Source: Streptomyces sp. LBL (GTDB lineage Bacteria; Actinomycetota; Actinomycetes; Streptomycetales; Streptomycetaceae). From it: a stretch of DNA of 64,000 bases. Where the stretch lies: the NCBI RefSeq assembly GCF_029893585.1, contig NZ_JARXYX010000003.1, positions 1 to 64,000 of the forward strand. Direction: 5' to 3'. The notes beneath the pieces were generated by a model that was not told the origin of the DNA, did not search any database, and worked only from the letters and a program-made list of their open reading frames with translations. Each line of letters begins with the position of its first letter. The stretch's first letter is position 1. Below, piece by piece: positions 1 through 64,000 of this stretch. The position numbers and the translations under genes were made by a program.

Positions 1-228
1 GGACCGGCAGGACCGGTGTCACCCTTAGGACCGGCAGGACCGGTGTCACCCTTAGGACCGGCAGGACCGGTGTCACCCTTAGGACCGGCAGGACCGGTGT
101 CACCCTTAGGACCGGCAGGACCCGTAGGACCGGCAGGACCGGCAGGACCGGCAGGACCCGTAGGACCGGCAGGACCCGTAGGACCGGCAGGACCGGCAGG
201 ACCGGCAGGACCGGCAGGACCAGTCGCG
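1..228 (-). repeat. Collagen-like coding repeat array
   Basis: Bases 1-108 are four near-perfect 27-bp units encoding (on the minus strand) the nonapeptide GPAGPKGDT. Bases 109-228 are shorter 9-bp and 15-bp variants encoding GPA and GPT triplets. The array is truncated by the window edge. Its nucleotide-level identity suggests recent copy-number change by slippage. Confidence 0.9.
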
Positions 229-995
229 CAGATCGGCGTCGTGATGACGTTGTCGTCCAGCGTTACCGCGCCGATCCTCGCAAGGGCACGGCCTTGGATC
301 GTGGTGCCCGTCGTTACCGTGATCGACTGGTCGGCCATGATGGTGCCCACGAAGGTGGAATTGGTCCCGAGAGTGGCGGAACTGCCCACCTGCCAGAACA
401 CGTTGCAGGGCTGTGCACCGTTGACGAGGATGACGCTGCTGGCCGAAGCGGTGGTCAGCGTCGATCCGGCCTGGAAGATCCAGACGGCGTTGGGGTCACC
501 CTTGGCGTTGAGGGTGAGGGCTCCGGTGAGTCCCATTGACGTCGAGGCCGTGTAGACGCCGGGCACCAGTACCTGTCCGCCGAGATCGGCCGTAACGGCC
601 GCTCCGGGTCCCCGACCCGCCGCATCGCCGTAGGCGGTGGTCAGATCCGTCTTCGCCTGAGCGGCCTCGGCGTCGGCCACGTGCAGGTCGCCGAAGATCT
701 GCCCAGGGCCGGAGGGCGTCGACGATGTGAAGCCCGTCACCGAAGAGCCCGGACTGAGTCCCACGTCGCCGTTGATGACGGTGGGGCCGGTGTTGGTGAT
801 CGTTGAACCGGCCAGGACCGCGTAACTCTTGGCGGTCCCCAGCTCAACGGGGGTTTCTGCGGCGTGCGCGACGCCCGAAGCCAGCGTGACCGTGGCCAGC
901 AGCACTACTCCGGGCAGGAGCGCGAGACGCGCCTTGAGCCGATGGTGAATGCGGCTGCTGCCTGGTGAATGGGGCGAGTGGACAACCACTGCCAT
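1..995 (-). CDS. Secreted DUF3494 (ice-binding-like) protein with collagen-like C-terminal tail, 3' partial
   Basis: Reading the minus strand from the ATG at 995 gives an open frame that leaves the window at base 1 (about 331 codons visible). The start is set by GAAAGG eight bases upstream. The first ~45 residues look like a signal peptide: a basic start, the hydrophobic stretch [17 protein letters not shown], and cleavage near AHA-AE. The next ~210 residues have the DUF3494 pattern ([20 protein letters not shown], then [16 protein letters not shown]-like and [11 protein letters not shown] stretches), the family of ice-binding and cell-surface adhesin proteins. From about residue 255 it becomes Gly-X-Y repeats ([10 protein letters not shown], later GPKGDTGPA). 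Ice binding itself is not shown; many actinobacterial members have unknown ligands. The collagen-like stalk suggests an extended, surface-displayed protein. The true C-terminus is outside the window. Confidence 0.85.
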
Positions 996-1182
996 GCGAG
1001 TGACCTTTCTTGTCGCCGTCGAGCTCAGTCGCCCCGGCAAAGGGGATTCCGAACTTCCGAAGTGAGTTCCGGTCGGGCCAGAAGCCGCGCCTCTGCAGAA
1101 TCAGCCGCACATAGAGGTCCGCAGGACGAGTACCTGCGGATGAGCTGATAAACCGTCACCCACCGGTCAGAAGCTAGCAATA

Positions 1183-1209
1183 GTCTTATAAAGTAGATAC
1201 ATATAAGAC
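1183..1209. promoter_or_regulatory. Inverted repeat in an AT-rich island upstream of the DUF3494 gene
   Basis: GTCTTATA at 1183-1190 and TATAAGAC at 1202-1209 are perfect 8-bp arms around an 11-bp spacer. This is an unusually AT-rich patch for this genome, about 190 bp upstream of the DUF3494 start. It could be an operator or part of the promoter for that gene. No regulator gene is adjacent. Confidence 0.4.
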
Positions 1210-1609
1210 GCTGAAGGGGGCACAGGGGGGTGCGTAATTCACCCTGCTGGTCTTGTTGATGCTTGATTCCCAGCCATCAGCTTGTTCTCGGGAGGCCGGG
1301 GCACCGGCCGGATCATGGCGGCGCTGACCGGCTCAGACGGGCCGTACCGGGCTCGGCCCTTTCCAGTCCGGAGCAGGTGGTGTCGGCTCGGGGTGAACGA
1401 GCATGACCGTCGTGAGCGCGAGCAGCGTTGGCGTAATGGCTTTGCAGCCGGACTCGACGCGACCGTACGCAAGGCACGCCAGGAAGCTGCTGCCGCGCCA
1501 GAAGGAGGCACAGATGATTCAGACGATCAACCTTCTGGCACGAATCTGGCGTGCGACAAGTGATCACAGCAGACAGCAGAAGGGCCCGGGCCTCTGACCC
1601 GAGGATCGC
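1210..1609. other. Stretch with no supported gene
   Basis: Open frames exist on both strands, as expected at this GC content, but none shows a recognisable family or a convincing start. A plus-strand frame around 1395-1563 reads as a hydrophilic, probably helical peptide (it contains REREQRWRNGF) and could be the end of a lost gene. The stretch lies between the DUF3494 upstream region and transposase debris and is probably degraded DNA. Confidence 0.4.
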
Positions 1610-1910
1610 GCGGGAAAAGGTCGACCAGTCCCCGTTCGTCCAGGAGCTGGAGAACCCTCTGCTGCAGCCGTCCCCAAACTCCGGCGCGGGACCAGATGGC
1701 AAACCGGCGATGCACGGTCGACTTTGACGCTCCGAAGCACGGCGGCAACGCCCGCCAGGCGCAGCCGCTGACCAGCACGTAGATGATCGCGACGATGACC
1801 GCCTCATCATCGTGTCCGCGACCCCGCCCCCTTGCCGACGCACCCGCGCCGGCGGCAGCAACCGCCTCGCGACCTCCCACAGGCCGTCCGGAACGATCCA
1901 TCCCCCACCA
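1610..1910 (-). pseudogene. IS5-family transposase N-terminal remnant, frameshifted
   Basis: On the minus strand, one frame begins WIVPDGLWEVARRLLPPARV and then stops making sense. A second frame continues with DDEAVIVAIIYVLVSGCAWR, GASKSTVHRRF and LLDERGLVD. Together these form the usual N-terminal DNA-binding region of Streptomyces IS5-type transposases, with one frameshift near 1820. Similarity ends near 1610, before any catalytic DDE residues, so the element is dead. Its 5' end abuts the IS982-type fragment. Confidence 0.7.
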
Positions 1911-1979
1911 AGCAGTCTGTTCCTTGCCTCTCGACCGCCAGGTAGACGGCAAGACGGCCGTTTGTGTCGCAGACGACAG

Positions 1980-2111
1980 TTACCCCCTCTCCCAAAACGG
2001 CACGAGCAACCACCTGCTTCCGGTCGCGCCCGCCAGATGCGGTGATGCCTTCAGCAGGTCGTCGGTCTTCACATAGAGTGCGGTGGCGAGGGAGTCCAGC
2101 TCTGTCTTCAC
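1980..2111 (-). pseudogene. IS982-type transposase N-terminal fragment
   Basis: A 43-residue frame starting at the GTG at 2111 reads VKTELDSLATALYVKTDDLL and continues KASPHLA. This resembles the start of IS982-family transposases as I recall them from Streptomyces. After about 27 residues the match is lost and the frame ends at a TAA. Only the extreme N-terminus remains, next to the IS5-type remnant, which points to nested or successive insertions. Confidence 0.55.
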
Positions 2112-2210
2112 ACACTGACGTTGGGCTCCCTCCCCTTGTTCGCGCAGCCGATCCCTTGGAATAGATCATCTAGGGTGCGCGCCGTTGGACGAACCGATGG
2201 GGAGGTTGGG

Positions 2211-3104
2211 ATGGCCGGGACGGATGAGGATGCCGTCGCCGCCGCGGACGACGCGCTCTATGTGCTGACGGCGGTGCTGCTGACGCCGGCGAAGTTCCCG
2301 AGCGTGCTGGGCGACGACTATCCGGAGGCCTGCGCGGCGCTGGGCCTCGCGCCGCTGGCCGACGGGTACGGCCTGGTGCTCGGCCAGGACGGCGACGGCG
2401 CCAGGTGGACGGTCGTCGTCGACGACGTGGCGCTGGTCGCCGTCGCCATCGCGTCCTGGGACTGCGGTATGGAGCACGACCTGTCGCCCGACGAGCGCAC
2501 AGTGGTCGCCGCGCTGCCGGGCTGGCCCCTGGCGGTCGCCGTGGCGGCACCTGGTGTGCCTGAGCCGCATGACCCGGACCCCCGGGTCGCGGGCCGTGCC
2601 CCGCTGACACCGCCGGACACCTCCGTCTGGGGACCGGCCCAGCGGCGGCTGGGGGCCGACGAGATCGCGCTCCAGTGGGCGAGATGGCGGGAGCAGATCA
2701 ACGACAGGGAGTTCCTGAACCCGGCCGGCGGTGGCCTCGAGAACAGCGCGTCCTCCGGCGCTCCTGAAGTGGGCGCCTCCTCCAGAGACACCGGACACGG
2801 ACCGGGTTCGACGGGGCAGGGCAGGACCCCGGGCGGCCACAACGGTATCCGGCGGGTCCTCGCGGAGGCTCGCACGTACGTGGACGCGCCACCGCCGCTC
2901 GGCCGCGTCCGGTCGTCGTTCGCCCCGGGGGACGCACGGACCCTGCGGGCCGACGGCCCCGGCTGGTCGCTGGTGGCCAGGACCGACGACATCGCGTTCG
3001 TGCTGCTGGACGACGAGCCCGGCGAGATCCTGCCGGTCGGCCGGGGGCCGGAGCTGCCTGGTCTTCTGCAGGCGCTGGACAAGATGGCCGTACGCCCGCT
3101 GTGA
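2211..3104 (+). CDS. Hypothetical protein (297 aa)
   Basis: The frame is open further upstream, but the ATG at 2211 is preceded by GGGGAGG with good spacing and begins MAGTDEDAVAAADDALYVLT; the upstream extension crosses transposase debris. I do not recognise the family. The protein is acidic and soluble, without signal peptide or membrane segments. An N-terminal half (to ~residue 170) and a C-terminal segment (from ~residue 225) carry similar strand-rich stretches (RWTVVVDDVALVAV and WSLVARTDDIAFVLL), joined by a Gly/Ser/Thr-rich linker, so an internal domain duplication is possible. It stands alone between two transposon scars. Confidence 0.65.
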   Translation: MAGTDEDAVAAADDALYVLTAVLLTPAKFPSVLGDDYPEACAALGLAPLADGYGLVLGQDGDGARWTVVVDDVALVAVAIASWDCGMEHDLSPDERTVVAALPGWPLAVAVAAPGVPEPHDPDPRVAGRAPLTPPDTSVWGPAQRRLGADEIALQWARWREQINDREFLNPAGGGLENSASSGAPEVGASSRDTGHGPGSTGQGRTPGGHNGIRRVLAEARTYVDAPPPLGRVRSSFAPGDARTLRADGPGWSLVARTDDIAFVLLDDEPGEILPVGRGPELPGLLQALDKMAVRPL

Positions 3105-3347
3105 GGCCACGCGCGGGCATACGGCCGAGGGTGGTGAGACCGACGGCGCGGCCGCTGCCCGTGACGTCGGGGCGGCACACAGGTCACAGGGCCGTACGAC
3201 ACCCACGGAACCGGTCACGGTCGGTAGGCGCCCGCTCGCGAGCCATGCCGTCGGCTGACCCGCCGGCGGTCATGGGGTCGGCTGGGGTACACCGGTGGTC
3301 GCTCTCGGCGGCCCGGTCGGGTCCGTTCGCCTCTGTTCGGTAGGACG

Positions 3348-3530
3348 TCAGCGGCCGATTTCCTTTCGGGTCACACGGCGCAGCCTGCGCCGCTGCGAGG
3401 GGTCCAGCGTGAGGTAGGCGGCTGCCGGGACTCCCAGGACTATCAGGAGCGCGGCCCACCAGGGCAGCCAGATCAGCAGGATGAGCCCGACCGCCACACC
3501 CCCTGCGGCGATCTTCGCGTTCTTCGACAT
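3348..3530 (-). CDS. Small membrane protein (60 aa)
   Basis: The ATG at 3530 is chosen because AAGGAGG lies ten bases upstream; a longer frame starts at 3554 but has no such site. The peptide begins MSKNAKIAAGGVAVG and has one long, possibly hairpin, hydrophobic stretch (LILLIWLPWWAALLIVLGVP), followed by a strongly basic tail (QRRRLRRVTRKEIGR). This size and layout match small conserved Streptomyces membrane proteins of unknown function. The tail should lie in the cytoplasm by the positive-inside rule. Confidence 0.7.
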   Translation of the reverse strand: MSKNAKIAAGGVAVGLILLIWLPWWAALLIVLGVPAAAYLTLDPSQRRRLRRVTRKEIGR

Positions 3531-3634
3531 GTGCGTCGCCTCCTTCGCGGCCACGGCCGCTCTCTGTCCAGAAGAACGGGGTCGCGCCTCCCACAGTTCC
3601 GGATCGCGACCCTGAGACGCCCCTGAGACATCCC

Positions 3635-4179
3635 CTAGTAGGCACGGTCGGCCCAGACCAGCCGCAGCAGCCCGCCCGGCTCGGCTCGGCCATGAAGCGA
3701 GCCGCCAGGTCCGGGGCGGCGACCGAGTCGTGCACGTCGGCGGGGGTGACGGTGGCCTCCCGCAGCAGGCCGCAGGTGTCGGTCAGGGGGTGGCGCTTGG
3801 GGCCGTCCCTCCATTTCGCGCCGTCGTAGCCGCGGCTGTCGCCGGCGACGGTGTCCGCGCCGTCGACTGACTGGGCGTCGATGATCCCGGCACTCGGCTC
3901 GGGGGACCGTCCCTGCTGCTGTCGCTCGATGCGCCGCAGTCGCTGGTACAGCTCGCGCACGTAACCGTGGCGACACCACCGCCGGAAGAAGTCGTATACC
4001 GCCCGCCATCAGGGAAAATCAGCGGGGACAGCACGCCACTTCGCGCCGTTGTCGACGACGTGGCGCACCCCGTCGACCATTTCCCGGTGGCAGAACGCTT
4101 CCGGGCGGCCGCCCCGGCCCTCCAGCCAGGCCGGGACCGGCATCGACGCACGGATCTGAGCCCGTTCCGCGTCGGTCAT
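3635..4179 (-). pseudogene. IS5-family transposase, frameshifted and 3'-truncated
   Basis: The frame from the ATG at 4179 reads [20 protein letters not shown] and later [13 protein letters not shown], the standard N-terminus of a Streptomyces IS5-type transposase. Near 4010 the reading frame shifts. It resumes with [28 protein letters not shown] (containing the first catalytic Asp of the DDE triad), KRHPLTDTCGLL and finally LVWADRAY before a stop at 3635. The remaining catalytic residues are missing. It lies 290 bp upstream of the first megasynthase, as transposon relics often do at the edges of biosynthetic clusters. Confidence 0.8.
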
Positions 4180-4469
4180 ATCGGTGGGACAGCTCTGAAC
4201 GCGCGGTCCCGCAGCGAGCGGCCCCGCACCGGTGCACGTCACAGTCACACGAGGGACCGAAGTGGACGCAACAGCGCCCCCAGTGGTCAACTGGCCTGGC
4301 AGCGGGTCTCCTTGGACGAGTTGGGTCTCACCAACCACGTCTCTACCGAGGGACCCGCTCTTCCACACCCGCCCCCACCACTGGCACCTGCGTGCGAGAC
4401 ATCACCTACACCGCAGTAGCCGAACGCCCCTCGCTTCACCACCACGCTCTGACTCGCAGGAGGGTCAAT
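4180..4469 (+). promoter_or_regulatory. Upstream region of the PKS-NRPS gene
   Basis: This stretch must hold the promoter of the gene starting at 4470. No clear operator or -10/-35 pair can be picked out. The ribosome site CAGGAGGG at about 4457-4464 sits five bases before the ATG at 4470 and fixes the start. A frame running in from 4392 would add 26 residues but has no such site. Confidence 0.4.
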
Positions 4470-7400
4470 ATGGATACCGCGAACTCGATTCCGTGGGTTT
4501 TGTCGGGCCGCTCGGAGACCGCTTTGCGGCAGCAGGCCGCCCAGTTGGCTGGGTATGTCGAAGCACGGCCTGACCTGTCCATCAGCGATGTGGCTTTCTC
4601 CCTCGCGACCACGCGGGCGACGTTCCCTCATCGCGGTGTGGTGCTCGGCGCCGGACGCCAGGAGCTGCTGGAGGGGCTCCATGCCTTGTCGGAGGGACGG
4701 TCCGCGGTGGGCCTGGTGACAGGGAAAGCGGCCCCTGGCGATGGCCCCGGTGCGCGCGGTGTGGTGTTCGTGTTCCCCGGCCACGGCACACAGTGGGCGG
4801 GGATGGCAGTCGAACTGCTGGAGACCTCGACGGTGTTCGCCGACTCGATGGCCGCCTGCGGGGCGGCGTTGGAACCGTTTTTCGACTGGCCGTTGCTGGA
4901 CGTGGTGCGGGGCGACGCGGCCGCCACCCTGTTGGAGCGTACCGACGTCATCTCGCCGGTCGTGTGGGCGGTCACGGTGTCCTTGGCGGCGGTATGGCGA
5001 TCGTACGGCGTGGAACCCGCCGCCGTGGTAGGCCATTCGCAGGGAGAGGTGGCCGCGGCCTGCGTGGCCGGTGCGCTGTCCCTCGATGACGGAGCGCGGA
5101 TCGTGACCGCGGGTGCAACGGCGATCGTCGAGGGGCTCTCCGGTATCGGCGGGGTCGTGGCAGTGGGGCTCCCGGTCGAGGTCGTACGTGAAAGGCTGTC
5201 CCGTTGGGAGGGGCGGTTGTCCATCGCTGCCGTCAACGGCCCGGCGTTGACGGCCGTGTCCGGTAGCGAAGACGCTCTGTCCGAGCTCATGGCCGAGTGG
5301 GCCGGCGACGCCTTTCTGGCGCCGGTCAAGTCCGATTTCCCCGCTCATTCCACGTTTGTGGAGCGGATCGAGGGGCGCACGAAATCGTTCCTGACGTCGA
5401 TTCAGCCGCAGGCTTCCCGCGTCCCGTTCTACTCCACGGTGACGGGGCATCGGTTGGACACCGAGACGTGTGACCCACACTATTGGTACAGCAATATGCG
5501 TGAAACCGTGAACTTTTATGGCGCGGTGAGTGAATTGCTCGCAGACGGATTCGATGCCTTCGTCGAGGCGAGTCCCCACCCGATCCTGATCGGGAATGTG
5601 CAGGAGGCCGCTCAGGCCGCAGGTGCTTCCGCGGCGGCAGTCGGCAGTCTTCGCCGGGGTGAAGGAAGCGCTGATCGGCTGCTGGTCTCAGTGGCCCAAC
5701 TCTACGCTGCGGGCGTCGAGGTGGATTGGACGGCATTCTTCGACGGTGCCACCAGGGTGGAACTACCTGTCTCGGAAACGGATTCTGACCAAGGGCGTCA
5801 TCCGCATGTGCAGCAGAATCCTTCCGGCACACAGCGAGATGTCGACCTTGAGAAGCTCGTCCGGGACGAATGCGCGGCAGTTCTGGGGGTCGACGAGCTG
5901 GACGACGTCCAGCTCGACCGGACCTTCCTGGAGATCGGTCTTGATTCCGCGAAGCTCGTCGAGCTGGTGGTCCGGCTCAATTCAGCGACCGGCTTGATGC
6001 TGACGAGCAGTACTCTTTTCGACTACCCGGGTCCGGCCCGACTCGCTGATTTTCTGCTCTCGGAGATGTCCGGGACGACCGGTACCGCCGATGCCCGACC
6101 GACGCCGATCGGCGCCGCGGAGGACGAGCCCATCGCGATCATCGGCATCGCTTGTCGGTTTCCAGGCGGTGTCGACTCGCCGGAAGGCCTCTGGGACCTC
6201 GTCCGCGAGGGCACGGACGCGATATCGACGATGCCGACCGACCGCGGGTGGAGCGCGGAGGTGCTTTCCACGGGGCGCGGCGGAGGCTTCATGGAGGAAG
6301 CGGCCGAGTTCGACGCCGGCTTCTTCGGGATCTCCCCGCGTGAGGCCCTCGCGATGGACCCACAACAGCGGCTGGTGCTGGAAGCGGCCTGGGAAGCGGT
6401 GGAGGACGCCGGGATCGTGCCCTCGTCGCTGAGCGGCAGCCACACTGGTGTCTTCCTGGGGGCGATACCTCAGGACTACGGACCCCGGGCGCACGAGGCG
6501 CCCGGCGACTCCGAGGGCTACACGTTGACCGGGACGACGCCGAGCGTGCTCTCCGGTCGTGTGTCGTACGTCCTGGGTCTGCAGGGACCGGCGTTGACGG
6601 TGGACACGGCGTGCTCGTCGTCCTTGGTGGCGTTGCATCTGGCCTGTCGGGCGGTGCGGTCCGGGGAGTGCTCGATGGCGCTGACCGGCGGTGTCACGGT
6701 CATGGCCACGCCGGGAGTCTTCGTCGAGTTGGGCAAACGCCAGGGGCTGTCGGCGGACGGGCGGTGCAGGTCGTTCGCCGAGGCCGCGAGTGGTACGGGG
6801 TGGGCCGAGGGCGTGGGCGTGCTGCTGGTGGAACGGCTCTCGGACGCGCGACGGCTCGGGCATGAGGTGCTGGCGGTGGTCAGGGGCACCGCGGTGAATC
6901 AGGACGGTGCGTCCAACGGCCTGACCGCGCCGAACGGTCTGGCGCAGCAGCGGGTGATTCGGCAGGCGCTGGCGAATGCCGGCCTGTCCGCGTCGGAGGT
7001 CGACGTGGTGGAAGCGCACGGCACGGGTACCTCGCTGGGTGACCCGATCGAGGCCCAGGCGTTGTTGGCGACCTATGGCCGGGCCCGAGCTGCCGACAGC
7101 CCGTTGTGGCTGGGCTCGCTGAAATCGAATATCGGGCATACGCAGGCCGCTGCGGGCGTGGGCGGCGTGATCAAGATGGTCCTGGCGATGCGCCACGGAC
7201 TGCTGCCGAAGACGCTGCACGTGGATCAGCCGTCGACGAAGATCAATTGGTCGGACGGCACGGTGCGACTGCTGACCGAGCCGCGGGAGTGGCCGGACAG
7301 TGGGCATCCGCGCCGGGCCGGTGTCTCTTCGTTCGGCATCAGCGGTACCAATGCGCATGTCGTCCTCGAGCAGGTCCCGGCGGTCGAGCGGGACACCACC

Positions 7401-10400
7401 GCAGGTGACACCGATCCTGATCCGCGGCACCGGGCGGATGGTGGGTCGTCGTTGCCGGTGGTCGTATCGGGGCCGACGGCGGCGGCGCTGGCCGGGCAGG
7501 CGGGACGGCTCGCGTCGTTCCTGGAGCCCGGTACGGCCGCCGCGGGGCCGGATCTGGGTGAAGTGGCGCGCTCCTTGATGAGCAGCCGCACGCTGTGGGA
7601 ACACCGGGCTCTGATAGTCGCCGACGACACCGCGGGAGCGGTGGAGGGGCTGCGGGCGTTGGCAGCGGGGCAGCCGGCGCCGGGTGTGGTGACGGGTGTC
7701 GCGGGTTCGGGCCCGGTGGGCAGGACGGTGTTCGTGTTCCCCGGTCAGGGCACGCAGTGGGCCGGGATGGGACAGCGACTGTGCGAGACCGAACCGGTGT
7801 TCGCCGCGCGGATGGCCGAGTGTGAGCATGCGCTCGCGCCCTATGTGGACTGGTCCTTGTCCGAGGTGGTCGGCCAGGTCGAGGGCGCACCGACCTTGGA
7901 CCGGGTCGATGTGGTCCAGCCGGTGACATTCGCCGTGATGGTGTCACTGGCGGCTTTGTGGCAGTCCTGTGGTGTGCGACCGGATGCGGTGATCGGGCAT
8001 TCCCAGGGAGAGATCGCCGCGGCGTGTGTGGCGGGCGCGTTGTCGCTGCCCGACGCCGCACGCGTGGTGGCCCTGCGCGCTCGGACGATCGCGAGCGAGC
8101 TGGCCGGGCACGGCGGAATGCTGTCCGTGCCACTGCCCGAGGAACAGGTACGCGAAGACGGTCGGATCCGGGCGGACGGCACCGTCGAGGTGGCCGCGCT
8201 CAACGGCCCGGCCTCGGTGGTACTCGCGGGCGACCCCGACTCGCTGGCGGAGATCCAGACCGAATACCAGGCGCGGGGTGTGCGCGCCCGGATGATCCCG
8301 GTCGACTACGCCTCCCACAGCGCACAGGTGGAGGCCATCGAGGACCAGCTGGCCGGAATCCTGGACGGTGTCGCGTCCGAACTACCTGCCGTGCCCTGGT
8401 ATTCCACCGTGGACGGTGGCTGGATCGCCCACCGGGTCGACAGCCGGTACTGGTATCGCAACCTGCGGCACATGGTCGGGTTCGCACCGGCGGCCCGGGA
8501 CTTGGCAGAGCAGGGTTTTCGGGTGTTCGTCGAAATCAGTGCGCATCCGGTGCTGACCGCCGGCCTCCAGGACACCCTGGAGGACATGGGGGTGACCGGT
8601 CTGGTGTGCGGAACGCTGCGCCGTGACCACGGCGACTCCAGTCGGTTCGCGCACTCGCTGGCGGAGCTGTTCGTTCAGGGCGTCGAGGTGGATTGGACGC
8701 GTCTGCTGCCGACGGGGGCGAGCCGGAGGGCGGCCCTGCCGACCTATGCCTTCCAACGGCAGAAGTACTGGGTGCACCCCGAGGTGCGGGCGGATGTGTC
8801 GGGTGCGGGGCTGGAACGGGTGGAGCACTCGTTGCTGGGTGCCGTGGTGGAGGATCCGGAGTCCGGCGGGGCGGTGCTGACCGGACGGGTGTCGCTGGGT
8901 GCACATCCCTGGCTGGCCGACCATGTGGTGGCCGGGGTGGTGCTGCTGTCGGGCGCGGCATTGGTGGAGTGGGCTATCACGGCCGGTGACCGGGTCGGGC
9001 TGACCGCGGTCGAGGAGTTGGTGATCGAGACGCCGCTGCGGCTGCCGGAGACGGGGTCGGTGCGGATCCAGGTCCGGGTGGGTGAGCTCGATCGGGCGGG
9101 GCGCCGCTCCATCGGGATCCATTCGCGTTCCGACGGTGCGCAGGGGATCTGGACCCGTCACGCTTCGGGTTTCCTGGCCGCCGAGATCGGTTCCGCCGCG
9201 GTCGGCGACGCGACGGATGTGTGGCCGCCTTCGGGTGCGTCGCCGGTCTCGGTCGAGGGTTTCTACGACACCCTGGCCGGGTGGGGTCATGAGTACGGCC
9301 CGGTGTTCCGGGGGCTGAGCGCCGCTTGGGTTCGTGGGGCCGAATGGTTCGCGGAGGTCGAGCTGCCCGCGCAGACCGAGACCGCCGGGTTCGCTTTCCA
9401 CCCCGCCCTCCTCGAAGCCGCTCTGCACGCGGGTTGGCTCGGCGCCGGACCCGGTGCGGGCGTCCCGTCGGGTGACGACGGCGATACGGGGGCCGTGGTG
9501 CTGCCGCTGACCTGGAATCGGGTTGTGGTGCACGCCGTCGGGGCCAGGCGGGTGCGGGTTCGGCTGGTGCCCGGTGCCGACGGGACGTCGGTGGAGTTGA
9601 CCGACCCGATCGGCATGCCGGTGCTGTCGGTCGGCTCCGCGCTGAGCGGACCCGTCCCGGTCCGGCGGCTCGAGGACACCGGGGAGGGTCGCGGTGATCA
9701 CCACGAGGGTGCGCTGTTCGGTATCGACTGGCTCGGTCTTCCTGCCGGAGGTGGCACCGGGCAACCGTCGGTGGTTCCGGTTTCGGACGTGGGGGACCTC
9801 TCCGAGGCGGCTCAGACGGGTGGGGACGCGCAGTGGGTGCTGTTGTGCGTGGATTCGGGTCTGGCGGATGTGGGTGATCCGCAGCGGGCCCGATCGGCGA
9901 TCAAGGTCACCTTGGCGGTGTTGCAGGCATTTCTCAGCGATTCCGTGTGGGCGTCCTCCCGGCTCGTGGTGGTCACTCGCGGAGGCGTCGCGGTCGGGGA
10001 CCGCGACGAGGACATTCCGGTCGATCCGGTGGCCTCCGCGGTGTGGGGGCTGGTGCGTACCGCCCAGGCGGAGAACCCCGACCGGATCCTGCTCGCCGAT
10101 CTGGATGTTCCGGTGCGGGCCGGTTCCGACAGGACACGGGCGTCGGTGGTCGAGGCGGTGTCGGGCGTACTGGGCCAGGTGGCGGTCGCCGAGGAGTCCC
10201 AGTTCGCCCTTCGTCGTGGGGTGGTGTGGGTGCCGCGGCTGGTCCGGTCCGGCCAGAGCGGGCCGACGCGGCCGTTGGACACGGCAGGCACGGTGTTGAT
10301 CACGGGCGGGACGGGGGTGCTGGGCGCCGTGGTGGCGCGGCACCTGGTGGCCGCGCACGGGGTTCGCAGCGTGGTACTGGCCTCGCGTCGTGGTGAGCAC

Positions 10401-13400
10401 GCGCCGGCGGCGGCCGGACTGCGCAAGGAACTCGAGGGGCTGGGGGCGCGGGTACGCACAGTGGCCTGTGACGTCGCCGACCGTGAGCAGGTGCGGGCCC
10501 TGGTGGCGGACATCCCCGAGGAGGCGCCGCTCACCGCGGTGGTGCACACCGCGGGCGTCCTCGACGACGGCGTGATCGGCGCGCTGACTCCCGAGCGGTT
10601 CGACGCGGTGCTCCGCCCCAAGGCGGACGCGGCGGTGTACCTGGACGAGGAGACCCGGGGGCTGGATCTGGCCGCGTTCGTGCTGTTCTCCTCGGCTGCG
10701 GGGGTGCTGGGCAGCGGTGGGCAGGGCAATTACGCGGCGGCCAACGCGTTCCTCGACGGGCTGGCCATTCGGCGCAGGCGAGCGGGCCATGCGGCCCTCT
10801 CGCTGAACTGGGGGTACTGGGCCGAGGCCAGCGGCATGACCGGGCACCTGGGGCAGCGTGAGCTGGCCAGGATGAATCGCATGGGGATGCGGGCGCTGGA
10901 CTCCGATCAGGGCATGCGTCTGCTGGATACCGCGATGGCCTCCTCCCGACCGGTGCTGATGGCGGCGGAGCTGGACACGGCGGCGTTGCGGGGGCAGGCC
11001 CGTGCCGGTGAGCTGCCTGCGATGCTGCGTGGCGTGGTGGGCAAGGTCCGTCGAACGGCGCACACCGCCGATACCGATACCGATGGTGCCTGGGTGGACA
11101 GGCTGGCGAGGCTGGATACCGCTACGCGGCTGTCGACCCTGACCGATCTGGTACGCGCCGAGGCCGCGGTCGTACTCGGTGCTGCCGACAGCAACCAGCC
11201 AGGGGTGTCGCAGGCGTTCAAGGAGGTCGGGTTCGACTCTCTGACGGCGGTGGAGTTGCGCAACCGGCTCACGGCAGCCATCGGGGTCGCGCTGCCCGCG
11301 ACAACGATCTTCGACCACCCCACCCCCGACGCCGTGGCCCGTCACCTCCTCGACCAGCTCTACGGCGGCCCGTTGACGAGGCCGACGGCGAACCTCATGG
11401 AGCGTGCGGCGCAACGCGCGGAGCACCCGGCGTCGGAGGGGCAACGCCGGCTGTGGTTCCTGGAACATCTGAATCCTGGCACCCCCCGGTACAGCGTGGT
11501 GCTGAAACTCCGTACCACTCGCCCGCTGGATCACGCGCTGCTGAGCAGGGCGCTGGAACTGACCACGCGGCGGCATGAGGCGTTGCGCACCGGGTTCGTC
11601 GTCCGGGACGGCGACCTCGTCCAGGTCGTGCGTGAGGACGGCGCGGTTGCGGTGGTGTTCGAGGACCTCTCGGCGCTCGGCGAGGATCAGGCCGAGGTGC
11701 TGGCCGAGCGGATCCGGCGTGAGGAACTGACCCCCCTCGACCTGGGCGGGCAAGCACTGTTGCGGTGCTTGGTACTGGACACGTCGCCGGATGAGCAGCA
11801 TGTGTGCTTCACCATGCACCACGCCATCACCGACGGCTGGTCCTGCGCGGTTTTCCTACGGGACTTCTTTGCCGCCTGTCGTGCGATCGGCGAGGGTACG
11901 GAGTTCGCCGAGGCCGAGGTCGACCGGCACCTGGGTGACTATGCCAGGTGGGAGCAGAACAGCCTGCGGGAAGGCCGTTTCGACGAGGCCCTCGGATTCT
12001 TTCGGTCGGAGCTCGATGGAGTACCCCGCCTCGAACTGCCACGACGAGAGGCGTCCGGCGAAGACACCGAGGGAGACGACGCCGTCTACTTCACGGTGCC
12101 GGCCTCGCTGTGGGGCGAGGTGGAGGCACTGGCAGCACGCCGGTCGATGACGCCGTACACAGTCCTTGTCAGCGCCTACGCGGTGCTGCTCGCCCGCTAT
12201 ACGGACCAGTACGATTTCGCACTCGGCACGGTTTGGGCCAACCGTGAGCTGCCGATCGCCGATTCGGTGGGATTCTTCGCGAATACGTTGCCGTTGCGGT
12301 GCGATATGTCCGGCCTCCCTTCTTTCGACCAGGTTCTGGAATCGATGGCACCGCGTGTCCGAGGTGTACTCCAGCACCAGAGCGTGCCGCTGACTGAGAT
12401 AGCCCCTGCCGGGAGCGGTCGGCGTATCGGCACCGAGAATCCATTCTTCCGCGCCGCGTTCAACTACCTGAGTACAGGATTGCGTCTCGAGCATCACGGC
12501 GAGGACTTGGGGATGCAGTCGATCGCCGCGAGTTCATCCGGAAACGTCCGGGGAGCGGCCAAGTTCGAACTCGGGCTGACACTGCTCGCGGTCGAACCGG
12601 GCTCGGGCGGTGGACTGCAGGGGGAGCTCGAGTTCTCGTCCACCGTGCTGGATCGGGCATCGGCGGAGCGAATGGCCGTAAATTTCCGGACGCTCCTGAC
12701 CTCGATCGTGCGCGAGCCGGGCCGAAGGATCAGTGAGTTCGCGCTGGTTGGTGAGGACGAACTGGCCTGGCTCGAAGAACGAAACGGTGCGGTTGCACCG
12801 GTGGACCCGGCGACGGTTTCCGAATTGTTCGAGGCGCAGGTCGGGCGAAATCCCGGTGCGTCGGCTGTCATGTTCGAAGATGTCGAGCTTTCGTATGCAG
12901 AGCTGGAGACGGCGTCAAATCGATTGGCGAGGGTGCTGATCGAGTCCGGCGTAGGTCCGGAAAAGGTTGTGGCGCTGGTATTGCCGCGATCGAGCGAGAT
13001 GGTGATCGCGGTGCTGGCCGTGTTCAAGGCCGGGGGTGCCTGTCTGCCGATCGACCCGCACTATCCGGCCGACCGGATCGCGTTCATGATGGCCGACGCC
13101 GGCCCCATCGCCGCGGTCACTGTCCACGAATGGGCCGGCACACTGTCCGAGGCCATTCCGACAGTGGTGCTGGATACCGCGGATACGATCGCTCGACTGC
13201 ATGCACAACCCGGCCGTACGGTCACCGATGACGATCGGCTCGGTCCGTTGCACGTGCTCAATCCTGCGTATGTCATCTATACCTCCGGATCCACCGGTGT
13301 ACCCAAGGGGGTGACGGTAGGCCATACCGGTCTGGTGAACCTGATGACAGCCCAGCTCGACAACCTGGCGGTCGGCGAAGGAAGCCGAGTGCTGCAGCTG

Positions 13401-16400
13401 GCTTCCCCGAGCTTCGACATGGCATTCTGGGAATTCTGCACCGCACTCGTTTCAGGGGCGACACTGGTGGTCGTTCCCGATGATCGCCTGCTTGTGGGTG
13501 ACGCACTGTCCGCCTTCATCGTTGAACGCGGAATAACGCATGCCGTTATCACGCCGAGCCTTCTGGAGACGATGACGGCAGAAGACGTGCCCGACCTCGG
13601 GTGTCTTGTCGTCGGAGGCGAAGCGTGTTCGGGTGAGCTCGCGGCGCGCTGGTCGCAGGGCAGGCGAATGGTCAATGCTTACGGTCCGACCGAGACGACG
13701 CTGTATGCCACCATAAGCTCGCCATTGACGGCGGAAGGCGACGTTCCGCCTATCGGTGGGCCGGTGTGGAATACGCGGGTGTATGTGTTGGACGGTGGTT
13801 TGCGTGTGGTGCCGGTGGGTGTGGCGGGTGAGTTGTATGTTTCCGGTGCTGGGTTGGCGCGGGGATATGTGGGGCGGCCGGGTCTGACGGCGTCGCGGTT
13901 CGTGGCTGATCCGTTCGGGGATGCGGGTGAGCGGATGTACCGGACGGGGGATGTGGTGCGGTGGCGGTCGGACGGTCAGCTGGAGTTCGTGGGGCGGTCG
14001 GACGGCCAGGTGAAGATCCGGGGTTTCCGGGTCGAGCTGGGTGAAGTCGAGTCGGCGCTGGCTCGGCATCCCGCGGTGGGGCGGGTTGTGGTGGTTGCCG
14101 GGGAGGGTCCTGCCGGGGATCGGCGGCTGGTTGCTTATGTGGTTCCGGCGTCAGGTGCGGTGGTGGATGCCGGTGTGCTGCGGGAGTTCGTTGGCGGGCG
14201 TCTGCCGGATTACATGGTGCCGGCGGTGGTGATGGTGGTGGACGGGCTGCCGTTGACCCCGAACGGGAAGGTGGATCGGGGCGCGTTGCCGGCGCCTGAT
14301 TTCGGGGTTGCTCCGGGTGGCCGAGGACCGCGTACGCCGGTGGAGGAGGTTTTGTGCGGGGTGTTCGCCGAGGTGTTGGATGTGCCGCGGGTCGGGGCGG
14401 AGGACAGCTTCTTCGAGCTGGGTGGGCATTCGCTGTTGGCGACGCAAGTGGTCTCGCGTATTCGTAAGTTGTTCGGTGTCGAGTTGGGTGTACGAACCCT
14501 GTTCGACGCACCGACGGTGGCCGCCCTGGCACAGGCGATGGGAGCCGGTGCGGCTGAGGCAAGGCCCAAGTTGACGCGAGCGGACCGCCCTGAGGCAATA
14601 CCGTTGTCGTTCGCACAAAGTCGTCTGTGGTTCCTGCATCGGTTCGAAGGACCCAGCGCCACCTACAACATTCCGCTGGCGGTGCGAATGACCGGTGATG
14701 TGGATGTCGTGGCCCTGACGGCTGCCGTGGGTGATGTCCTCGGCAGGCATGAGGCTTTGCGCACGGTGTTCCCCGAGATCGATGGTGTGCCTCGGCAACT
14801 GGTGCTCGACGTCGATCAGGTCCGCCCGGAACTGGTGGTCACCACAGTGGCCGATCACGACCTGGAGGATGTTCTTGCCAGGGCGGCACAGCATGTTTTC
14901 GATCTCGTCGTGGACATCCCCCTTCGAGTCGAACTGTTCCAGGTGCGAAACGACCGGCAGCGGGGTGCAGACGACAGCGGCGAGTACCTCCTGGTGCTGG
15001 TGGTGCACCACATCGCGGGTGACGGCTGGTCCATGGCCCCGCTGTGGCGTGATCTGAGCACCGCGTACACCGCGCGGAGCGCGGGACGTTCCCCTGAATG
15101 GCCGGGGCTGCCGGTGCAGTACGCGGACTACACGCTGTGGCAGCGGGAACTGCTGGGCGACGGCAACGATCCCGACACTGAGATGGCCTCGCAGGTCAGC
15201 TACTGGACCCAGGCACTGGCCGGGTTGCCCGAGCGGATCGAGTTGCCCACAGACCGCCCGTATCCGGCGGTGCCCTCCTACACCGGCGATGTGGTGAGCT
15301 TCGACTGGGACGCGGGACTGCATACCCGGCTGCGGGATGTCGCTCGCGAATGCGGGGCGAGCCTGTTCATGGTGGTGAACGCCGCGTTGGTGGTGCTGCT
15401 GTCCAGGCTCGGTGGTGGTGAGGACATTCCCGTCGGGGTGGTCATCGCCGGCCGGACCGACGAGGCAGTGGAGGATCTGGTCGGATTCTTCGCCAACACA
15501 CTCATCCTGCGCACCGACACCTCCGGTGCCCCGACGCTCCGGGAGCTGATCGAACAGGTCCGCGAGCGCAGCCTGGACGCCTACGCTCATCAGGACGTTC
15601 CCTTCGAACGACTGGTGGAGGCCCTCAACCCGGTCCGGTCGATGGCGCATCAGCCACTCGCGCAGGTGATGCTCGCCTGGCAGAACAACATGTCGGGCGA
15701 ACTGCGTCTGCCCGGACTGGACGTCTCGCTCGAAACCATCCGGACGGCGACCGCGAAATTCGATCTCTCCTTCTACTTCGAGGAACACGACGACGCTCGC
15801 CTGGCTCCGGCCGGGTTGGCGGGAGCGGTGGAGTTCCGGACGGATGTCTTCGACCGGGCAACGGTCGAAGGCGTTGTGGCACAGCTTCGGCGGGTGCTGG
15901 AGGCGGTGGCCGCCGATCCGGATCAGCGGGTGGATGCCGTCGACGTGCTGGACGCCGGCGAGCGCGAGCGACTGCTGGTGAAACAGAACGACACCGCCGT
16001 CGCCCTCGAACCCGTCACGGTTCCGGAGCTGTTCGAGGGCCGGGCGGAGAGGACCCCGGATGCCACGGCGTTGGTGTTCGAGGGTGTCGAGTTGTCCTAC
16101 GCGGAGCTGAACGCGCGGGCGAACAGGCTGGCTCACCTTCTGCTGGCGAGGGGAGTGGGACGGGACGCGGTGGTCGCGCTGGCGATGCCTCGTTCCATCG
16201 AGATGGTGGTCGGCCTGCTGGCCGTGCTCAAGGTCGGTGCCGCGTATCTGCCGATCGACCCGGACTATCCGGCCGATCGGATCGAGTTCATGGTGACCGA
16301 TGCCCGGCCGGCACTGGTGATCACCACGGCTGAGACGGCCCGTGACTTCCCGTGTCGGCAACTGGTGCTGGACGACGAGAAGCAACTCCCCGCATACCCC

Positions 16401-18584
16401 TCGGAAAATCCCGGCGCGGCATTCCGTCCGTCGGTGTCCAGTCCGGCCTACGTCATTTACACCTCAGGATCCACCGGCACGCCCAAGGGGGTCGTCGGTC
16501 TGCACGGCGGACTGACGAACAGGCTGGCGTGGTTCCAGGACTGCTATCCGTGGCTGCCGGGCGAACCGTCCTGCGCGAAGAGTTCGCTCAGTTTCATCGA
16601 CGGTTGCACCGAGTTGCTGGGACCGCTCTGCCACGGAGGTCTCGTCGTACTCGCCGACCGGGCCGCAGCCAAGCAGGTGCCCGATCTGGTCGCGTTGGTG
16701 GAGCGCCACCACATCACACGCCTCACCGTGGTCCCCAGCCAGCTGTCATCGATCCTGGACTACGGCCGACCCGAGCGACTGACCAGCTGCAGGCTGTGGA
16801 TCAGCAGCGGCGAGCCGCTGACCGGAGCGGTGGCAACCCGGTTCGCCGAGGTGTTCCCCGACGCCACCCTGCTCAACCTCTACGGTTCGTCCGAGGCCAG
16901 CGGGGACAGCCTGCACGGCGAGGTCCATGGTTCGGACACTCCGATCGGTGAGCCGGTGTGGAATACGCGGGTGTATGTGTTGGACGGTGGTTTGCGTTTG
17001 GTGCCGGTGGGTGTGGCGGGTGAGTTGTATGTTTCCGGTGCTGGGTTGGCGCGGGGATATGTGGGGCAGCCGGGTCTGACGGCGTCGCGGTTCGTGGCTG
17101 ATCCGTTCGGGGATGCGGGTGAGCGGATGTACCGGACGGGGGATGTGGTGCGGTGGCGGTCGGACGGTCAGCTGGAGTTCGTGGGGCGGTCGGACGGCCA
17201 GGTGAAGATCCGGGGTTTCCGGGTCGAGCTGGGTGAAGTCGAGTCGGCGCTGGCTCGGCATCCCGCGGTGGGGCGGGTTGTGGTGGTTGCCGGGGAGGGT
17301 CCTGCCGGGGATCGGCGGCTGGTTGCCTATGTGGTTCCGGCGTCAGGTGCGGTGGTGGATGCCGGTGTGCTGCGGGAGTTCGTTGGCGGGCGTCTGCCGG
17401 ATTACATGGTGCCGGCGGTGGTGATGGTGGTGGACGGGCTGCCGTTGACCCCGAACGGGAAGGTGGATCGGGGCGCGTTGCCGGCGCCTGATTTCGGGGT
17501 TGCTCCGGGTGGCCGAGGACCGCGTACGCCGGTGGAGGAGGTTTTGTGCGGGGTGTTCGCCGAGGTGTTGGATGTGCCGCGGGTCGGGGCGGAGGACAGC
17601 TTCTTCGAGCTGGGTGGGCATTCGCTGTTGGCGACGCAAGTGGTCTCGCGTATTCGTAAGTTGTTCGGTGTCGAGTTGGGTGTACGAACCCTGTTCGACG
17701 CACCGACGGTGGCCGCCCTGGCACAGGCGATGGAAGGCGACTCCTCGGGACGTGGGCTTGAGGTCCTCCTGCCGCTGCGCTCCACGGGCAGCGCGTCTCC
17801 CGTGTTCTGCGTTCACCCCGGCGGTGGAGTCGGTTGGCCCTACGCCGGACTTCTGCGGTACATCGATCGCGAGCGCCCCGTCTACGGACTCCAGGCACGA
17901 GCACTGACCCGATCGGAACAATCTCCGCCGACAGTGGAGGAGATGGCCGCGGACTACGTTCGGCAGATCCGTACCATCCAGCCGGCCGGACCCTATTACT
18001 TGCTGGGATGGTCCTTCGGCGGCGTGGTCGCCCACGCCATGGCCGTCCAGTTGCAGGCCGACGGGCAGGAGGTGGCCATGCTGGCCATGCTCGACTCGAC
18101 ACCGCCCGATCACACGGCGTCCAGCGACGAACATTCCCGACCGAGTGAACAGCAGCTACTCCGTCTGCTCTTCGATCAGCTTTCCTACGGTCACGGTGTT
18201 CTCCCGCCAGGACAGCCGGAGTTCGCCGATGTGGACGACGTCGTGGACGCCCTGCGAGTCGCCGGTGCGCCGGTGGATGCCCTGGTGGACCCGCACACGC
18301 TGCGTGCGATCATGCTGGGCTTCACTCAACATGCCCAATTGCACGGGGCCCACGAGCCTCGCCGTTTTCACGGCGATCTGATCCTGTTCACGGCCGCGTT
18401 GGAAGAAGACGGCGGAATCAAGACCGTGAACCTTGCCGAGAAATGGCGGCCCCACATCGATGGCGGGATCAGCGTTCATGATGTCGATGCGAGCCACAAT
18501 CGCATGCTGCGACCCGATGCCCTGGAGCAGATCGGCCCGGTATTGTCGGGCGTCCTCGCGCGGCTCGCTCATGGCCACCGATGA
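4470..18584 (+). CDS. Hybrid PKS-NRPS megasynthase (4704 aa): AT-ACP / KS-AT-DH-KR-ACP / C-A-PCP / C-A-PCP / TE
   Basis: A complete assembly line in one polypeptide. Loading AT ~95-370 (GHSQG near 188) has Gly where the extender AT has the conserved Arg (TAGAT versus ALRAR), as in loading ATs for monocarboxylic starters. ACP ~458-530 (GLDSAKL). KS ~550-967 (DTACSSS, HGTGT, NIGHT). AT ~1085-1380 carries VDYASHS, predicting methylmalonyl-CoA. DH ~1450-1730 has altered motifs ([20 protein letters not shown]). KR ~1940-2165 has GTGVLG, S-Y-N residues and LDD (B type). ACP ~2217-2297. C ~2320-2765 (HHAITDG). A1 ~2785-3287, code by alignment D-M-W-V-V-G-A-L-Y-K (bulky hydrophobic, uncertain). PCP ~3288-3359. 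C ~3378-3827 (HHIAGDG). A2 ~3848-4350, code I-D-T-T-I-S-L-G-D-K, like beta-amino-acid domains. PCP ~4351-4422. TE ~4430-4704 (GWSFGG; His in DASHN). Product not recognised. Confidence 0.95.
13761..14541 (+). repeat. 781-bp direct repeat, copy 1 (A1 C-terminal part and PCP1)
   Basis: Covers the last ~185 residues of adenylation domain 1, from [13 protein letters not shown], through all of the following carrier domain to TVAALAQAM. Copy 2 is 3192 bp downstream in the same frame. By eye only three bases differ (giving Val/Leu, Arg/Gln and one silent change). The specificity-determining part of A1 lies upstream of the repeat and is unlike that of A2. Confidence 0.93.
16953..17733 (+). repeat. 781-bp direct repeat, copy 2 (A2 C-terminal part and PCP2)
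   Basis: Near-identical to 13761-14541. The identity starts abruptly after the A5 motif of each A domain and ends at the end of the carrier domain, as expected for a recent segmental duplication or gene conversion between modules. Confidence 0.93.
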
Positions 18585-18611
18585 TTCTTCTCTCCCACGA
18601 AGGGCAATGCG

Positions 18612-18890
18612 ATGACCAATCCTTTCGAAGACGAGCGCGGAGGCTTTCTCGTGCTGAAAAACGAGGAAGGCCAGCACTCGTTGTGGCCGGACTTTGCCCA
18701 GGTGCCTCAGGGCTGGCGCATTGTGCACCCCTCCGACACGCGTGAGCGATGCGTGGCCTACATCGAAGAGAACTGGATCGACATGCGGCCGGCCACAGTG
18801 CTGAGCCTGTCCGGTCGCGACCGGATCTCGGCGCCGGACGATGCGGGCCGTGAGTCGCTTCAGCGTCTCGGAAACTCTGTGTGTGCCTGA
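18612..18890 (+). CDS. MbtH-like protein (92 aa)
   Basis: MbtH-like proteins bind and stabilise NRPS adenylation domains. The family signature is complete: NPFEDERGGFLVLKNEEGQHSLWP near the start (in sequence: NPFEDE, FLVLKNEEGQHSLWP), VPQGWRIVH, and the end of the core CVAYIEENWIDMRP. There is an extra ~25-residue tail after the core. The gene begins 27 bp after the megasynthase stop with GAAGGG upstream, so it is very likely co-transcribed with it. It is the only MbtH gene here and could serve all three adenylation domains in the locus. Confidence 0.95.
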   Translation: MTNPFEDERGGFLVLKNEEGQHSLWPDFAQVPQGWRIVHPSDTRERCVAYIEENWIDMRPATVLSLSGRDRISAPDDAGRESLQRLGNSVCA

Positions 18891-18906
18891 GGGTTTCAGG
18901 CTTTTC
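18885..18906. terminator. Hairpin with T-tract after the MbtH gene
   Basis: GCCTGA and TCAGGC form a 6-bp stem around GGGTT, followed by TTTTC. It overlaps the MbtH stop codon and lies at the convergence point of the two biosynthetic operons, where it would end plus-strand transcription. Confidence 0.5.
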
Positions 18907-19107
18907 GGGCGGCGCGTCTCCGTGTGCTGTCACGGTGGAGTCCGAACCTCGCGGTGAGGTGGTGGACTTCGGTGACGTGCACGTGGAACTCCTGGGCGAG
19001 GGCACGCGCGCCCTGGCCGGTGCCGGAGTCGAGGTGCACCGGCCGAAGGAACTGGCCCGCAGGCCGCCCGCCCTCGCAGTGGGGACGGGCTGCGCCTTCG
19101 GTCAGGT

Positions 19108-19263
19108 TCAGCCGAGCACCGCCGGCCCGAGCAGCATGCCGAACGCGATCTCGCCGACGACGCCGGGCTGCCCGATCCGGCGGGCGAGCCGGCGTCCCAG
19201 GAATCCGACGACCAGGAAGGGGCCGAGTGCGGCGGTCGCTTCCGCGCCCAGGGGGAACGTCAC
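19108..19263 (-). pseudogene. Truncated cation/proton antiporter (first ~50 residues only)
   Basis: A GTG at 19263 (GGAGGG upstream, start overlapping the previous stop as GTGA) begins a 51-codon frame. It contains LGPFLVVGFLGRRLARRIGQ and VVGEIAFGMLLGPAVLG and then a stop at 19108. This is the first transmembrane helix and the typical IGQP-VVGEI-LLGP signature of CPA2-type antiporters, which normally run to 400 residues or more with about 12 helices. What follows shows no continuation. It is either a gene cut by a deletion at the cluster edge or a coincidentally stable peptide. Confidence 0.55.
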
Positions 19264-20078
19264 CGGCCCGACCCTCCACCGCCCGCCGACCCGCCCGCCG
19301 TGCTGTCCGCTGTCAGGAAGCCGACGGCACGGCGGACCATGGCGTCGTCGCGCAGCACCTTGGTGTGGCCCTGGTCCCGCACCCGCATCAGCTCGGCCGT
19401 CCCCCAGGCCGCCACCAGCGCCTCACTGTCGGTGATCGGCGACTCCGGGTCGTTCTCGTCGTGAACGACGAGCAACCGACTGGTGAAGTCCCGTGCCACG
19501 ACAGCCGGTTCGATGGCGGAGAAGGAGATGCCGAGCCATTCCTCCGCACGCGCGCGGACCAGCCCGATGGCCTCCGCCGATACCTGCATCACCTCGCCGG
19601 AGCGGCGCCAGAGGCTGGTGTAGTTGCTGCAGGGGTTGACGAACACGGCCCGCTCCAGCGTGACCCCGCGCGACATGGCGTAGGTCGTGGCCGCGGCGCC
19701 CAGCGAGTGGGCGACGACGCCGTGGAAGGGGCCGAACCGCTCGTCGGCCGCCTCGACCGCCTTGGCGAAGTGGATGACGGAGGACTCCTCTCCCTCCGAC
19801 TCGCCGTGGCCGGGAAGATCCACGACGACCACCGCGCAGCCCGCCCGGGCGAGCGCGTCCGCCAGGACGGTCAGGTGCCCGGCGTTGCCGGCCCAGCCGT
19901 GGACCAGCAGGATCCGCCGCTCGCCCTCGCCCCAGAGGTAGTGGACCACCTTGCCGCCGTCGACGACCTCGACCTCCTTGGCAGCCTGCTCCAGGATCGG
20001 CCGGGTCGCGTTCGGAGGCTGCGTCCGCATCGGTGTGAAGGCCAGCCGACGCAGCGTTTCCGTGGTGTCGGTGTCCAA
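19260..20078 (-). CDS. Alpha/beta hydrolase (272 aa), second of a tandem pair
   Basis: An alpha/beta-hydrolase fold enzyme: oxyanion region LLVHGWAGNAGHL, nucleophile elbow VVAHSLGAAA, acid region VVHDENDPES and catalytic His in DQGHTKVL. The best start is the TTG at 20078 with AAGGGG seven bases upstream; an ATG 16 codons later is the alternative. It follows the preceding hydrolase by 11 bp in the same operon. Its substrate cannot be told from sequence. Plausible roles are hydrolysis of a pathway ester or amide (for example a formyl group) or editing. The C-terminus is a Gly/Ser-rich tail. Confidence 0.8.
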   Translation of the reverse strand: MDTDTTETLRRLAFTPMRTQPPNATRPILEQAAKEVEVVDGGKVVHYLWGEGERRILLVHGWAGNAGHLTVLADALARAGCAVVVVDLPGHGESEGEESSVIHFAKAVEAADERFGPFHGVVAHSLGAAATTYAMSRGVTLERAVFVNPCSNYTSLWRRSGEVMQVSAEAIGLVRARAEEWLGISFSAIEPAVVARDFTSRLLVVHDENDPESPITDSEALVAAWGTAELMRVRDQGHTKVLRDDAMVRRAVGFLTADSTAGGSAGGGGSGR

Positions 20079-20089
20079 TTGATCGCCCC

Positions 20090-20881
20090 TTACGTTGTTT
20101 CTTCCACGCTCCGCAGGTGCGCGGAGATGATTTTCCGGACCTCGGGTGATTCCACGATGTCGAAGTGGCCGGCTCCCTCGACGAGTTCCACGGTGGAGTT
20201 CCGCCAGCTCGCGTGCAGTTCCCCGGCGTGCGCCGGCGGCACGTAGTCGTCGGCCGTGCCGTGGATGACCAGCCCGGGCACGTCGATCGCCCGGGCTGCC
20301 TCCAGCGCCGAGTACTCGTCCCACACCGTCCCGCCGAACCTTCTCTCGATCTCCCCGACCAGCCCCCGAACCCGGTCGCCGTCGAGGTCGTTCATCTCGG
20401 CGAACCTCTCGACCAGGAACATCTTGGAAGGCGGGGAGGAGATCGAGACCACGGTCCGGGCGGCCACCCCGGCGTGCCACGCGGTGAGGGCCCACAGGCC
20501 GCCCATGGAGTGGCAGACCACCGCGTGGAGTCCGGTGAGCTTGTCGTACAGGGCGCGCAACAGGGCGCGTATCTCGGTGGGATCGCCCGTGGTGCCCAGT
20601 GCCTCCCCGTGCGGCGGCACGTCGAACAGCACCACCCGGTAGCCCTGCGCGAGGAGCTCTTCGGCGATGGCCACCATGCTGCCCAGATTGGTGTTCAGGC
20701 CGTGGACGAGGAGGACGGTCGGGCCGCTGCCGCTCTGGAAGTACTTGTAGAAGCGGCCGTTCACCTTGACGGTGTGCGAACGGCACCGATTGAGGAACGC
20801 CCTCGCGAACGGATCGTGCGGCAGCCTCACGACCGTGTAGAAGCGCTCCACGAGGTCGTCCACGGATTCGGTTCGGCTCAC
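20090..20881 (-). CDS. Alpha/beta hydrolase (263 aa), first of a tandem pair
   Basis: Starts at the GTG at 20881 with GAGGAA upstream. Motifs are LLVHGLNTNLG (oxyanion hole), VVCHSMGGLWA (nucleophile Ser), HGTADDYVPP (acid) and GAGHFDIVE (catalytic His), a complete triad. It resembles esterases and lipases rather than type II thioesterases, since it lacks the usual TEII GHSMGA context. It lies 55 bp downstream of the 447-residue gene and immediately upstream of a second hydrolase of the same superfamily, so the two may be an old duplication or act in sequence on the megasynthase product. Confidence 0.85.
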   Translation of the reverse strand: MSRTESVDDLVERFYTVVRLPHDPFARAFLNRCRSHTVKVNGRFYKYFQSGSGPTVLLVHGLNTNLGSMVAIAEELLAQGYRVVLFDVPPHGEALGTTGDPTEIRALLRALYDKLTGLHAVVCHSMGGLWALTAWHAGVAARTVVSISSPPSKMFLVERFAEMNDLDGDRVRGLVGEIERRFGGTVWDEYSALEAARAIDVPGLVIHGTADDYVPPAHAGELHASWRNSTVELVEGAGHFDIVESPEVRKIISAHLRSVEETT

Positions 20882-20936
20882 AGCGCATTCCTCGATCGGT
20901 GTCGGTGGCTCACTTCGACCCTGTCCTCCCCGGACC

Positions 20937-22280
20937 TCAGTCGCCGGGCTGCTCGCTCAGCGCCGCGAGGCACTGCCTGGCTCGCTCCGGCAGGACGTAC
21001 TCCCCCTCTTTCGCGATGCGGTCGTACAGGGCCTCGACCCGCTCGTAGTGGTCGTCGAGGTTCTGGTCCAGCAGGTGGTACTCGGACTTGTTGTAGATGC
21101 CGAACTGGAGGTCGGTCATCAGGCCGAACGGATCGATGTCCGCAGCGCGCCGGGCCCCGCCGAACACCAGGCGCAGGAACTCGTCGACGCTCTCGTAGCC
21201 GAGCGTGGCGAGGAGGAACTCGATCGACGCCCACTTGCGCCTGACCTGGTAGGCGCGCTCGTCCGGATCGACGATGAAGTCCAGGCCGCTGGTCATGCCC
21301 TTCGGGTAGTGCACCTTGTTGAAACAGCGCAGGTCGATGGTGAGACGGTCCTTCGTGGTCCGGGGCAGGGTGCTGTCGGCGTGTGCCCGGTAGTTGTCGA
21401 AGACCAGCGCGTCGCCCACCCGGCTGTCGCAGTAGTAGCCGGGAGACGGCTTGTCGGCGTACGTCTTCGCCCAGTACATCGCCATGAGGAAGTCCCGCAC
21501 CGAGGGCAGGTCGATCTCGGACAGCTTCCCTTCCAGGAAGAGGTACAGCGCCTTGTCGACGGCGGCCTTCTCCTCACCCTCCAGGCCGCACTCCAGCATC
21601 TTCTCGTAGACGAACGGGAGGTTCGGTGCCTCCAGCTCGGCCTCCTCGAAGATCACGAAGGGCTGCCGGCTCAGCGGCGTCGGGGTCAGCGCGGTGTGGA
21701 AGCTGCGGTACTCGGTGGGGAAACCGAGCTGCTTCTTCACCAGCGACGGGATCTGAAGGGCGATCGAGCTGGCCGCGTGGGTGCCGTACGGCCGCTTCTC
21801 GGCCGGCACGATGAAGGCGTTCACCACCGCGGTCTCGACCTCGGGGAAGTGCTCCTGGACGATGTCCTGGTTCAGGTCGTAGAAGCGCTTCGCCGAGGGC
21901 ACGAAGAGCACGCAGTTCTCGAACATGGTGGAGACCGGGAAGTAGCTGCCGATCGAGGCGGCGGCGAAGCTCTCCTGGATCACCGCCTGGCAGCGCAGCT
22001 GGCGTGCCAGGTTGTCCGCCAGGTCGTCGTCCAGGTTCATCCGGGCGACCTGGGTGGGGTGCGACTCGGGGTGGAAGCAGCTCGGGTTCAGCGCCCGGTG
22101 CGGAGGCAGCCGTAACTCCATCTCCCCCTTGTCCACCTGGTACTTGTCCAGCACCGGGGACAGCTGCTCGGCGTGCACCGCCGCCGAGGAGTGCAGGAAG
22201 GTGCCGGTCTTCTGGTAGGTGCCGGTGACCGTGGCGTCGTCGTCCACCGTCGCGTCCGCCGTCTGGGTCGCGTCACTCAT
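20937..22280 (-). CDS. Unrecognised protein, possible Fe(II)/2-oxoglutarate-type oxygenase (447 aa)
   Basis: Its ATG overlaps the stop of the giant synthase (ATGA), so the two are translationally coupled. I do not recognise the family with confidence. The stretch GDALVFDNYRAHADSTLP followed by KDRLTIDLRCF resembles the distal His and Arg of cupin-fold 2-oxoglutarate oxygenases; the upstream HxD/E pair is not obvious (candidates are the HPE near residue 70 or residues near RSFHTAL). There is no signal peptide or membrane segment. If it is an oxygenase it could hydroxylate or desaturate the reduced C2 unit or the N-methyl group. Fold undecided. Confidence 0.4.
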   Translation of the reverse strand: MSDATQTADATVDDDATVTGTYQKTGTFLHSSAAVHAEQLSPVLDKYQVDKGEMELRLPPHRALNPSCFHPESHPTQVARMNLDDDLADNLARQLRCQAVIQESFAAASIGSYFPVSTMFENCVLFVPSAKRFYDLNQDIVQEHFPEVETAVVNAFIVPAEKRPYGTHAASSIALQIPSLVKKQLGFPTEYRSFHTALTPTPLSRQPFVIFEEAELEAPNLPFVYEKMLECGLEGEEKAAVDKALYLFLEGKLSEIDLPSVRDFLMAMYWAKTYADKPSPGYYCDSRVGDALVFDNYRAHADSTLPRTTKDRLTIDLRCFNKVHYPKGMTSGLDFIVDPDERAYQVRRKWASIEFLLATLGYESVDEFLRLVFGGARRAADIDPFGLMTDLQFGIYNKSEYHLLDQNLDDHYERVEALYDRIAKEGEYVLPERARQCLAALSEQPGD

Positions 22281-25200
22281 GAGGTCGTGTTCTCCGCTCG
22301 GTCCGAGGTGTTGATGCGGTCCACATAGGTGCGGACGAAGTCCTCGTCGATGGGCGGGGACGGGTAGTCCTCCGCGCCGAAGACGGCGCCTCCCACGGGG
22401 AGCGCGGCGAACATGTCCGCCAGGCCCTGTGCCGTCAGGCCGTCCACCAGGGCGGCGATCCGGGCCAGGGGGCTCGCCGGATGCCCGGCGGCGAACGCCA
22501 GCGCCCGCTGCCGCCATTCGTCGAAGGGCACGATCTCCGCCCCGCCGCCGGCGGCACCGACCATCTCGAAGAAGCGGTCGAAGGCCGGGGCCCCGGAGTT
22601 GACGAAGTCGTAGTCCCTGCCGATGCGTTCCAGGTCGGTGGTCATCGCCTCGGCGATCGTCCGGCACAGGTAGTCGACCGGCAGCACCGCCGTGAGGTCG
22701 GCGGCCAGCGACGGGAAGCTCCCCATCTCGAGACCGCCGGTGATCAGGTTGTGCAGGAAGTCACCGCGGTCGAGCCGGAAGCGCCCGGTGCGGGTCGAGG
22801 CGCCCACGAACGGCAGCCGGTACGTCGACGCCTTCGCGCCGCGCCAGCGGGCGGCGGCCACCATCTGCTCCGCCTGCCACTTGGAGGTCAGATAGCCGTA
22901 CTCCCGGTCGTCCTCGGTGACCTCGTACCCCAGGTACTTGGGCAGCGTGGCGAAGGTGGAGACGAAGTGGAACGCCTTGCCACGACCGCGCGAGGCCAGG
23001 CGCAGCGCCTCGTGCGTGCCGACCACGTTGGGGCCGATGTAGTCCTCCAGCGGCCGCATCCAGTCCACGAGGGCGCCGGAGTGGCAGATGGCGTCCACCT
23101 GGTCGGCCAGTTCGTCGAAGCCCTCCTCGTCCAGGCCGAACAGCGGTTGGGCGAGGTCGCCCACCACCGGGTTCAGCAGGGGGGCGAACTCCTCCTTCCA
23201 CAGGCCGTAGCCGTCGAGGGTGTCGACCAGGCGCTCCATGGCCTGGCGGGCGTCGTCCGCCCGCACCAGGCAGTAGGCGACCACCTCGGAGGCGAGCAGC
23301 TCGTGCAGCAGGTAGGCGCCGACGAATCCGGTGGCGCCGGTGACGAAGACCGCCTCCGGGCGTACCTGCGCCGCAGTGGCGTTGCCGAAGCGGAGGTCGG
23401 GGTGCAGGCAGCCCTTCCGGGCCGTGGACAGATCCGCGCCCGTGGCATCGGCCACCTCGGCCGCCTCGGTGGCCGCCGTGCCGGGGGCGGTCCCGGGCGC
23501 CGCGTCCAGCCCCGCCTCCAGCAGCTTCGCCAGCAGGAAGTCGCCCAGCGAGGTGAGGTTGGGGTGATCGAAGGCGATCTTCGCGGGCAGGGCGAGTCCG
23601 GTCAGGTCCGCGAGCTGGTTGCGCATCAGCACCGCGGTCAGCGAGTCGATGCCGATGTCCTGGAGCGGCAGGTCGACGTCCACGGCCTCCGGCGAGGCGA
23701 AGCCCAGGGTCTTCGCCACCTGCTCGCGGACCACACTCAGCACGACGGCCGGGTACTCCTCCGGCGTGGCCTCGCCCAGCAGCTTGCGCAGGTCCGTTCC
23801 GCCGCCGGCCCGGGAGCGTCCGCCGGTGTTGGCGCTGAGCAGCGCGCGGAACAGCGGCGGTATGCCGCCGCGGTTCTCGTAGTAGTGCTGCACACGGTTC
23901 AGGTCCAGCGCGGCGGCCATGGTCAGCGAGCGGCCGCTCCTGACCGCGAGCTCGAAGAGCTCCAGGCCCTCGTCCGGTGCCAGCCGGTCCAGGCCGAGCT
24001 GGGCGAAGCGGGCCCGGTCGAACTCGCTGAGCCCGGCGGCCATGCCGTCGCCCTCCCAGGGGCCGAAGGCCACCGAGGTGGCCGGCAGGCCCTTGGCTCG
24101 GCGCAGGTGGGCGAGCGCGTCCAGGAAGGCGTTGGCGGCGGCGTAGTTGCCCTGGCCGGGTGCTCCCATGACGCTCGCGATGGAGGAGAACATCATGAAG
24201 AGGTCCAGCTCCATGTCCTGGGTCAGCTCGTGGAGATGCCACAGGCCGTCCACCTTGGGCAGGAAGACCGCGTCGAACCGCTCCGGCGTCAGCGCCGTCA
24301 GGGCGCCGTCGTCGAGCACGCCTGCCGCGTGGACCACGCCGCGCAGCGGGCGCTTCTCACCGAACAGGGCCATCACCGCGGCGACGTCGTCGCGATCGGC
24401 CGCGTCGCAGGCCACCACGGTGGCCGTGGCGCCCAGCTCGGACAGCTCGTCCACCAGGGACTGCGCGCCGGGGGTTTCCATCCCACGGCGGGAGGTCAGC
24501 ACCAGGTCGCGTACGCCGTGGGTGCCGGCCAGCCACCTGGCCACGCGCCGCCCGAGGTCGCCGACGCCACCCGAGACGAGCACCGCGCCGTCCGGACGGA
24601 CGAACTGCCGCGGCTGGGCCGGGACCAGCACCACCTTGCCCACGTGCCGCGCCTGGGCGATGAAACGCAGGCCGTCGGAGGTGTGGGTCATGGGGAAGGC
24701 CCGCAGCGGCAGCGGCGCCAGCTTGCCCTGCGTGAACAGCTCGGCGATGGAGACCAGCATCCGCTGGATGAGGTCCGGGCCCGCCTCGGGCAGGTTGTAG
24801 ACGGTGTAGGTCACGCCCGGATGGCTCTGGTCGATGGCGGCTTGCTCGCGCACATCGATCTTGCCCATCTCCAGGAACCGTCCGCCGCTGCCCAGCATGC
24901 CCAGGCCGGCGTCGATGAACTCGGTGGCCAGGGAGTTCAGCACCACGTCGAAGCTTCCGCCGGACTCGCCACCGGGAGCGCCCTTGCCGAAGTGCTCGAC
25001 GAAGCCCAGGTCGCGTGAGGACGCGAGGTGGGTGTCGTCCAGGCCGAGCTCCCGCAGTGCGGGCCACTTGGGCTCGCTGGCGGTGCCATAAACCTCGGCG
25101 CCGTGGAGCCTCGCCAGCTGCACGGCCGCCATGCCCACGCCACCGGCCGCGGCGTGGATCAGGACCCGCTCGCCCGGTTGCAGGGCGCCCAGTTCGTGCA

Positions 25201-28200
25201 GGCCGTACCAGGCGGTGAGGAAGGTCATCGGGATGGTGGCGGCCTCCTCGAAGCTGAGGTGGTCCGGCATGCGCACCACCTGGCGCGCGTCCGTGACGAC
25301 CTCGGAAGCGAAGGAGCCGCGGGCCAGGCCCAGCACGCCGTCGCCCACCTTCACCTGGTCGACGCTGCCACCGACCTCGGTGACCACACCGGCGAACTCC
25401 AGGCCGAACGCGGGGATCTCCACCATGCCCAGGGCGTTGAGCACGTCGAGGAAGTTCACCCCGGCGGCCCTCACCTCGGCGCGGATCTCGCCCGGTGCGA
25501 GGGCCCGTTCCGGCAACGGCTTGACCGTCAGCGGCTCGTCCAGGCGGCCCTTTGCGGCGATCTCCAGCTGCCAGCGGCCCTCGGCCGGGAGCTCCAGATC
25601 CTGGGCCGAGCCCACCCGCAGCAGTTGCGGCACCAGCACCTCGCCGTGGCGCAGGGCGCACTCCGGTTCGGCCTCCAGCATCAACGCGGCGGGGAGGGCC
25701 TTGCGGTCCGCCTCCCCCTCGCCGAGGTCGATCAGGCGCAGGCTCAGTTCGGGGTGCTCGTTGCGGGCGGTCCGCATCAGGCCCCACAGCGGGCCGGCGC
25801 CCAGCCCGGAGACCATGTCGTCGGCGCCGGTGCCCACCGCGTGGCGGGTGACCCAGACCAGCGGGGTGCGGAACTCCGTGCCGACCGCTTCCTGGAGCTG
25901 CTCCAGTGCCCTGGCGGCGAACGCGTGGGCCTGGGCCGGCACCTCCGCGTCGGAGTCCCACAGGCAGACCAGGCCGTCCAGGTCCTCCGCGTCCTCCAGC
26001 TCCCGGACCTTGATCATCTGGATACCGGCCCGAGCCAGGAGGGTCTTGACCTCCGCCGCCCACGCCACGTCCCCGGCCGGGGTCATCAGGCCCCAGGAGC
26101 CGCCCAGTTCGACGTTCTCGGTGTCGACGTGGCGCCAGTTGACGTCGAACTGGAAGCGGTCCACCCCGGCCGCGGCCAGGCGGCGAAGCACCGCCCGGTC
26201 CACCCGCCGTGCGTGGAGGCGGTGCAGCCGGCCGACAGGGGCGCCGTCGCTGTCGTGGATGTCGAGTGAGGCCCAGAACTCGCCGTCACCCAGCTCGAAG
26301 TCGGCGACCCGGACCCAGATCTCCGCCAGGCCCTTCACCCGTAGCGACAGACGCTCGGCCTCGAACGGCACGAAGAGGTCGTCGCCGGTCCGGTTCTGCA
26401 GCCGCTGGGTCAGCAGCAGCGAGTGCATGGCCGAGTCCAGCAGGGCCGGGTGCAGGAGGTAGCCGGCGGCGGACTGCTCCGCGTTCTCCGGCAGCGCGGC
26501 CCTGGCCCACACCTCCCCGCCCACGTGCCAAGCCTCCTTGATGCCCTGGAAGGTCGGCCCATAGCCGTAGCCGAGGGCGTCCAGGTCGCGGTAGAGGGCG
26601 GACGCGTCGAGGGGCTCGGCGCCCCGGGGCGGCACCGTCACCGCGGTGCCGGTACCGGCTGCCTCCGCGGGCGTGATCCGGCCCTCGGCGTGCAACTGCC
26701 AGGCGCCGTCCTCACCCTCGGGCGCGCTGTAGACGTGGACGGGACGGGTCTCGCCGATCGCCGGGCCCACGGTGACCTGCATCCGCACCGGCACCCCGGA
26801 GGCGAGCACCAGCGGCGAGGCGATGACCACGTCCGACAGGTCCCACTCGCCCTCGTGGGCCGCGTCGCCCGCCGCCCGCATGGCCTCGAAGAACGCCGTG
26901 CCCGGCATCAGGACGGCGTCCATCACCCGGTGCTCCTGCACCCACGCCGGCTGGTCCGCCGCCACCACGTTGGTGAACAGCGACAGCTCGGTGCCGGCGA
27001 TCTCCACGCCGCCGCCGAGGAGCGCGTGGCCGGTGGGGTTCAGACCGGCGCCGATCTCACGGGAGAGCGGCGGCTCGAACCAGAACCGCTCCCGCTGGAA
27101 GGCGTACGTCGGCAGGGCCACCCGGCCGCCGCCGAAGGGCGCGAAGTAGCCGTCCCAGTCGACCGGGACGCCCCGCACATGCAGCTCGGCCAGGCTCCGC
27201 TGGATGACCGAGGCGCCGTTCTTGCCCGGGGTGCAGGACGGCGTCCAGGACAGCGGTCCCTCGTCGGCGAGGCAGGACGCCCCCAGGCCGGACAGCACGG
27301 GCTGCGGGCCGAGCTCCAGGAAGGTGTTCGCGCCCTCTCGGCGCAGGCTGCCCATGCCGTCGCTGAAGCGGACCGCGTGGCGCACCTGGCGGACCCAGTA
27401 GCCGGGCTGCTCCAGTTCACCCGGCGCGGCGAGCTCGCCGGTGAGGCTGCTGACGAGGGGGATCACCGGCGGGCGGAAGCGGACGGTCTCCGCCACGGTC
27501 CGGAACTCAGGGAGCATGCCGTCCAGGTGGTGCGAGTGGAAGGCGTGGGACACCGTCAACCGCTTGGCCTTGCGGCCCTGCTCCGTGAAGTGGGCGGCGA
27601 TGGCCTCGACGGCCTCGGTGTCACCGGACAACACGGTCTGCGTGGGTGTGTTGAGGCCGGCGACGTCCAGCTTGCCGCGCAGTCCGAGGGCGTCGATGGC
27701 GGCTTCCGCCTCCTCGCCGCCGGCTTCCAGCGACACCATGGCGCCGCGGGCGGGCAGGGCCTGCATCAGCCGGCCGCGGGCCGCGACCAGCCGGCAGGCG
27801 TCGTCCAGGTCGAACATCCCCGCCACATGGGCGGCGGCGAGTTCGCCGATGCTGTGGCCGAGCAGCAGCTCCGGCCGCACACCCCAGCTCTCCCACAGCC
27901 GCCACAGCGCCACTTCCAGGGCGAACAGGGCGGGCTGGGTGAAGTCGGTGCGGTGCAGCAGGGCCGCGTCCTCGCTGTCCGGATCGGCCCACATCACCTC
28001 CAGGAGAGGCCTTTCCAGCTCGGTGAAGCGGGCGGCGACCTCGTCCAGCGCCTCGCGGAAGACGGGGTGGACGTCGTAGACGTCCTTGCCCATGCCCGGA
28101 AGCTGGCTGCCCTGGCCGGTGAAGAGCAGGGCCAGCCGGGGTTCCTCGGTGTGGTTCCCGGTGCGCACCGACTCTGCGGGCAGTTCCCCGGTGCGGGCGA

Positions 28201-31200
28201 AGGAGGCCAGCTTGTCGAGGAGTTCGGCCTTGTCCTTGACGGAGAGCACCAGCCGGCGGCGGAAGTGGCTGCGGGTGGTCGCCAGGGAGCGGGCCACGTC
28301 ACTCAGGCGGTCCTGGATGTTCATGCCCATGTGCAGATGCAGGTTCTCCACCTGCGCGCGCAGGGCGGCGTCGGTGTAGCCGGACACCACGAACGGCACC
28401 GTGGGCGGCACGGTGAGCGGCAGCGGCGCGGGCGTGTCCTCCTCGGCGGGCCGCGGCGGCTCCTCGACGATCACGTGTGCGTTGGTGCCGCCGATGCCAA
28501 ACGAGCTGACACCCGCGCGGCGCGGCACGTCCTTCGTCGGCCACGGGCGCTGCTCCTGGACCAGCGCCATGCCGGCGCCCTTCCAGTCCACGGCGGGGGT
28601 GGGCTCGGCGACGTGCAGGGTCCGGGGAAGCGCGTCGTGGCGCATGGCCAGCACGACCTTCATCACGCCGGCCAGGCCGGCGGCGGCCTGGGTGTGGCCG
28701 AGGTTGGACTTGGACGAACCGACCCACAGCGGTACCTCGTCCGAGTGGCTGCCGCCGAAGACCTCCGAGAGCGCGGTGCCCTCGATGGGGTCGCCCAGCT
28801 TGGTGCCGGTGCCGTGCGCCTCCAGGTAGTCGATGTCGTCCGGCTGGAGTCCGGACGCGGCCAGGGCGGCGCGGATGACCCGCTGCTGGGCGGGGCCGCT
28901 GGGCGTGGTCAGGCTGGCGGCGTGGCCGTCGTGGTTGACGGCGGTGCCGCGCAGCACGGCCAGGATGGGATCGCCGTCGCGCTGGGCGTCGGACAGCCGC
29001 TTGAGGATGACCGCGGCGGAGCCCTCGCTCCAGCCGGTGCCGTCGGTGTCGGAGGAGAACGACCGGCAGCGGCCGTCCCCCGACATACCGCGCAGGCGGC
29101 TGAACTCGACGTGCAGTTCGGGGGTGAGCATCAGGCTCACCCCGGCCGACACCGCGAGATCGCATTCGCCGTTGCGTAGCGCGTTGCTGGCCAGGTGGGT
29201 GGTGACCAGGGAGGACGAGCACGCCGTGTCCAGGGTGAGGGTCGGGCCCTGAAGACCGAACACGTACGACACCCGCCCGGACATGGTGCCGCCCGCGGAA
29301 CCCGGGCCCACGTAGCCGTCGAGGTCGGTCAGCCCGCCGGCCATGGTGAGGCCGTACTCGTGGTACGCCGAGCTCTTGCCGACGCCGATGAACGCGCCGG
29401 TCTGGCTGCCGCGCAGCCGGTCCATGGTGTAGCCGGCGCGTTCGAACGCCTCCCAGGTGGTCTCCAGCACCATGCGCTGCATGGGTTCGAGCGAGCGGGC
29501 CTCGCGCGGCGAGATGCCGAAGAAGGGGGCGTCGAAGAGGTCGATGGGGGTGACGAACCCGCCCCGGCTGCAGTACGAGGTGCCGGGCACCTCCGGGTCG
29601 GGGTTGTACAGGGCCTCGGCGTCCCAGCGGTCCTTCGGGACCTCGACGATCCCGTCTCCGCCGCTTTCCAGCAGCTCCCAGTACTGTTCCGGGGTGTTGG
29701 CGTCGCCGGGGAGGCGGCAGGCCATGCCGATGATGGCGATGGGCTCGTCGTGGACGGCGCGGCGGCGGTCGGGCACCACCTCCCGGCTGGTCCTGGTGCC
29801 GCCGGCCAGGTAGGCGGCCAGGGTTTTGACGGTGAAGTGCTCGAAGAGCTTGGCCCCGAAGACGGGGCGTCCCAGCAGTTCCTCCAGCCGCGTCTGGACC
29901 CGCACGACCCGCAGCGAGTTGCCGCCGATCTCGAAGAAGTTCTCGTTGACGCCGATCCGGTCGTGGCCGAGCACGTCCGACCAGATGGCCATGATGTCCC
30001 GCTCCAGCTCGGTGGCGGGCTTGGCGGTGGCGTCGACCTCCACCACGGGGTCCGGCAGCGCGTTCTCGTCGATTTTGCCGTTCGGGGTCAGCGGAAGCTC
30101 GTCCAGCTCCACGATGAACGCCGGCACCATGTACTCCGGCAGCCGCTCGGCCAGCCAGGGGCGCAGCACGCGGTGCAGCGGGGTCCTGGGCGGTTCGCCG
30201 ACCGCGGGCGTGTTGGCGTACCCGGTGAGGGCGTCGCGGTCCATCGCTTCGGCGGGGTGCGGGCTCAGGTCGGGGGTCTGACCGGGCCGCCAGAACAGGG
30301 CGTCGCACCGCCAGGTGCCGCCGGAGCGGCTGGGCAGCAGAGCCAGTTCCAGGCCCGCCTCATGAGCGAGGCCGGCGAGGTCCGTGGGGTCGATCCAGGA
30401 CGTGGGCACCACCGAGGTGCTCGCGCCCATGCTCTCCAGGGCTGCGGCGACCCGGCCGCACACTTCGCCCAGCCGGCCGTTGGGGATGCCGTTCAGGCGG
30501 AGCGGACGGTCGAGGACGGAACCCAGCTCGGCGCGGAGCGCGGTCAGGCCGAGGCCGCCTGCCTGCCAGTCCTTCTCCGCCGCCGGGGTGGCGGGTTGGG
30601 TGCCCTCGCCGATGTGCAGGGTGACGTCGTAGCGGTAACGCGTCATCTCGTTGACGTAGCGGCCGTCGCGCAGGGTGATGTCGACGCGGGTGATCTGCGG
30701 GAACAGGTGCGGCAGGTTGGCGAAGTAGTCGCGGCTGAGCACCAGTTCGCGCTCCGCGCGCATCCCGCGCTCGGTGCGGCGGGCCAGTTCCTCGGCGGAG
30801 ATCCCGCCGGCTTCGCCGTCCGCGCGGAAGTGCGCCACGTCGGCGTGGAAGGCGTCGAGCAGCGACAGGTCGCGTACGTCACCGAGGAACACCTGTCCCC
30901 TGGTGACCGCCCTGGTCGCCCACTCCAGCACCGAGGTCAGGTAGTCGACGCTGGGGAAGTACTGGGCCACCGAGTTGATGACAACGGTGTCGAAGGCGCC
31001 CTCGGCCACCTCGGGGAGCGCGTGGGCGGCGCGCTGCTCGCAGGTCACGTGCGGCAGGGAGGCCAGGTGCCGCCGGGTCATCTCGACGGCTGCGGCGGAG
31101 GCGTCCACGGCGTGGTAGGTGCGGCAGTGCGGTGCCAGGCTGAACAGCATCAGACCGCTGCCGGAGCCGATCTCGAAGACGTTCTCCGGTGCGTGGGAGA

Positions 31201-34200
31201 GGATGCGCCGGACGGAACTCCGCTGCCAGTCGCGCATCTCCCCGTTGGAGAAGGGCAGGCCGTCGTAGCTGTCGCGCCAGCCTGCCAGGTTGAACGTGGC
31301 GTCGGTGGTGACGGGATCGGGGCCGGGGCCGGAGAGAGCGGTGCCCGGGCCGGAGAGAGCAGTGTCGGTGCCGGCTTCGTAGGCGCGGTCCCAGGCGGCG
31401 GCCCACTCGGCCAGGGCGGTGCTCTGATCCTCCGGGGCAGGGACCGGATCACCGGCCGGAGCCGCATCGCGGACGCAGTAGGCGACCAGTTGCTCGTCAC
31501 GGCCGATCACCACGGCGCGGCGGACCGAGTCATGGCGGCTGACGGCCGCCTCGACGTCGGCCAACTCGATGCGGTGGCCGCGCAGTTTGACCTGACGGTC
31601 GTTGCGTCCCAGCAGTGTCAGCCTGCCGGGTCCGTCGAAGCGGGCCAGGTCGCCGGTGCGGTAGAGGGTGCCGGGGTGGAAGGGGTTGTCCGCGAAGCGG
31701 AGCCCGGTCTGCCCGGGGTCGTTACGGTAGCCGCGGGCCACTCCGGCGCCGCCGACGCACAGTTCTCCGGGGAAGCCGAGCGGTACCGGCGACAGGTTCT
31801 CGTCGAGGACGTAGACCTGGGTGCGGTCGATCGGGCTGCCGATGAGGATGCTGTCCTCCTCGGCCCGGGCCGCCACCTCCCAGACCGTGGACCACACGGT
31901 GGTCTCGGTGGGGCCGTACATGTTCCACACCGAGACCGGGGATCCGGCGGCGAGCAGCCGGTCCGCCAGGTCGCGGGACAGCGCCTCACCGCCGCAGAGG
32001 ATCTTCCTCAGGGTGGGGGTGCCCTGCCAGCCTCCGTCCAGCAGCAGCTGCCAGGTGGCCGGGGTGCCCTGCATCATGGTGATCGCATGTCGCTCCATCA
32101 GCCCGCTCAGGGCCTTGGCGTCCAAGGTCTCCTGGGCCTGGGCGATGACCGTGGTCGCGCCGCAGAGCAGTGGCAGGAACAGCTCCAGCACGGAGATGTC
32201 GAAGGACACGGTGGTGACCGCCAGCAGCCGGTCGGCGGCGGCGCACCCCGGCCGTTCGCACATGGCGGCCAGGAAGTTGCACAGTGCCCCGTGGGTGATC
32301 TCGACTCCCTTGGGGCGGCCGGTCGAGCCCGAGGTGTAGATGACGTAGGCCAGGTCACCGGCGCCCGCCTCGACCGCGAGGTCCCCGTCAGCGCTCGACT
32401 CGGCACCCAGACGGACGCTCACACAGCGGGTGTCCCAGGCGGCGAGGCCGGCGGGCGCGACGGCGGGGGTGACGATGAGCTTGGGATCGGCGTCGTCGAT
32501 CATCTGGCGGATGCGTTCCGCCGGGAACCTGGGGTCGACGGGCACATAGGCGGCGCCCGTCTTCATGACCGCGAGCAGGGCCACGACCAGGTCGATCGAG
32601 CGGTCCAGGGCCACGCCGACCAGGTCGCCACGGGCCACGCCCCGGTCGGTCAGCGCGTGGGCGAGCCGATTGGCGCGGGCGTTGAGCTCGGCATAGGTCA
32701 GGCTGGTGTCCGCGCAGACCAGTGCGGTGTCCTCGGCATGGCCGCGCGCGGCCTGCTCGAAGAGCCGGTGCAGGCCCTGCTCGGGGAGGCCTGCGGTGGC
32801 GTCGGCCCTGTCGTCGAACTCCTCGATGAGGACTGCGCGTTCGTCCGCGGTGAGGAGGTCGGCGGCGGCCGGAAGCTGCTCCGCGGCGGTGGGGAGACGG
32901 AGGCACCAAGCGGTGAACTGGCCGGCGAGCCGGGCAACGTCCCGGGCCGGCAGGCGGGTGGCGTCGTAGTGGAAGGTGACGAGCGCACCGTCCTCGGCGC
33001 CGTCCTGCTGGATGTGGAGTTCCAGTTTCGGACGGTAGCCGTCCTGGCCGCCGGAGCCGGGGTCGGCAGCGTCGCGGGTGCCCCAGGAGATCAGCACGTC
33101 CGGTGTCAGTGCGCCACTGTTCCAGCGTTCCCGAAGAGCTTCGTCCCGGCCGACGGCGTCGCGGCGGAGCCATCCCCGCTCCTGGCCGAGGGCGAACTCC
33201 CGCCGCACCGCCCGCAGGTTCTCCGAGATCGTCGCGTCGGCGTCGGCACGGCACAGCAGGGGCAGCCAGGCGGCGAACAGGTCCCGGTGCGCGGCGTCGA
33301 CGCCCTCGCGAGGCGCCGCCATCGCGAGGCGGACCTCCCGCCGGCCGCTCGCCCGGCTCAGGAAGATGCCCAGCGCACCGGCCAGGTAGGCGGCGGCGGT
33401 TGCCGACGCTTCCCTGCCGCCGTCGCCGTCGCCGTCGCCGCCGTCGTCCTGGAGCGGGACGTGGCACCGCACGAGGACAGGATCCGCCTGCTGTCCGCTC
33501 TCTGCGCTCTCAGCCCCGATCCCCGAGCGGGGCTGCGGGTAGGGAAGGCGGTAGGGGTGGTCGCCGCCCCCGATCAGGCGCTCACGCCACCGGTTGGCGG
33601 CCTTGGAGGCCCTCACGCCCGCCTCGGTCAGGCGCGCGCTCGCGTCCTCGCCGGGGACGTCCAGGATCGCGCCGGGCCTGATCCCATGGGCCGCCGCGAT
33701 GGCACCGGCGGGCCGTTCCTCGCCCTCCAGGGTGCACATCCGGGTCAGGGTGACGCTTCCGGCACCCGTGGCCACCCGCAAGCCCGACGCCTCGTCGCAG
33801 GAGAGGACCGTACCGGGCGCGGCGGCGGCACCATCTGCGGCGGCACCGGCGGACGCGGCGGCGGTCTGGGAACGGGCTTCCCGGACGGCGTAGAAATGCC
33901 CGTCGAGGTTGACCTTGGGCCACACCAACGGGCTCGCGAACGGGCCGTAGTCGGTGGCCCGGACCATGGCGGTGACGCGCTCGGCCGGAAGGCTCCAGTC
34001 GATCAGTCCCTCGGCGGCGAACTGGGTGTGCCGCGAGAAGTAGCGGCGCGTCGCGGAGTCCTGGGGGGTCGCGGTCTCGCGGCCCTCCGCGATCTCGTCG
34101 ATCAGTCCGGCCAGGCTGGCGACAGCCGCGTCGTCGCACTTCAGGCCCAGCGACAGGGCGGTGTCCTCGGGACCGATCGTCACCGGTACCCGCCCCAGCA

Positions 34201-34597
34201 CCTCACCGCCGTCGACCACTTCGGCCATGCGGTGCCAGGTGATGCCGTACTCCCGCGCCCCGTCCGCGATGGCCCAGGACGGCGTGTGCAGGCCCGAGTA
34301 CTCGGGGAGCGGGCCGTAGTGGTAGTTGACGGCGGCCCGCGTCGCGCAGCCCAGCAGCGCTTCGGGCACCACCGCGTAGTTGCCGACGCTCAGCAGGAGG
34401 TCGCAGGATAATCGCGGTACGAACGCCAGGGCCTCGGCGAGGTCGTGGTGCGGAATGCCCGCCTTGACCGCCCAGGACCGGGCGGTGGCGTCACCGGTCA
34501 CCACGGCTGCGATCCGGTGCCCTTTCGCTACGAGTACCTCACCGCAGCGAGCGAGTACGCTCCCGCTGCCGATCAGGACGGAACTCAAAGAAGTCAT
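22277..34597 (-). CDS. Hybrid NRPS-PKS megasynthase (4106 aa): FT / C-lobe / A(Gly) / N-MT / PCP / KS-AT-DH-ER-KR-ACP / TR
   Basis: Start: the ATG at 34597 has GGGGAGG at a proper distance; an ATG six bases earlier is too close to it. Formyltransferase ~1-330: catalytic Asn/His in NYHYGPLPEYSG, Asp in VVDGGEVLG, then an OB-like C-terminal part. Condensation-like C-terminal lobe ~365-605, with no HHxxxDG. A ~640-1080 (YTSGSTGRPKG): aligned code D-I-L-Q-L-G-M-V-W-K, close to the glycine code. N-methyltransferase ~1090-1400 inserted between A8 and A9 (FEIGSGSGLML). PCP near 1560 (GGNSL). KS ~1624-2036 (DTACSSS). AT ~2166-2480, GHSIG and HAFHSH, so malonyl-CoA. DH ~2545-2750 (HRVMDAVLMP; HPALLDSAMH). 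ER ~3020-3330 (AAAGGVGMAA). KR ~3336-3536 (LDD, B type). ACP near 3650. Reductase ~3750-4103 (VTGATGFVG, YLTSK): reductive release. First gene of the operon. Confidence 0.95.
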   Translation of the reverse strand: MTSLSSVLIGSGSVLARCGEVLVAKGHRIAAVVTGDATARSWAVKAGIPHHDLAEALAFVPRLSCDLLLSVGNYAVVPEALLGCATRAAVNYHYGPLPEYSGLHTPSWAIADGAREYGITWHRMAEVVDGGEVLGRVPVTIGPEDTALSLGLKCDDAAVASLAGLIDEIAEGRETATPQDSATRRYFSRHTQFAAEGLIDWSLPAERVTAMVRATDYGPFASPLVWPKVNLDGHFYAVREARSQTAAASAGAAADGAAAAPGTVLSCDEASGLRVATGAGSVTLTRMCTLEGEERPAGAIAAAHGIRPGAILDVPGEDASARLTEAGVRASKAANRWRERLIGGGDHPYRLPYPQPRSGIGAESAESGQQADPVLVRCHVPLQDDGGDGDGDGGREASATAAAYLAGALGIFLSRASGRREVRLAMAAPREGVDAAHRDLFAAWLPLLCRADADATISENLRAVRREFALGQERGWLRRDAVGRDEALRERWNSGALTPDVLISWGTRDAADPGSGGQDGYRPKLELHIQQDGAEDGALVTFHYDATRLPARDVARLAGQFTAWCLRLPTAAEQLPAAADLLTADERAVLIEEFDDRADATAGLPEQGLHRLFEQAARGHAEDTALVCADTSLTYAELNARANRLAHALTDRGVARGDLVGVALDRSIDLVVALLAVMKTGAAYVPVDPRFPAERIRQMIDDADPKLIVTPAVAPAGLAAWDTRCVSVRLGAESSADGDLAVEAGAGDLAYVIYTSGSTGRPKGVEITHGALCNFLAAMCERPGCAAADRLLAVTTVSFDISVLELFLPLLCGATTVIAQAQETLDAKALSGLMERHAITMMQGTPATWQLLLDGGWQGTPTLRKILCGGEALSRDLADRLLAAGSPVSVWNMYGPTETTVWSTVWEVAARAEEDSILIGSPIDRTQVYVLDENLSPVPLGFPGELCVGGAGVARGYRNDPGQTGLRFADNPFHPGTLYRTGDLARFDGPGRLTLLGRNDRQVKLRGHRIELADVEAAVSRHDSVRRAVVIGRDEQLVAYCVRDAAPAGDPVPAPEDQSTALAEWAAAWDRAYEAGTDTALSGPGTALSGPGPDPVTTDATFNLAGWRDSYDGLPFSNGEMRDWQRSSVRRILSHAPENVFEIGSGSGLMLFSLAPHCRTYHAVDASAAAVEMTRRHLASLPHVTCEQRAAHALPEVAEGAFDTVVINSVAQYFPSVDYLTSVLEWATRAVTRGQVFLGDVRDLSLLDAFHADVAHFRADGEAGGISAEELARRTERGMRAERELVLSRDYFANLPHLFPQITRVDITLRDGRYVNEMTRYRYDVTLHIGEGTQPATPAAEKDWQAGGLGLTALRAELGSVLDRPLRLNGIPNGRLGEVCGRVAAALESMGASTSVVPTSWIDPTDLAGLAHEAGLELALLPSRSGGTWRCDALFWRPGQTPDLSPHPAEAMDRDALTGYANTPAVGEPPRTPLHRVLRPWLAERLPEYMVPAFIVELDELPLTPNGKIDENALPDPVVEVDATAKPATELERDIMAIWSDVLGHDRIGVNENFFEIGGNSLRVVRVQTRLEELLGRPVFGAKLFEHFTVKTLAAYLAGGTRTSREVVPDRRRAVHDEPIAIIGMACRLPGDANTPEQYWELLESGGDGIVEVPKDRWDAEALYNPDPEVPGTSYCSRGGFVTPIDLFDAPFFGISPREARSLEPMQRMVLETTWEAFERAGYTMDRLRGSQTGAFIGVGKSSAYHEYGLTMAGGLTDLDGYVGPGSAGGTMSGRVSYVFGLQGPTLTLDTACSSSLVTTHLASNALRNGECDLAVSAGVSLMLTPELHVEFSRLRGMSGDGRCRSFSSDTDGTGWSEGSAAVILKRLSDAQRDGDPILAVLRGTAVNHDGHAASLTTPSGPAQQRVIRAALAASGLQPDDIDYLEAHGTGTKLGDPIEGTALSEVFGGSHSDEVPLWVGSSKSNLGHTQAAAGLAGVMKVVLAMRHDALPRTLHVAEPTPAVDWKGAGMALVQEQRPWPTKDVPRRAGVSSFGIGGTNAHVIVEEPPRPAEEDTPAPLPLTVPPTVPFVVSGYTDAALRAQVENLHLHMGMNIQDRLSDVARSLATTRSHFRRRLVLSVKDKAELLDKLASFARTGELPAESVRTGNHTEEPRLALLFTGQGSQLPGMGKDVYDVHPVFREALDEVAARFTELERPLLEVMWADPDSEDAALLHRTDFTQPALFALEVALWRLWESWGVRPELLLGHSIGELAAAHVAGMFDLDDACRLVAARGRLMQALPARGAMVSLEAGGEEAEAAIDALGLRGKLDVAGLNTPTQTVLSGDTEAVEAIAAHFTEQGRKAKRLTVSHAFHSHHLDGMLPEFRTVAETVRFRPPVIPLVSSLTGELAAPGELEQPGYWVRQVRHAVRFSDGMGSLRREGANTFLELGPQPVLSGLGASCLADEGPLSWTPSCTPGKNGASVIQRSLAELHVRGVPVDWDGYFAPFGGGRVALPTYAFQRERFWFEPPLSREIGAGLNPTGHALLGGGVEIAGTELSLFTNVVAADQPAWVQEHRVMDAVLMPGTAFFEAMRAAGDAAHEGEWDLSDVVIASPLVLASGVPVRMQVTVGPAIGETRPVHVYSAPEGEDGAWQLHAEGRITPAEAAGTGTAVTVPPRGAEPLDASALYRDLDALGYGYGPTFQGIKEAWHVGGEVWARAALPENAEQSAAGYLLHPALLDSAMHSLLLTQRLQNRTGDDLFVPFEAERLSLRVKGLAEIWVRVADFELGDGEFWASLDIHDSDGAPVGRLHRLHARRVDRAVLRRLAAAGVDRFQFDVNWRHVDTENVELGGSWGLMTPAGDVAWAAEVKTLLARAGIQMIKVRELEDAEDLDGLVCLWDSDAEVPAQAHAFAARALEQLQEAVGTEFRTPLVWVTRHAVGTGADDMVSGLGAGPLWGLMRTARNEHPELSLRLIDLGEGEADRKALPAALMLEAEPECALRHGEVLVPQLLRVGSAQDLELPAEGRWQLEIAAKGRLDEPLTVKPLPERALAPGEIRAEVRAAGVNFLDVLNALGMVEIPAFGLEFAGVVTEVGGSVDQVKVGDGVLGLARGSFASEVVTDARQVVRMPDHLSFEEAATIPMTFLTAWYGLHELGALQPGERVLIHAAAGGVGMAAVQLARLHGAEVYGTASEPKWPALRELGLDDTHLASSRDLGFVEHFGKGAPGGESGGSFDVVLNSLATEFIDAGLGMLGSGGRFLEMGKIDVREQAAIDQSHPGVTYTVYNLPEAGPDLIQRMLVSIAELFTQGKLAPLPLRAFPMTHTSDGLRFIAQARHVGKVVLVPAQPRQFVRPDGAVLVSGGVGDLGRRVARWLAGTHGVRDLVLTSRRGMETPGAQSLVDELSELGATATVVACDAADRDDVAAVMALFGEKRPLRGVVHAAGVLDDGALTALTPERFDAVFLPKVDGLWHLHELTQDMELDLFMMFSSIASVMGAPGQGNYAAANAFLDALAHLRRAKGLPATSVAFGPWEGDGMAAGLSEFDRARFAQLGLDRLAPDEGLELFELAVRSGRSLTMAAALDLNRVQHYYENRGGIPPLFRALLSANTGGRSRAGGGTDLRKLLGEATPEEYPAVVLSVVREQVAKTLGFASPEAVDVDLPLQDIGIDSLTAVLMRNQLADLTGLALPAKIAFDHPNLTSLGDFLLAKLLEAGLDAAPGTAPGTAATEAAEVADATGADLSTARKGCLHPDLRFGNATAAQVRPEAVFVTGATGFVGAYLLHELLASEVVAYCLVRADDARQAMERLVDTLDGYGLWKEEFAPLLNPVVGDLAQPLFGLDEEGFDELADQVDAICHSGALVDWMRPLEDYIGPNVVGTHEALRLASRGRGKAFHFVSTFATLPKYLGYEVTEDDREYGYLTSKWQAEQMVAAARWRGAKASTYRLPFVGASTRTGRFRLDRGDFLHNLITGGLEMGSFPSLAADLTAVLPVDYLCRTIAEAMTTDLERIGRDYDFVNSGAPAFDRFFEMVGAAGGGAEIVPFDEWRQRALAFAAGHPASPLARIAALVDGLTAQGLADMFAALPVGGAVFGAEDYPSPPIDEDFVRTYVDRINTSDRAENTTS

Positions 34598-34861
34598 CGC
34601 CATGCCTCCCCATGATCACCTGTGGCGCGTCCGGTGAGTGCCGCCCGTCCCGGGGCAGGGGCAACGGAACCCGAGGCAGCCCTGTGAGGGCCTACAGGTG
34701 CCGGATCCAAGCGCGCGCAGGGCTGGTCCCCCCGTGCACCGGTGCCGATTCCCCCAGATCGCGCGGCGTCCGCCTCACGAGCAGTCGTGCAAGCGGCTGC
34801 GTCGTGAGTCGTCCGCGCTGTCAGGTGAAGTGCAAGTACGCCGAAGTGCTGAACTGCCGAG

Positions 34862-34949
34862 GTGCGGAAGTGCTGTCGTGCAGACGTGCGGAAGTGCTGT
34901 CGTGCAGGAACGCTGACGTGCAGGAACGCTGACGTGCAGGAACGCTGAC
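34862..34949. repeat. 16-bp tandem repeats, two interleaved variants
   Basis: Two copies of GTGCGGAAGTGCTGTC (34862-34877 and 34886-34901), separated by 8 bp, are followed without a gap by three perfect copies of GTGCAGGAACGCTGAC (34902-34949). Partial copies continue on both sides. Both units start with GTGC and end with CTG/T-x-C, suggesting one ancestral unit. The cluster lies in the untranslated leader of the megasynthase 2 operon. Confidence 0.9.
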
Positions 34950-35122
34950 GTGCAGACGTGCGGAAGTCCGGGCTGTAGATGGGGTGCTGACGTGCGATGG
35001 GGCCGTAGCGGCCCCCGCCGGTGCGCCGCTTCTCCCCCGGGCGCCCCGACACATCATTGGCCTGCGGCGAGAGCCACCGCAAGGCATGACGGCAAAGATC
35101 TGCGAGCGAATCTCCAGTGATT

Positions 35123-35143
35123 GTGATCACACGAATTGATCAC
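35123..35143. promoter_or_regulatory. Inverted-repeat operator candidate upstream of the exporter
   Basis: GTGATCA (35123-35129) and TGATCAC (35137-35143) are perfect 7-bp inverted arms with a 7-bp spacer; the left arm is itself inside the palindrome TGTGATCACA (35122-35131). The spacing is suitable for a dimeric TetR-, GntR- or MarR-like repressor. It lies about 130 bp before the exporter start. No regulator gene is found inside the cluster, so a protein from elsewhere would have to bind it. Confidence 0.5.
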
Positions 35144-35271
35144 GCACTTCGACATGCCGTCGACGGGGGACGGGCACACTCGCTTCGGCTACATTGCTAC
35201 AACCACCCTTCTCATGCACCGAGTTGGACCACTGCCGAGTTCGACGACGCACACGAGCTGAGGGGACCGGG

Positions 35272-36741
35272 ATGCCCGAGGAGTCGGCCGAGCGCACACG
35301 CACAACGGAGGAGGTCAATCCGGCCCGGGTCCTGGCGCTGTGCAGCGGCGCCAGCTTCATGGCCTTCCTCGACCTCTCCATCATCAGCATCGCCTTTCCG
35401 GATATTCTGGACGACTTCCCGGGCACGTCGCTCAACACCATGACGTGGGTCCTCAGCGGCTACACGATCTTGCTCGCGGCCGTGCTCACGCCCGCCGGAA
35501 GGATCGCCGACAGCGTCGGCCGGCGCACCGTCTTCCTCTGGTCCCTGGCCGCCTTCACCGCCGCCTCGCTCGTCTGCGCCGTGGCGCCGTCCATCTGGTG
35601 GCTCATCGTGGCGCGGTCCGTCCAGGGCGCGGCTGCCGGTGGCATGATCCCCGCCGCGCTCGGCCTGATCCTCGCCACGACACCGCGGGAGCGCATCGCC
35701 AGAGCGGTCGGCACCTGGTCCGCGGTGGCGGGCTTCTCCGCCGTCATCGGACCCGCCGCGGGCGGGCTGCTGCTGCGCGCCTTCGGCTGGCGTTCGGTGT
35801 TCTACGTCAACCTGCCGCTGTGCGGCGCGATGCTGGTCGCCGCCGTGGTGATGCTGCCGAGGCAGCGGTTGCGCGGCACCGGGGACCGGTTGCCGGACGC
35901 GGTGGGCAGCATCGCGCTCGCCCTGGGCATCGGCGGGGTGGTGAGCGCGCTCACCGAGGGGGACACCTGGGGCTGGGTGGATGTCCGCACCATCGGACTC
36001 GGGCTGGCCGGGCTGGCGCTCATCGCCGTGACCGTGCTGCGTTCGCGCACGCACCCGGCGCCGGCCCTGGAGATGACGGTGTGGCGCAGCCCCGTCTTCA
36101 GGACCGCCAACCTGGGCCTCGGCATGCTCAACATGACGATGTTCGCGTGGATGCTGGCCGCCCCGCTGTTCGCCGCCGACATCTGGCACTGGTCGGTCCT
36201 GAAGACGGCCGGTGCCCTGAGCGTCGGAGCCGTCTCCTCGATGGCCGGCTCACTGGCCGCCGGGCGGCTCACCCGACCGGCGACCCAGGTGAAGGTGACG
36301 GTCCTGGGCGCGCTGTCCTTCGCGGGCAGCAACGCCATCTGGGCGTCCGGCCTCTTCGGATCCACGCCCAACTTCCTGGGCGGCTGGCTGCCGGCCGCGA
36401 TCCTCGGCGGCGGCGGCCTCGGCCTCGCCATCACCTGCCTGTCGTCACTGGCGGCAGGGACGGTGCCCCCGCTCAAGTTCGCGGGCGGCCTCGGCATGAC
36501 CCTGACGGTGCGCCAGGTCGGCGGTACGGTCGGCGTCGCCGGATTCGCCTCGATCATGGCGTCGGGCGCGGCCCCCGGTAGCATCCCGTCCTTCCACCAC
36601 GTCTATGTCGCCGCGATGGCCGTCAACATTCTGTGCGCGGCCGTGGTGTGCACGATGCTCACCGTGCTGCGACCGAAGCCCGCGCCTGCGGCAGCGGGGG
36701 CAGCGCAGACGCCTCATGACCGCGGCACGCCCCCACAATGA
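35272..36741 (+). CDS. MFS exporter, DHA2 (EmrB/QacA-like) family (489 aa)
   Basis: Drug:proton antiporter of the 14-helix DHA2 type, likely exporting the product of the locus or conferring self-resistance. The start at the ATG at 35272 follows AGGGG. After a ~20-residue polar N-terminus the first helix contains CSGASFMAFLDLSIISIAFPDI, as separate runs CSGASFMAFL and DLSIISIAFPDI, the typical DHA2 motif D1 region. Motif A appears as GRIADSVGRRT, and the family motif C region includes GFSAVIGPAAGGLLL. Many further hydrophobic segments follow. It is divergent from megasynthase 2 and shares its upstream region. The C-terminus is Pro/Ala-rich. Confidence 0.9.
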   Translation: MPEESAERTRTTEEVNPARVLALCSGASFMAFLDLSIISIAFPDILDDFPGTSLNTMTWVLSGYTILLAAVLTPAGRIADSVGRRTVFLWSLAAFTAASLVCAVAPSIWWLIVARSVQGAAAGGMIPAALGLILATTPRERIARAVGTWSAVAGFSAVIGPAAGGLLLRAFGWRSVFYVNLPLCGAMLVAAVVMLPRQRLRGTGDRLPDAVGSIALALGIGGVVSALTEGDTWGWVDVRTIGLGLAGLALIAVTVLRSRTHPAPALEMTVWRSPVFRTANLGLGMLNMTMFAWMLAAPLFAADIWHWSVLKTAGALSVGAVSSMAGSLAAGRLTRPATQVKVTVLGALSFAGSNAIWASGLFGSTPNFLGGWLPAAILGGGGLGLAITCLSSLAAGTVPPLKFAGGLGMTLTVRQVGGTVGVAGFASIMASGAAPGSIPSFHHVYVAAMAVNILCAAVVCTMLTVLRPKPAPAAAGAAQTPHDRGTPPQ

Positions 36742-36776
36742 CCCCCGGCTCCAGGGGGAACCCGGCCCGCGGGTTG

Positions 36777-36804
36777 CGGGTCACGGGTCACGGGTCACGG
36801 GTCA
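36777..36804. repeat. 7-bp tandem repeat CGGGTCA x4
   Basis: Four perfect units between the convergent exporter and thiolase genes. A CCCCC/GGGGG hairpin with a 7-bp loop (36742-36758), without a T-tract, lies just before it and directly after the exporter stop; it may help terminate transcription. Confidence 0.8.
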
Positions 36805-36895
36805 CGGATGGTCCCCCGGGCGCGGCCACCATGTGCCGCACCCTGGGGACCGTGTCGCTCCTCCGGCTCCCCGGCCGCGCTGCTCCGACCGGCCG

Positions 36896-38086
36896 TCAGG
36901 CGGAGGGTACGCGGATCAGCAGGGCGTCGCCCTGCCCGCCGCCGCCGCACAGTGCCGCCGCGCCGAGACCGCCGCCACGGCGACGCAGCTCATAGGCCAG
37001 GTGGACGATGAGCCGGGCGCCGGAGGCGCCGATGGGGTGGCCGAGCGCGATGGCTCCGCCGTCGACGTTCACGATGTCCGGGCTGACGCCCAACTGCTCG
37101 GTGGAGACGATACCGACGGCGGAGAACGCCTCGTTGATCTCCACCAGGTCCAGGTCGGACGGCTCCAGCTTGGCCTTGGCCAGCGCCGCCCTGATCGCGT
37201 TCGACGGCTGCTCGTGCAGGCTTCCGTCCGGCCCGGCCACCACGCCGTGGGCGCCGATCTCGGCGATCCAGGGCAGGCCCAGCTCCTCGGCCTTGGCCTT
37301 GCTCGCCACCACCACGGCCGCGGCACCGTCGGAGATCTGCGACGCCGTCCCCGCCGTGATGGTGCCGTCGGCGCTGTACACGGGACGCAGCTTCGCGAGG
37401 ACCTCCGCCGTGGTGTCGGGACGCACGCCCTCGTCGGTGTCGCACACCACCGGGTCGCCCTTACGCTGCGGGACCGTCACCGGCGCCATCTCCTCGGCGA
37501 ACCGCCCGGCGGCCGCCGCGGCGGCGGCCCGCTGGTGCGAGGCCGCGGCGAAGGCGTCCTGCTTCTCCCGGGTCAGCCCGGCGTAGCGGCTGTTGTACTT
37601 CTCGGTCGAGACGCCCATACCCAGCTGGTCGAAGGGGCAGAACAAGCCGTCGTGGACCATGTGGTCGATCAGCGGTACGTCACCGGACTTGAAGCCCGCA
37701 CGCGACTTGGGGAGCAGGTGCGGTGCCTGCGTCATGGACTCCTGACCGCCCGCCACGACCAGATCGAACTCTCCGGCCCTGATCAGCTGGTCGGCCAGCG
37801 CGATCGCGTCGATCCCGGAGAGGCACACCTTGTTGACCGTCAGCGCCGGGACGCTCATCGGGATACCGGCGGCCACCGCGGCCTGGCGGGCCGGGATCTG
37901 TCCGGCGCCCGCGGTGAGCACCTGCCCCATGATCGTGTACTCCACTTGCTCGGGCGCCACCCCCGCCCTCTCCAGGGCCGCCTTGATCGCGATGCCTCCG
38001 AGCTGGGCTCCGGAGAAGTCCTTCAGAGCCCCGAGGAGGCGGCCGGAGGGGGTACGGGCCCCAGCCAGGATGACGGATCCGGACAC
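36896..38086 (-). CDS. Acetyl-CoA acetyltransferase / thiolase (396 aa)
   Basis: Catalyses reversible Claisen condensation of acetyl-CoA to acetoacetyl-CoA or thiolysis of 3-ketoacyl-CoA. Full family length and motifs are present: nucleophilic Cys in [10 protein letters not shown] (~88), [19 protein letters not shown] and the second catalytic Cys in CGGGGQG near the C-terminus. The start is the GTG at 38086 with GGAGGAC upstream. It lies alone, convergent with the exporter. It is probably primary metabolism; the cluster border likely falls between it and the exporter, though it could supply acyl-CoA precursors. Confidence 0.93.
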
Positions 38087-38241
38087 GACGTCCTCCGTGG
38101 GTAGTAGAAGTTGCGGTCCACAACACGGCTACGTTACCCACGAGTTGGGGTAAGGAAATGCGGCCTTCGGCGGTGTGAGCGACGGCACAGCCGATCGTAG
38201 GCATCCCGGCACCGCACCGGCGGGAACGGCACGCCGCCCGA

Positions 38242-38913
38242 CTACGGCGGTGGCTCCCCGTCCACCCGCTCCCGCCCCCGGCGGCTCCCGAACCCGCCGG
38301 CTCCGCCGTTCCACCCCAGCGGCCCCGGAGCAGCAGCAGCCCGAGCGTGCCTCGCCGGGGTACCCCGCGAGAGGGCACGTGCGGCTGCCGCTCGGCATCT
38401 GAGATGGGCGGGGCGTGGGCTAGTGCCGCGGCACTGGGGAAGCTCTCCGGCCAGTGACGGGATCAGCGATTCGAGGTCACTCGGAAAGCCGCTCGGAAAG
38501 CCGCTCGGCAGCGCGGTCGGGAACCTCGACGGCAGGTCGCTGGGGACCTCGGTCGGCAGGCTGAAGGACGGAGCGGGAGGGCGGCTCGTGCTCGCACTGC
38601 GTCCGGGCGCCGGCTTCTCGTCCGGCGAGTCGCCACTCCCCGACTCCATGAGCACCACCGCGGCCACGGCCACGGCCGCCACGATCACGGCCAGCAGGAT
38701 GTAGAGAGGACTGCGGCGCCTCCTCTGGCCGCCCGGATCACCGGTCGGGCTCAAAGGCTGCGTGGGATACGAACCACCGTACGGTGGCGACCCGTTGTGG
38801 CCGTACCCGTACGGCGACGGCCCGGAAGATGGTCCGGAAGGTGGTCCGAAACCGCCGCCCCGCGGCGGGGTGTCATCCGGTGGTCCGGGCGGCTGAGGGG
38901 GTACCGGCGGCAT
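38242..38913 (-). CDS. Proline-rich single-pass membrane protein (223 aa)
   Basis: The likely start is the ATG at 38913, with GGAGGG at good spacing; the ATG two codons earlier is too close to that site. Residues 1-62 are Pro/Gly/Ser/Tyr-rich (PPQPPGPPDD, YGYGHNGSPPYGG). QRRRR then marks the cytoplasmic side of one transmembrane helix (~69-89, YILLAVIVAAVAVAAVVLM). The extracytoplasmic part has Pro/Ser repeats (PSDLPSRFPTALPSGFPSGFPS). Its last ~60 residues are Arg/Ala-rich and look less natural, so a frame error near the 3' end is possible. This layout is common in Streptomyces proteins of unknown role. Confidence 0.6.
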   Translation of the reverse strand: MPPVPPQPPGPPDDTPPRGGGFGPPSGPSSGPSPYGYGHNGSPPYGGSYPTQPLSPTGDPGGQRRRRSPLYILLAVIVAAVAVAAVVLMESGSGDSPDEKPAPGRSASTSRPPAPSFSLPTEVPSDLPSRFPTALPSGFPSGFPSDLESLIPSLAGELPQCRGTSPRPAHLRCRAAAARALSRGTPARHARAAAAPGPLGWNGGAGGFGSRRGRERVDGEPPP

Positions 38914-39067
38914 GCCCATACCCTCCAGAGTCACCCGGAACCGGTCATGTCGCGACCCCTGCACGGAAGTTGATACGGGCTCATGCCATGGAACGCATGA
39001 TTCCTGGACATTCCGCGCAGGGCGCTCCGGAAGATCACTCAGGGGGACGAGGCACGCGCGCGTGCGT

Positions 39068-40351
<1,284 letters not shown>

Positions 40352-41797
40352 ATGTCAGCAGCCGAGGGCCCGCTCGTCGTCGGTGTGGACACGTCCACAC
40401 AGTCCACCAAGGCCCTGGTCGTCGACGTGTCGACCGGACAGGTGGTGGCGCGCGGACAGGCACCACACACCGTGACCTCCGGGGCCGGCCGTGAGAGCGA
40501 CCCGCGCCAGTGGTGGGACGCGCTGCGCGAGGCCCTGCACCAGTGCGGGGACGCGGCGCGCGAGGCGGCCGCGGTCTCGGTCGGCGGGCAGCAGCACGGT
40601 CTGGTCACGCTGGACGCGCAGGGCGAGCCGGTGCGTCCGGCCCTGCTGTGGAACGACGTGCGCTCGGCGCCGCAGGCCCGTCGGCTCACCGAGGAACTGG
40701 GCGGCGCCAAGTTCTGGGCCGAGCGCACCGGCTCCGTCCCGGCGGCGTCGTTCACCGTCACGAAGTGGGCCTGGCTGGCCGAGAACGAGCCGGAGGTCCT
40801 GCGCGCCGTCAAGGCCGTACGGCTGCCCCACGACTACCTCACCGAGCGGCTCACCGGGCAGGGCACCACCGACCGGGGCGACGTCTCCGGGACCGGATGG
40901 TGGGCGTCGGCCACCGAGTCGTACGACTCCGAGATCCTCGCCCACGTGGGGCTCGACCCCGCGCTGCTGCCCCATGTGGTCAGCCCGGGCGAGGTGGCCG
41001 GGACCGTGCGCGACGGCCATGACCTGCCGTTCGCGAAGGGCACCCTGGTCGCCCCCGGTACCGGCGACAACGCCGCCGCCGCGCTCGGCCTGGGCCTGCG
41101 CCCCGGCACCGCGGTGATGAGCCTCGGCACCTCGGGCACGGTCTACGCCGTGTCGAAGCGGCGCCCCACCGACCCGACCGGAACCGTGGCGGGCTTCGCC
41201 GACGCGCACGGTGACTGGCTGCCGCTGGCCTGCACTCTGAACTGCACGCTCGCCGTCGACCGCGTCGCCGCCCTCCTCGGCCTCGACCGCGAGGCGGTGG
41301 AACCCACCTCCGCCGTCACCCTGCTCCCCTACCTGGACGGCGAACGCACCCCGAACCTGCCGAACGCCTCGGGCCTGCTGCACGGCCTGCGCCACGACAC
41401 CACCGGCGGCCAGCTTCTGCAGGCCGCGTACGACGGCGCCGTCCACGCGCTGCTCGGCGCGCTCGACCTGGTCCTCGACGAGGACGCCGATCCCTCGGCC
41501 CCGCTGTTCCTGATCGGCGGCGGCGCCAGAGGCACAGCCTGGCAGCAGACCGTACGACGGTTGTCCGGGCGCCCCGTCCAGGTGCCTGAGGCCGAGGAAC
41601 TGGTCGCGCTCGGCGCGGCGGCCCAGGCGGCCGGCCTGCTGACCGGCGAGGACCCGGCCGCGGTCGCGCGGCGCTGGAACACCGCCGCCGGGCCCGTGCT
41701 CGACGCCGTACAGCGGGACGAGGCGACCCTGGCCAGGATCTCCGGGGTACTCTCCGACGCGGCCCCGCTGCTGGAGCGGGGGACGGACCCGAGCTGA
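40352..41797 (+). CDS. xylB: Xylulokinase (481 aa)
   Basis: Phosphorylates D-xylulose with ATP to xylulose 5-phosphate. FGGY-family features are present: N-terminal phosphate loop VVGVDTSTQSTKALVVD, VGGQQHGLVTLD, LLWNDVRS, the DRGDVSGTGWW substrate region, GTGDNAAAALGLG, SLGTSGTVYAV and the adenosine site LIGGGARGTAWQQ. The ATG at 40352 has GGGAGA upstream. It forms a divergon with xylA and is followed at 64 bp by the ROK regulator, the standard Streptomyces xyl arrangement. Confidence 0.96.
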   Translation: MSAAEGPLVVGVDTSTQSTKALVVDVSTGQVVARGQAPHTVTSGAGRESDPRQWWDALREALHQCGDAAREAAAVSVGGQQHGLVTLDAQGEPVRPALLWNDVRSAPQARRLTEELGGAKFWAERTGSVPAASFTVTKWAWLAENEPEVLRAVKAVRLPHDYLTERLTGQGTTDRGDVSGTGWWASATESYDSEILAHVGLDPALLPHVVSPGEVAGTVRDGHDLPFAKGTLVAPGTGDNAAAALGLGLRPGTAVMSLGTSGTVYAVSKRRPTDPTGTVAGFADAHGDWLPLACTLNCTLAVDRVAALLGLDREAVEPTSAVTLLPYLDGERTPNLPNASGLLHGLRHDTTGGQLLQAAYDGAVHALLGALDLVLDEDADPSAPLFLIGGGARGTAWQQTVRRLSGRPVQVPEAEELVALGAAAQAAGLLTGEDPAAVARRWNTAAGPVLDAVQRDEATLARISGVLSDAAPLLERGTDPS

Positions 41798-41861
41798 CGG
41801 ACACTTCGCGCAGCACGCCCGTGAACCGATCGCCGGACACCGACCGAGGACGGGCGGAGGC

Positions 41862-43070
41862 ATGACCGCACCGCGGTACGAGACTCGACCGGCCGGCCCC
41901 GGCCGTGCGCTGCCCGACACCCAGCAGGGCATGCGGCGCCGCAACCTGGCCCGGGTGATGCACGCCATCAGTGCCGAGGGGTCACTGTCCCGTGCCGCCG
42001 TCGCCTCGCACATCGGCCTCACTCGTGCCGCGGTGTCGAGCCTCGTCGACGACCTGATCCGCTCCGGTCTGCTGGAGGAGCTGGGCCCCGAGCGGCCCGG
42101 CCGGGTGGGCAGGCCGGGGTCGGCGCTCGCCGTGAGCGGACGTGGACCCGCCGGGATCGGTGCCGAGATCGGCGTCGACCATCTCGCGGTGTGCGCGGTC
42201 GATCTGCGCGGGCGGGTGCGGTCCAGGGCCGTGCGGTACGGCGCGAACCGGGGCCGTCCCGCCGAACCGGTGATCATGGAGCTCTCCGGGCTGGTGCGTC
42301 GGGTCGTCGCCGAGGCACAGTCCGAGGGGCTGTGGCCCGCGGGGCTGGCCGTCGCGGTACCCGGCCTGGTGGCGCGCGACGCCCGGACCGTCGTACGCGC
42401 TCCGAACCTCGACTGGCACGACACGGATCTCGGCGCCCTGCTGCCCGCCGAGTTCGCCCCGGCCGTGGGCAACGAGGCCAACTTCGGCGCCCTGGCCGAG
42501 CTCTGGCTCGGTGAGGGGACCCCGCGCGACTTCCTGCATGTGTCGGCGGAGATCGGCATCGGCGCGGCGGTGGTGGTGGACGGGCAACTGCTGCGCGGCA
42601 CCCGTGGTTTCGCGGGCGAGTTGGGCCATGTGCCGGTCCACCCGGACGGGCCGGACTGCCCATGCGGCGGGCGCGGTTGTCTGGAGCAGTACGCCGGTGA
42701 GGAGGCGGTGCTGCGGACGGCCGGGCTGGAACCGGGTGAGGACCGCGTCGGACTGCTCGCCGAGCGCGCCACCGACGGTGACGAGAACGTACGGCGTGCC
42801 CTGCGCGCAGCGGGGGAGGCGCTCGGAATCGCACTGACCGGCGCGGTCAATCTGCTGGACCCGCAGGCCGTCGTGCTCGGCGGTGCGCTCGCGGGCCTCG
42901 CGCCCTGGCTGCTGCCGTCCCTGCGCGAGGAGTTGGCCCGGCGCACGGCGGGACCCGCCTGTCAGGTGTCCGTGTCCCGGCTGGGTTCCGAGGGGCCGTT
43001 GCTGGGGGCGGCACACTCGGTGGTACGGGCGGTGCTGGACGATCCGGCGGCCGTGGCGGAACGGGTCTGA
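41862..43070 (+). CDS. ROK-family transcriptional regulator, probable xylose repressor (402 aa)
   Basis: N-terminal winged helix (~25-85: GSLSRAAVASHIGLTRAAVSS, in sequence SLSRAAVASHIGLTRAAVS) followed by a ROK sugar-kinase-like domain. Sensor features are GIGAEIGVDHLAVCAVD, GNEANFGALAEL, EIGIGAAVVVDG, GFAGELGHVPVHP and the zinc-binding CPCGGRGCLEQY. Location directly after xylB suggests it represses the xylA/xylB divergon and is released by xylose; this is inferred from context. It is in the same direction as xylB, so it may be co-transcribed and autoregulated. Confidence 0.9.
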   Translation: MTAPRYETRPAGPGRALPDTQQGMRRRNLARVMHAISAEGSLSRAAVASHIGLTRAAVSSLVDDLIRSGLLEELGPERPGRVGRPGSALAVSGRGPAGIGAEIGVDHLAVCAVDLRGRVRSRAVRYGANRGRPAEPVIMELSGLVRRVVAEAQSEGLWPAGLAVAVPGLVARDARTVVRAPNLDWHDTDLGALLPAEFAPAVGNEANFGALAELWLGEGTPRDFLHVSAEIGIGAAVVVDGQLLRGTRGFAGELGHVPVHPDGPDCPCGGRGCLEQYAGEEAVLRTAGLEPGEDRVGLLAERATDGDENVRRALRAAGEALGIALTGAVNLLDPQAVVLGGALAGLAPWLLPSLREELARRTAGPACQVSVSRLGSEGPLLGAAHSVVRAVLDDPAAVAERV

Positions 43071-43087
43071 GCGCGAAAGCAGCCGGG

Positions 43088-43129
43088 CCCGCGCATCACC
43101 TCGTCCGACCCGCGCACCACCTCGTCCGA
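43088..43129. repeat. 21-bp direct repeat x2 after the ROK gene
   Basis: CCCGCGCATCACCTCGTCCG(A) at 43088-43108 is followed directly by a copy with one change at 43109-43129. It lies in the 276-bp gap between convergent genes, which otherwise shows no gene. Confidence 0.8.
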
Positions 43130-43346
43130 TCGACCGACGGGCACATCAGGCACATCGGGCAGTGCGTGAGGGCCGTCGCCCTTGCGGCCCTGAAAACAGC
43201 CACCGAGGGCGAGGTCACCGTCCTGTACCGATGAAGGACGCGCCGCGCGCGAGCGCCACTGTCGGTGAGGTGCGCGTCGCCCTGCGGGCGGTCCGGGGGC
43301 GTACGCGCCGAGCGACACGTGGCGAACCGCATCGCTCCCGGCGGTG

Positions 43347-43904
43347 TCAGGCGGTCGGTGTGCCTTCCTTCTCACGGATTCCGGCCACTGCTACGGCCAG
43401 GTCGTCGAGCAGTTCGCGCAGTTCCTTCAGGGTCGGCTCGTCAGTGATGTGCCCGTCCCTCACCTTGCGGGTGGCCTGGGGAATGCGCAGGCTGTCAGGC
43501 AGCACGCTCGCTCCCATCACGGTGAGCGTCTCGGTCAGCCATGCCCTCGCCCGGTCACCCCCGGTGATCGCGGGGGACGCGCTCGCCAGGGCGACCGGTT
43601 TGGCGGCGATCTCGCCTCCGCCGACGAGCCATTCCAGCGCGTTCTTCAGCACGCCCGAGGTGCCGTGGGCGTACTCGGGGGTGGCGATGAGCATGCCGTC
43701 GGACGCGCCGACCCGGGCTCTCAGCTCTGCCACGATCTCAGGCAGTGCGGTCTCCTCGACATCGGCGTTGAAGAAGGGGAGCCGTCCGAGATCCGGCTCG
43801 ATGGTCAGTTCCCACGGCGGGACGAACAGGTCGGCCGCCGACCGTAGCACCGCCGCGTTGAGCGACTCCGATCGCAGACTTCCGCACAGGGCAAGGATTT
43901 TCAT
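43347..43904 (-). CDS. NADPH-dependent FMN reductase family protein (185 aa)
   Basis: Flavodoxin-fold NAD(P)H:FMN/quinone reductase. It begins MKILALCGSLRSESLNAAVL, with the GSLR-S-N phosphate loop that binds FMN phosphate, and has ATPEYAHGTSGVLKNALEWL, the family's second FMN-binding motif (PEY-SGVLKNA-DW type). The ATG at 43904 lies five bases after the stop of the truncated P450 gene, so they form a remnant operon. It could once have supplied electrons to that P450, but the family also serves general redox defence. Confidence 0.9.
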   Translation of the reverse strand: MKILALCGSLRSESLNAAVLRSAADLFVPPWELTIEPDLGRLPFFNADVEETALPEIVAELRARVGASDGMLIATPEYAHGTSGVLKNALEWLVGGGEIAAKPVALASASPAITGGDRARAWLTETLTVMGASVLPDSLRIPQATRKVRDGHITDEPTLKELRELLDDLAVAVAGIREKEGTPTA

Positions 43905-43909
43905 GGGGA

Positions 43910-44617
43910 TCAGCCTACGTTTCCGAATGTGACGGGCAGGGAGGAAAGGGCGCGCGAGACGGTGGACGGGCGGTAGGCCGGCTCTCCGTCCAACGAGAGC
44001 CCGGGCAGTTTCGCGAAGACGAGAGGGACGGCGATGCGCGCCTCCAGCCGGGCCAACGGTGCTCCCAGGCAGTGGTGGATGCCGTGGCCGAAGGCCAGAC
44101 GGGAGCGTTCGCCGCGGGTGATGTCGAACTCGGCGCCGCTCAGGAAGCGGGCCGGGTCGCGGTCGGCGGCGGCCACGCTCAGCGCGACGGCCTCGCCCGC
44201 CGGGATGGTGACGTCTCCGATGCTGACCGGCTTGCGGGTGAAGCGCCAGATGACGTTCTGGATCGGACCGTCCCACCGGAGCGCTTCCTCGACGGCGTCG
44301 GGCCGGCGCTCCGGTTCCCGGGTCAGCAGATCGAGTTGGTCCGGGTGGCGCAGGAGTGCCAGGACGGTGCTGCCCAGCAGGTTCACGGTGGTCTCGTGCC
44401 CGGCGGAGAGCAGGAGCGCGAGCATCGAGACGAGTTCGTCCTCGCCGAGCCGGTCGGCCTCGTCGCGGGCCGCGATGAGCGCCGAGGTCAGGTCGTCGCC
44501 CTCCACCCGTTTACGTGCCGCCAACTCCCCGAGACAGCCGTGGACTTCCTGGAAGGCGGCCATCGCGGCCTCCCGGCTGTCCTCGTCGTTGCTCATCACC
44601 GCCTCGACGGCGCGCAA
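43910..44617 (-). pseudogene. Cytochrome P450, N-terminally truncated
   Basis: The last ~235 residues of a bacterial P450 are intact: I-helix LLSAGHETTVNLLGS, K-helix EEALRW (ExxR), the PAGEAVALSVAAADRD region and the heme-binding loop FGHGIHHCLGAPLAR with its Cys. A normal bacterial P450 is about 400 residues; helices A to H, including most of the substrate pocket, are absent. An in-frame TAG lies a few codons upstream of the first possible start (a TTG at 44617). Without the N-terminal half the product cannot work as a P450. Confidence 0.8.
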
Positions 44618-44790
44618 GGCGGCTGCCGCGCACGGCTAGTGCCGCTCGCCCGGCGGACGGTGAGCCCGTAGAGGCTCCGATTCTCCGGAGTATCGGAAGA
44701 GGGCGCCTGACCTGGACTTTGACGTCAGGCGCCGTCCGCTCAACCTGCTCTCGCGGTCAGATCCCGCATGCCGTCGACCTGAGGACCCTC

Positions 44791-44822
44791 AGGGCCTCAG
44801 GGCCTCAGGGCCTCAGGGCCTC
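44791..44822. repeat. 8-bp tandem repeat AGGGCCTC x4 across a stop codon
   Basis: Four perfect units. The minus-strand glycosidase gene ends within the array (stop complement at 44813-44815), so the last residues (VLRP) and the stop are made of repeat sequence. Slippage here would change the C-terminus or extend the protein. Confidence 0.85.
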
Positions 44823-46978
44823 AGGACCACGCGGCCCGCGGCCGCGACGACGCGATCGCGCTCGGTGCGCGTGAACAGTCCCTCGGACAGCCATCCGTCC
44901 GCGAGGGCACGTACCGCCCTCACGAAGCGGCCGGAGGTGGCGAAGGGAGCCTGCTCCCAGAGCACGTCGAGGAAGGTCGGACCGTCAACGCGCGCGCGGT
45001 TGGGCACGCCCGAGTCGGTCGTGCCGAACACGACGACGGGTTCTGAGCGCTTGAAGTAGGCGTGATAGCGGGTGTCGTCCGCTACGTGGAACGGTGCGAG
45101 GGTCAGGCCGTGCGTGGTGAAGTGCATGGGGCGGCCCTCGGGTTTGACCGAGTCGGCGAGATCGCCCCGGAGCGTGAAGTCCTTGTAGAAGGAGAACGTG
45201 CGGAACTGCCGTTCCTGGCTCCGAGCGACCAGCAGGACCGGCCCGTAGAACACCGACTGGACGGCGGGGTCGTCCAGTGCCCTTTCGATGCGAAGGCGGT
45301 AGGGAGCGGAGATCCGGATCTGGTCGCCGGGTCGCCAGCTTCTGCTCAGGGTGAGGTAGCTGCCGGGCACCGCCTCGGCCTGTTGCCGGACCCCGTTGAC
45401 CGTGACGGTGAATCCTCCCGTGGCCCAGGACGGAACGCGGAGTCTCACGTCGAGTCTGCCAGTGCCCTCACGGATCGTCAGCGTGCGTACGCCCTCGGCC
45501 GGGTACACGCTCGTCTGCTCGACGACGAAGCCCCTCTCCGGCCACCGCAGCGTCGAGGCGAGAGAGAGGTTGACGTACAGCGTGCTGCCGTCGGCGGAGC
45601 AGAAGTAGACCGAGTCCTGGTACTTGGTGTGGTTCTCCATGCCGGTGCCGCCGCAGCAGGTGCCGGTGTTGTCGTACTCGCGCTGCGTCCCTGGGCCCAT
45701 CCCGACGAAGTAGGTGACCTCCGGGCTGTCCGTACTGGGGGTGTCCCGGCGTGAGGCGAGGATGTGGTTGGTCAGGCCCCGCTCGTAGTAGTCCATGTAG
45801 GCGGGGTCCTGCTGGTGGAAGAACAACTGCCGGCTCAGCTTGAGCATGTTGTACGTCGCGCAGGTCTCGGCGTTGTTGTCGTCCAGGGTGGCCGCGATGG
45901 CGCCCCGGGCTCGGAACATCTCACCCTGACCCGTACCGCCCAGGCTGTACATCCGGGGGTCCACGACCATCTTCCAGAAATTGCGGGCCGCGGCCGCGTA
46001 CTTCTCCTCCCCCGTGTGGTCGAACAGCCGCACATAGCCGGTGAACTGGGGAATGTGCTGGTTGGCGTGCCGGCCGTCGAGGACGTCGCGGTCCTCGGCA
46101 CAGGCGTCCAGCAGCGTGGTGTTGTCGAAGCAGCGGGCGGCCACGAGGTGCTCCTCGCGCCCGGTGAGGGCGTACAGGTCCGCCAACACCTCGTTCATCC
46201 CGCCGTACTCCCCCGCGATGTAGATCGACCACATCCGCTCCAGTTGTGCCTTCGGCAGGCGGCCGAGGCGGCTGTGCACCCAGTCGCCCATCGTCGAGGC
46301 GATGGTCAGGGCCTGCGCGTTCCCGGCCAGGGTGTGCGCGTCGAGGAGACCTCGCATGATCTTGTGGCAGGTGTAGTACGGCGCCCAGATGGTGGGGTAC
46401 GTCGTGTAGCCCTCCAGCAGGATGAACTGCGTCTCGGGGTACGCCGCCAGGTAGCCGGGGTGGCTCGGTTTCGGCGAGCCGTGCTCCGCCAGGGCCTGCT
46501 GGCACTCGCCGAGCGCTCCGACCAGGTAGTCCAGCTTGGTCTTGAGCGCGGCCTCCCCGGTGTCGGCGTACGCCTGGGCGATCAGAGTGAGGAAGTGGCC
46601 GCCGAAATGGCCGCGCAGATTGCCGTCGGAGGTCTCCCAACCGCCGGGCGCCTGGGCACCACGGGTGTCGAGCCCGGCGTTGGCCCGGAAGACGGCCAGA
46701 ATACGGTCGGCCGGGTACGCCCTGGCGAAGTCGAGCATCAGGTCGCGCTTGCGGCGGAACACGCTGTCGCCGAGGGTCACCTGGTCCAGTGGGAAGGGGC
46801 GCACAGCCCAGGTGGGCGGGGCGGGCACGGCCGCCGCGTCGGCCCGGACAGGCACCGCGGTCGGGATGGGGCCGGTCGCCTCGGCGTACGCCGAGGGGGT
46901 GGCGTACGCGAGCGGGGCCGCGGCCACGCTTCCGGCGGCGAGTTTCAACCAACGGCGTCGGGTGGGGGGTTGGGACAT
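44813..46978 (-). CDS. GH127-like (DUF1680) secreted glycosidase (721 aa)
   Basis: Glycoside hydrolase of the beta-L-arabinofuranosidase superfamily. The start ATG at 46978 has GGAG seven bases upstream. The N-terminus TRRRWLKLAAGSVAAAPLAYA is a signal peptide with a twin-arginine-like start (RRRW), so export is likely. The domain has the family Glu/Cys site AETCATYNMLKL and the CC pair in TCCGGTGMENHTKY, which in GH127 bind zinc and supply the Cys nucleophile. It also has GGMNEVLADLYALTG and the HANQHIPQF stretch of the (alpha/alpha)6 barrel, then beta-sandwich regions. It is the last gene of the transporter operon, 77 bp after the other GH127 gene. Confidence 0.85.
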   Translation of the reverse strand: MSQPPTRRRWLKLAAGSVAAAPLAYATPSAYAEATGPIPTAVPVRADAAAVPAPPTWAVRPFPLDQVTLGDSVFRRKRDLMLDFARAYPADRILAVFRANAGLDTRGAQAPGGWETSDGNLRGHFGGHFLTLIAQAYADTGEAALKTKLDYLVGALGECQQALAEHGSPKPSHPGYLAAYPETQFILLEGYTTYPTIWAPYYTCHKIMRGLLDAHTLAGNAQALTIASTMGDWVHSRLGRLPKAQLERMWSIYIAGEYGGMNEVLADLYALTGREEHLVAARCFDNTTLLDACAEDRDVLDGRHANQHIPQFTGYVRLFDHTGEEKYAAAARNFWKMVVDPRMYSLGGTGQGEMFRARGAIAATLDDNNAETCATYNMLKLSRQLFFHQQDPAYMDYYERGLTNHILASRRDTPSTDSPEVTYFVGMGPGTQREYDNTGTCCGGTGMENHTKYQDSVYFCSADGSTLYVNLSLASTLRWPERGFVVEQTSVYPAEGVRTLTIREGTGRLDVRLRVPSWATGGFTVTVNGVRQQAEAVPGSYLTLSRSWRPGDQIRISAPYRLRIERALDDPAVQSVFYGPVLLVARSQERQFRTFSFYKDFTLRGDLADSVKPEGRPMHFTTHGLTLAPFHVADDTRYHAYFKRSEPVVVFGTTDSGVPNRARVDGPTFLDVLWEQAPFATSGRFVRAVRALADGWLSEGLFTRTERDRVVAAAGRVVLRP

Positions 46979-47055
46979 GCTCGGACTCCGGTCGTCGGTG
47001 GTCGGCGGGTAAGGGTGGTGGTACGGAGACCGCGGGGTCATGGGGCAGCCTGCGG

Positions 47056-49029
47056 TCACGGATGGGTGCTGTCCGGCGGGGTGGCACGGTCCGCTTCCAC
47101 GGCCGGCAGCCACACCCGCACCGACGAAGGCCCCCGGTTCGCCCAGGAGTGATAAGGGACCAGGACGATCCCCGTGCGGTCGGCGGGCGGCGCGGCGGTG
47201 GTCGCGTCGAGGGGCCGGTACGGCCAGGTCTCGTCGCGCCGCCCGTCGTACGCGGTGATCTGGCCGGCGGCGACCACCGTGCCGTCCGGCCCGTCCTCCG
47301 GCGACGCGGACGGGTCCACCCGAATCACGTCGACGTCGTGTCCGTCCGGCAGGTCCACGGACTCGGCGCAGTACACCAGCGGCCCGCGCTGGAGGGCAAC
47401 CGTGCCGCGGACGGCGTCGACGCGCGGGTCGGCCCGGATCCAGCGCGGCCGTACGGGCAGTTCGAGCCGGATCTCGTCACCGGGCCGGAAACCGCGGGTC
47501 ACCTCGGTCATGCCCGGGGGGACGGTGCGGCGGATCCCGTCCGGGTCGACCAGCCATACCGTGGCGCCCGCCGTCCACGCGGGGACGCGCAGCGACACGG
47601 TCCACGGGCGGTCCGACGACGACCGGTCGATGCGCACGGTCACGCTTGAGCCCGACGGATAGTCGGTTCGGACGCGCAGCGCGACCCCGTGGCCGCCTTC
47701 GAGCGACGTGGCGATCTCCGCGTCGGCGTACTGGTGCAGTTGCACGCCGTGGTCGTCGGCCGTCGCGAGGTACGCGGGCAGCTGGGCCAGCGTCCGCGCC
47801 ACATTGGTCGGACAGCAGGACACCGCGAACCAGGGCGCGCGCAGGCTCGACTCGGCGCGCGCGCTCACCGCGTCCATGGCGGGCATGGCGCCCCGGTGGC
47901 GTCGGTGCAGGGTGTTGGCGTAGAAGAAGGCCCGGCCGTCCTCCGCCGGGGACGTCGCGACCACATTGAACAGGGTTTGCTCGGCGAGGTCGGCGAACCG
48001 CGGCTCGCCGGTGGCCAGCAGGAGCCGCCAGCTGAGCATCACGGAGGCGACGCCGGCGCAGGTCTCCGAGTAGGCGCGGTCCGGCGGGAGGACGAAGTCG
48101 TCGCCGAATGACTCGTCCTGGTGGTGCGAGCCCATGCCGCCCGTCAGATAGGTCCGTCGGGCGACCGTCGCCTCCCACTGCCGTACGACCGCGTCGAGCA
48201 GGTCGTCGTCCCCGGTCTCCACGGCCACGTCGACGGCGCCGGCCGCGAGGTAGAGGGCGCGGACGGCGTGGCCGCGCAGCACCGTGGCCCGTCGTACGGG
48301 CAGGTCGTCCTGGTAGTAGGCGCGGCCGAACTCGCCGTCCCCGAGCGTGCCGTGGCCGCGGCGGTCGACGAAGAGCGCGGCCTGGTCGAGGTAGCGCTGT
48401 TCCCCCGTCAGCCTGGCCAGTTCCACCAGGGCTGTCTCGATCCCGGGGTGGCCGCAGACGCCTTCGATGCCGCCCCGCCCGAAGGTGGCGCAGACGTGGT
48501 CGGCCGCTCCTCGGGCGATCTTCGTCAGTTCGCCCTCGCCCCGGGCCCGGGCCTGGGCCACGCCCGCCTGGATCAAGTGTCCGTGGCAGTAGAGCTCGTG
48601 GCCCCATTCGAGGTCGCTGTAGCGGGGCTGCTGTCCGGGGTGGCCGAACGCGGTGTTCAGGTAGCCGTCCGGTGACTGGGCGGGCGCGACAGCCCCGGTG
48701 AGTGCGGCGATGTCGGTGTCGAGCGTGCCCGCGGCGCCGGCCTGCCAGGCCATGGCTTCGAGGAGCTTGTAGAGCTCGGAGTCGGCGAACTCCCGGCCGC
48801 GCCGGTCCCGGTGGACGCGACCCTGCGCGGCGGCCCGGAAGTTGCCGGTCCAGCCGACCCTTTCCATCCAGTCCCGGCAGTGGCCGAGGGTAACGCTCTC
48901 GTTGATGTGCCGGCGGCGGGCCCAGAACCCCCCGGTGATCCTGACCTCGTCGAGACCGAGCGGTCGCAGCCTGCCACGGGTCGGTGCCACGGGCAGGACG
49001 AGTGATCCCGCTGTGTTCTCCTTCACCAC
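47056..49029 (-). CDS. GH127 beta-L-arabinofuranosidase-like glycosidase (657 aa), cytoplasmic
   Basis: Closer to the characterised bifidobacterial HypBA1 type than its neighbour. Motifs are RRRHINESVTLGHCRDWM, CGHPGIETALVELARLTGE, the zinc/nucleophile residues in AYSETCAGVASVM and AVSCCPTNVARTLAQLP, and LQRGPLVYCAESVDLP at the end of the beta domain. No signal peptide, so it should act on imported oligosaccharides. The start is taken as the GTG at 49029 (GAAGG seven bases upstream); a second GTG follows directly. Placed after two sugar permeases, it likely removes beta-L-arabinofuranose from short imported glycans. Confidence 0.88.
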   Translation of the reverse strand: MVKENTAGSLVLPVAPTRGRLRPLGLDEVRITGGFWARRRHINESVTLGHCRDWMERVGWTGNFRAAAQGRVHRDRRGREFADSELYKLLEAMAWQAGAAGTLDTDIAALTGAVAPAQSPDGYLNTAFGHPGQQPRYSDLEWGHELYCHGHLIQAGVAQARARGEGELTKIARGAADHVCATFGRGGIEGVCGHPGIETALVELARLTGEQRYLDQAALFVDRRGHGTLGDGEFGRAYYQDDLPVRRATVLRGHAVRALYLAAGAVDVAVETGDDDLLDAVVRQWEATVARRTYLTGGMGSHHQDESFGDDFVLPPDRAYSETCAGVASVMLSWRLLLATGEPRFADLAEQTLFNVVATSPAEDGRAFFYANTLHRRHRGAMPAMDAVSARAESSLRAPWFAVSCCPTNVARTLAQLPAYLATADDHGVQLHQYADAEIATSLEGGHGVALRVRTDYPSGSSVTVRIDRSSSDRPWTVSLRVPAWTAGATVWLVDPDGIRRTVPPGMTEVTRGFRPGDEIRLELPVRPRWIRADPRVDAVRGTVALQRGPLVYCAESVDLPDGHDVDVIRVDPSASPEDGPDGTVVAAGQITAYDGRRDETWPYRPLDATTAAPPADRTGIVLVPYHSWANRGPSSVRVWLPAVEADRATPPDSTHP

Positions 49030-49035
49030 TTCATG

Positions 49036-49131
49036 CCTTCGGTTGTCCCTTCGGTTGTCCGGCCAGGTCGTTGGGCGAGATCATTGAGCGAGGTCGTTCG
49101 GCGAGATCGTTGGGCGAGATCGTTCGACGCA
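49036..49131. repeat. 12-bp x2 and 13-bp x5 tandem repeats between permease and glycosidase genes
   Basis: CCTTCGGTTGTC occurs at 49036-49047 and 49048-49059. Five imperfect 13-bp units of the type (A/G)TCGTTGGGCGAG run from 49067 to 49131. They fill the 116-bp gap between the second permease and the glycosidase, the largest gap within the importer part of this operon. Confidence 0.88.
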
Positions 49132-49145
49132 TCGGCCATCAGTCA

Positions 49146-49985
49146 TCAGCCCTTGAGCGCGCCTGACATGAAGCCCCGTATGTAGTGCCGTTGCAGCAGC
49201 AGGAACAGGAACAGGCAGGGCACGGCGAGGACCACCACGCCCGCCTCGGTGGCGCCGTAGTCGACGGCGCCCATGCTCTGCTGCCGCAGGTTCGCGACGG
49301 CGAGTGGCAGCGGCGCCTTCTCGCTGTCGGAGATGAGGATCAGCGGTGCGATGAAGTCGTTCCAGGCCGCGAGGAACGCGAAGAGACCGACGGTGATCAG
49401 TCCCGGTCGCACCGCCGGAAGGAGGACCCGCCGCAGGGCGCCGGCCGTGCCGCAGCCGTCGACCAGCGCCGACTCCTCCAGTTCGCGGGGCACCGCCTCG
49501 AAGGAGATCCTCATCATGAAGGTGGCGAACGGCAGTTGGAACATGGCCAGCACCAGGCTCAGTCCGATCAGCGAGTTCTGCAGATGGAGTCTGCCGAGCA
49601 GCACGTAGAGAGGGATGAGGAGGGTGGCGTAGGGGACCATGAGGATGGCCAGGGTCACCAGGAACAGCAGGTTCTTGCCGGGGAAGTCGAAGCGGGCGAA
49701 GGCGTAGCCGCCCAGCAGCGACACTCCGAGGGTCAACGCGACGGTCAGCGCGGAGACTACGGTGCTGTTGAGGAGGTATCGCCACAGGCCCGCGTCGTAG
49801 TCGAGCAGCGTCCGGTAGTTGCCCAGGCCGTAACCGGACTCCTGTGCGGTGCCGGGCTGTCCGCTGACGGAGGCCCAGGCGTTCCACAGCAGCGGAAAGA
49901 GGAAGACGACGGCCAGACCTCCGGCAACGACGTAGTGGGGCGTGCGACCGAGGGCGCGGGTCAGCACCGTGGTGTCCCTTCTCAT
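49146..49985 (-). CDS. ABC sugar permease, CUT1 family, MalG-like (279 aa)
   Basis: Six hydrophobic segments. The cytoplasmic EAA loop reads ELEESALVDGCGTAGALRRVLLP, in sequence EESALVDGCGTAG then RRVLLP, the contact site for the ATPase. It ends YIRGFMSGALKG, typical of MalG-like permeases. It begins 10 bp after the first permease with little room for its own ribosome site, so translation is probably coupled. With the neighbouring permease and binding protein it forms an importer for an oligosaccharide. No ATPase is encoded nearby; Streptomyces commonly shares the MsiK ATPase for such systems. Confidence 0.93.
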   Translation of the reverse strand: MRRDTTVLTRALGRTPHYVVAGGLAVVFLFPLLWNAWASVSGQPGTAQESGYGLGNYRTLLDYDAGLWRYLLNSTVVSALTVALTLGVSLLGGYAFARFDFPGKNLLFLVTLAILMVPYATLLIPLYVLLGRLHLQNSLIGLSLVLAMFQLPFATFMMRISFEAVPRELEESALVDGCGTAGALRRVLLPAVRPGLITVGLFAFLAAWNDFIAPLILISDSEKAPLPLAVANLRQQSMGAVDYGATEAGVVVLAVPCLFLFLLLQRHYIRGFMSGALKG

Positions 49986-49995
49986 GAGCTGCGGC

Positions 49996-50958
49996 TCATG
50001 ACTCGTCGGCGCGGCGCAGACCGCGGAACTGGAGGACGTTGAGCAGGAGCAGCACGCCCAGCACAGCGATCGACAGGGCCGCCGCGGTGCCCAGGTCCAT
50101 CCGCTGGAAGGCCTCGCGGTAGATCAACTGGACGACGGTGACGGTGCTGTTGTCCGGTCCGCCCTTGGTGAGGATGAAGAACTGGTCGAAGGCGAGCAGT
50201 GATCCGGTCACGCACAGCAGCAGCGTCAGGGCGAGGGACGGCCGCAACAGCGGCAGTGTGATGGAGCGGAAGATCTGGCCGCGGCTCGCGCCGTCCATGC
50301 GGGCGGCCTCGAACACCTCCTGGGGGATGCGCTGGAGGCCCACGAGAAGGATCAGCATGTAGAAGCCGGCGAACTTCCAGACGATGAGGAAGACCGTCGA
50401 CAGCAACGCGGAGGTCGGTGTGCCGAGGAAGGACACCGGGTCGTCGACCAGGCCGAGTTTTCCCAGGATGCGGCTGAGCGGGCCGGTGGTGGGGCTGTAC
50501 AGGCCCCAGAACAGCAGGGAGGCGGAGGCGAGTCCCAGGGCACCGGGCAGGAAGTAGACGGTACGGAAGAAGCCGGCCCCGGGCCGGGACTCCTGCACCA
50601 GCAGGGCGAGGAGAAGGGCGAGACCGAGGAGGACGACCGTGACGATCACGGTGTAGAGGAGGGTGAAGCGGACCGCGGGCCAGAACAGGGTGCTGTCGGT
50701 CGCGTCGGTGTAGTTCTCGGGGGCGTTGAGGCCCCGGTCGCCCGCGAGGAGCGGCCAGTCGCTGAGCGACATCTGCCCGACGAGCAGCAGCGGCAGCAGG
50801 AAGAACACCGCGACGAACACGGCGGTGGGGGCCGCGTAGGCGAGACCCTTCGCTTTGCGGGACCGCCATCGAGGTGGGGTGGCACGGGACGGACGGACCC
50901 GGCGTTCCGGCCGGGTCCGGGGTTCGGCCGCCGCTGGGTCGGCTGCCTTGACCTGCAT
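49996..50958 (-). CDS. ABC sugar permease, CUT1 family, MalF-like (320 aa)
   Basis: A basic ~35-residue cytoplasmic N-terminus is followed by six membrane segments, starting AYAAPTAVFVAVFFLLPLLL. The EAA loop is present (EVFEAARMDGASRGQIFRSITLP, split as EAARMDGASRGQ and RSITLPLL), with TKGGPDNSTVTVVQLIY after it, typical of CUT1 permeases. The ATG at 50958 has GAGGAGA upstream. It lies 73 bp downstream of the binding-protein gene. Confidence 0.93.
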   Translation of the reverse strand: MQVKAADPAAAEPRTRPERRVRPSRATPPRWRSRKAKGLAYAAPTAVFVAVFFLLPLLLVGQMSLSDWPLLAGDRGLNAPENYTDATDSTLFWPAVRFTLLYTVIVTVVLLGLALLLALLVQESRPGAGFFRTVYFLPGALGLASASLLFWGLYSPTTGPLSRILGKLGLVDDPVSFLGTPTSALLSTVFLIVWKFAGFYMLILLVGLQRIPQEVFEAARMDGASRGQIFRSITLPLLRPSLALTLLLCVTGSLLAFDQFFILTKGGPDNSTVTVVQLIYREAFQRMDLGTAAALSIAVLGVLLLLNVLQFRGLRRADES

Positions 50959-51031
50959 GACTCTCCTCTGCCGTGCGACGTGGGAGGGGTTCTGCGGGGC
51001 CGCCGGTGTTCGTTCAGCCGGCCCGTGCCGT

Positions 51032-52348
51032 TCAGTCGGCCAGCGAGGCGCTGACCGCGTCGTTGTCCTTGTCGACGGACGTCCCGTCGCCGAAGACGGC
51101 GTCGCGCATCAGACTCAGCCAGGGCCCGTTGGGGTCGTTGAAGGTCTGGCCGAACTTCAACGCGTACGGGGTACGGCCGTCAGCCACGAGTTCGTTGATC
51201 GTCACCAGCCGCGGGTCCGCCTTGGAGTACTTGTTGGATGCGAGGTCGGTGCGCGCCACCACGTCCTTGTGCGCGGCGACCACCTCGACCTGTGCCTTGT
51301 CGTCCAGGGACCAGGCGAGGAAGTTCCAGGCCTGGTCGGCGGACCTGCTGGTGGCGGAGATGCCGATGGCGTCACCGCCGACGAAGGTGGATGTGCCGCC
51401 GTCGGGTCCGGGGATGGGCGCGACGCCGAGGTCGAGGTCCTTGGGCATCAGCCCCAGGGTGGTCGACGGCATGGGCATGACGCCGACCTTGCCCTTCGGG
51501 AAGACCCCGGTCCAGGTCGTGCCGGTCTCCTCGCGGGCGCCGGGGGCCACGATGTCGTCCTTCACCCACCCGCGGTAGGTGTCGTAGACCTTCTTCGCGG
51601 TGTCGGAGGCGAGAGACGCCTCGGTTCCCTCCTTGTTCAGCACCTCTTCCCCGGCGGCCCAGACGGACGGCCACCAGGTGAAGACGCCGCAGCCGCCGCA
51701 GTTGCCGCCGAAGAAGGTGCCGTTGACGCCTGAGCCCAGCGCGTCCACGGCCCGTGCCTGCCGGTCCCACTCACTCAGACTGGTGGGCGGCTTGTCGGGG
51801 TCGAGCTTCGCCTTTCGGTAGAGGTTCTTGTTGTAGAAGAGCACCGACAGGTCGAGGGTGTGCGGTACGACGTACTTCTTGCCCTCGTACGTGCCGGCCT
51901 TGATGTGGGACTGGGCGAGGTGCTCGGCGAAGGGCAGGGCGTCGATGCGTTCGGTGAGGTCGGCGAAGAGTCCGCTGGAGGTGTAGTTCGGCACGAACAC
52001 CACGTCGGAGGCGAACAGGTCGGGCAGGTCCTTGGCTCCGGCGGCCGCACCGACCTTGGCCTGGTAGTCGTCGGTGGGGACGACGGTCAGCTCGATCGTG
52101 TTCTTGTGGCTGGCGTTGTACGCCTTGACCAGCGCCTCGCTCTGCGGCCGGGTCGCCGCGCGCGTCCACATCGTCAGCGTCGCACCGTCGTCGACGCCGT
52201 CGGCATCCGCCGCCCCGCTTCCTCCCTCACCGCCCGAGCCGCCTTCGCCCGACCCGCACGCCGTGACCAGACCCGCCGCGGCGAGCAGGGCTACGGCGCC
52301 GGTGACGAGACGGCGTACGCGTCCACGTGGTCCGACCGTGCTGCCCAT
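51032..52348 (-). CDS. Extracellular solute-binding lipoprotein, CUT1 sugar importer (438 aa)
   Basis: The N-terminus has RRLVTGAVALLAAAGLVTAC with the lipobox LVTAC, so the mature protein is anchored through Cys at about residue 31 and followed by a Gly/Ser linker. The domain shows family-1 binding-protein features (TLTMWTRAATRP, VGVMPMPSTTLGL, FVGGDAIGISATS, AWNFLAWSL). It should capture the oligosaccharide and hand it to the two downstream permeases. First gene of a five-gene minus-strand operon, divergent from the LacI gene. Start ATG at 52348 with GAGGGGGAG upstream. Confidence 0.94.
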   Translation of the reverse strand: MGSTVGPRGRVRRLVTGAVALLAAAGLVTACGSGEGGSGGEGGSGAADADGVDDGATLTMWTRAATRPQSEALVKAYNASHKNTIELTVVPTDDYQAKVGAAAGAKDLPDLFASDVVFVPNYTSSGLFADLTERIDALPFAEHLAQSHIKAGTYEGKKYVVPHTLDLSVLFYNKNLYRKAKLDPDKPPTSLSEWDRQARAVDALGSGVNGTFFGGNCGGCGVFTWWPSVWAAGEEVLNKEGTEASLASDTAKKVYDTYRGWVKDDIVAPGAREETGTTWTGVFPKGKVGVMPMPSTTLGLMPKDLDLGVAPIPGPDGGTSTFVGGDAIGISATSRSADQAWNFLAWSLDDKAQVEVVAAHKDVVARTDLASNKYSKADPRLVTINELVADGRTPYALKFGQTFNDPNGPWLSLMRDAVFGDGTSVDKDNDAVSASLAD

Positions 52349-52447
52349 GTTCGCTCCCCCTCTTGTCGCGGCCGGCCGCGCGGCCGGCCGTCGGGACGAT
52401 GGATGCCGATGGCTGTGGTGGCGCTGGACCGTGCGAACGGGAAGGAA

Positions 52448-52463
52448 CCGAAAAGGTTTTCTG
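52448..52463. promoter_or_regulatory. LacI-type operator candidate 1
   Basis: CCGAAAAGGTTTTCTG contains inverted arms GAAAA and TTTTC around GG. It is 100 bp upstream of the binding-protein start, in the divergent promoter region, and is matched by a near copy at 53737-53752. Probable target of the adjacent LacI-family regulator. Confidence 0.65.
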
Positions 52464-52550
52464 AGACGCTAGAACTCGACCTGTTACTCGTCAATCCCCT
52501 TGCAACGAACGAGTGTCGACGGATCGTCGCATGGCACGACGGATCCGTCC

Positions 52551-52573
52551 GAAACCTTTCGCGTAACCTTTCG
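52551..52573. promoter_or_regulatory. LacI-type operator candidates 2 and 3 (autoregulatory)
   Basis: GAAACCTTTCG (52551-52561; arms GAAA/TTTC) is followed closely by GTAACCTTTCGCG (52563 onward). The core matches the other sites on the opposite strand (AAAGGTTTC). They lie about 70-90 bp before the regulator start, consistent with autoregulation. Confidence 0.55.
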
Positions 52574-52640
52574 CGTACTGTTTTACGCCCGACGTGTCAG
52601 CCTCGACGGCCTCGGCACGCGACGCGAGACAGGAGCACCC

Positions 52641-53669
52641 ATGGCACGGGCCACCGACCCCTCTCGTTCGCAGCCCGCCACGCTCAGCGACGTCGCCCGG
52701 TTGGCAGGCGTGTCCATCGCCACCGCGTCCAAGGCCCTCAACGGCCGCAGTCAGGTGCGCGCCGAGACCCGGCAGCGGGTGGTCGACGCGGCCGAGCGAC
52801 TGTCGTTCCGGCCCAACCAGCTGGCCCGCGGTCTGCTCGCCGGGCGCACGGGCACCGTCGGTCTGCTCACCAGCGACCTGGAGGGCCGGTTCAGCATCCC
52901 GATCCTCATGGGCGCCGAGGATGCCTTCGGAGCGGGCGAGGTCGCGGTGTTCCTGTGCGACGCCCGTGGTGACGCGATCCGCGAGCAGCACTACGTCCGC
53001 GCGCTGCTGGGCCGCCGGGTCGACGGCCTCATCGTGGTGGGCAGCCGGACCGACCCGCGCCCGTCCCTGGGCCGCGAGTTGCCCGTCCCTGTCGTCTACG
53101 CGTACGCGCCGTCGGAGGATCCGGCGGATCTGTCCATCGTCCCCGACAGTGTGGGCGCAGGCCGGATCGCCGTGGAGCATCTGCTCGCCTGCGGCCGTCA
53201 CCGGATCGCGCACATCACCGGCGACCCCGGGTATCTCGCGGCACGGGAGCGGGCCGAGGGCGCCCGGTCAGCGCTCGCCGACGCCGGCCTCGCCCTGGTG
53301 GGCGAACCTCGGTTCGGGGTGTGGTCGGAGGGCTGGGGGCGGGCGGCCACCGCGATGCTGCTCGACCAGGATCCGGACGTCGACGCCGTCCTGTGCGGCA
53401 GCGACCAGATCGCCCGCGGCGTCATGGACGTACTGCGCGAGCGGGGCCACCGGGTACCGGAGGACGTGGCGGTCATGGGCTTCGACAACTGGCGGGTTCT
53501 CACCTCTGCCTCCCGTCCCCCGCTGACCAGCGTCGACATGAACCTCGAACAGGTCGGGCGGGCGGCCGCGCACGCCCTCTTCGGCGCGATCGCCGGGGCT
53601 CGGCGCTCGGGCGCCGAGGCCCTGCCCTGCCGCGTGGTGATCAGGGGCTCCACCGCGCCGTTGTCCTGA
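52641..53669 (+). CDS. LacI-family transcriptional regulator (342 aa)
   Basis: The N-terminal helix-turn-helix reads TLSDVARLAGVSIATASKAL, followed by the hinge helix NQLARGLLAGRTGTVGLL. The ligand domain has the periplasmic-binding-protein fold (GLIVVGSRTDP, HITGDPGYLAARERAEG, DAVLCGSDQIARGVMDVL, VAVMGFDNW). The ATG at 52641 has AGGAG upstream; a longer frame from 52500 lacks a site. Divergent from the importer operon and upstream of the secreted glycosidase, it probably represses both in the absence of an arabinose-type sugar; the shared operator-like sites support this. Confidence 0.93.
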   Translation: MARATDPSRSQPATLSDVARLAGVSIATASKALNGRSQVRAETRQRVVDAAERLSFRPNQLARGLLAGRTGTVGLLTSDLEGRFSIPILMGAEDAFGAGEVAVFLCDARGDAIREQHYVRALLGRRVDGLIVVGSRTDPRPSLGRELPVPVVYAYAPSEDPADLSIVPDSVGAGRIAVEHLLACGRHRIAHITGDPGYLAARERAEGARSALADAGLALVGEPRFGVWSEGWGRAATAMLLDQDPDVDAVLCGSDQIARGVMDVLRERGHRVPEDVAVMGFDNWRVLTSASRPPLTSVDMNLEQVGRAAAHALFGAIAGARRSGAEALPCRVVIRGSTAPLS

Positions 53670-53736
53670 GCGCCGCGGCCGGTGCACCGGGGCCTCGTCC
53701 ATCCCTCTTGACACTTCCGGGGCCCGGACCTACGTT

Positions 53737-53752
53737 GCGAAAACCTTTTAGG
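53737..53752. promoter_or_regulatory. LacI-type operator candidate 4, upstream of the secreted glycosidase
   Basis: GCGAAAACCTTTTAGG; its reverse complement CCTAAAAGGTTTTCGC matches site 1 in 13 of 16 positions. TTGACA at about 53708-53713 lies upstream and could be a -35 element, placing this operator over or just after the -10 region. The 266-bp gap after the LacI gene shows no other gene. Confidence 0.6.
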
Positions 53753-53935
53753 TCGTTTCAGCACCTCCCGGAGACTCGGGGGACCGCCTCTCCGACCGTT
53801 CCTCCTCTCCGTTCTCCAGCGCTTCGCCCTGCACAGTTTATGTCATGAGCACTACATGAGCGACGGCAGCCGATGCCCCGTCACCATGCGCGCCCGGGTG
53901 CAGAGGCTTGCTGTCGATCGGACAGGGAGCATCCG

Positions 53936-56900
53936 ATGAGAAGACGACGGACGGCGGTCCCCGGCGGGGCCGACAGCGCGTCCCACCGGTACGACGCCGG
54001 CGCACGAGGCGACGGCAAGCACGGCCCGGCTCCGGCCGGAATCGGCCCCGACGGCCGTTCGGCTGTCGGGAGTCCAGGAACGGCAGGCCCTGTGCTGAAG
54101 CGTCTCCTCGTCGCACTGGTGCTCACCGTCTGTTCCGTCTTCACCGCGACCCCGGCCCACGCGGCGCAGACCATCGGGTTCCCCACGTTCGGCGGACCCG
54201 CGATCCCGTCCCCGCCCGTCGCCTACACACCGGGCGACATGATGCGGAGCATCTACGACGCGGAGAGTTCGGGAACCGATTTCTGGATGGACCGCCTGCT
54301 GGCCCGCTCCGGCAACGACCCGGCCGGACCCTGGCTGATGAGCCGTGGCCGCGCCGTCTTCATGAAGGAGCACGACCCCTCCAAGCTCGGGTTCGGCGGC
54401 AAGGTCGCCTACTGGGAGAGCATCAACGACAACAGCGCCTACACCGTCGCGATCACCCCGGGCACCTTCACCGAGCAGGTCTCCCAGCGTTGGCAGGCGC
54501 CCAGTCACTGGAAAAGCGTGCACACTAGCGGCTCGATCACGGTCAACCAGACCAAGTTCATCACCGACAACAACGTCGCCGTGACCAACCTGTCCATCAG
54601 GAACGGCGGCACGAGCTCCACCACACTGCAGTTACGGGCGACCTCCCCGTACGCCACCACGGGCACCGGCAGCGAGCTGACCGGGCAGGTGAACGCCTAC
54701 AACAACCTCACGACCATCCGCCCACGGCTCACCGGCGACGGCTTCACCGCCACCGGCGGCGGCCTCAACCGGTCGGTGACGATCGCGGCCGGAGCCACGG
54801 TGACCGCGAAGGTGGTGATGGGCTTCGTCACCGACGAGATCCCCGAGTCCCTCACGGAGTACAACGCCTACGCGGGCTACTCCCCCGCGACCGCGTTCGC
54901 GACCCACGTCCGGGCCTACAACCTGTGGTGGGCGCAGAACGTGCCCTACATCGACGTACCCGAGGCCGCGATCAAGAAGAGCGTCTACTACCGCTGGTGG
55001 CTGATGCGCTTCAACAACCTCGACGCCGACATCCCCGGGCAGACCTTCCAGTTCCCGACCTCCACCGAGGGCGTCCTCGGCTACAACAACGCGATCGCCC
55101 TCACCCAGCCCATGCACATCGACGACCTCAAGTACCTGCGCAACCCGGCCTACGCGTACGGGGACTGGCTCAGCGTCGGCCAGACCTCCAAGGGCGGCCG
55201 CTTCCTGGACAACCCGGGCGACCCGGAGAACTGGTCCAACAGCTACACCCAGTACATCGCCGAGGCCGCCTGGAAGAGCTACCAGATCCACGGCGGTCAG
55301 CCGGCGATCGCGGGCAATCTGGCCCACTACGCGGAGGGCGACGTCAAGGGCCAACTCGCCACCTACGACCACGACAACAACAAGCTGATCGAGTACGACT
55401 GGGGCGCCCTGACCGGCAACGACGCCGACGCGGTCTCGTTCCACTGGAAGCCCGGAAACATGGACCGCGCCGAGTCCGCCTACCAGTACAGCGGCGCGCT
55501 CGCCGCCGCGCAGGCCTACGAGGCGATCGGCAACACGGCCAAGGCCACCGAGATGCGCACGCTCGCGACGCAGATCAAGGACGCGATCGTCAACGTGCTG
55601 TGGAACCCCAACCGGCAACTGTTCGAGCACCGGTTGAAGTCGACCAACGAGTGGGTACCGTGGAAGGAGATCAACAACTACTACCCGTTCTCGGTCGGAG
55701 CCGTCCCCAACACCGCGACCTACAAGCAGGCCCTGCGTCTGTTCGACGATCCGGCCCAGTACCCCGTCTTCCCCTTCTACACGGCCAACCAGGTCGACAA
55801 GAAGGCGGCGGCCGACGCCGGGTCTCCGGGCTCGAACAACTTCTCCACCATCAACTCCACGGTCCAGTTCCGGCTGTACTCCTCGGTGCTGCGCAACTAC
55901 CCCAACTCCTGGATGAACGCGACCGACTACAAGAAGCTGCTCTACTGGAACACCTGGGCGCAGTACATCGGCGGCGACACCCGGTGGCCCGACGCCAACG
56001 AGTTCTGGGCCGACTGGAACGGCAGCTCGATCGACTACCGCTCCTGGATCCACCACAACATCCTGGGCAGCAGCAACTGGACCGTGATCGAGGACGTCGC
56101 CGGTCTGCGGCCCCGCAACGACGCCAAGGTCGAACTCTCCCCGATCGGCATCGGCTGGGACCACTTCACCGTCAACAACCTCCGCTACCGGGGCTCCGAC
56201 CTGTCCGTCGTCTGGGACGATCCGGCCGACGGCGTGGTGCGCTACCCGGGCGTCCCGGAGGGCTACTCGATCTACGTCAACGGCAACCGGGTCGCCACCG
56301 TCAACTCGCTGGTGCCCTTCACGTGGGACCCGGCCACCGGTGACGTCACCACGACCGGCACGGTCACCCACCACACGGCCGTCCCCGGCCTCAAGGCTCC
56401 CCACCAGGTCGTGCAGGACAGCCCCCGGCTGGTCGACATGTTCGCCAAGGCCGGTGTCGACCTGACCGCCGATCTGACCGATCTCGCCGCCGGGGCGACG
56501 GCGTCCGCCTCCCACACCGGCTCCGGCAGCACCGTCTCCGGCGCGGTCGACGGCTATCCCACCAACGAGCCGTACTGGGGCGCCGGCGGCTCCGCCAACA
56601 GCCAGGACTGGTACGAGCTGAACCTCAACGCCGCCCGCACGTTCAACGAGGTGCGCCTGTACTTCAAGGACAGCCGCCCGGCGAGCACCACCTACCGGGC
56701 TCCGTCCGCGTACAGCATCCAGTACTACAACGGCAGTACGTGGGTGGACGTGCCCGGCCAGACCAAGAGCCCGGCGGCACCACGGGCCAACTACAACCTG
56801 GTGCGGTTCCCCGCGGTCGACGCCCAACGCGTAAGAGTGCTGGCCACGAACGCCTCCGGGGCCAAGACGGGCCTCACCGAGGTGAAGATCTTCAACCGGG

Positions 56901-57364
56901 GTGGCGTCCAGCCACCGGCCAACCTGGCGACGTCCGCGACGGCTTCGGCCTCGTACACCTCCTCCTGGGAGAGCGTCAGCGCCGTCAACGACGGCATCGA
57001 CCCGCCGTCCTCCAACGACACCGTGAACCCGCGCTGGGGCACCTATCCCGAGACCGGACAGCAATGGGCCGAACTGACCTGGCCGTCGGCGAAGACCATC
57101 GACAAGGCCCAGGTCTACTTCTTCGACGACGACCAGGGCATCGACATGCCCGCCTCATGGAAGCTCCAGTACTGGAACGGCAGCGCCTACGTCGACATGC
57201 CGGGAGCGAGCGGCTACCCCCTGGCCACCAACCAGTACAACACCGTCACGTTCGCCGCGACGAACACCACCCGGCTCCGGGTGCAGCTCACCGGCAACGG
57301 CACCAACTCTGTCGGGCTTCTCGAGGCAAAGGTGTACGGCCCCACCACCACCTCCACGCGATGA
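53936..57364 (+). CDS. Secreted MGH1-like (alpha/alpha)6 glycoside hydrolase with two F5/8-C (CBM32-like) modules (1142 aa)
   Basis: The ATG at 53936 has CAGGGAG upstream but gives a 52-residue polar leader before the signal peptide LKRLLVALVLTVCSVFTATPAHA. A GTG at 54092 would start directly at that signal and is a serious alternative. The catalytic region (~75-840) has the barrel signature of MGH1/GH63-like enzymes (YYRWWLMRFNN, NAYAGYSPA, VSFHWKPGNMDRAESAYQYSG-like stretch, WADWNGSSIDYRSW). Two discoidin/F5-8-C modules follow (~870-1010 and ~1020-1140: ATASASHTGSGSTVSGAVDG and ATASASYTSSWESVSAVNDG), probably glycan-binding. The bond cleaved is unknown; the locus suggests an arabinose-bearing plant glycan or glycoprotein. 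Confidence 0.85.
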   Translation: MRRRRTAVPGGADSASHRYDAGARGDGKHGPAPAGIGPDGRSAVGSPGTAGPVLKRLLVALVLTVCSVFTATPAHAAQTIGFPTFGGPAIPSPPVAYTPGDMMRSIYDAESSGTDFWMDRLLARSGNDPAGPWLMSRGRAVFMKEHDPSKLGFGGKVAYWESINDNSAYTVAITPGTFTEQVSQRWQAPSHWKSVHTSGSITVNQTKFITDNNVAVTNLSIRNGGTSSTTLQLRATSPYATTGTGSELTGQVNAYNNLTTIRPRLTGDGFTATGGGLNRSVTIAAGATVTAKVVMGFVTDEIPESLTEYNAYAGYSPATAFATHVRAYNLWWAQNVPYIDVPEAAIKKSVYYRWWLMRFNNLDADIPGQTFQFPTSTEGVLGYNNAIALTQPMHIDDLKYLRNPAYAYGDWLSVGQTSKGGRFLDNPGDPENWSNSYTQYIAEAAWKSYQIHGGQPAIAGNLAHYAEGDVKGQLATYDHDNNKLIEYDWGALTGNDADAVSFHWKPGNMDRAESAYQYSGALAAAQAYEAIGNTAKATEMRTLATQIKDAIVNVLWNPNRQLFEHRLKSTNEWVPWKEINNYYPFSVGAVPNTATYKQALRLFDDPAQYPVFPFYTANQVDKKAAADAGSPGSNNFSTINSTVQFRLYSSVLRNYPNSWMNATDYKKLLYWNTWAQYIGGDTRWPDANEFWADWNGSSIDYRSWIHHNILGSSNWTVIEDVAGLRPRNDAKVELSPIGIGWDHFTVNNLRYRGSDLSVVWDDPADGVVRYPGVPEGYSIYVNGNRVATVNSLVPFTWDPATGDVTTTGTVTHHTAVPGLKAPHQVVQDSPRLVDMFAKAGVDLTADLTDLAAGATASASHTGSGSTVSGAVDGYPTNEPYWGAGGSANSQDWYELNLNAARTFNEVRLYFKDSRPASTTYRAPSAYSIQYYNGSTWVDVPGQTKSPAAPRANYNLVRFPAVDAQRVRVLATNASGAKTGLTEVKIFNRGGVQPPANLATSATASASYTSSWESVSAVNDGIDPPSSNDTVNPRWGTYPETGQQWAELTWPSAKTIDKAQVYFFDDDQGIDMPASWKLQYWNGSAYVDMPGASGYPLATNQYNTVTFAATNTTRLRVQLTGNGTNSVGLLEAKVYGPTTTSTR

Positions 57365-57376
57365 AGGGTGTGCCCA

Positions 57377-58522
57377 GTGACCCGTTCCAGATTCCTGTCC
57401 GTGCTCACCGCCGTGCTCGCCATGGTGGTCGCCTTCCTGGTGGCGCCCCCGCCAGCTGCCGCAGCCGTCACGTTCACCTCGACCGGGGTGAACCAGAACG
57501 GTGGTAACTGCCTTGATCTGCCGGGCAGTTCGTCGACCGACGGAACACAGCTGCGCTCGTTCACATGCGGCTCCGGAGCGAACCAGAACCTCGGCTTCAC
57601 TCCCGTCCCGGGGTCGAGCGACCTCTACACGATCACCACTCAGTCCGGTCAGTGCGTCGATGTCTCCGGCGCGTCCACAGCGGACAACGCCGCGATCATC
57701 CAGTGGCCCTGCCACGACGGGACGAACCAGCAGTGGCGGCTCACGCCGGTGTCGGTGAACGGCACGGACAAGACCTTCAACCTGGTCTCCGTCAGCTCCG
57801 GCAAGTGCGTGACGCCGAGCGGCGGTTCGTCGGCCTCGAACACCAACCTGGTGCAGCTGCCGTGCGCCACCGCGAACGGCAGGGTGTGGCGGCTGCCCGG
57901 CTTCGCCGGCAGCGGCGGCGACCCGGCCACGCCTCCGGCAAAGACCGTCCGGGTGTACTGGCTGAAGCCCTCCGACGTCCCGTTCGACCAGCGCTACCCC
58001 GACGGCATCGCCAACGTGATGCGGGAGGCGCAGCGCTACTACAAGCAGGAGCTCGGCAAGACCTTCACGCTGAACAACCCCGTGGTCGAGGTCGTGGGCG
58101 GTGACCAGCCGCGGAGCTGGTACGAGAACACGCCCAATGGCGGTGACCGTTACTGGTGGGCCGTCACGAACATGCAGAACGAACTCGCCAGAAAGTTCGG
58201 CCTGGACAACCCCGACAGCCGGTGGCTCAACGTGGGCGAGATCAGCGCCGAGGGGGAAGGCGCGGGCGGGGGCGCCAGTCCTGGATGGGTCGTGCTGAGC
58301 GGGCACGACGCCGACGGCGCCGCAGGCACCAGCGGACAGTCGATGAACCGCTGGTACGGCGGGATGGTGCACGAACTCGGACACGCCTTCGGCCTGCCGG
58401 ACGCGGCCTCGACCGACGGCACACCGATGTCCGCGTCCTTCTACGACTACCCGAACACCCACTTCAACCAGAGTCAGAAGAACCAGATCCTGAACGGCCC
58501 GTACGGGAGTTTCCTGTCCTGA
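57377..58522 (+). CDS. Secreted ricin-B (CBM13) protein with a zinc-metalloprotease-like domain (381 aa)
   Basis: The GTG at 57377 is chosen (GAAGGG upstream, overlapping the end region of the previous gene); a GTG three codons earlier is possible. A signal peptide is followed by a ricin-type beta-trefoil (~35-170: CLDLPGSSSTDGTQL, CVDVSGASTADNAAIIQWPC, CVTPSGGSSASNTNLVQLPC), then a Pro/Thr linker. The C-terminal domain (~185-381) contains HELGHAFGLPD, an HExxHxxGxxD zinc site, with SFYDYPNTHF and NQILNGPYGSFLS downstream. A lectin plus zinc-protease pairing suggests cleavage of glycosylated protein, but the protease family is not recognised. It should be translated with the upstream glycosidase. 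Confidence 0.75.
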   Translation: MTRSRFLSVLTAVLAMVVAFLVAPPPAAAAVTFTSTGVNQNGGNCLDLPGSSSTDGTQLRSFTCGSGANQNLGFTPVPGSSDLYTITTQSGQCVDVSGASTADNAAIIQWPCHDGTNQQWRLTPVSVNGTDKTFNLVSVSSGKCVTPSGGSSASNTNLVQLPCATANGRVWRLPGFAGSGGDPATPPAKTVRVYWLKPSDVPFDQRYPDGIANVMREAQRYYKQELGKTFTLNNPVVEVVGGDQPRSWYENTPNGGDRYWWAVTNMQNELARKFGLDNPDSRWLNVGEISAEGEGAGGGASPGWVVLSGHDADGAAGTSGQSMNRWYGGMVHELGHAFGLPDAASTDGTPMSASFYDYPNTHFNQSQKNQILNGPYGSFLS

Positions 58523-58947
58523 TGCCGACCGTCGGCAGCGAGGCATCGGTGCGATGCCCCGCTGCCGGTCGGAGTGAGCCGAACGCTCGGTCCGTTGGCG
58601 GTCTCGGCCAGGATCCGGGCCAGAATTCACCGGCGTGGCGCAGGTCGTGGGGGCGCTTCGCCGTCTCCGGGGCTGCTCGTCGCCGACGGCCCCGGGGAGG
58701 CGGTCCCGGTGCCGGCGGCTCGGGGAGGCGGTCCCGGGGGCGGGGGGGGGGGTGGGCCCCGCCCCCCCCCCCCCCCCAACGGCGCGCCCGCGGGCCGGCC
58801 CGGGGCTCAGCGGGGGGGGGGGCGCGGGGGGGGCCCCGGGGGCGGGGGGGGGGGGGCGCCGGGGGCGGGGGGGGGGGGGGCCGGGGGCGGGGGGGGGGGG
58901 GGGGGGGCCCGGGGGCGGGGGGGGGTGGCCCCCCCGCCACCGCCACG
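58523..58947. other. Gap with G/C homopolymer tract, probable sequence or assembly fault
   Basis: 58523-58735 is ordinary GC-rich DNA without a supported gene. 58736-58935 is almost pure G with C interruptions: runs of more than ten G and one of sixteen C, with scarcely any A or T. This is far outside the composition of the rest of the window. It lies between two convergent genes and should hold their terminators. Open frames here are meaningless homopolymer peptides. Confidence 0.8.
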
Positions 58948-61896
58948 TCACTCCTCGTCGCGCAGTCGGGCCGCCAGGGAGATCAGCGGCTGGGTCTCCT
59001 CGGTGTGGCCCGAGGCGGTCAGTCGGGAGATCGCCGCGTCGAGGCGAGCGAGGGCGGGGGCCGGGCGTTCCAGGTAGAGGCCCTCCACCGCGCCCGCGAG
59101 ACGGACGCACTCGGCCCACTCGCCGGCGCGGTCGTCGTCCCTTCCCGGCTCGCCGAGCAGGGCGAGTGCCTTCTCCAGGGCGGCCAGGGCGGCCTCGTAC
59201 TCGCCGGCGTACGCGTTGACCCGTCCGTGTTCGTAGGCCAGAGCGGTGTCCAGGGAGCGGCCGTGGGTCTCGTGTCCGGCGGCGCGGGCCTCGTCGGCGA
59301 TCCGGTCGGCGTCGGCCAGGAGAGCGAGGGCGTCGGCCAGGCCGTCGGGGCCCTGCTGCTTAGCCTGGAGACGGGCGAGTTCGCGCAGGCAGTTGCTGAG
59401 CTGCTCGTAGCTCGGGGCCTGGGCGTGGGCGACGAGTACCTGGTCCGCGACCTCGCGGGCCCGGCCGAACTCGCCGGTCTCACCGAGGAGGACGGCCGTC
59501 TCCGCGGCGATCATGACGTGGCTTCCCGGGTCGTCGTCCCAGCCGGCCGACTCGGCCGCGAGGGCGACGAACTCCGCCGTGGCGACCTTGAGGTCCTCCC
59601 CCGCGCGCAGCGCGCGGGCGCGGGTCAGGCGCAGCTGAGCGACGAGCCGGTCGTCCATCTCTCCGGCGGCGACGTCCGGTTCCGCCAGCAGAGAGTCGAG
59701 CAGAGCGATGCAGTCCTCGACGCGGCCCAGGTCGAGACTGAGCTGAGCCGCGTTGCTGTACGCGCAGTACGCGTCCGTACGGCTGCCGCGGCGAAGCTCC
59801 ACCTCCGCGGAGCGCGTCAGGTGCCGCAGGGCCTCCTCGGGACGGCCCAGGTGCATACAGGCCTCGGCCAGATCACCGTGCAGGCGGGCGGTGCCGGCCG
59901 CGTGGGCCGGCCAGTCGGCGGCCACTCGCAGGGCTTCGGTCAGGTCCGCGTGCGCGGTCTGCGCGTCCTGGAGCAGGAGTTGGAGCCGACCGCGCAGCCC
60001 GAGCGCGCGGGGCAGGTGCCAGGCGGGGCCGTGCGCCTTCAGCCGGTCGAGGAGGGCGTCGATCTCGGTGATCGCGGCGGGTCGGTCACCGGATATGGCA
60101 TACGTGCTGGCCCGCAGCATCAGGGCACCGGAGATCTGCCCGACGAGGTCGTGCCGGGTGGCGAACGTGTGCAGCAGATCCGCCTCGGCGAGGACCGGCG
60201 CGACGTGCGCCTCGCTCCCCGACGTCTGCAGGCGCAGGCCGAGCGCGGTCGCCCGCAGCCGCAGCAGACGGGCCTCCTGGAACGGCGCGAGGCCGGTCGT
60301 CTCCTCGTGCAGGCGGACCGCGGAGGCGTGGGCGGCGGTCAGGGCGGCGACCTTCGCCTCGGCTCCGTCGGCGGCGCCCGGCGCGGGGATCTCGGCGGCA
60401 GGGAGCAGGGCGCAGGCACGGGCGAGCGCCGCGTGTCCCGGCAGTCCGGCGTCGCCGTACAGGGCCGCGGCCTCCTCGTGGAGGGCGGCGGCGTCGGCGA
60501 ACTCGTCCTTCTCGCCCGCCGAGCTCGCCTCGTGGGCCAGCAGGTCCGCGCGCAGCTGTACGAGCGGGCCCACGGCCGGGTCGTCGGGGTGGGCGTAGTC
60601 GCGGGCGGCGACGAGGGTGCTCAGCCGCGCCCAGCAGGCCTGTGCGTCCGGGTGCCCCTGCTCGTCCAAAACCCTTGCACGGAGGATGAGTTCGGGCAGC
60701 GAGTCGGGGACGGCCGCGGCCGCACGGGCGGCGGGCGCGGCCACCTGTGCCGCCGGGGTCACGTCGTCGAGGCTGCGGGTGCGCAGGGTCAGTTCCAGTG
60801 CGTCCAGGAGCGGGGCACGGTCGAGGCGGGCCTTGCGGCGATCGGTGTGGGCCGCGGTTCCGTTGCGGGCGTCGAAGCGGGCGGCGAGGTCGTCGGCGCG
60901 GCCGCGCACCTCGGCGCGCAGGCCGGCCACCGTCCAGCTGCGGCCCGCGTACCCGGCGGCGGGCAGTTCGCCGTGGCCGACGAGTTCGACGCGCTGGAGG
61001 AGGACCTCCACGCCGGTGAGGAAGCTGAGCAGCTCCAGCGGCGAGTCGACCTCGTCGAACAGGCTCCGGTTCTCGGCGAGCAGTTCCACGCCGCGTGCCT
61101 CGTTGCCGGTGAGCGCGCAGAACTCCAGATGCCGGCCGACCTCCGACGACATCGAGGGGTTGCGGCGGCAGCTGCGGTAGCCGGTGAGGTGCAGTTCGCG
61201 GGCCCGGTCGGTGCGGCCGGTGCGCAGCAGGGGCAACAGCGCGTGCGAGACGGAGCGGGCCGGCTCCTCCTGGCAGGATTCCTGCCCGGCCAGGACGGGC
61301 TCCCAGGTGCGCAGCGCCCGCTCGTCGTCGCCCGCCGCGAGGTGGTGGAGCGCGCGCTCGCAGATCTCGCAGGCCTCGCAGTCGCTGAGCCGGGTGCGGG
61401 TGCGGCCCGCCCACAGCTCGTAGGCGAGGGTGGTGTCCTCACCGACGTGGCTGGCCAGCTGGTACGCCTGCCCGTAGTAGGGCTGGAGGCCGAGATCGGC
61501 CTTCTCGTAGCGGTCGCGCATCTCCGTCAGCCACTGGCGCAGGCTCGCCAGCGGTATCTCGGGCAGCGCACGCAAGGCGTTGGCCACCCACTTGAACCGC
61601 CAGAACAGCAGGTGGCGCAGGCGTTCGTCGAAGACGTCGGGCTGCTCGTCGAAGAGGGTCAGCAGGCGGGCGAAGACGACGGGCGACTTCCGGGGTTCGG
61701 AGCCGTACGTGTACGCCTCCTGGAGTTCGAGAAGCGCGTGGACGAGGGGGACGGGCTCCGCGAACTGCTCGGCGACGTCGACGAGTTCCTCGGCGGTGAC
61801 GGTGCGGGTACGCCCGTAGGGGCGCCGGTCGTTCTCCTGGAGCGCCTGGAACAGCTCGTCCGTGTTCTGGGGATGGGGTGCGGGTGCGGTCGGCAT
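58948..61896 (-). CDS. TPR-repeat protein partnered with an HSP90-like ATPase (982 aa)
   Basis: The ATG at 61896 lies two bases after the HSP90-like gene's stop; AAGGA upstream is inside that gene, so translation is coupled. The protein is almost entirely helical. From ~residue 400 on there are many TPR-type helix pairs (ALGLRGRLQLLLQDAQTAHADL, LHGDLAEACMHLGRPEEALRHL, YSNAAQLSLDLGRVEDCIALL, AYAGEYEAALAALEKALALLG). A Cys cluster (CEACEIC, ~175) could bind metal. No signal or membrane segment. TPR domains commonly bind HSP90 proteins in eukaryotes; the fixed pairing here suggests a physical partner or client adaptor. The 3' end abuts the homopolymer tract but the frame closes normally. Confidence 0.8.
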   Translation of the reverse strand: MPTAPAPHPQNTDELFQALQENDRRPYGRTRTVTAEELVDVAEQFAEPVPLVHALLELQEAYTYGSEPRKSPVVFARLLTLFDEQPDVFDERLRHLLFWRFKWVANALRALPEIPLASLRQWLTEMRDRYEKADLGLQPYYGQAYQLASHVGEDTTLAYELWAGRTRTRLSDCEACEICERALHHLAAGDDERALRTWEPVLAGQESCQEEPARSVSHALLPLLRTGRTDRARELHLTGYRSCRRNPSMSSEVGRHLEFCALTGNEARGVELLAENRSLFDEVDSPLELLSFLTGVEVLLQRVELVGHGELPAAGYAGRSWTVAGLRAEVRGRADDLAARFDARNGTAAHTDRRKARLDRAPLLDALELTLRTRSLDDVTPAAQVAAPAARAAAAVPDSLPELILRARVLDEQGHPDAQACWARLSTLVAARDYAHPDDPAVGPLVQLRADLLAHEASSAGEKDEFADAAALHEEAAALYGDAGLPGHAALARACALLPAAEIPAPGAADGAEAKVAALTAAHASAVRLHEETTGLAPFQEARLLRLRATALGLRLQTSGSEAHVAPVLAEADLLHTFATRHDLVGQISGALMLRASTYAISGDRPAAITEIDALLDRLKAHGPAWHLPRALGLRGRLQLLLQDAQTAHADLTEALRVAADWPAHAAGTARLHGDLAEACMHLGRPEEALRHLTRSAEVELRRGSRTDAYCAYSNAAQLSLDLGRVEDCIALLDSLLAEPDVAAGEMDDRLVAQLRLTRARALRAGEDLKVATAEFVALAAESAGWDDDPGSHVMIAAETAVLLGETGEFGRAREVADQVLVAHAQAPSYEQLSNCLRELARLQAKQQGPDGLADALALLADADRIADEARAAGHETHGRSLDTALAYEHGRVNAYAGEYEAALAALEKALALLGEPGRDDDRAGEWAECVRLAGAVEGLYLERPAPALARLDAAISRLTASGHTEETQPLISLAARLRDEE

Positions 61897-61898
61897 CG

Positions 61899-63752
61899 TC
61901 AGCTGTCCTTGCGGAGGGCGTGGGCGAGGAGGTCGAGGAAGGAGCGGTTGATGAGGCTCGATTCGGCGGGCCTCAGTGGGCGCCGGGACAGCATCGCGGC
62001 CTGCCCGTAGAGGGCTTCGGCGCTGGTGCGGGCCAGCTCGGGCTCGTCGATGGTGACGGCGGTGCGGACCAGCGGGTTGAGCTGGTTGAGGATCAGCTGG
62101 GCCCGTGGTGCCTCATGGCGCAGGGCGCCGAGGATGTCGCCCCACAGGCCGCCCTCCTGCTCACGGGCGAGCTGGGAGCGGGTCCGCTCGTGCCGGGCCT
62201 CGCGGCTGTCGACGAGGAGGGCGGGGGCGGAGGCGGGTTGGAAGGTGCGCAGCGCGACGTCGCAGTCGAAGACGGCGAGGGCCTCGCGGGCCAGGGCGAG
62301 GTAGGCGCCGGCGGCGAGTTCCGTCTCCCGGTCGACAGGGTCGAGGTGGGCGGTGAGGGTCGCCGGGTCGAGGTCGGCGACGACGGCCTCGGGCCTGATC
62401 TCGGGCAGCCGGTGGACCAGTTCACGGTCGTAGGTGTAGCCGCCGTTGACGACGCCGAGCCCGGCGGCCGAGGCGATCGCCGCGACCTGCCGGAACTCCT
62501 CCACGCTCGACGTCACGAGCACGGTGCGGTGGGTGCGCGCGAACTCGTCGAGGGTGGTGTGCCCGTCGGTGGTCTCGAACGGCAGCCAGGGCAGCAGCAT
62601 CCGCAGGATCTCGTCGTCGTGCACCGCGAGCGACTTGACGGCCAGGTGGTGGGCCTGGAGGAAGCGGCCCAGCAGGTCCGGGTCGCTGGCGGCGGCCCGG
62701 GCGATCCACGCGCGCAGCCGCTCGGCGAGGGCGTCACGGACGGCGGCGAGGGTGTCGTCCTCGTACAGGGACTCGCGGGACGCCGTCGGGCGCAGGCTCT
62801 CGGCGTCGACGACGCAGCGGACGAAGAAGGCCCACTCGGGCAGGATCTCCTCGGCCTGCTCGGACAGCAGCATGCCCTTGACGTGCACGCGGTGGCCGTG
62901 GCGGCGCCCGGCCGGCACCGTCTCGGGCAGCACGCACGCGATGCCCTTCAGGCCCACGGCCGGCAGGTCCAGCTCGATGGTGTCCAGCGGCGTGAACCCG
63001 AAGACGTCCGCTCCGTACGCGGCCAGCGCACGGGAACGGGCTCCCGGCGTGGGGTACGTGCGCGCCCAGGGCGCGGGCTCGGGGTTGACGGACGCGACCG
63101 GGGCGCCCGGACCGCCTGTGCCGTCGTCGAAGGTCATCGGGTGGCGCAGCAGGGAGCCGAAGTGCCGGGCCAGCGCGTGCACTTGTGCCGGGCGGGTCCA
63201 CTCGGCCGCGTCGGCGCGCGGAGTCAGCGTGACGGTGGTGCCGGGCCGGGGGCGGGCGGAGGCGGGCAGGGTGCGGACGCTGTAGCTGCCGTCGCCGCGT
63301 CCGCGCCACTCCACGGCGGGCGCGTCGGGGGTACGGGCGGAGCGGCTCAGGACGTGGATCTCGTCCGCGACCAGGAAGCAGGAGAGCAGGCCGATCCCGA
63401 ACTGGCCGATGAAGTCGGCACGTTGCTCGGCGATGCCCTCGGCACGCTTGCTGCTGCGGCCGATGGTGGCGAGGAAGGTGTGCACGTCGGCCTCGGTGAG
63501 ACCGACGCCGTCGTCCTCGACGCGGACCACCGAACCGTCCGCGTACACGCGGATACCGAAGGCGTCGGCGGCGGCCGGTTCGAGGCCGTGCCGGGCGGTC
63601 AGCGCGTCCACCGCGTTCTGCATCAGTTCGCGCAGGTAGACGCGGGGGCTGGAGTAGAGGTGGTGGGAGAGGAGATCGACGAGGCCGCGCAGATCCACCT
63701 GGAAGGTGCGATCGGCGCCGGCCGGGTTGACGGCAGTGTCGGGCAGAGTCAT
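61899..63752 (-). CDS. HSP90-like (HtpG-related) ATPase (617 aa)
   Basis: N-terminal GHKL ATP-binding domain: YLRELMQNAVDALTARH (catalytic Glu and Asn), DDGVGLTEADV (DxGxG), IGQFGIGLLSCFLVADEI (G-rich lid) and GTTVTLTP. A middle domain follows (LPAVGLKGIACVLPE, HVKGMLLSEQAEEILPEW, VDAESLRPTASRESLY, which is the conserved SREXL region). The C-terminal part is divergent. Length is near that of HtpG (~620). The ATG at 63752 begins MTLPDTAVNPAGADRTFQVD; an upstream ATG would add 34 low-complexity residues. It is probably a specialised second HSP90 rather than housekeeping HtpG, given its fixed TPR partner. Confidence 0.9.
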   Translation of the reverse strand: MTLPDTAVNPAGADRTFQVDLRGLVDLLSHHLYSSPRVYLRELMQNAVDALTARHGLEPAAADAFGIRVYADGSVVRVEDDGVGLTEADVHTFLATIGRSSKRAEGIAEQRADFIGQFGIGLLSCFLVADEIHVLSRSARTPDAPAVEWRGRGDGSYSVRTLPASARPRPGTTVTLTPRADAAEWTRPAQVHALARHFGSLLRHPMTFDDGTGGPGAPVASVNPEPAPWARTYPTPGARSRALAAYGADVFGFTPLDTIELDLPAVGLKGIACVLPETVPAGRRHGHRVHVKGMLLSEQAEEILPEWAFFVRCVVDAESLRPTASRESLYEDDTLAAVRDALAERLRAWIARAAASDPDLLGRFLQAHHLAVKSLAVHDDEILRMLLPWLPFETTDGHTTLDEFARTHRTVLVTSSVEEFRQVAAIASAAGLGVVNGGYTYDRELVHRLPEIRPEAVVADLDPATLTAHLDPVDRETELAAGAYLALAREALAVFDCDVALRTFQPASAPALLVDSREARHERTRSQLAREQEGGLWGDILGALRHEAPRAQLILNQLNPLVRTAVTIDEPELARTSAEALYGQAAMLSRRPLRPAESSLINRSFLDLLAHALRKDS

Positions 63753-63934
63753 CGGGCAGTCCGAAAGTGGGAGGGGCGACGGGTGGCGGGCAGGCGGCAC
63801 GGGGGCCGACGGGTGGTCAGGCGGCACCGGGGCCCGCCGAGTGATCGGCGGCACCGGGGCGATGGGTGGTCAGGCGGCACCGGGGCTCGACGGGTGCTCA
63901 GGCGCGGCGGGTGGTGGCGGGTGCTGGCGGAGGC
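63753..63934. repeat. Imperfect GC-rich direct repeats before the HSP90-like gene
   Basis: GGCGGCACCGGGGC recurs at about 63821, 63848 and 63872, with related copies around GGGTGGTCAGGCGGCAC, giving an irregular 25-28-bp periodicity. These repeats make up the whole gap between the preceding gene's stop and the HSP90-like start and would be transcribed as its leader if the genes form one operon. Confidence 0.65.
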
Positions 63935-64000
63935 TCAGGCGCGGCGGTGGCGGCGGGCGAACTGCTTCTCGGAGTCGGCGAAGTAGACCCAGGGCCACTT
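63935..64000 (-). CDS. 3' end of an unidentified gene (last 21 codons)
   Basis: From base 64000 the minus strand reads KWPWVYFADSEKQFARRHRR and one more Ala, then TGA at 63937-63935. It is open to the window edge. The segment is basic at its end and is followed by the repeat region and the HSP90-like gene in the same direction, so it may be the first gene of that operon. Too short to identify. Confidence 0.5.
   Translation of the reverse strand, partial: KWPWVYFADSEKQFARRHRRA

What the first reader, a model, noticed from the sequence alone, without database searches (positions are those of the whole stretch)
44813..58522. Complete locus for a beta-L-arabinofuranosyl glycan, with a protease arm
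Two GH127-family enzymes (one secreted, one cytoplasmic), an importer lacking an ATPase, a multidomain secreted glycosidase and a secreted lectin/zinc-protease are grouped under one regulator. In bifidobacteria GH127 with GH121 degrades hydroxyproline-linked arabinans of extensins; a lectin-protease would fit attack on such a plant glycoprotein. This combination is not one I know as described in Streptomyces.
Basis: partly seen in the sequence, partly recalled or inferred. Interest (0 to 1): 0.6.

Follow-up and report, generated by a model that had tools for sequence, protein, structure and literature searches.

The report
Streptomyces locus for plant extensin arabinans
This soil bacterium carries a gene set that looks built to strip and import the arabinose chains of plant cell-wall extensin-type proteins, and the zinc protease beside it fits a pattern that recurs in related bacteria, which suggests that the protein backbone is attacked as well as its sugars.

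Summary
The locus is real and its likely substrate can be named more firmly. The 'multidomain secreted glycosidase' is a GH121 homologue of HypBA2 with all three essential acids. The binding protein's nearest solved relative is, by far, the B. longum beta-L-arabinobiose-binding protein. The secreted 'GH127' is GH146, the cytoplasmic one GH127; conserved operators flank the LacI gene. It is a beta-L-arabino-oligosaccharide locus for hydroxyproline-rich plant glycoproteins, combining Bifidobacterium-style import with a Xanthomonas-style secreted GH146.

Two things are new. (1) It is not complete: the 23 other sampled Streptomyces genomes with this GH121 all keep an orthologous GH43, and 37 of 37 named Streptomyces loci have it 1.0-1.5 kb downstream. 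Here it is gone, and the lectin-protease gene is a chimera of the GH43's lectin and a neighbouring protease (crossover about 57884-57910). (2) The protease arm is accessory but recurrent: three unnamed secreted zincin types co-occur with GH121 (9 of 10, 11 of 11, 17 of 24 genomes), sometimes adjacent, and share binding modules with its enzymes. The excess over arbitrary stretches is modest (20/80 vs 6/60). No activity was tested.

The parts
44813..47113 (-). Secreted GH146 beta-L-arabinofuranosidase homologue; likely start 46978 (MSQPPTRRRWLKL..., twin-arginine-like signal, by eye)
   Evidence: PF07944 303 bits; 5opj 282 bits; acid/base Glu, ETC and CC of the zinc site align
47056..49029 (-). 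Cytoplasmic GH127 beta-L-arabinofuranosidase homologue (no signal peptide by eye)
   Evidence: PF07944, PF20736 and PF20737; 4qjy 310 bits; Glu, ETC and CC align
49146..49985 (-). ABC permease, MalG-type
49996..50958 (-). ABC permease, MalF/UgpA-type
51032..52348 (-). Lipoprotein solute-binding protein, nearest the beta-L-arabinobiose-binding protein of B. longum
   Evidence: 6lce/6lcf 354 bits, next chain 82 bits; identity of 6LCE from PMC8106489
52448..52463 (.). Operator-like site CCGAAAAGGTTTTCTG before SBP
   Evidence: only 1-mismatch match to CCGAAAAGGTTTTCGG in the genome
52548..52563 (.). Operator-like site TCCGAAACCTTTCGCG before LacI
52641..53669 (+). LacI-family regulator (BauR-like in position)
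   Evidence: ORF can begin at 52500
53737..53752 (.). Operator-like site GCGAAAACCTTTTAGG before GH121
   Evidence: 29 of 29 Streptomyces loci examined have [GC]CGAAAACCTTT[TC]AGG before GH121
53873..57364 (+). Secreted GH121 beta-L-arabinobiosidase homologue with two C-terminal F5/8-type modules (true start probably downstream, about 54093, by eye)
   Evidence: HypBA2 model 825 bits, 6m5a 612.5 bits, E383/D515/E713 equivalents conserved
57368..57883 (+). Signal peptide and ricin-type lectin part of the chimeric gene, derived from a lectin-GH43 gene
   Evidence: lectin 73-91% identical to 31 Streptomyces lectin-GH43 proteins (65% and 50% to two from other genera), 57-61% to the lectins of two lectin-protease proteins
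57884..57910 (+). Crossover zone of the fusion that removed GH43 and the second lectin
   Evidence: DNA identity switches from copy 1 to copy 2 within a stretch shared by both copies
57923..58522 (+). Secreted zincin-type metalloprotease domain; HELGHAFGLPD at 58370-58402
   Evidence: no Pfam or NCBIfam model reaches its cut-off; nearest solved match is the OgpA active-site motif (E 2e-4)

Best explanation
A LacI-controlled utilisation locus for the beta-L-arabino-oligosaccharides of hydroxyproline-rich plant glycoproteins (extensins, solanaceous lectins). Proposed working: secreted GH121 releases Araf-beta1,2-Araf from Ara3-Hyp; the lipoprotein SBP and two permeases import the disaccharide, powered by an ATPase encoded elsewhere; cytoplasmic GH127 splits it to L-arabinose; secreted GH146 removes the last Araf-beta-Hyp; the lectin-borne zinc protease cuts the backbone. 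Shown by sequence: gene identities, catalytic residues, conserved neighbourhood, operators, and the fusion that removed GH43. Inferred: substrates, direction of regulation, shared ATPase, protease target. The ancestral locus also had a secreted lectin-GH43, presumably for the terminal alpha-Araf of Ara4-Hyp, which this strain has lost.
For: GH121 with E383/D515/E713 equivalents (roles from PMC7263609). SBP nearest the beta-arabinobiose-binding protein, 354 vs 82 bits. GH127 and GH146 with the clan's active-site residues (PMC10850190). Same gene set as the predicted BauR1 regulon of bifidobacteria (PMC5928203) and the Xanthomonas enzymes (PMC6085000). Core genes near GH121 in other actinobacteria. 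Operators conserved; the best genome match and one of the three next best are here. Protease co-occurrence and adjacency. Shared binding modules.
Against: No activity, binding or induction was measured. The window-type protease is in 3 of 80 GH121 loci, 2 of them adjacent, and 61 of 80 have none of the four recurring types. Against arbitrary 20-kb stretches the excess is modest (20/80 vs 6/60, one-sided p = 0.019), and no test was corrected for relatedness. 7 of 24 genomes with the c18 protease lack a strong GH121, and most copies of c16 and c18 are not beside GH121. The protease fold could not be predicted (pLDDT 36). No canonical arabinose isomerase domain was found. The GH43 step is missing.
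Confidence: 0.77

Rival explanations
1. The lectin-protease is a passenger: a general secreted protease that happens to sit by GH121 in some strains and does not act on the glycoprotein.
For: Present in only 10 of 295 Streptomyces genomes and 3 of 80 GH121 loci. Not next to GH121 in G062, G108, G120 and G105. Excess over arbitrary stretches only p = 0.019.
Against: 9 of the 10 genomes also carry strong GH121 (26 of 295 do), and it is adjacent in 6 of 10. Two other zincin types show the same association in another family, and members carry a module 64-72% identical to GH121's own. The window-type protease bears a lectin like that of its GH43 neighbour.
Confidence: 0.3
2. The sugar target is another plant beta-L-arabinofuranoside (arabinogalactan protein, arabinan or rhamnogalacturonan II), not Hyp-linked arabinan.
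For: GH146 and GH127 families include enzymes for other beta-Araf linkages and for aceric acid (PMC10850190); the cytoplasmic GH127 scores 337 bits on the aceric-acid hydrolase model; the GH121 here is a relative, not an orthologue above the model's cut-off.
Against: The two GH121 enzymes described in the papers I read act on Ara3-Hyp (PMC6085000, PMC8106489); the SBP is nearest the beta-Ara2-binding protein; the aceric-acid model's cut-off is 950 bits.
Confidence: 0.13
3. The missing GH43 and the chimeric lectin-protease are an assembly error, and the locus is in truth the full ten-gene form.
For: 23 of 23 other genomes with the GH121 orthologue have the GH43 orthologue; tandem lectin genes are repeats; no reads could be checked.
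Against: The two lectins are only about 60% identical in protein and the shared DNA at the switch is short; the frame is kept; the contig is 355 kb and the genome 99.94% complete with no other copy.
Confidence: 0.1

Closest known systems
Bifidobacterium longum hypBA1-hypBA2-hypAA / BauR1 locus
   Same: GH121, cytoplasmic GH127, beta-arabinobiose ABC importer, LacI regulator
   Different: Here a secreted GH146 and a lectin-protease are added, GH43 is lost, and GH121 ends in F5/8-type modules and is shorter than the 1709-position HypBA2 model
Xanthomonas euvesicatoria xehypBA1-xehypBA2-xehypAA
   Same: Secreted GH146 with GH121; a peptidase gene (prolyl oligopeptidase, frameshifted) lies beside the locus
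   Different: Here a beta-Ara2 importer, a cytoplasmic GH127 and a LacI regulator are present; the protease is a secreted zincin; GH43 is absent
OgpA O-glycopeptidase of Akkermansia muciniphila (6z2d)
   Same: Short active-site stretch WYGGM.HELGH; secreted enzyme type; works on O-glycoproteins
   Different: Similarity covers about 32 residues only; third zinc ligand would be Asp here; substrate glycan would be Hyp-arabinan, not mucin GalNAc
Zincins c16 (L074 type) and c18 (L100 type) near GH121 in Streptosporangiaceae
   Same: Secreted HExxH proteins co-occurring with GH121; some carry GH121's C-terminal module
   Different: No whole-domain similarity to the window protease was shown; different domain make-up

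Membership tests
HypBA/BauR1-type beta-arabinobiose utilisation locus | GH121 with Glu383, Asp515 and Glu713 equivalents | tested here: met
   alignment to 6m5a; roles from PMC7263609
HypBA/BauR1-type beta-arabinobiose utilisation locus | Binding protein of the beta-arabinobiose type with two permeases | tested here: met
   sequence only: (354 vs 82 bits); ligand binding not testable
HypBA/BauR1-type beta-arabinobiose utilisation locus | Cytoplasmic GH127 | tested here: met
   absence of a signal peptide judged by eye
HypBA/BauR1-type beta-arabinobiose utilisation locus | Local LacI regulator with operators before the structural genes | tested here: met
   binding not testable
HypBA/BauR1-type beta-arabinobiose utilisation locus | GH43 alpha-L-arabinofuranosidase (HypAA role) in the locus | tested here: not met
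   absent here; a lectin-GH43 is in 37 of 37 named Streptomyces loci, nearest solved 3akf; equivalence to HypAA not shown
HypBA/BauR1-type beta-arabinobiose utilisation locus | Activity on Ara3-Hyp and growth on it | not testable with these tools
   needs enzyme assays
GH146 (secreted enzyme) | Closer to GH146 than to GH127, with acid/base Glu and zinc-binding Glu-Cys3 | tested here: met
   alignments; residues from PMC10850190; no tree made
Aceric acid hydrolase (GH127) | Score above the NCBIfam equivalog cut-off | tested here: not met
   336.7 of 950 bits
OgpA O-glycopeptidases | Three His zinc ligands, HExxHxxxxxH | tested here: not met
   HELGHAFGLPD has Asp in third place; OgpA ligands from PMC7518263
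OgpA O-glycopeptidases | Homology over the catalytic domain | tested here: inconclusive
   profile match over about 32 residues; AlphaFold model unusable
M6 metalloproteases | Score above family cut-off | tested here: not met
   TIGR03296 31 of 110.8 bits; PF05547 12.6 of 22 bits

The most novel reading that the evidence does not exclude
Actinobacteria that strip Hyp-linked arabinans have repeatedly recruited unnamed zincins as 'plant mucinases': glycoproteases that recognise arabinosylated or freshly trimmed Ser-Hyp backbones, brought to the wall by the same binding modules as the glycosidases. They would be plant-side counterparts of gut O-glycopeptidases, and this strain has fused such a protease to the lectin of its lost GH43.
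Probability: 0.28. Interest if true: 0.75.

Novelty: new variant of a known kind. Interest (0 to 1): 0.52.

Why it matters
Extensins cross-link plant cell walls, and their Hyp-linked arabinans are the part that microbes must remove. GH121 has been presented as found mainly in bifidobacteria and Xanthomonas (PMC7263609). Here an import-type GH121 locus is shown in many Streptomyces (scab species among the record titles), Streptosporangiaceae and Micromonosporaceae, in some with a partner metalloprotease. This names specific, testable proteases for hydroxyproline-rich glycoproteins and could give tools for reading plant O-arabinosylation. If the proteases prove to act elsewhere, what remains is an ordinary but undescribed carbohydrate locus with a neat gene fusion.

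Tried and rejected
Considered and rejected: both clan GH-P enzymes as GH127 (makes one GH146); the missing ATPase as a defect (two ATPases over the UgpC-type cut-off elsewhere; that Streptomyces sugar importers share the ATPase MsiK is recalled, from no call); the cytoplasmic GH127 as aceric acid hydrolase (337 of 950 bits); the lectin-protease as a conserved core gene (3 of 80 loci).

Led nowhere: AlphaFold of the window protease (pLDDT 36) and of the c18 protease (pLDDT 43), so no fold search was run; PDB profile search of c18 (no hit); literature searches for glycoproteases of arabinosylated Hyp (71 papers hold two of three terms, 12 listed, none of those 12 titles about such a protease) and for extensin with metalloprotease in Streptomyces (one paper, on Frankia, seen in the listing only).

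The GH121 tree (quick method) held 65 of 80 loci plus the window; 15 loci were dropped because my extraction required an exact motif in a called gene, and four of those 15 carry a protease of interest. It needs 12 changes for 'any protease'; gain and loss cannot be told apart.

Full report
What is there. The coordinates hold eight genes. Minus strand: a secreted enzyme (44813-47113), a cytoplasmic enzyme (47056-49029), two permeases (49146-49985, 49996-50958) and a lipoprotein solute-binding protein (51032-52348). Plus strand: LacI (52500 or, by ATG, 52641 to 53669), a 1163-aa secreted protein (53873-57364) and a lectin-protease (57368-58522).

The 1163-aa protein matches NCBIfam's HypBA2 model with 825 bits (equivalog cut-off 3200; best stretch ends at position 1033 of 1709) and the HypBA2 crystal structure 6m5a with 612.5 bits. 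The three acids found essential by mutagenesis (E383, D515, E713; PMC7263609, passages read) are conserved in the contexts PTSTEGVLGYNN, LTGNDADAVSF and PDANEFW.

The importer points to the same sugar. The binding protein's best solved relative is 6lce/6lcf, 354 bits, against 82 for the next chain. A review identifies 6LCE as the B. longum beta-arabinobiose-binding protein, which exclusively binds beta-Ara2 (PMC8106489, passages). Two ATPases over the UgpC-type cut-off lie elsewhere in the genome, so the missing ATPase gene is no anomaly; that one of them serves this importer is inferred.

Two different clan GH-P enzymes. The secreted one is GH146 (282 bits to 5opj, 176 and 175 to 8k7y and 8k7x, 35-60 to GH127-type chains). 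The cytoplasmic one is GH127 (310, 299 and 267 bits). The zinc-site and acid/base residues align in both. In Xanthomonas the secreted XeHypBA1 prefers Ara-Hyp and the GH121 releases beta-Ara2 from Ara3-Hyp (PMC6085000, passages); PMC10850190 (passages) places XeHypBA1 in GH146. In B. longum beta-Ara2 is imported and split by cytoplasmic GH127 (PMC8106489, PMC5928203; passages). The locus here has parts of both routes.

Regulation. AAASSTTT occurs three times in the 64-kb window, all in this locus (52452, 52552, 53741). Of the 80 loci, the 49 with both LacI and SBP found were examined; 49 of 49 have at least one AAASSTTT, and 29 of 29 Streptomyces loci among them have [GC]CGAAAACCTTT[TC]AGG before GH121. 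In the own genome CCGAAAAGGTTTTCGG with up to 3 mismatches gave 64 matches on both strands, against 13 for the reversed control; the only 1-mismatch match and one of the three 2-mismatch matches are in this locus. The bifidobacterial counterpart is the predicted BauR1 regulon (PMC5928203, passages).

Conservation. A scan of one genome for each of 84,980 species confirmed 280 GH121 relatives and kept the best 80: 37 Streptomyces and 43 others. Present in the fetched stretch, some cut by contig ends: in the 37 Streptomyces loci SBP 29, permeases 27 and 27, GH127 27, LacI 32, GH146 14 (the 10-kb flank barely reaches it), lectin-GH43 37; in the 43 others GH127 26, LacI 27, permeases 22 and 21, SBP 21, GH146 6, lectin-GH43 3, a different GH43 30. 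In 295 sampled genomes of the window's genus, 33 match GH121 at E <= 0.001, 26 strongly (E below 1e-290), 24 of these with a copy of 88% identity or more, the own genome included; one of the 24 (G228) has a stop inside.

The locus is not complete here. In five relatives in which the protease is adjacent (L127-L131) the order is GH146-GH127-permeases-SBP | LacI-GH121-[lectin-GH43]-[lectin-protease]; 5 of 5 have all of these. The window has GH121-[lectin-protease]. Its lectin is 73-91% identical to the lectins of 31 Streptomyces lectin-GH43 proteins (65% and 50% to L103 and L111), but 61% and 57% to those of the lectin-protease proteins of S. bobili (L039) and Streptomyces sp. IBSBF 2953 (L075), whereas its protease domain is 96% and 92% identical to theirs. 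On DNA, in 40-base blocks, identity to copy 1 of G236 is 85-100% up to 57884; copy 2 of G236 is 42-90%-type low before that in all but one block (57488-57527, 90%) and 85-97% from 57885 to the stop. The switch lies in a short stretch that both copies share. In all 37 named Streptomyces loci a GH43 of at least 89% identity to that of L034 begins 992-1451 bases after the GH121 match, same strand (for distance, identity and presence). In the 295 genomes the GH43 orthologue (91-98%) is in 24; all 23 other genomes with the GH121 orthologue have it, the own genome does not (no match at 1e-100, best own match 41%), and the 24th, G239, has only the 60% GH121 paralogue. An assembly error is unlikely but not excluded.

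The protease arm. The window-type protease is in 10 of 295 genomes (one, G105, in two frames); 9 of the 10 have strong GH121 and in 6 it lies 1.4-3 kb from the GH121 match on the same contig. In 170 genomes of the family of G417 (it holds a genome, G625, whose GH121 is 100% identical to that of Streptosporangium L070), GH121 is strong (over 200 bits; paralogues and fragments included) in 29. There a zincin of the type HEYGHAVAFHSD (c16) is in 11, one of them (G417) only as fragments; 11 of 11 have strong GH121, and it is within 10 kb in 3. A zincin of the type HE.GH.FGLDDFYDW (c18) is strong in 24, of which 17 have strong GH121, within 10 kb in 5; five further genomes have only weak fragments, not counted. 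Hypergeometric values are 7e-10, 6e-10 and 1e-10, not corrected for relatedness, so they overstate. Of the 80 GH121 loci, 20 have a secreted-like gene with HE-x-[GAS]-H, against 6 of 60 stretches of 20 kb that I placed at round positions in 12 genomes (one-sided Fisher p = 0.019). By similarity, 19 of 80 hold one of four types (window type 3, c16 8, c18 8 with one Streptomyces, c82 2). Module B of GH121 matches 6 of 7 c16 proteins, 2 of 6 c18 proteins and the L082 protease at 64-72% identity; L100's c18 carries CBM2, a cellulose-binding domain. A peptidase gene also lies beside the Xanthomonas genes (PMC6085000). I read this as repeated recruitment of proteases to the same substrate; that remains inference.

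What the protease is. No Pfam or NCBIfam model reaches its cut-off. A 12-sequence profile finds OgpA at E 2e-4 over about 32 residues; W and HELGH are shared, but the third ligand would be Asp instead of His. AlphaFold failed. By motif it is a zincin endopeptidase; membership of a named family is not shown.

Novelty. The searches (an open library; most subscription papers are missing) gave no description of this locus in Streptomyces, only family counts (PMC13403950, PMC6998099; passages). PMC6085000 names homologues in Streptosporangium, Actinosynnema and Micromonospora. The glycan part is a known kind; GH146, lectins and zincins around it, and the fusion, make it a new variant.

Noticed in passing
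own genome (G000): No match to the arabinose isomerase domain PF02610 in a genome 99.94% complete; how released L-arabinose is used is unexplained.
   Followed up: no
L036 and L064 near base 700; G108, G228, G239, G248, G253, G254, G120: A second GH121 paralogue, 57-60% identical and larger (open frames 1408-2062 aa in the genus sample), occurs in some Streptomyces, in a few close to this locus.
   Followed up: partly
L070:6100-8178 and L074, L081, L097, L102, L109, L110: Secreted zincin HEYGHAVAFHSD (c16) with no Pfam peptidase match and a C-terminal module like that of GH121; all 11 genomes with it in the family sample have strong GH121.
   Followed up: partly
L070:13218-14600 and L076, L091, L100, L101, L112: Secreted zincin HE.GH.FGLDDFYDW (c18), with CBM2 in L100, near GH121; no solved relative by profile.
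   Followed up: partly
L066:1262-1984: S. tauricus locus has a lectin-less window-type protease about 8 kb from GH121 and also a c18-like match.
   Followed up: no
G105:C1:5844727-5845319: The protease homologue is split over two frames, in a genome without a GH121 match.
   Followed up: no
window 43347-44617: By eye, a cytochrome P450 that looks cut short at its start and an NADPH-dependent reductase just left of the locus; no family search was run.
   Followed up: no
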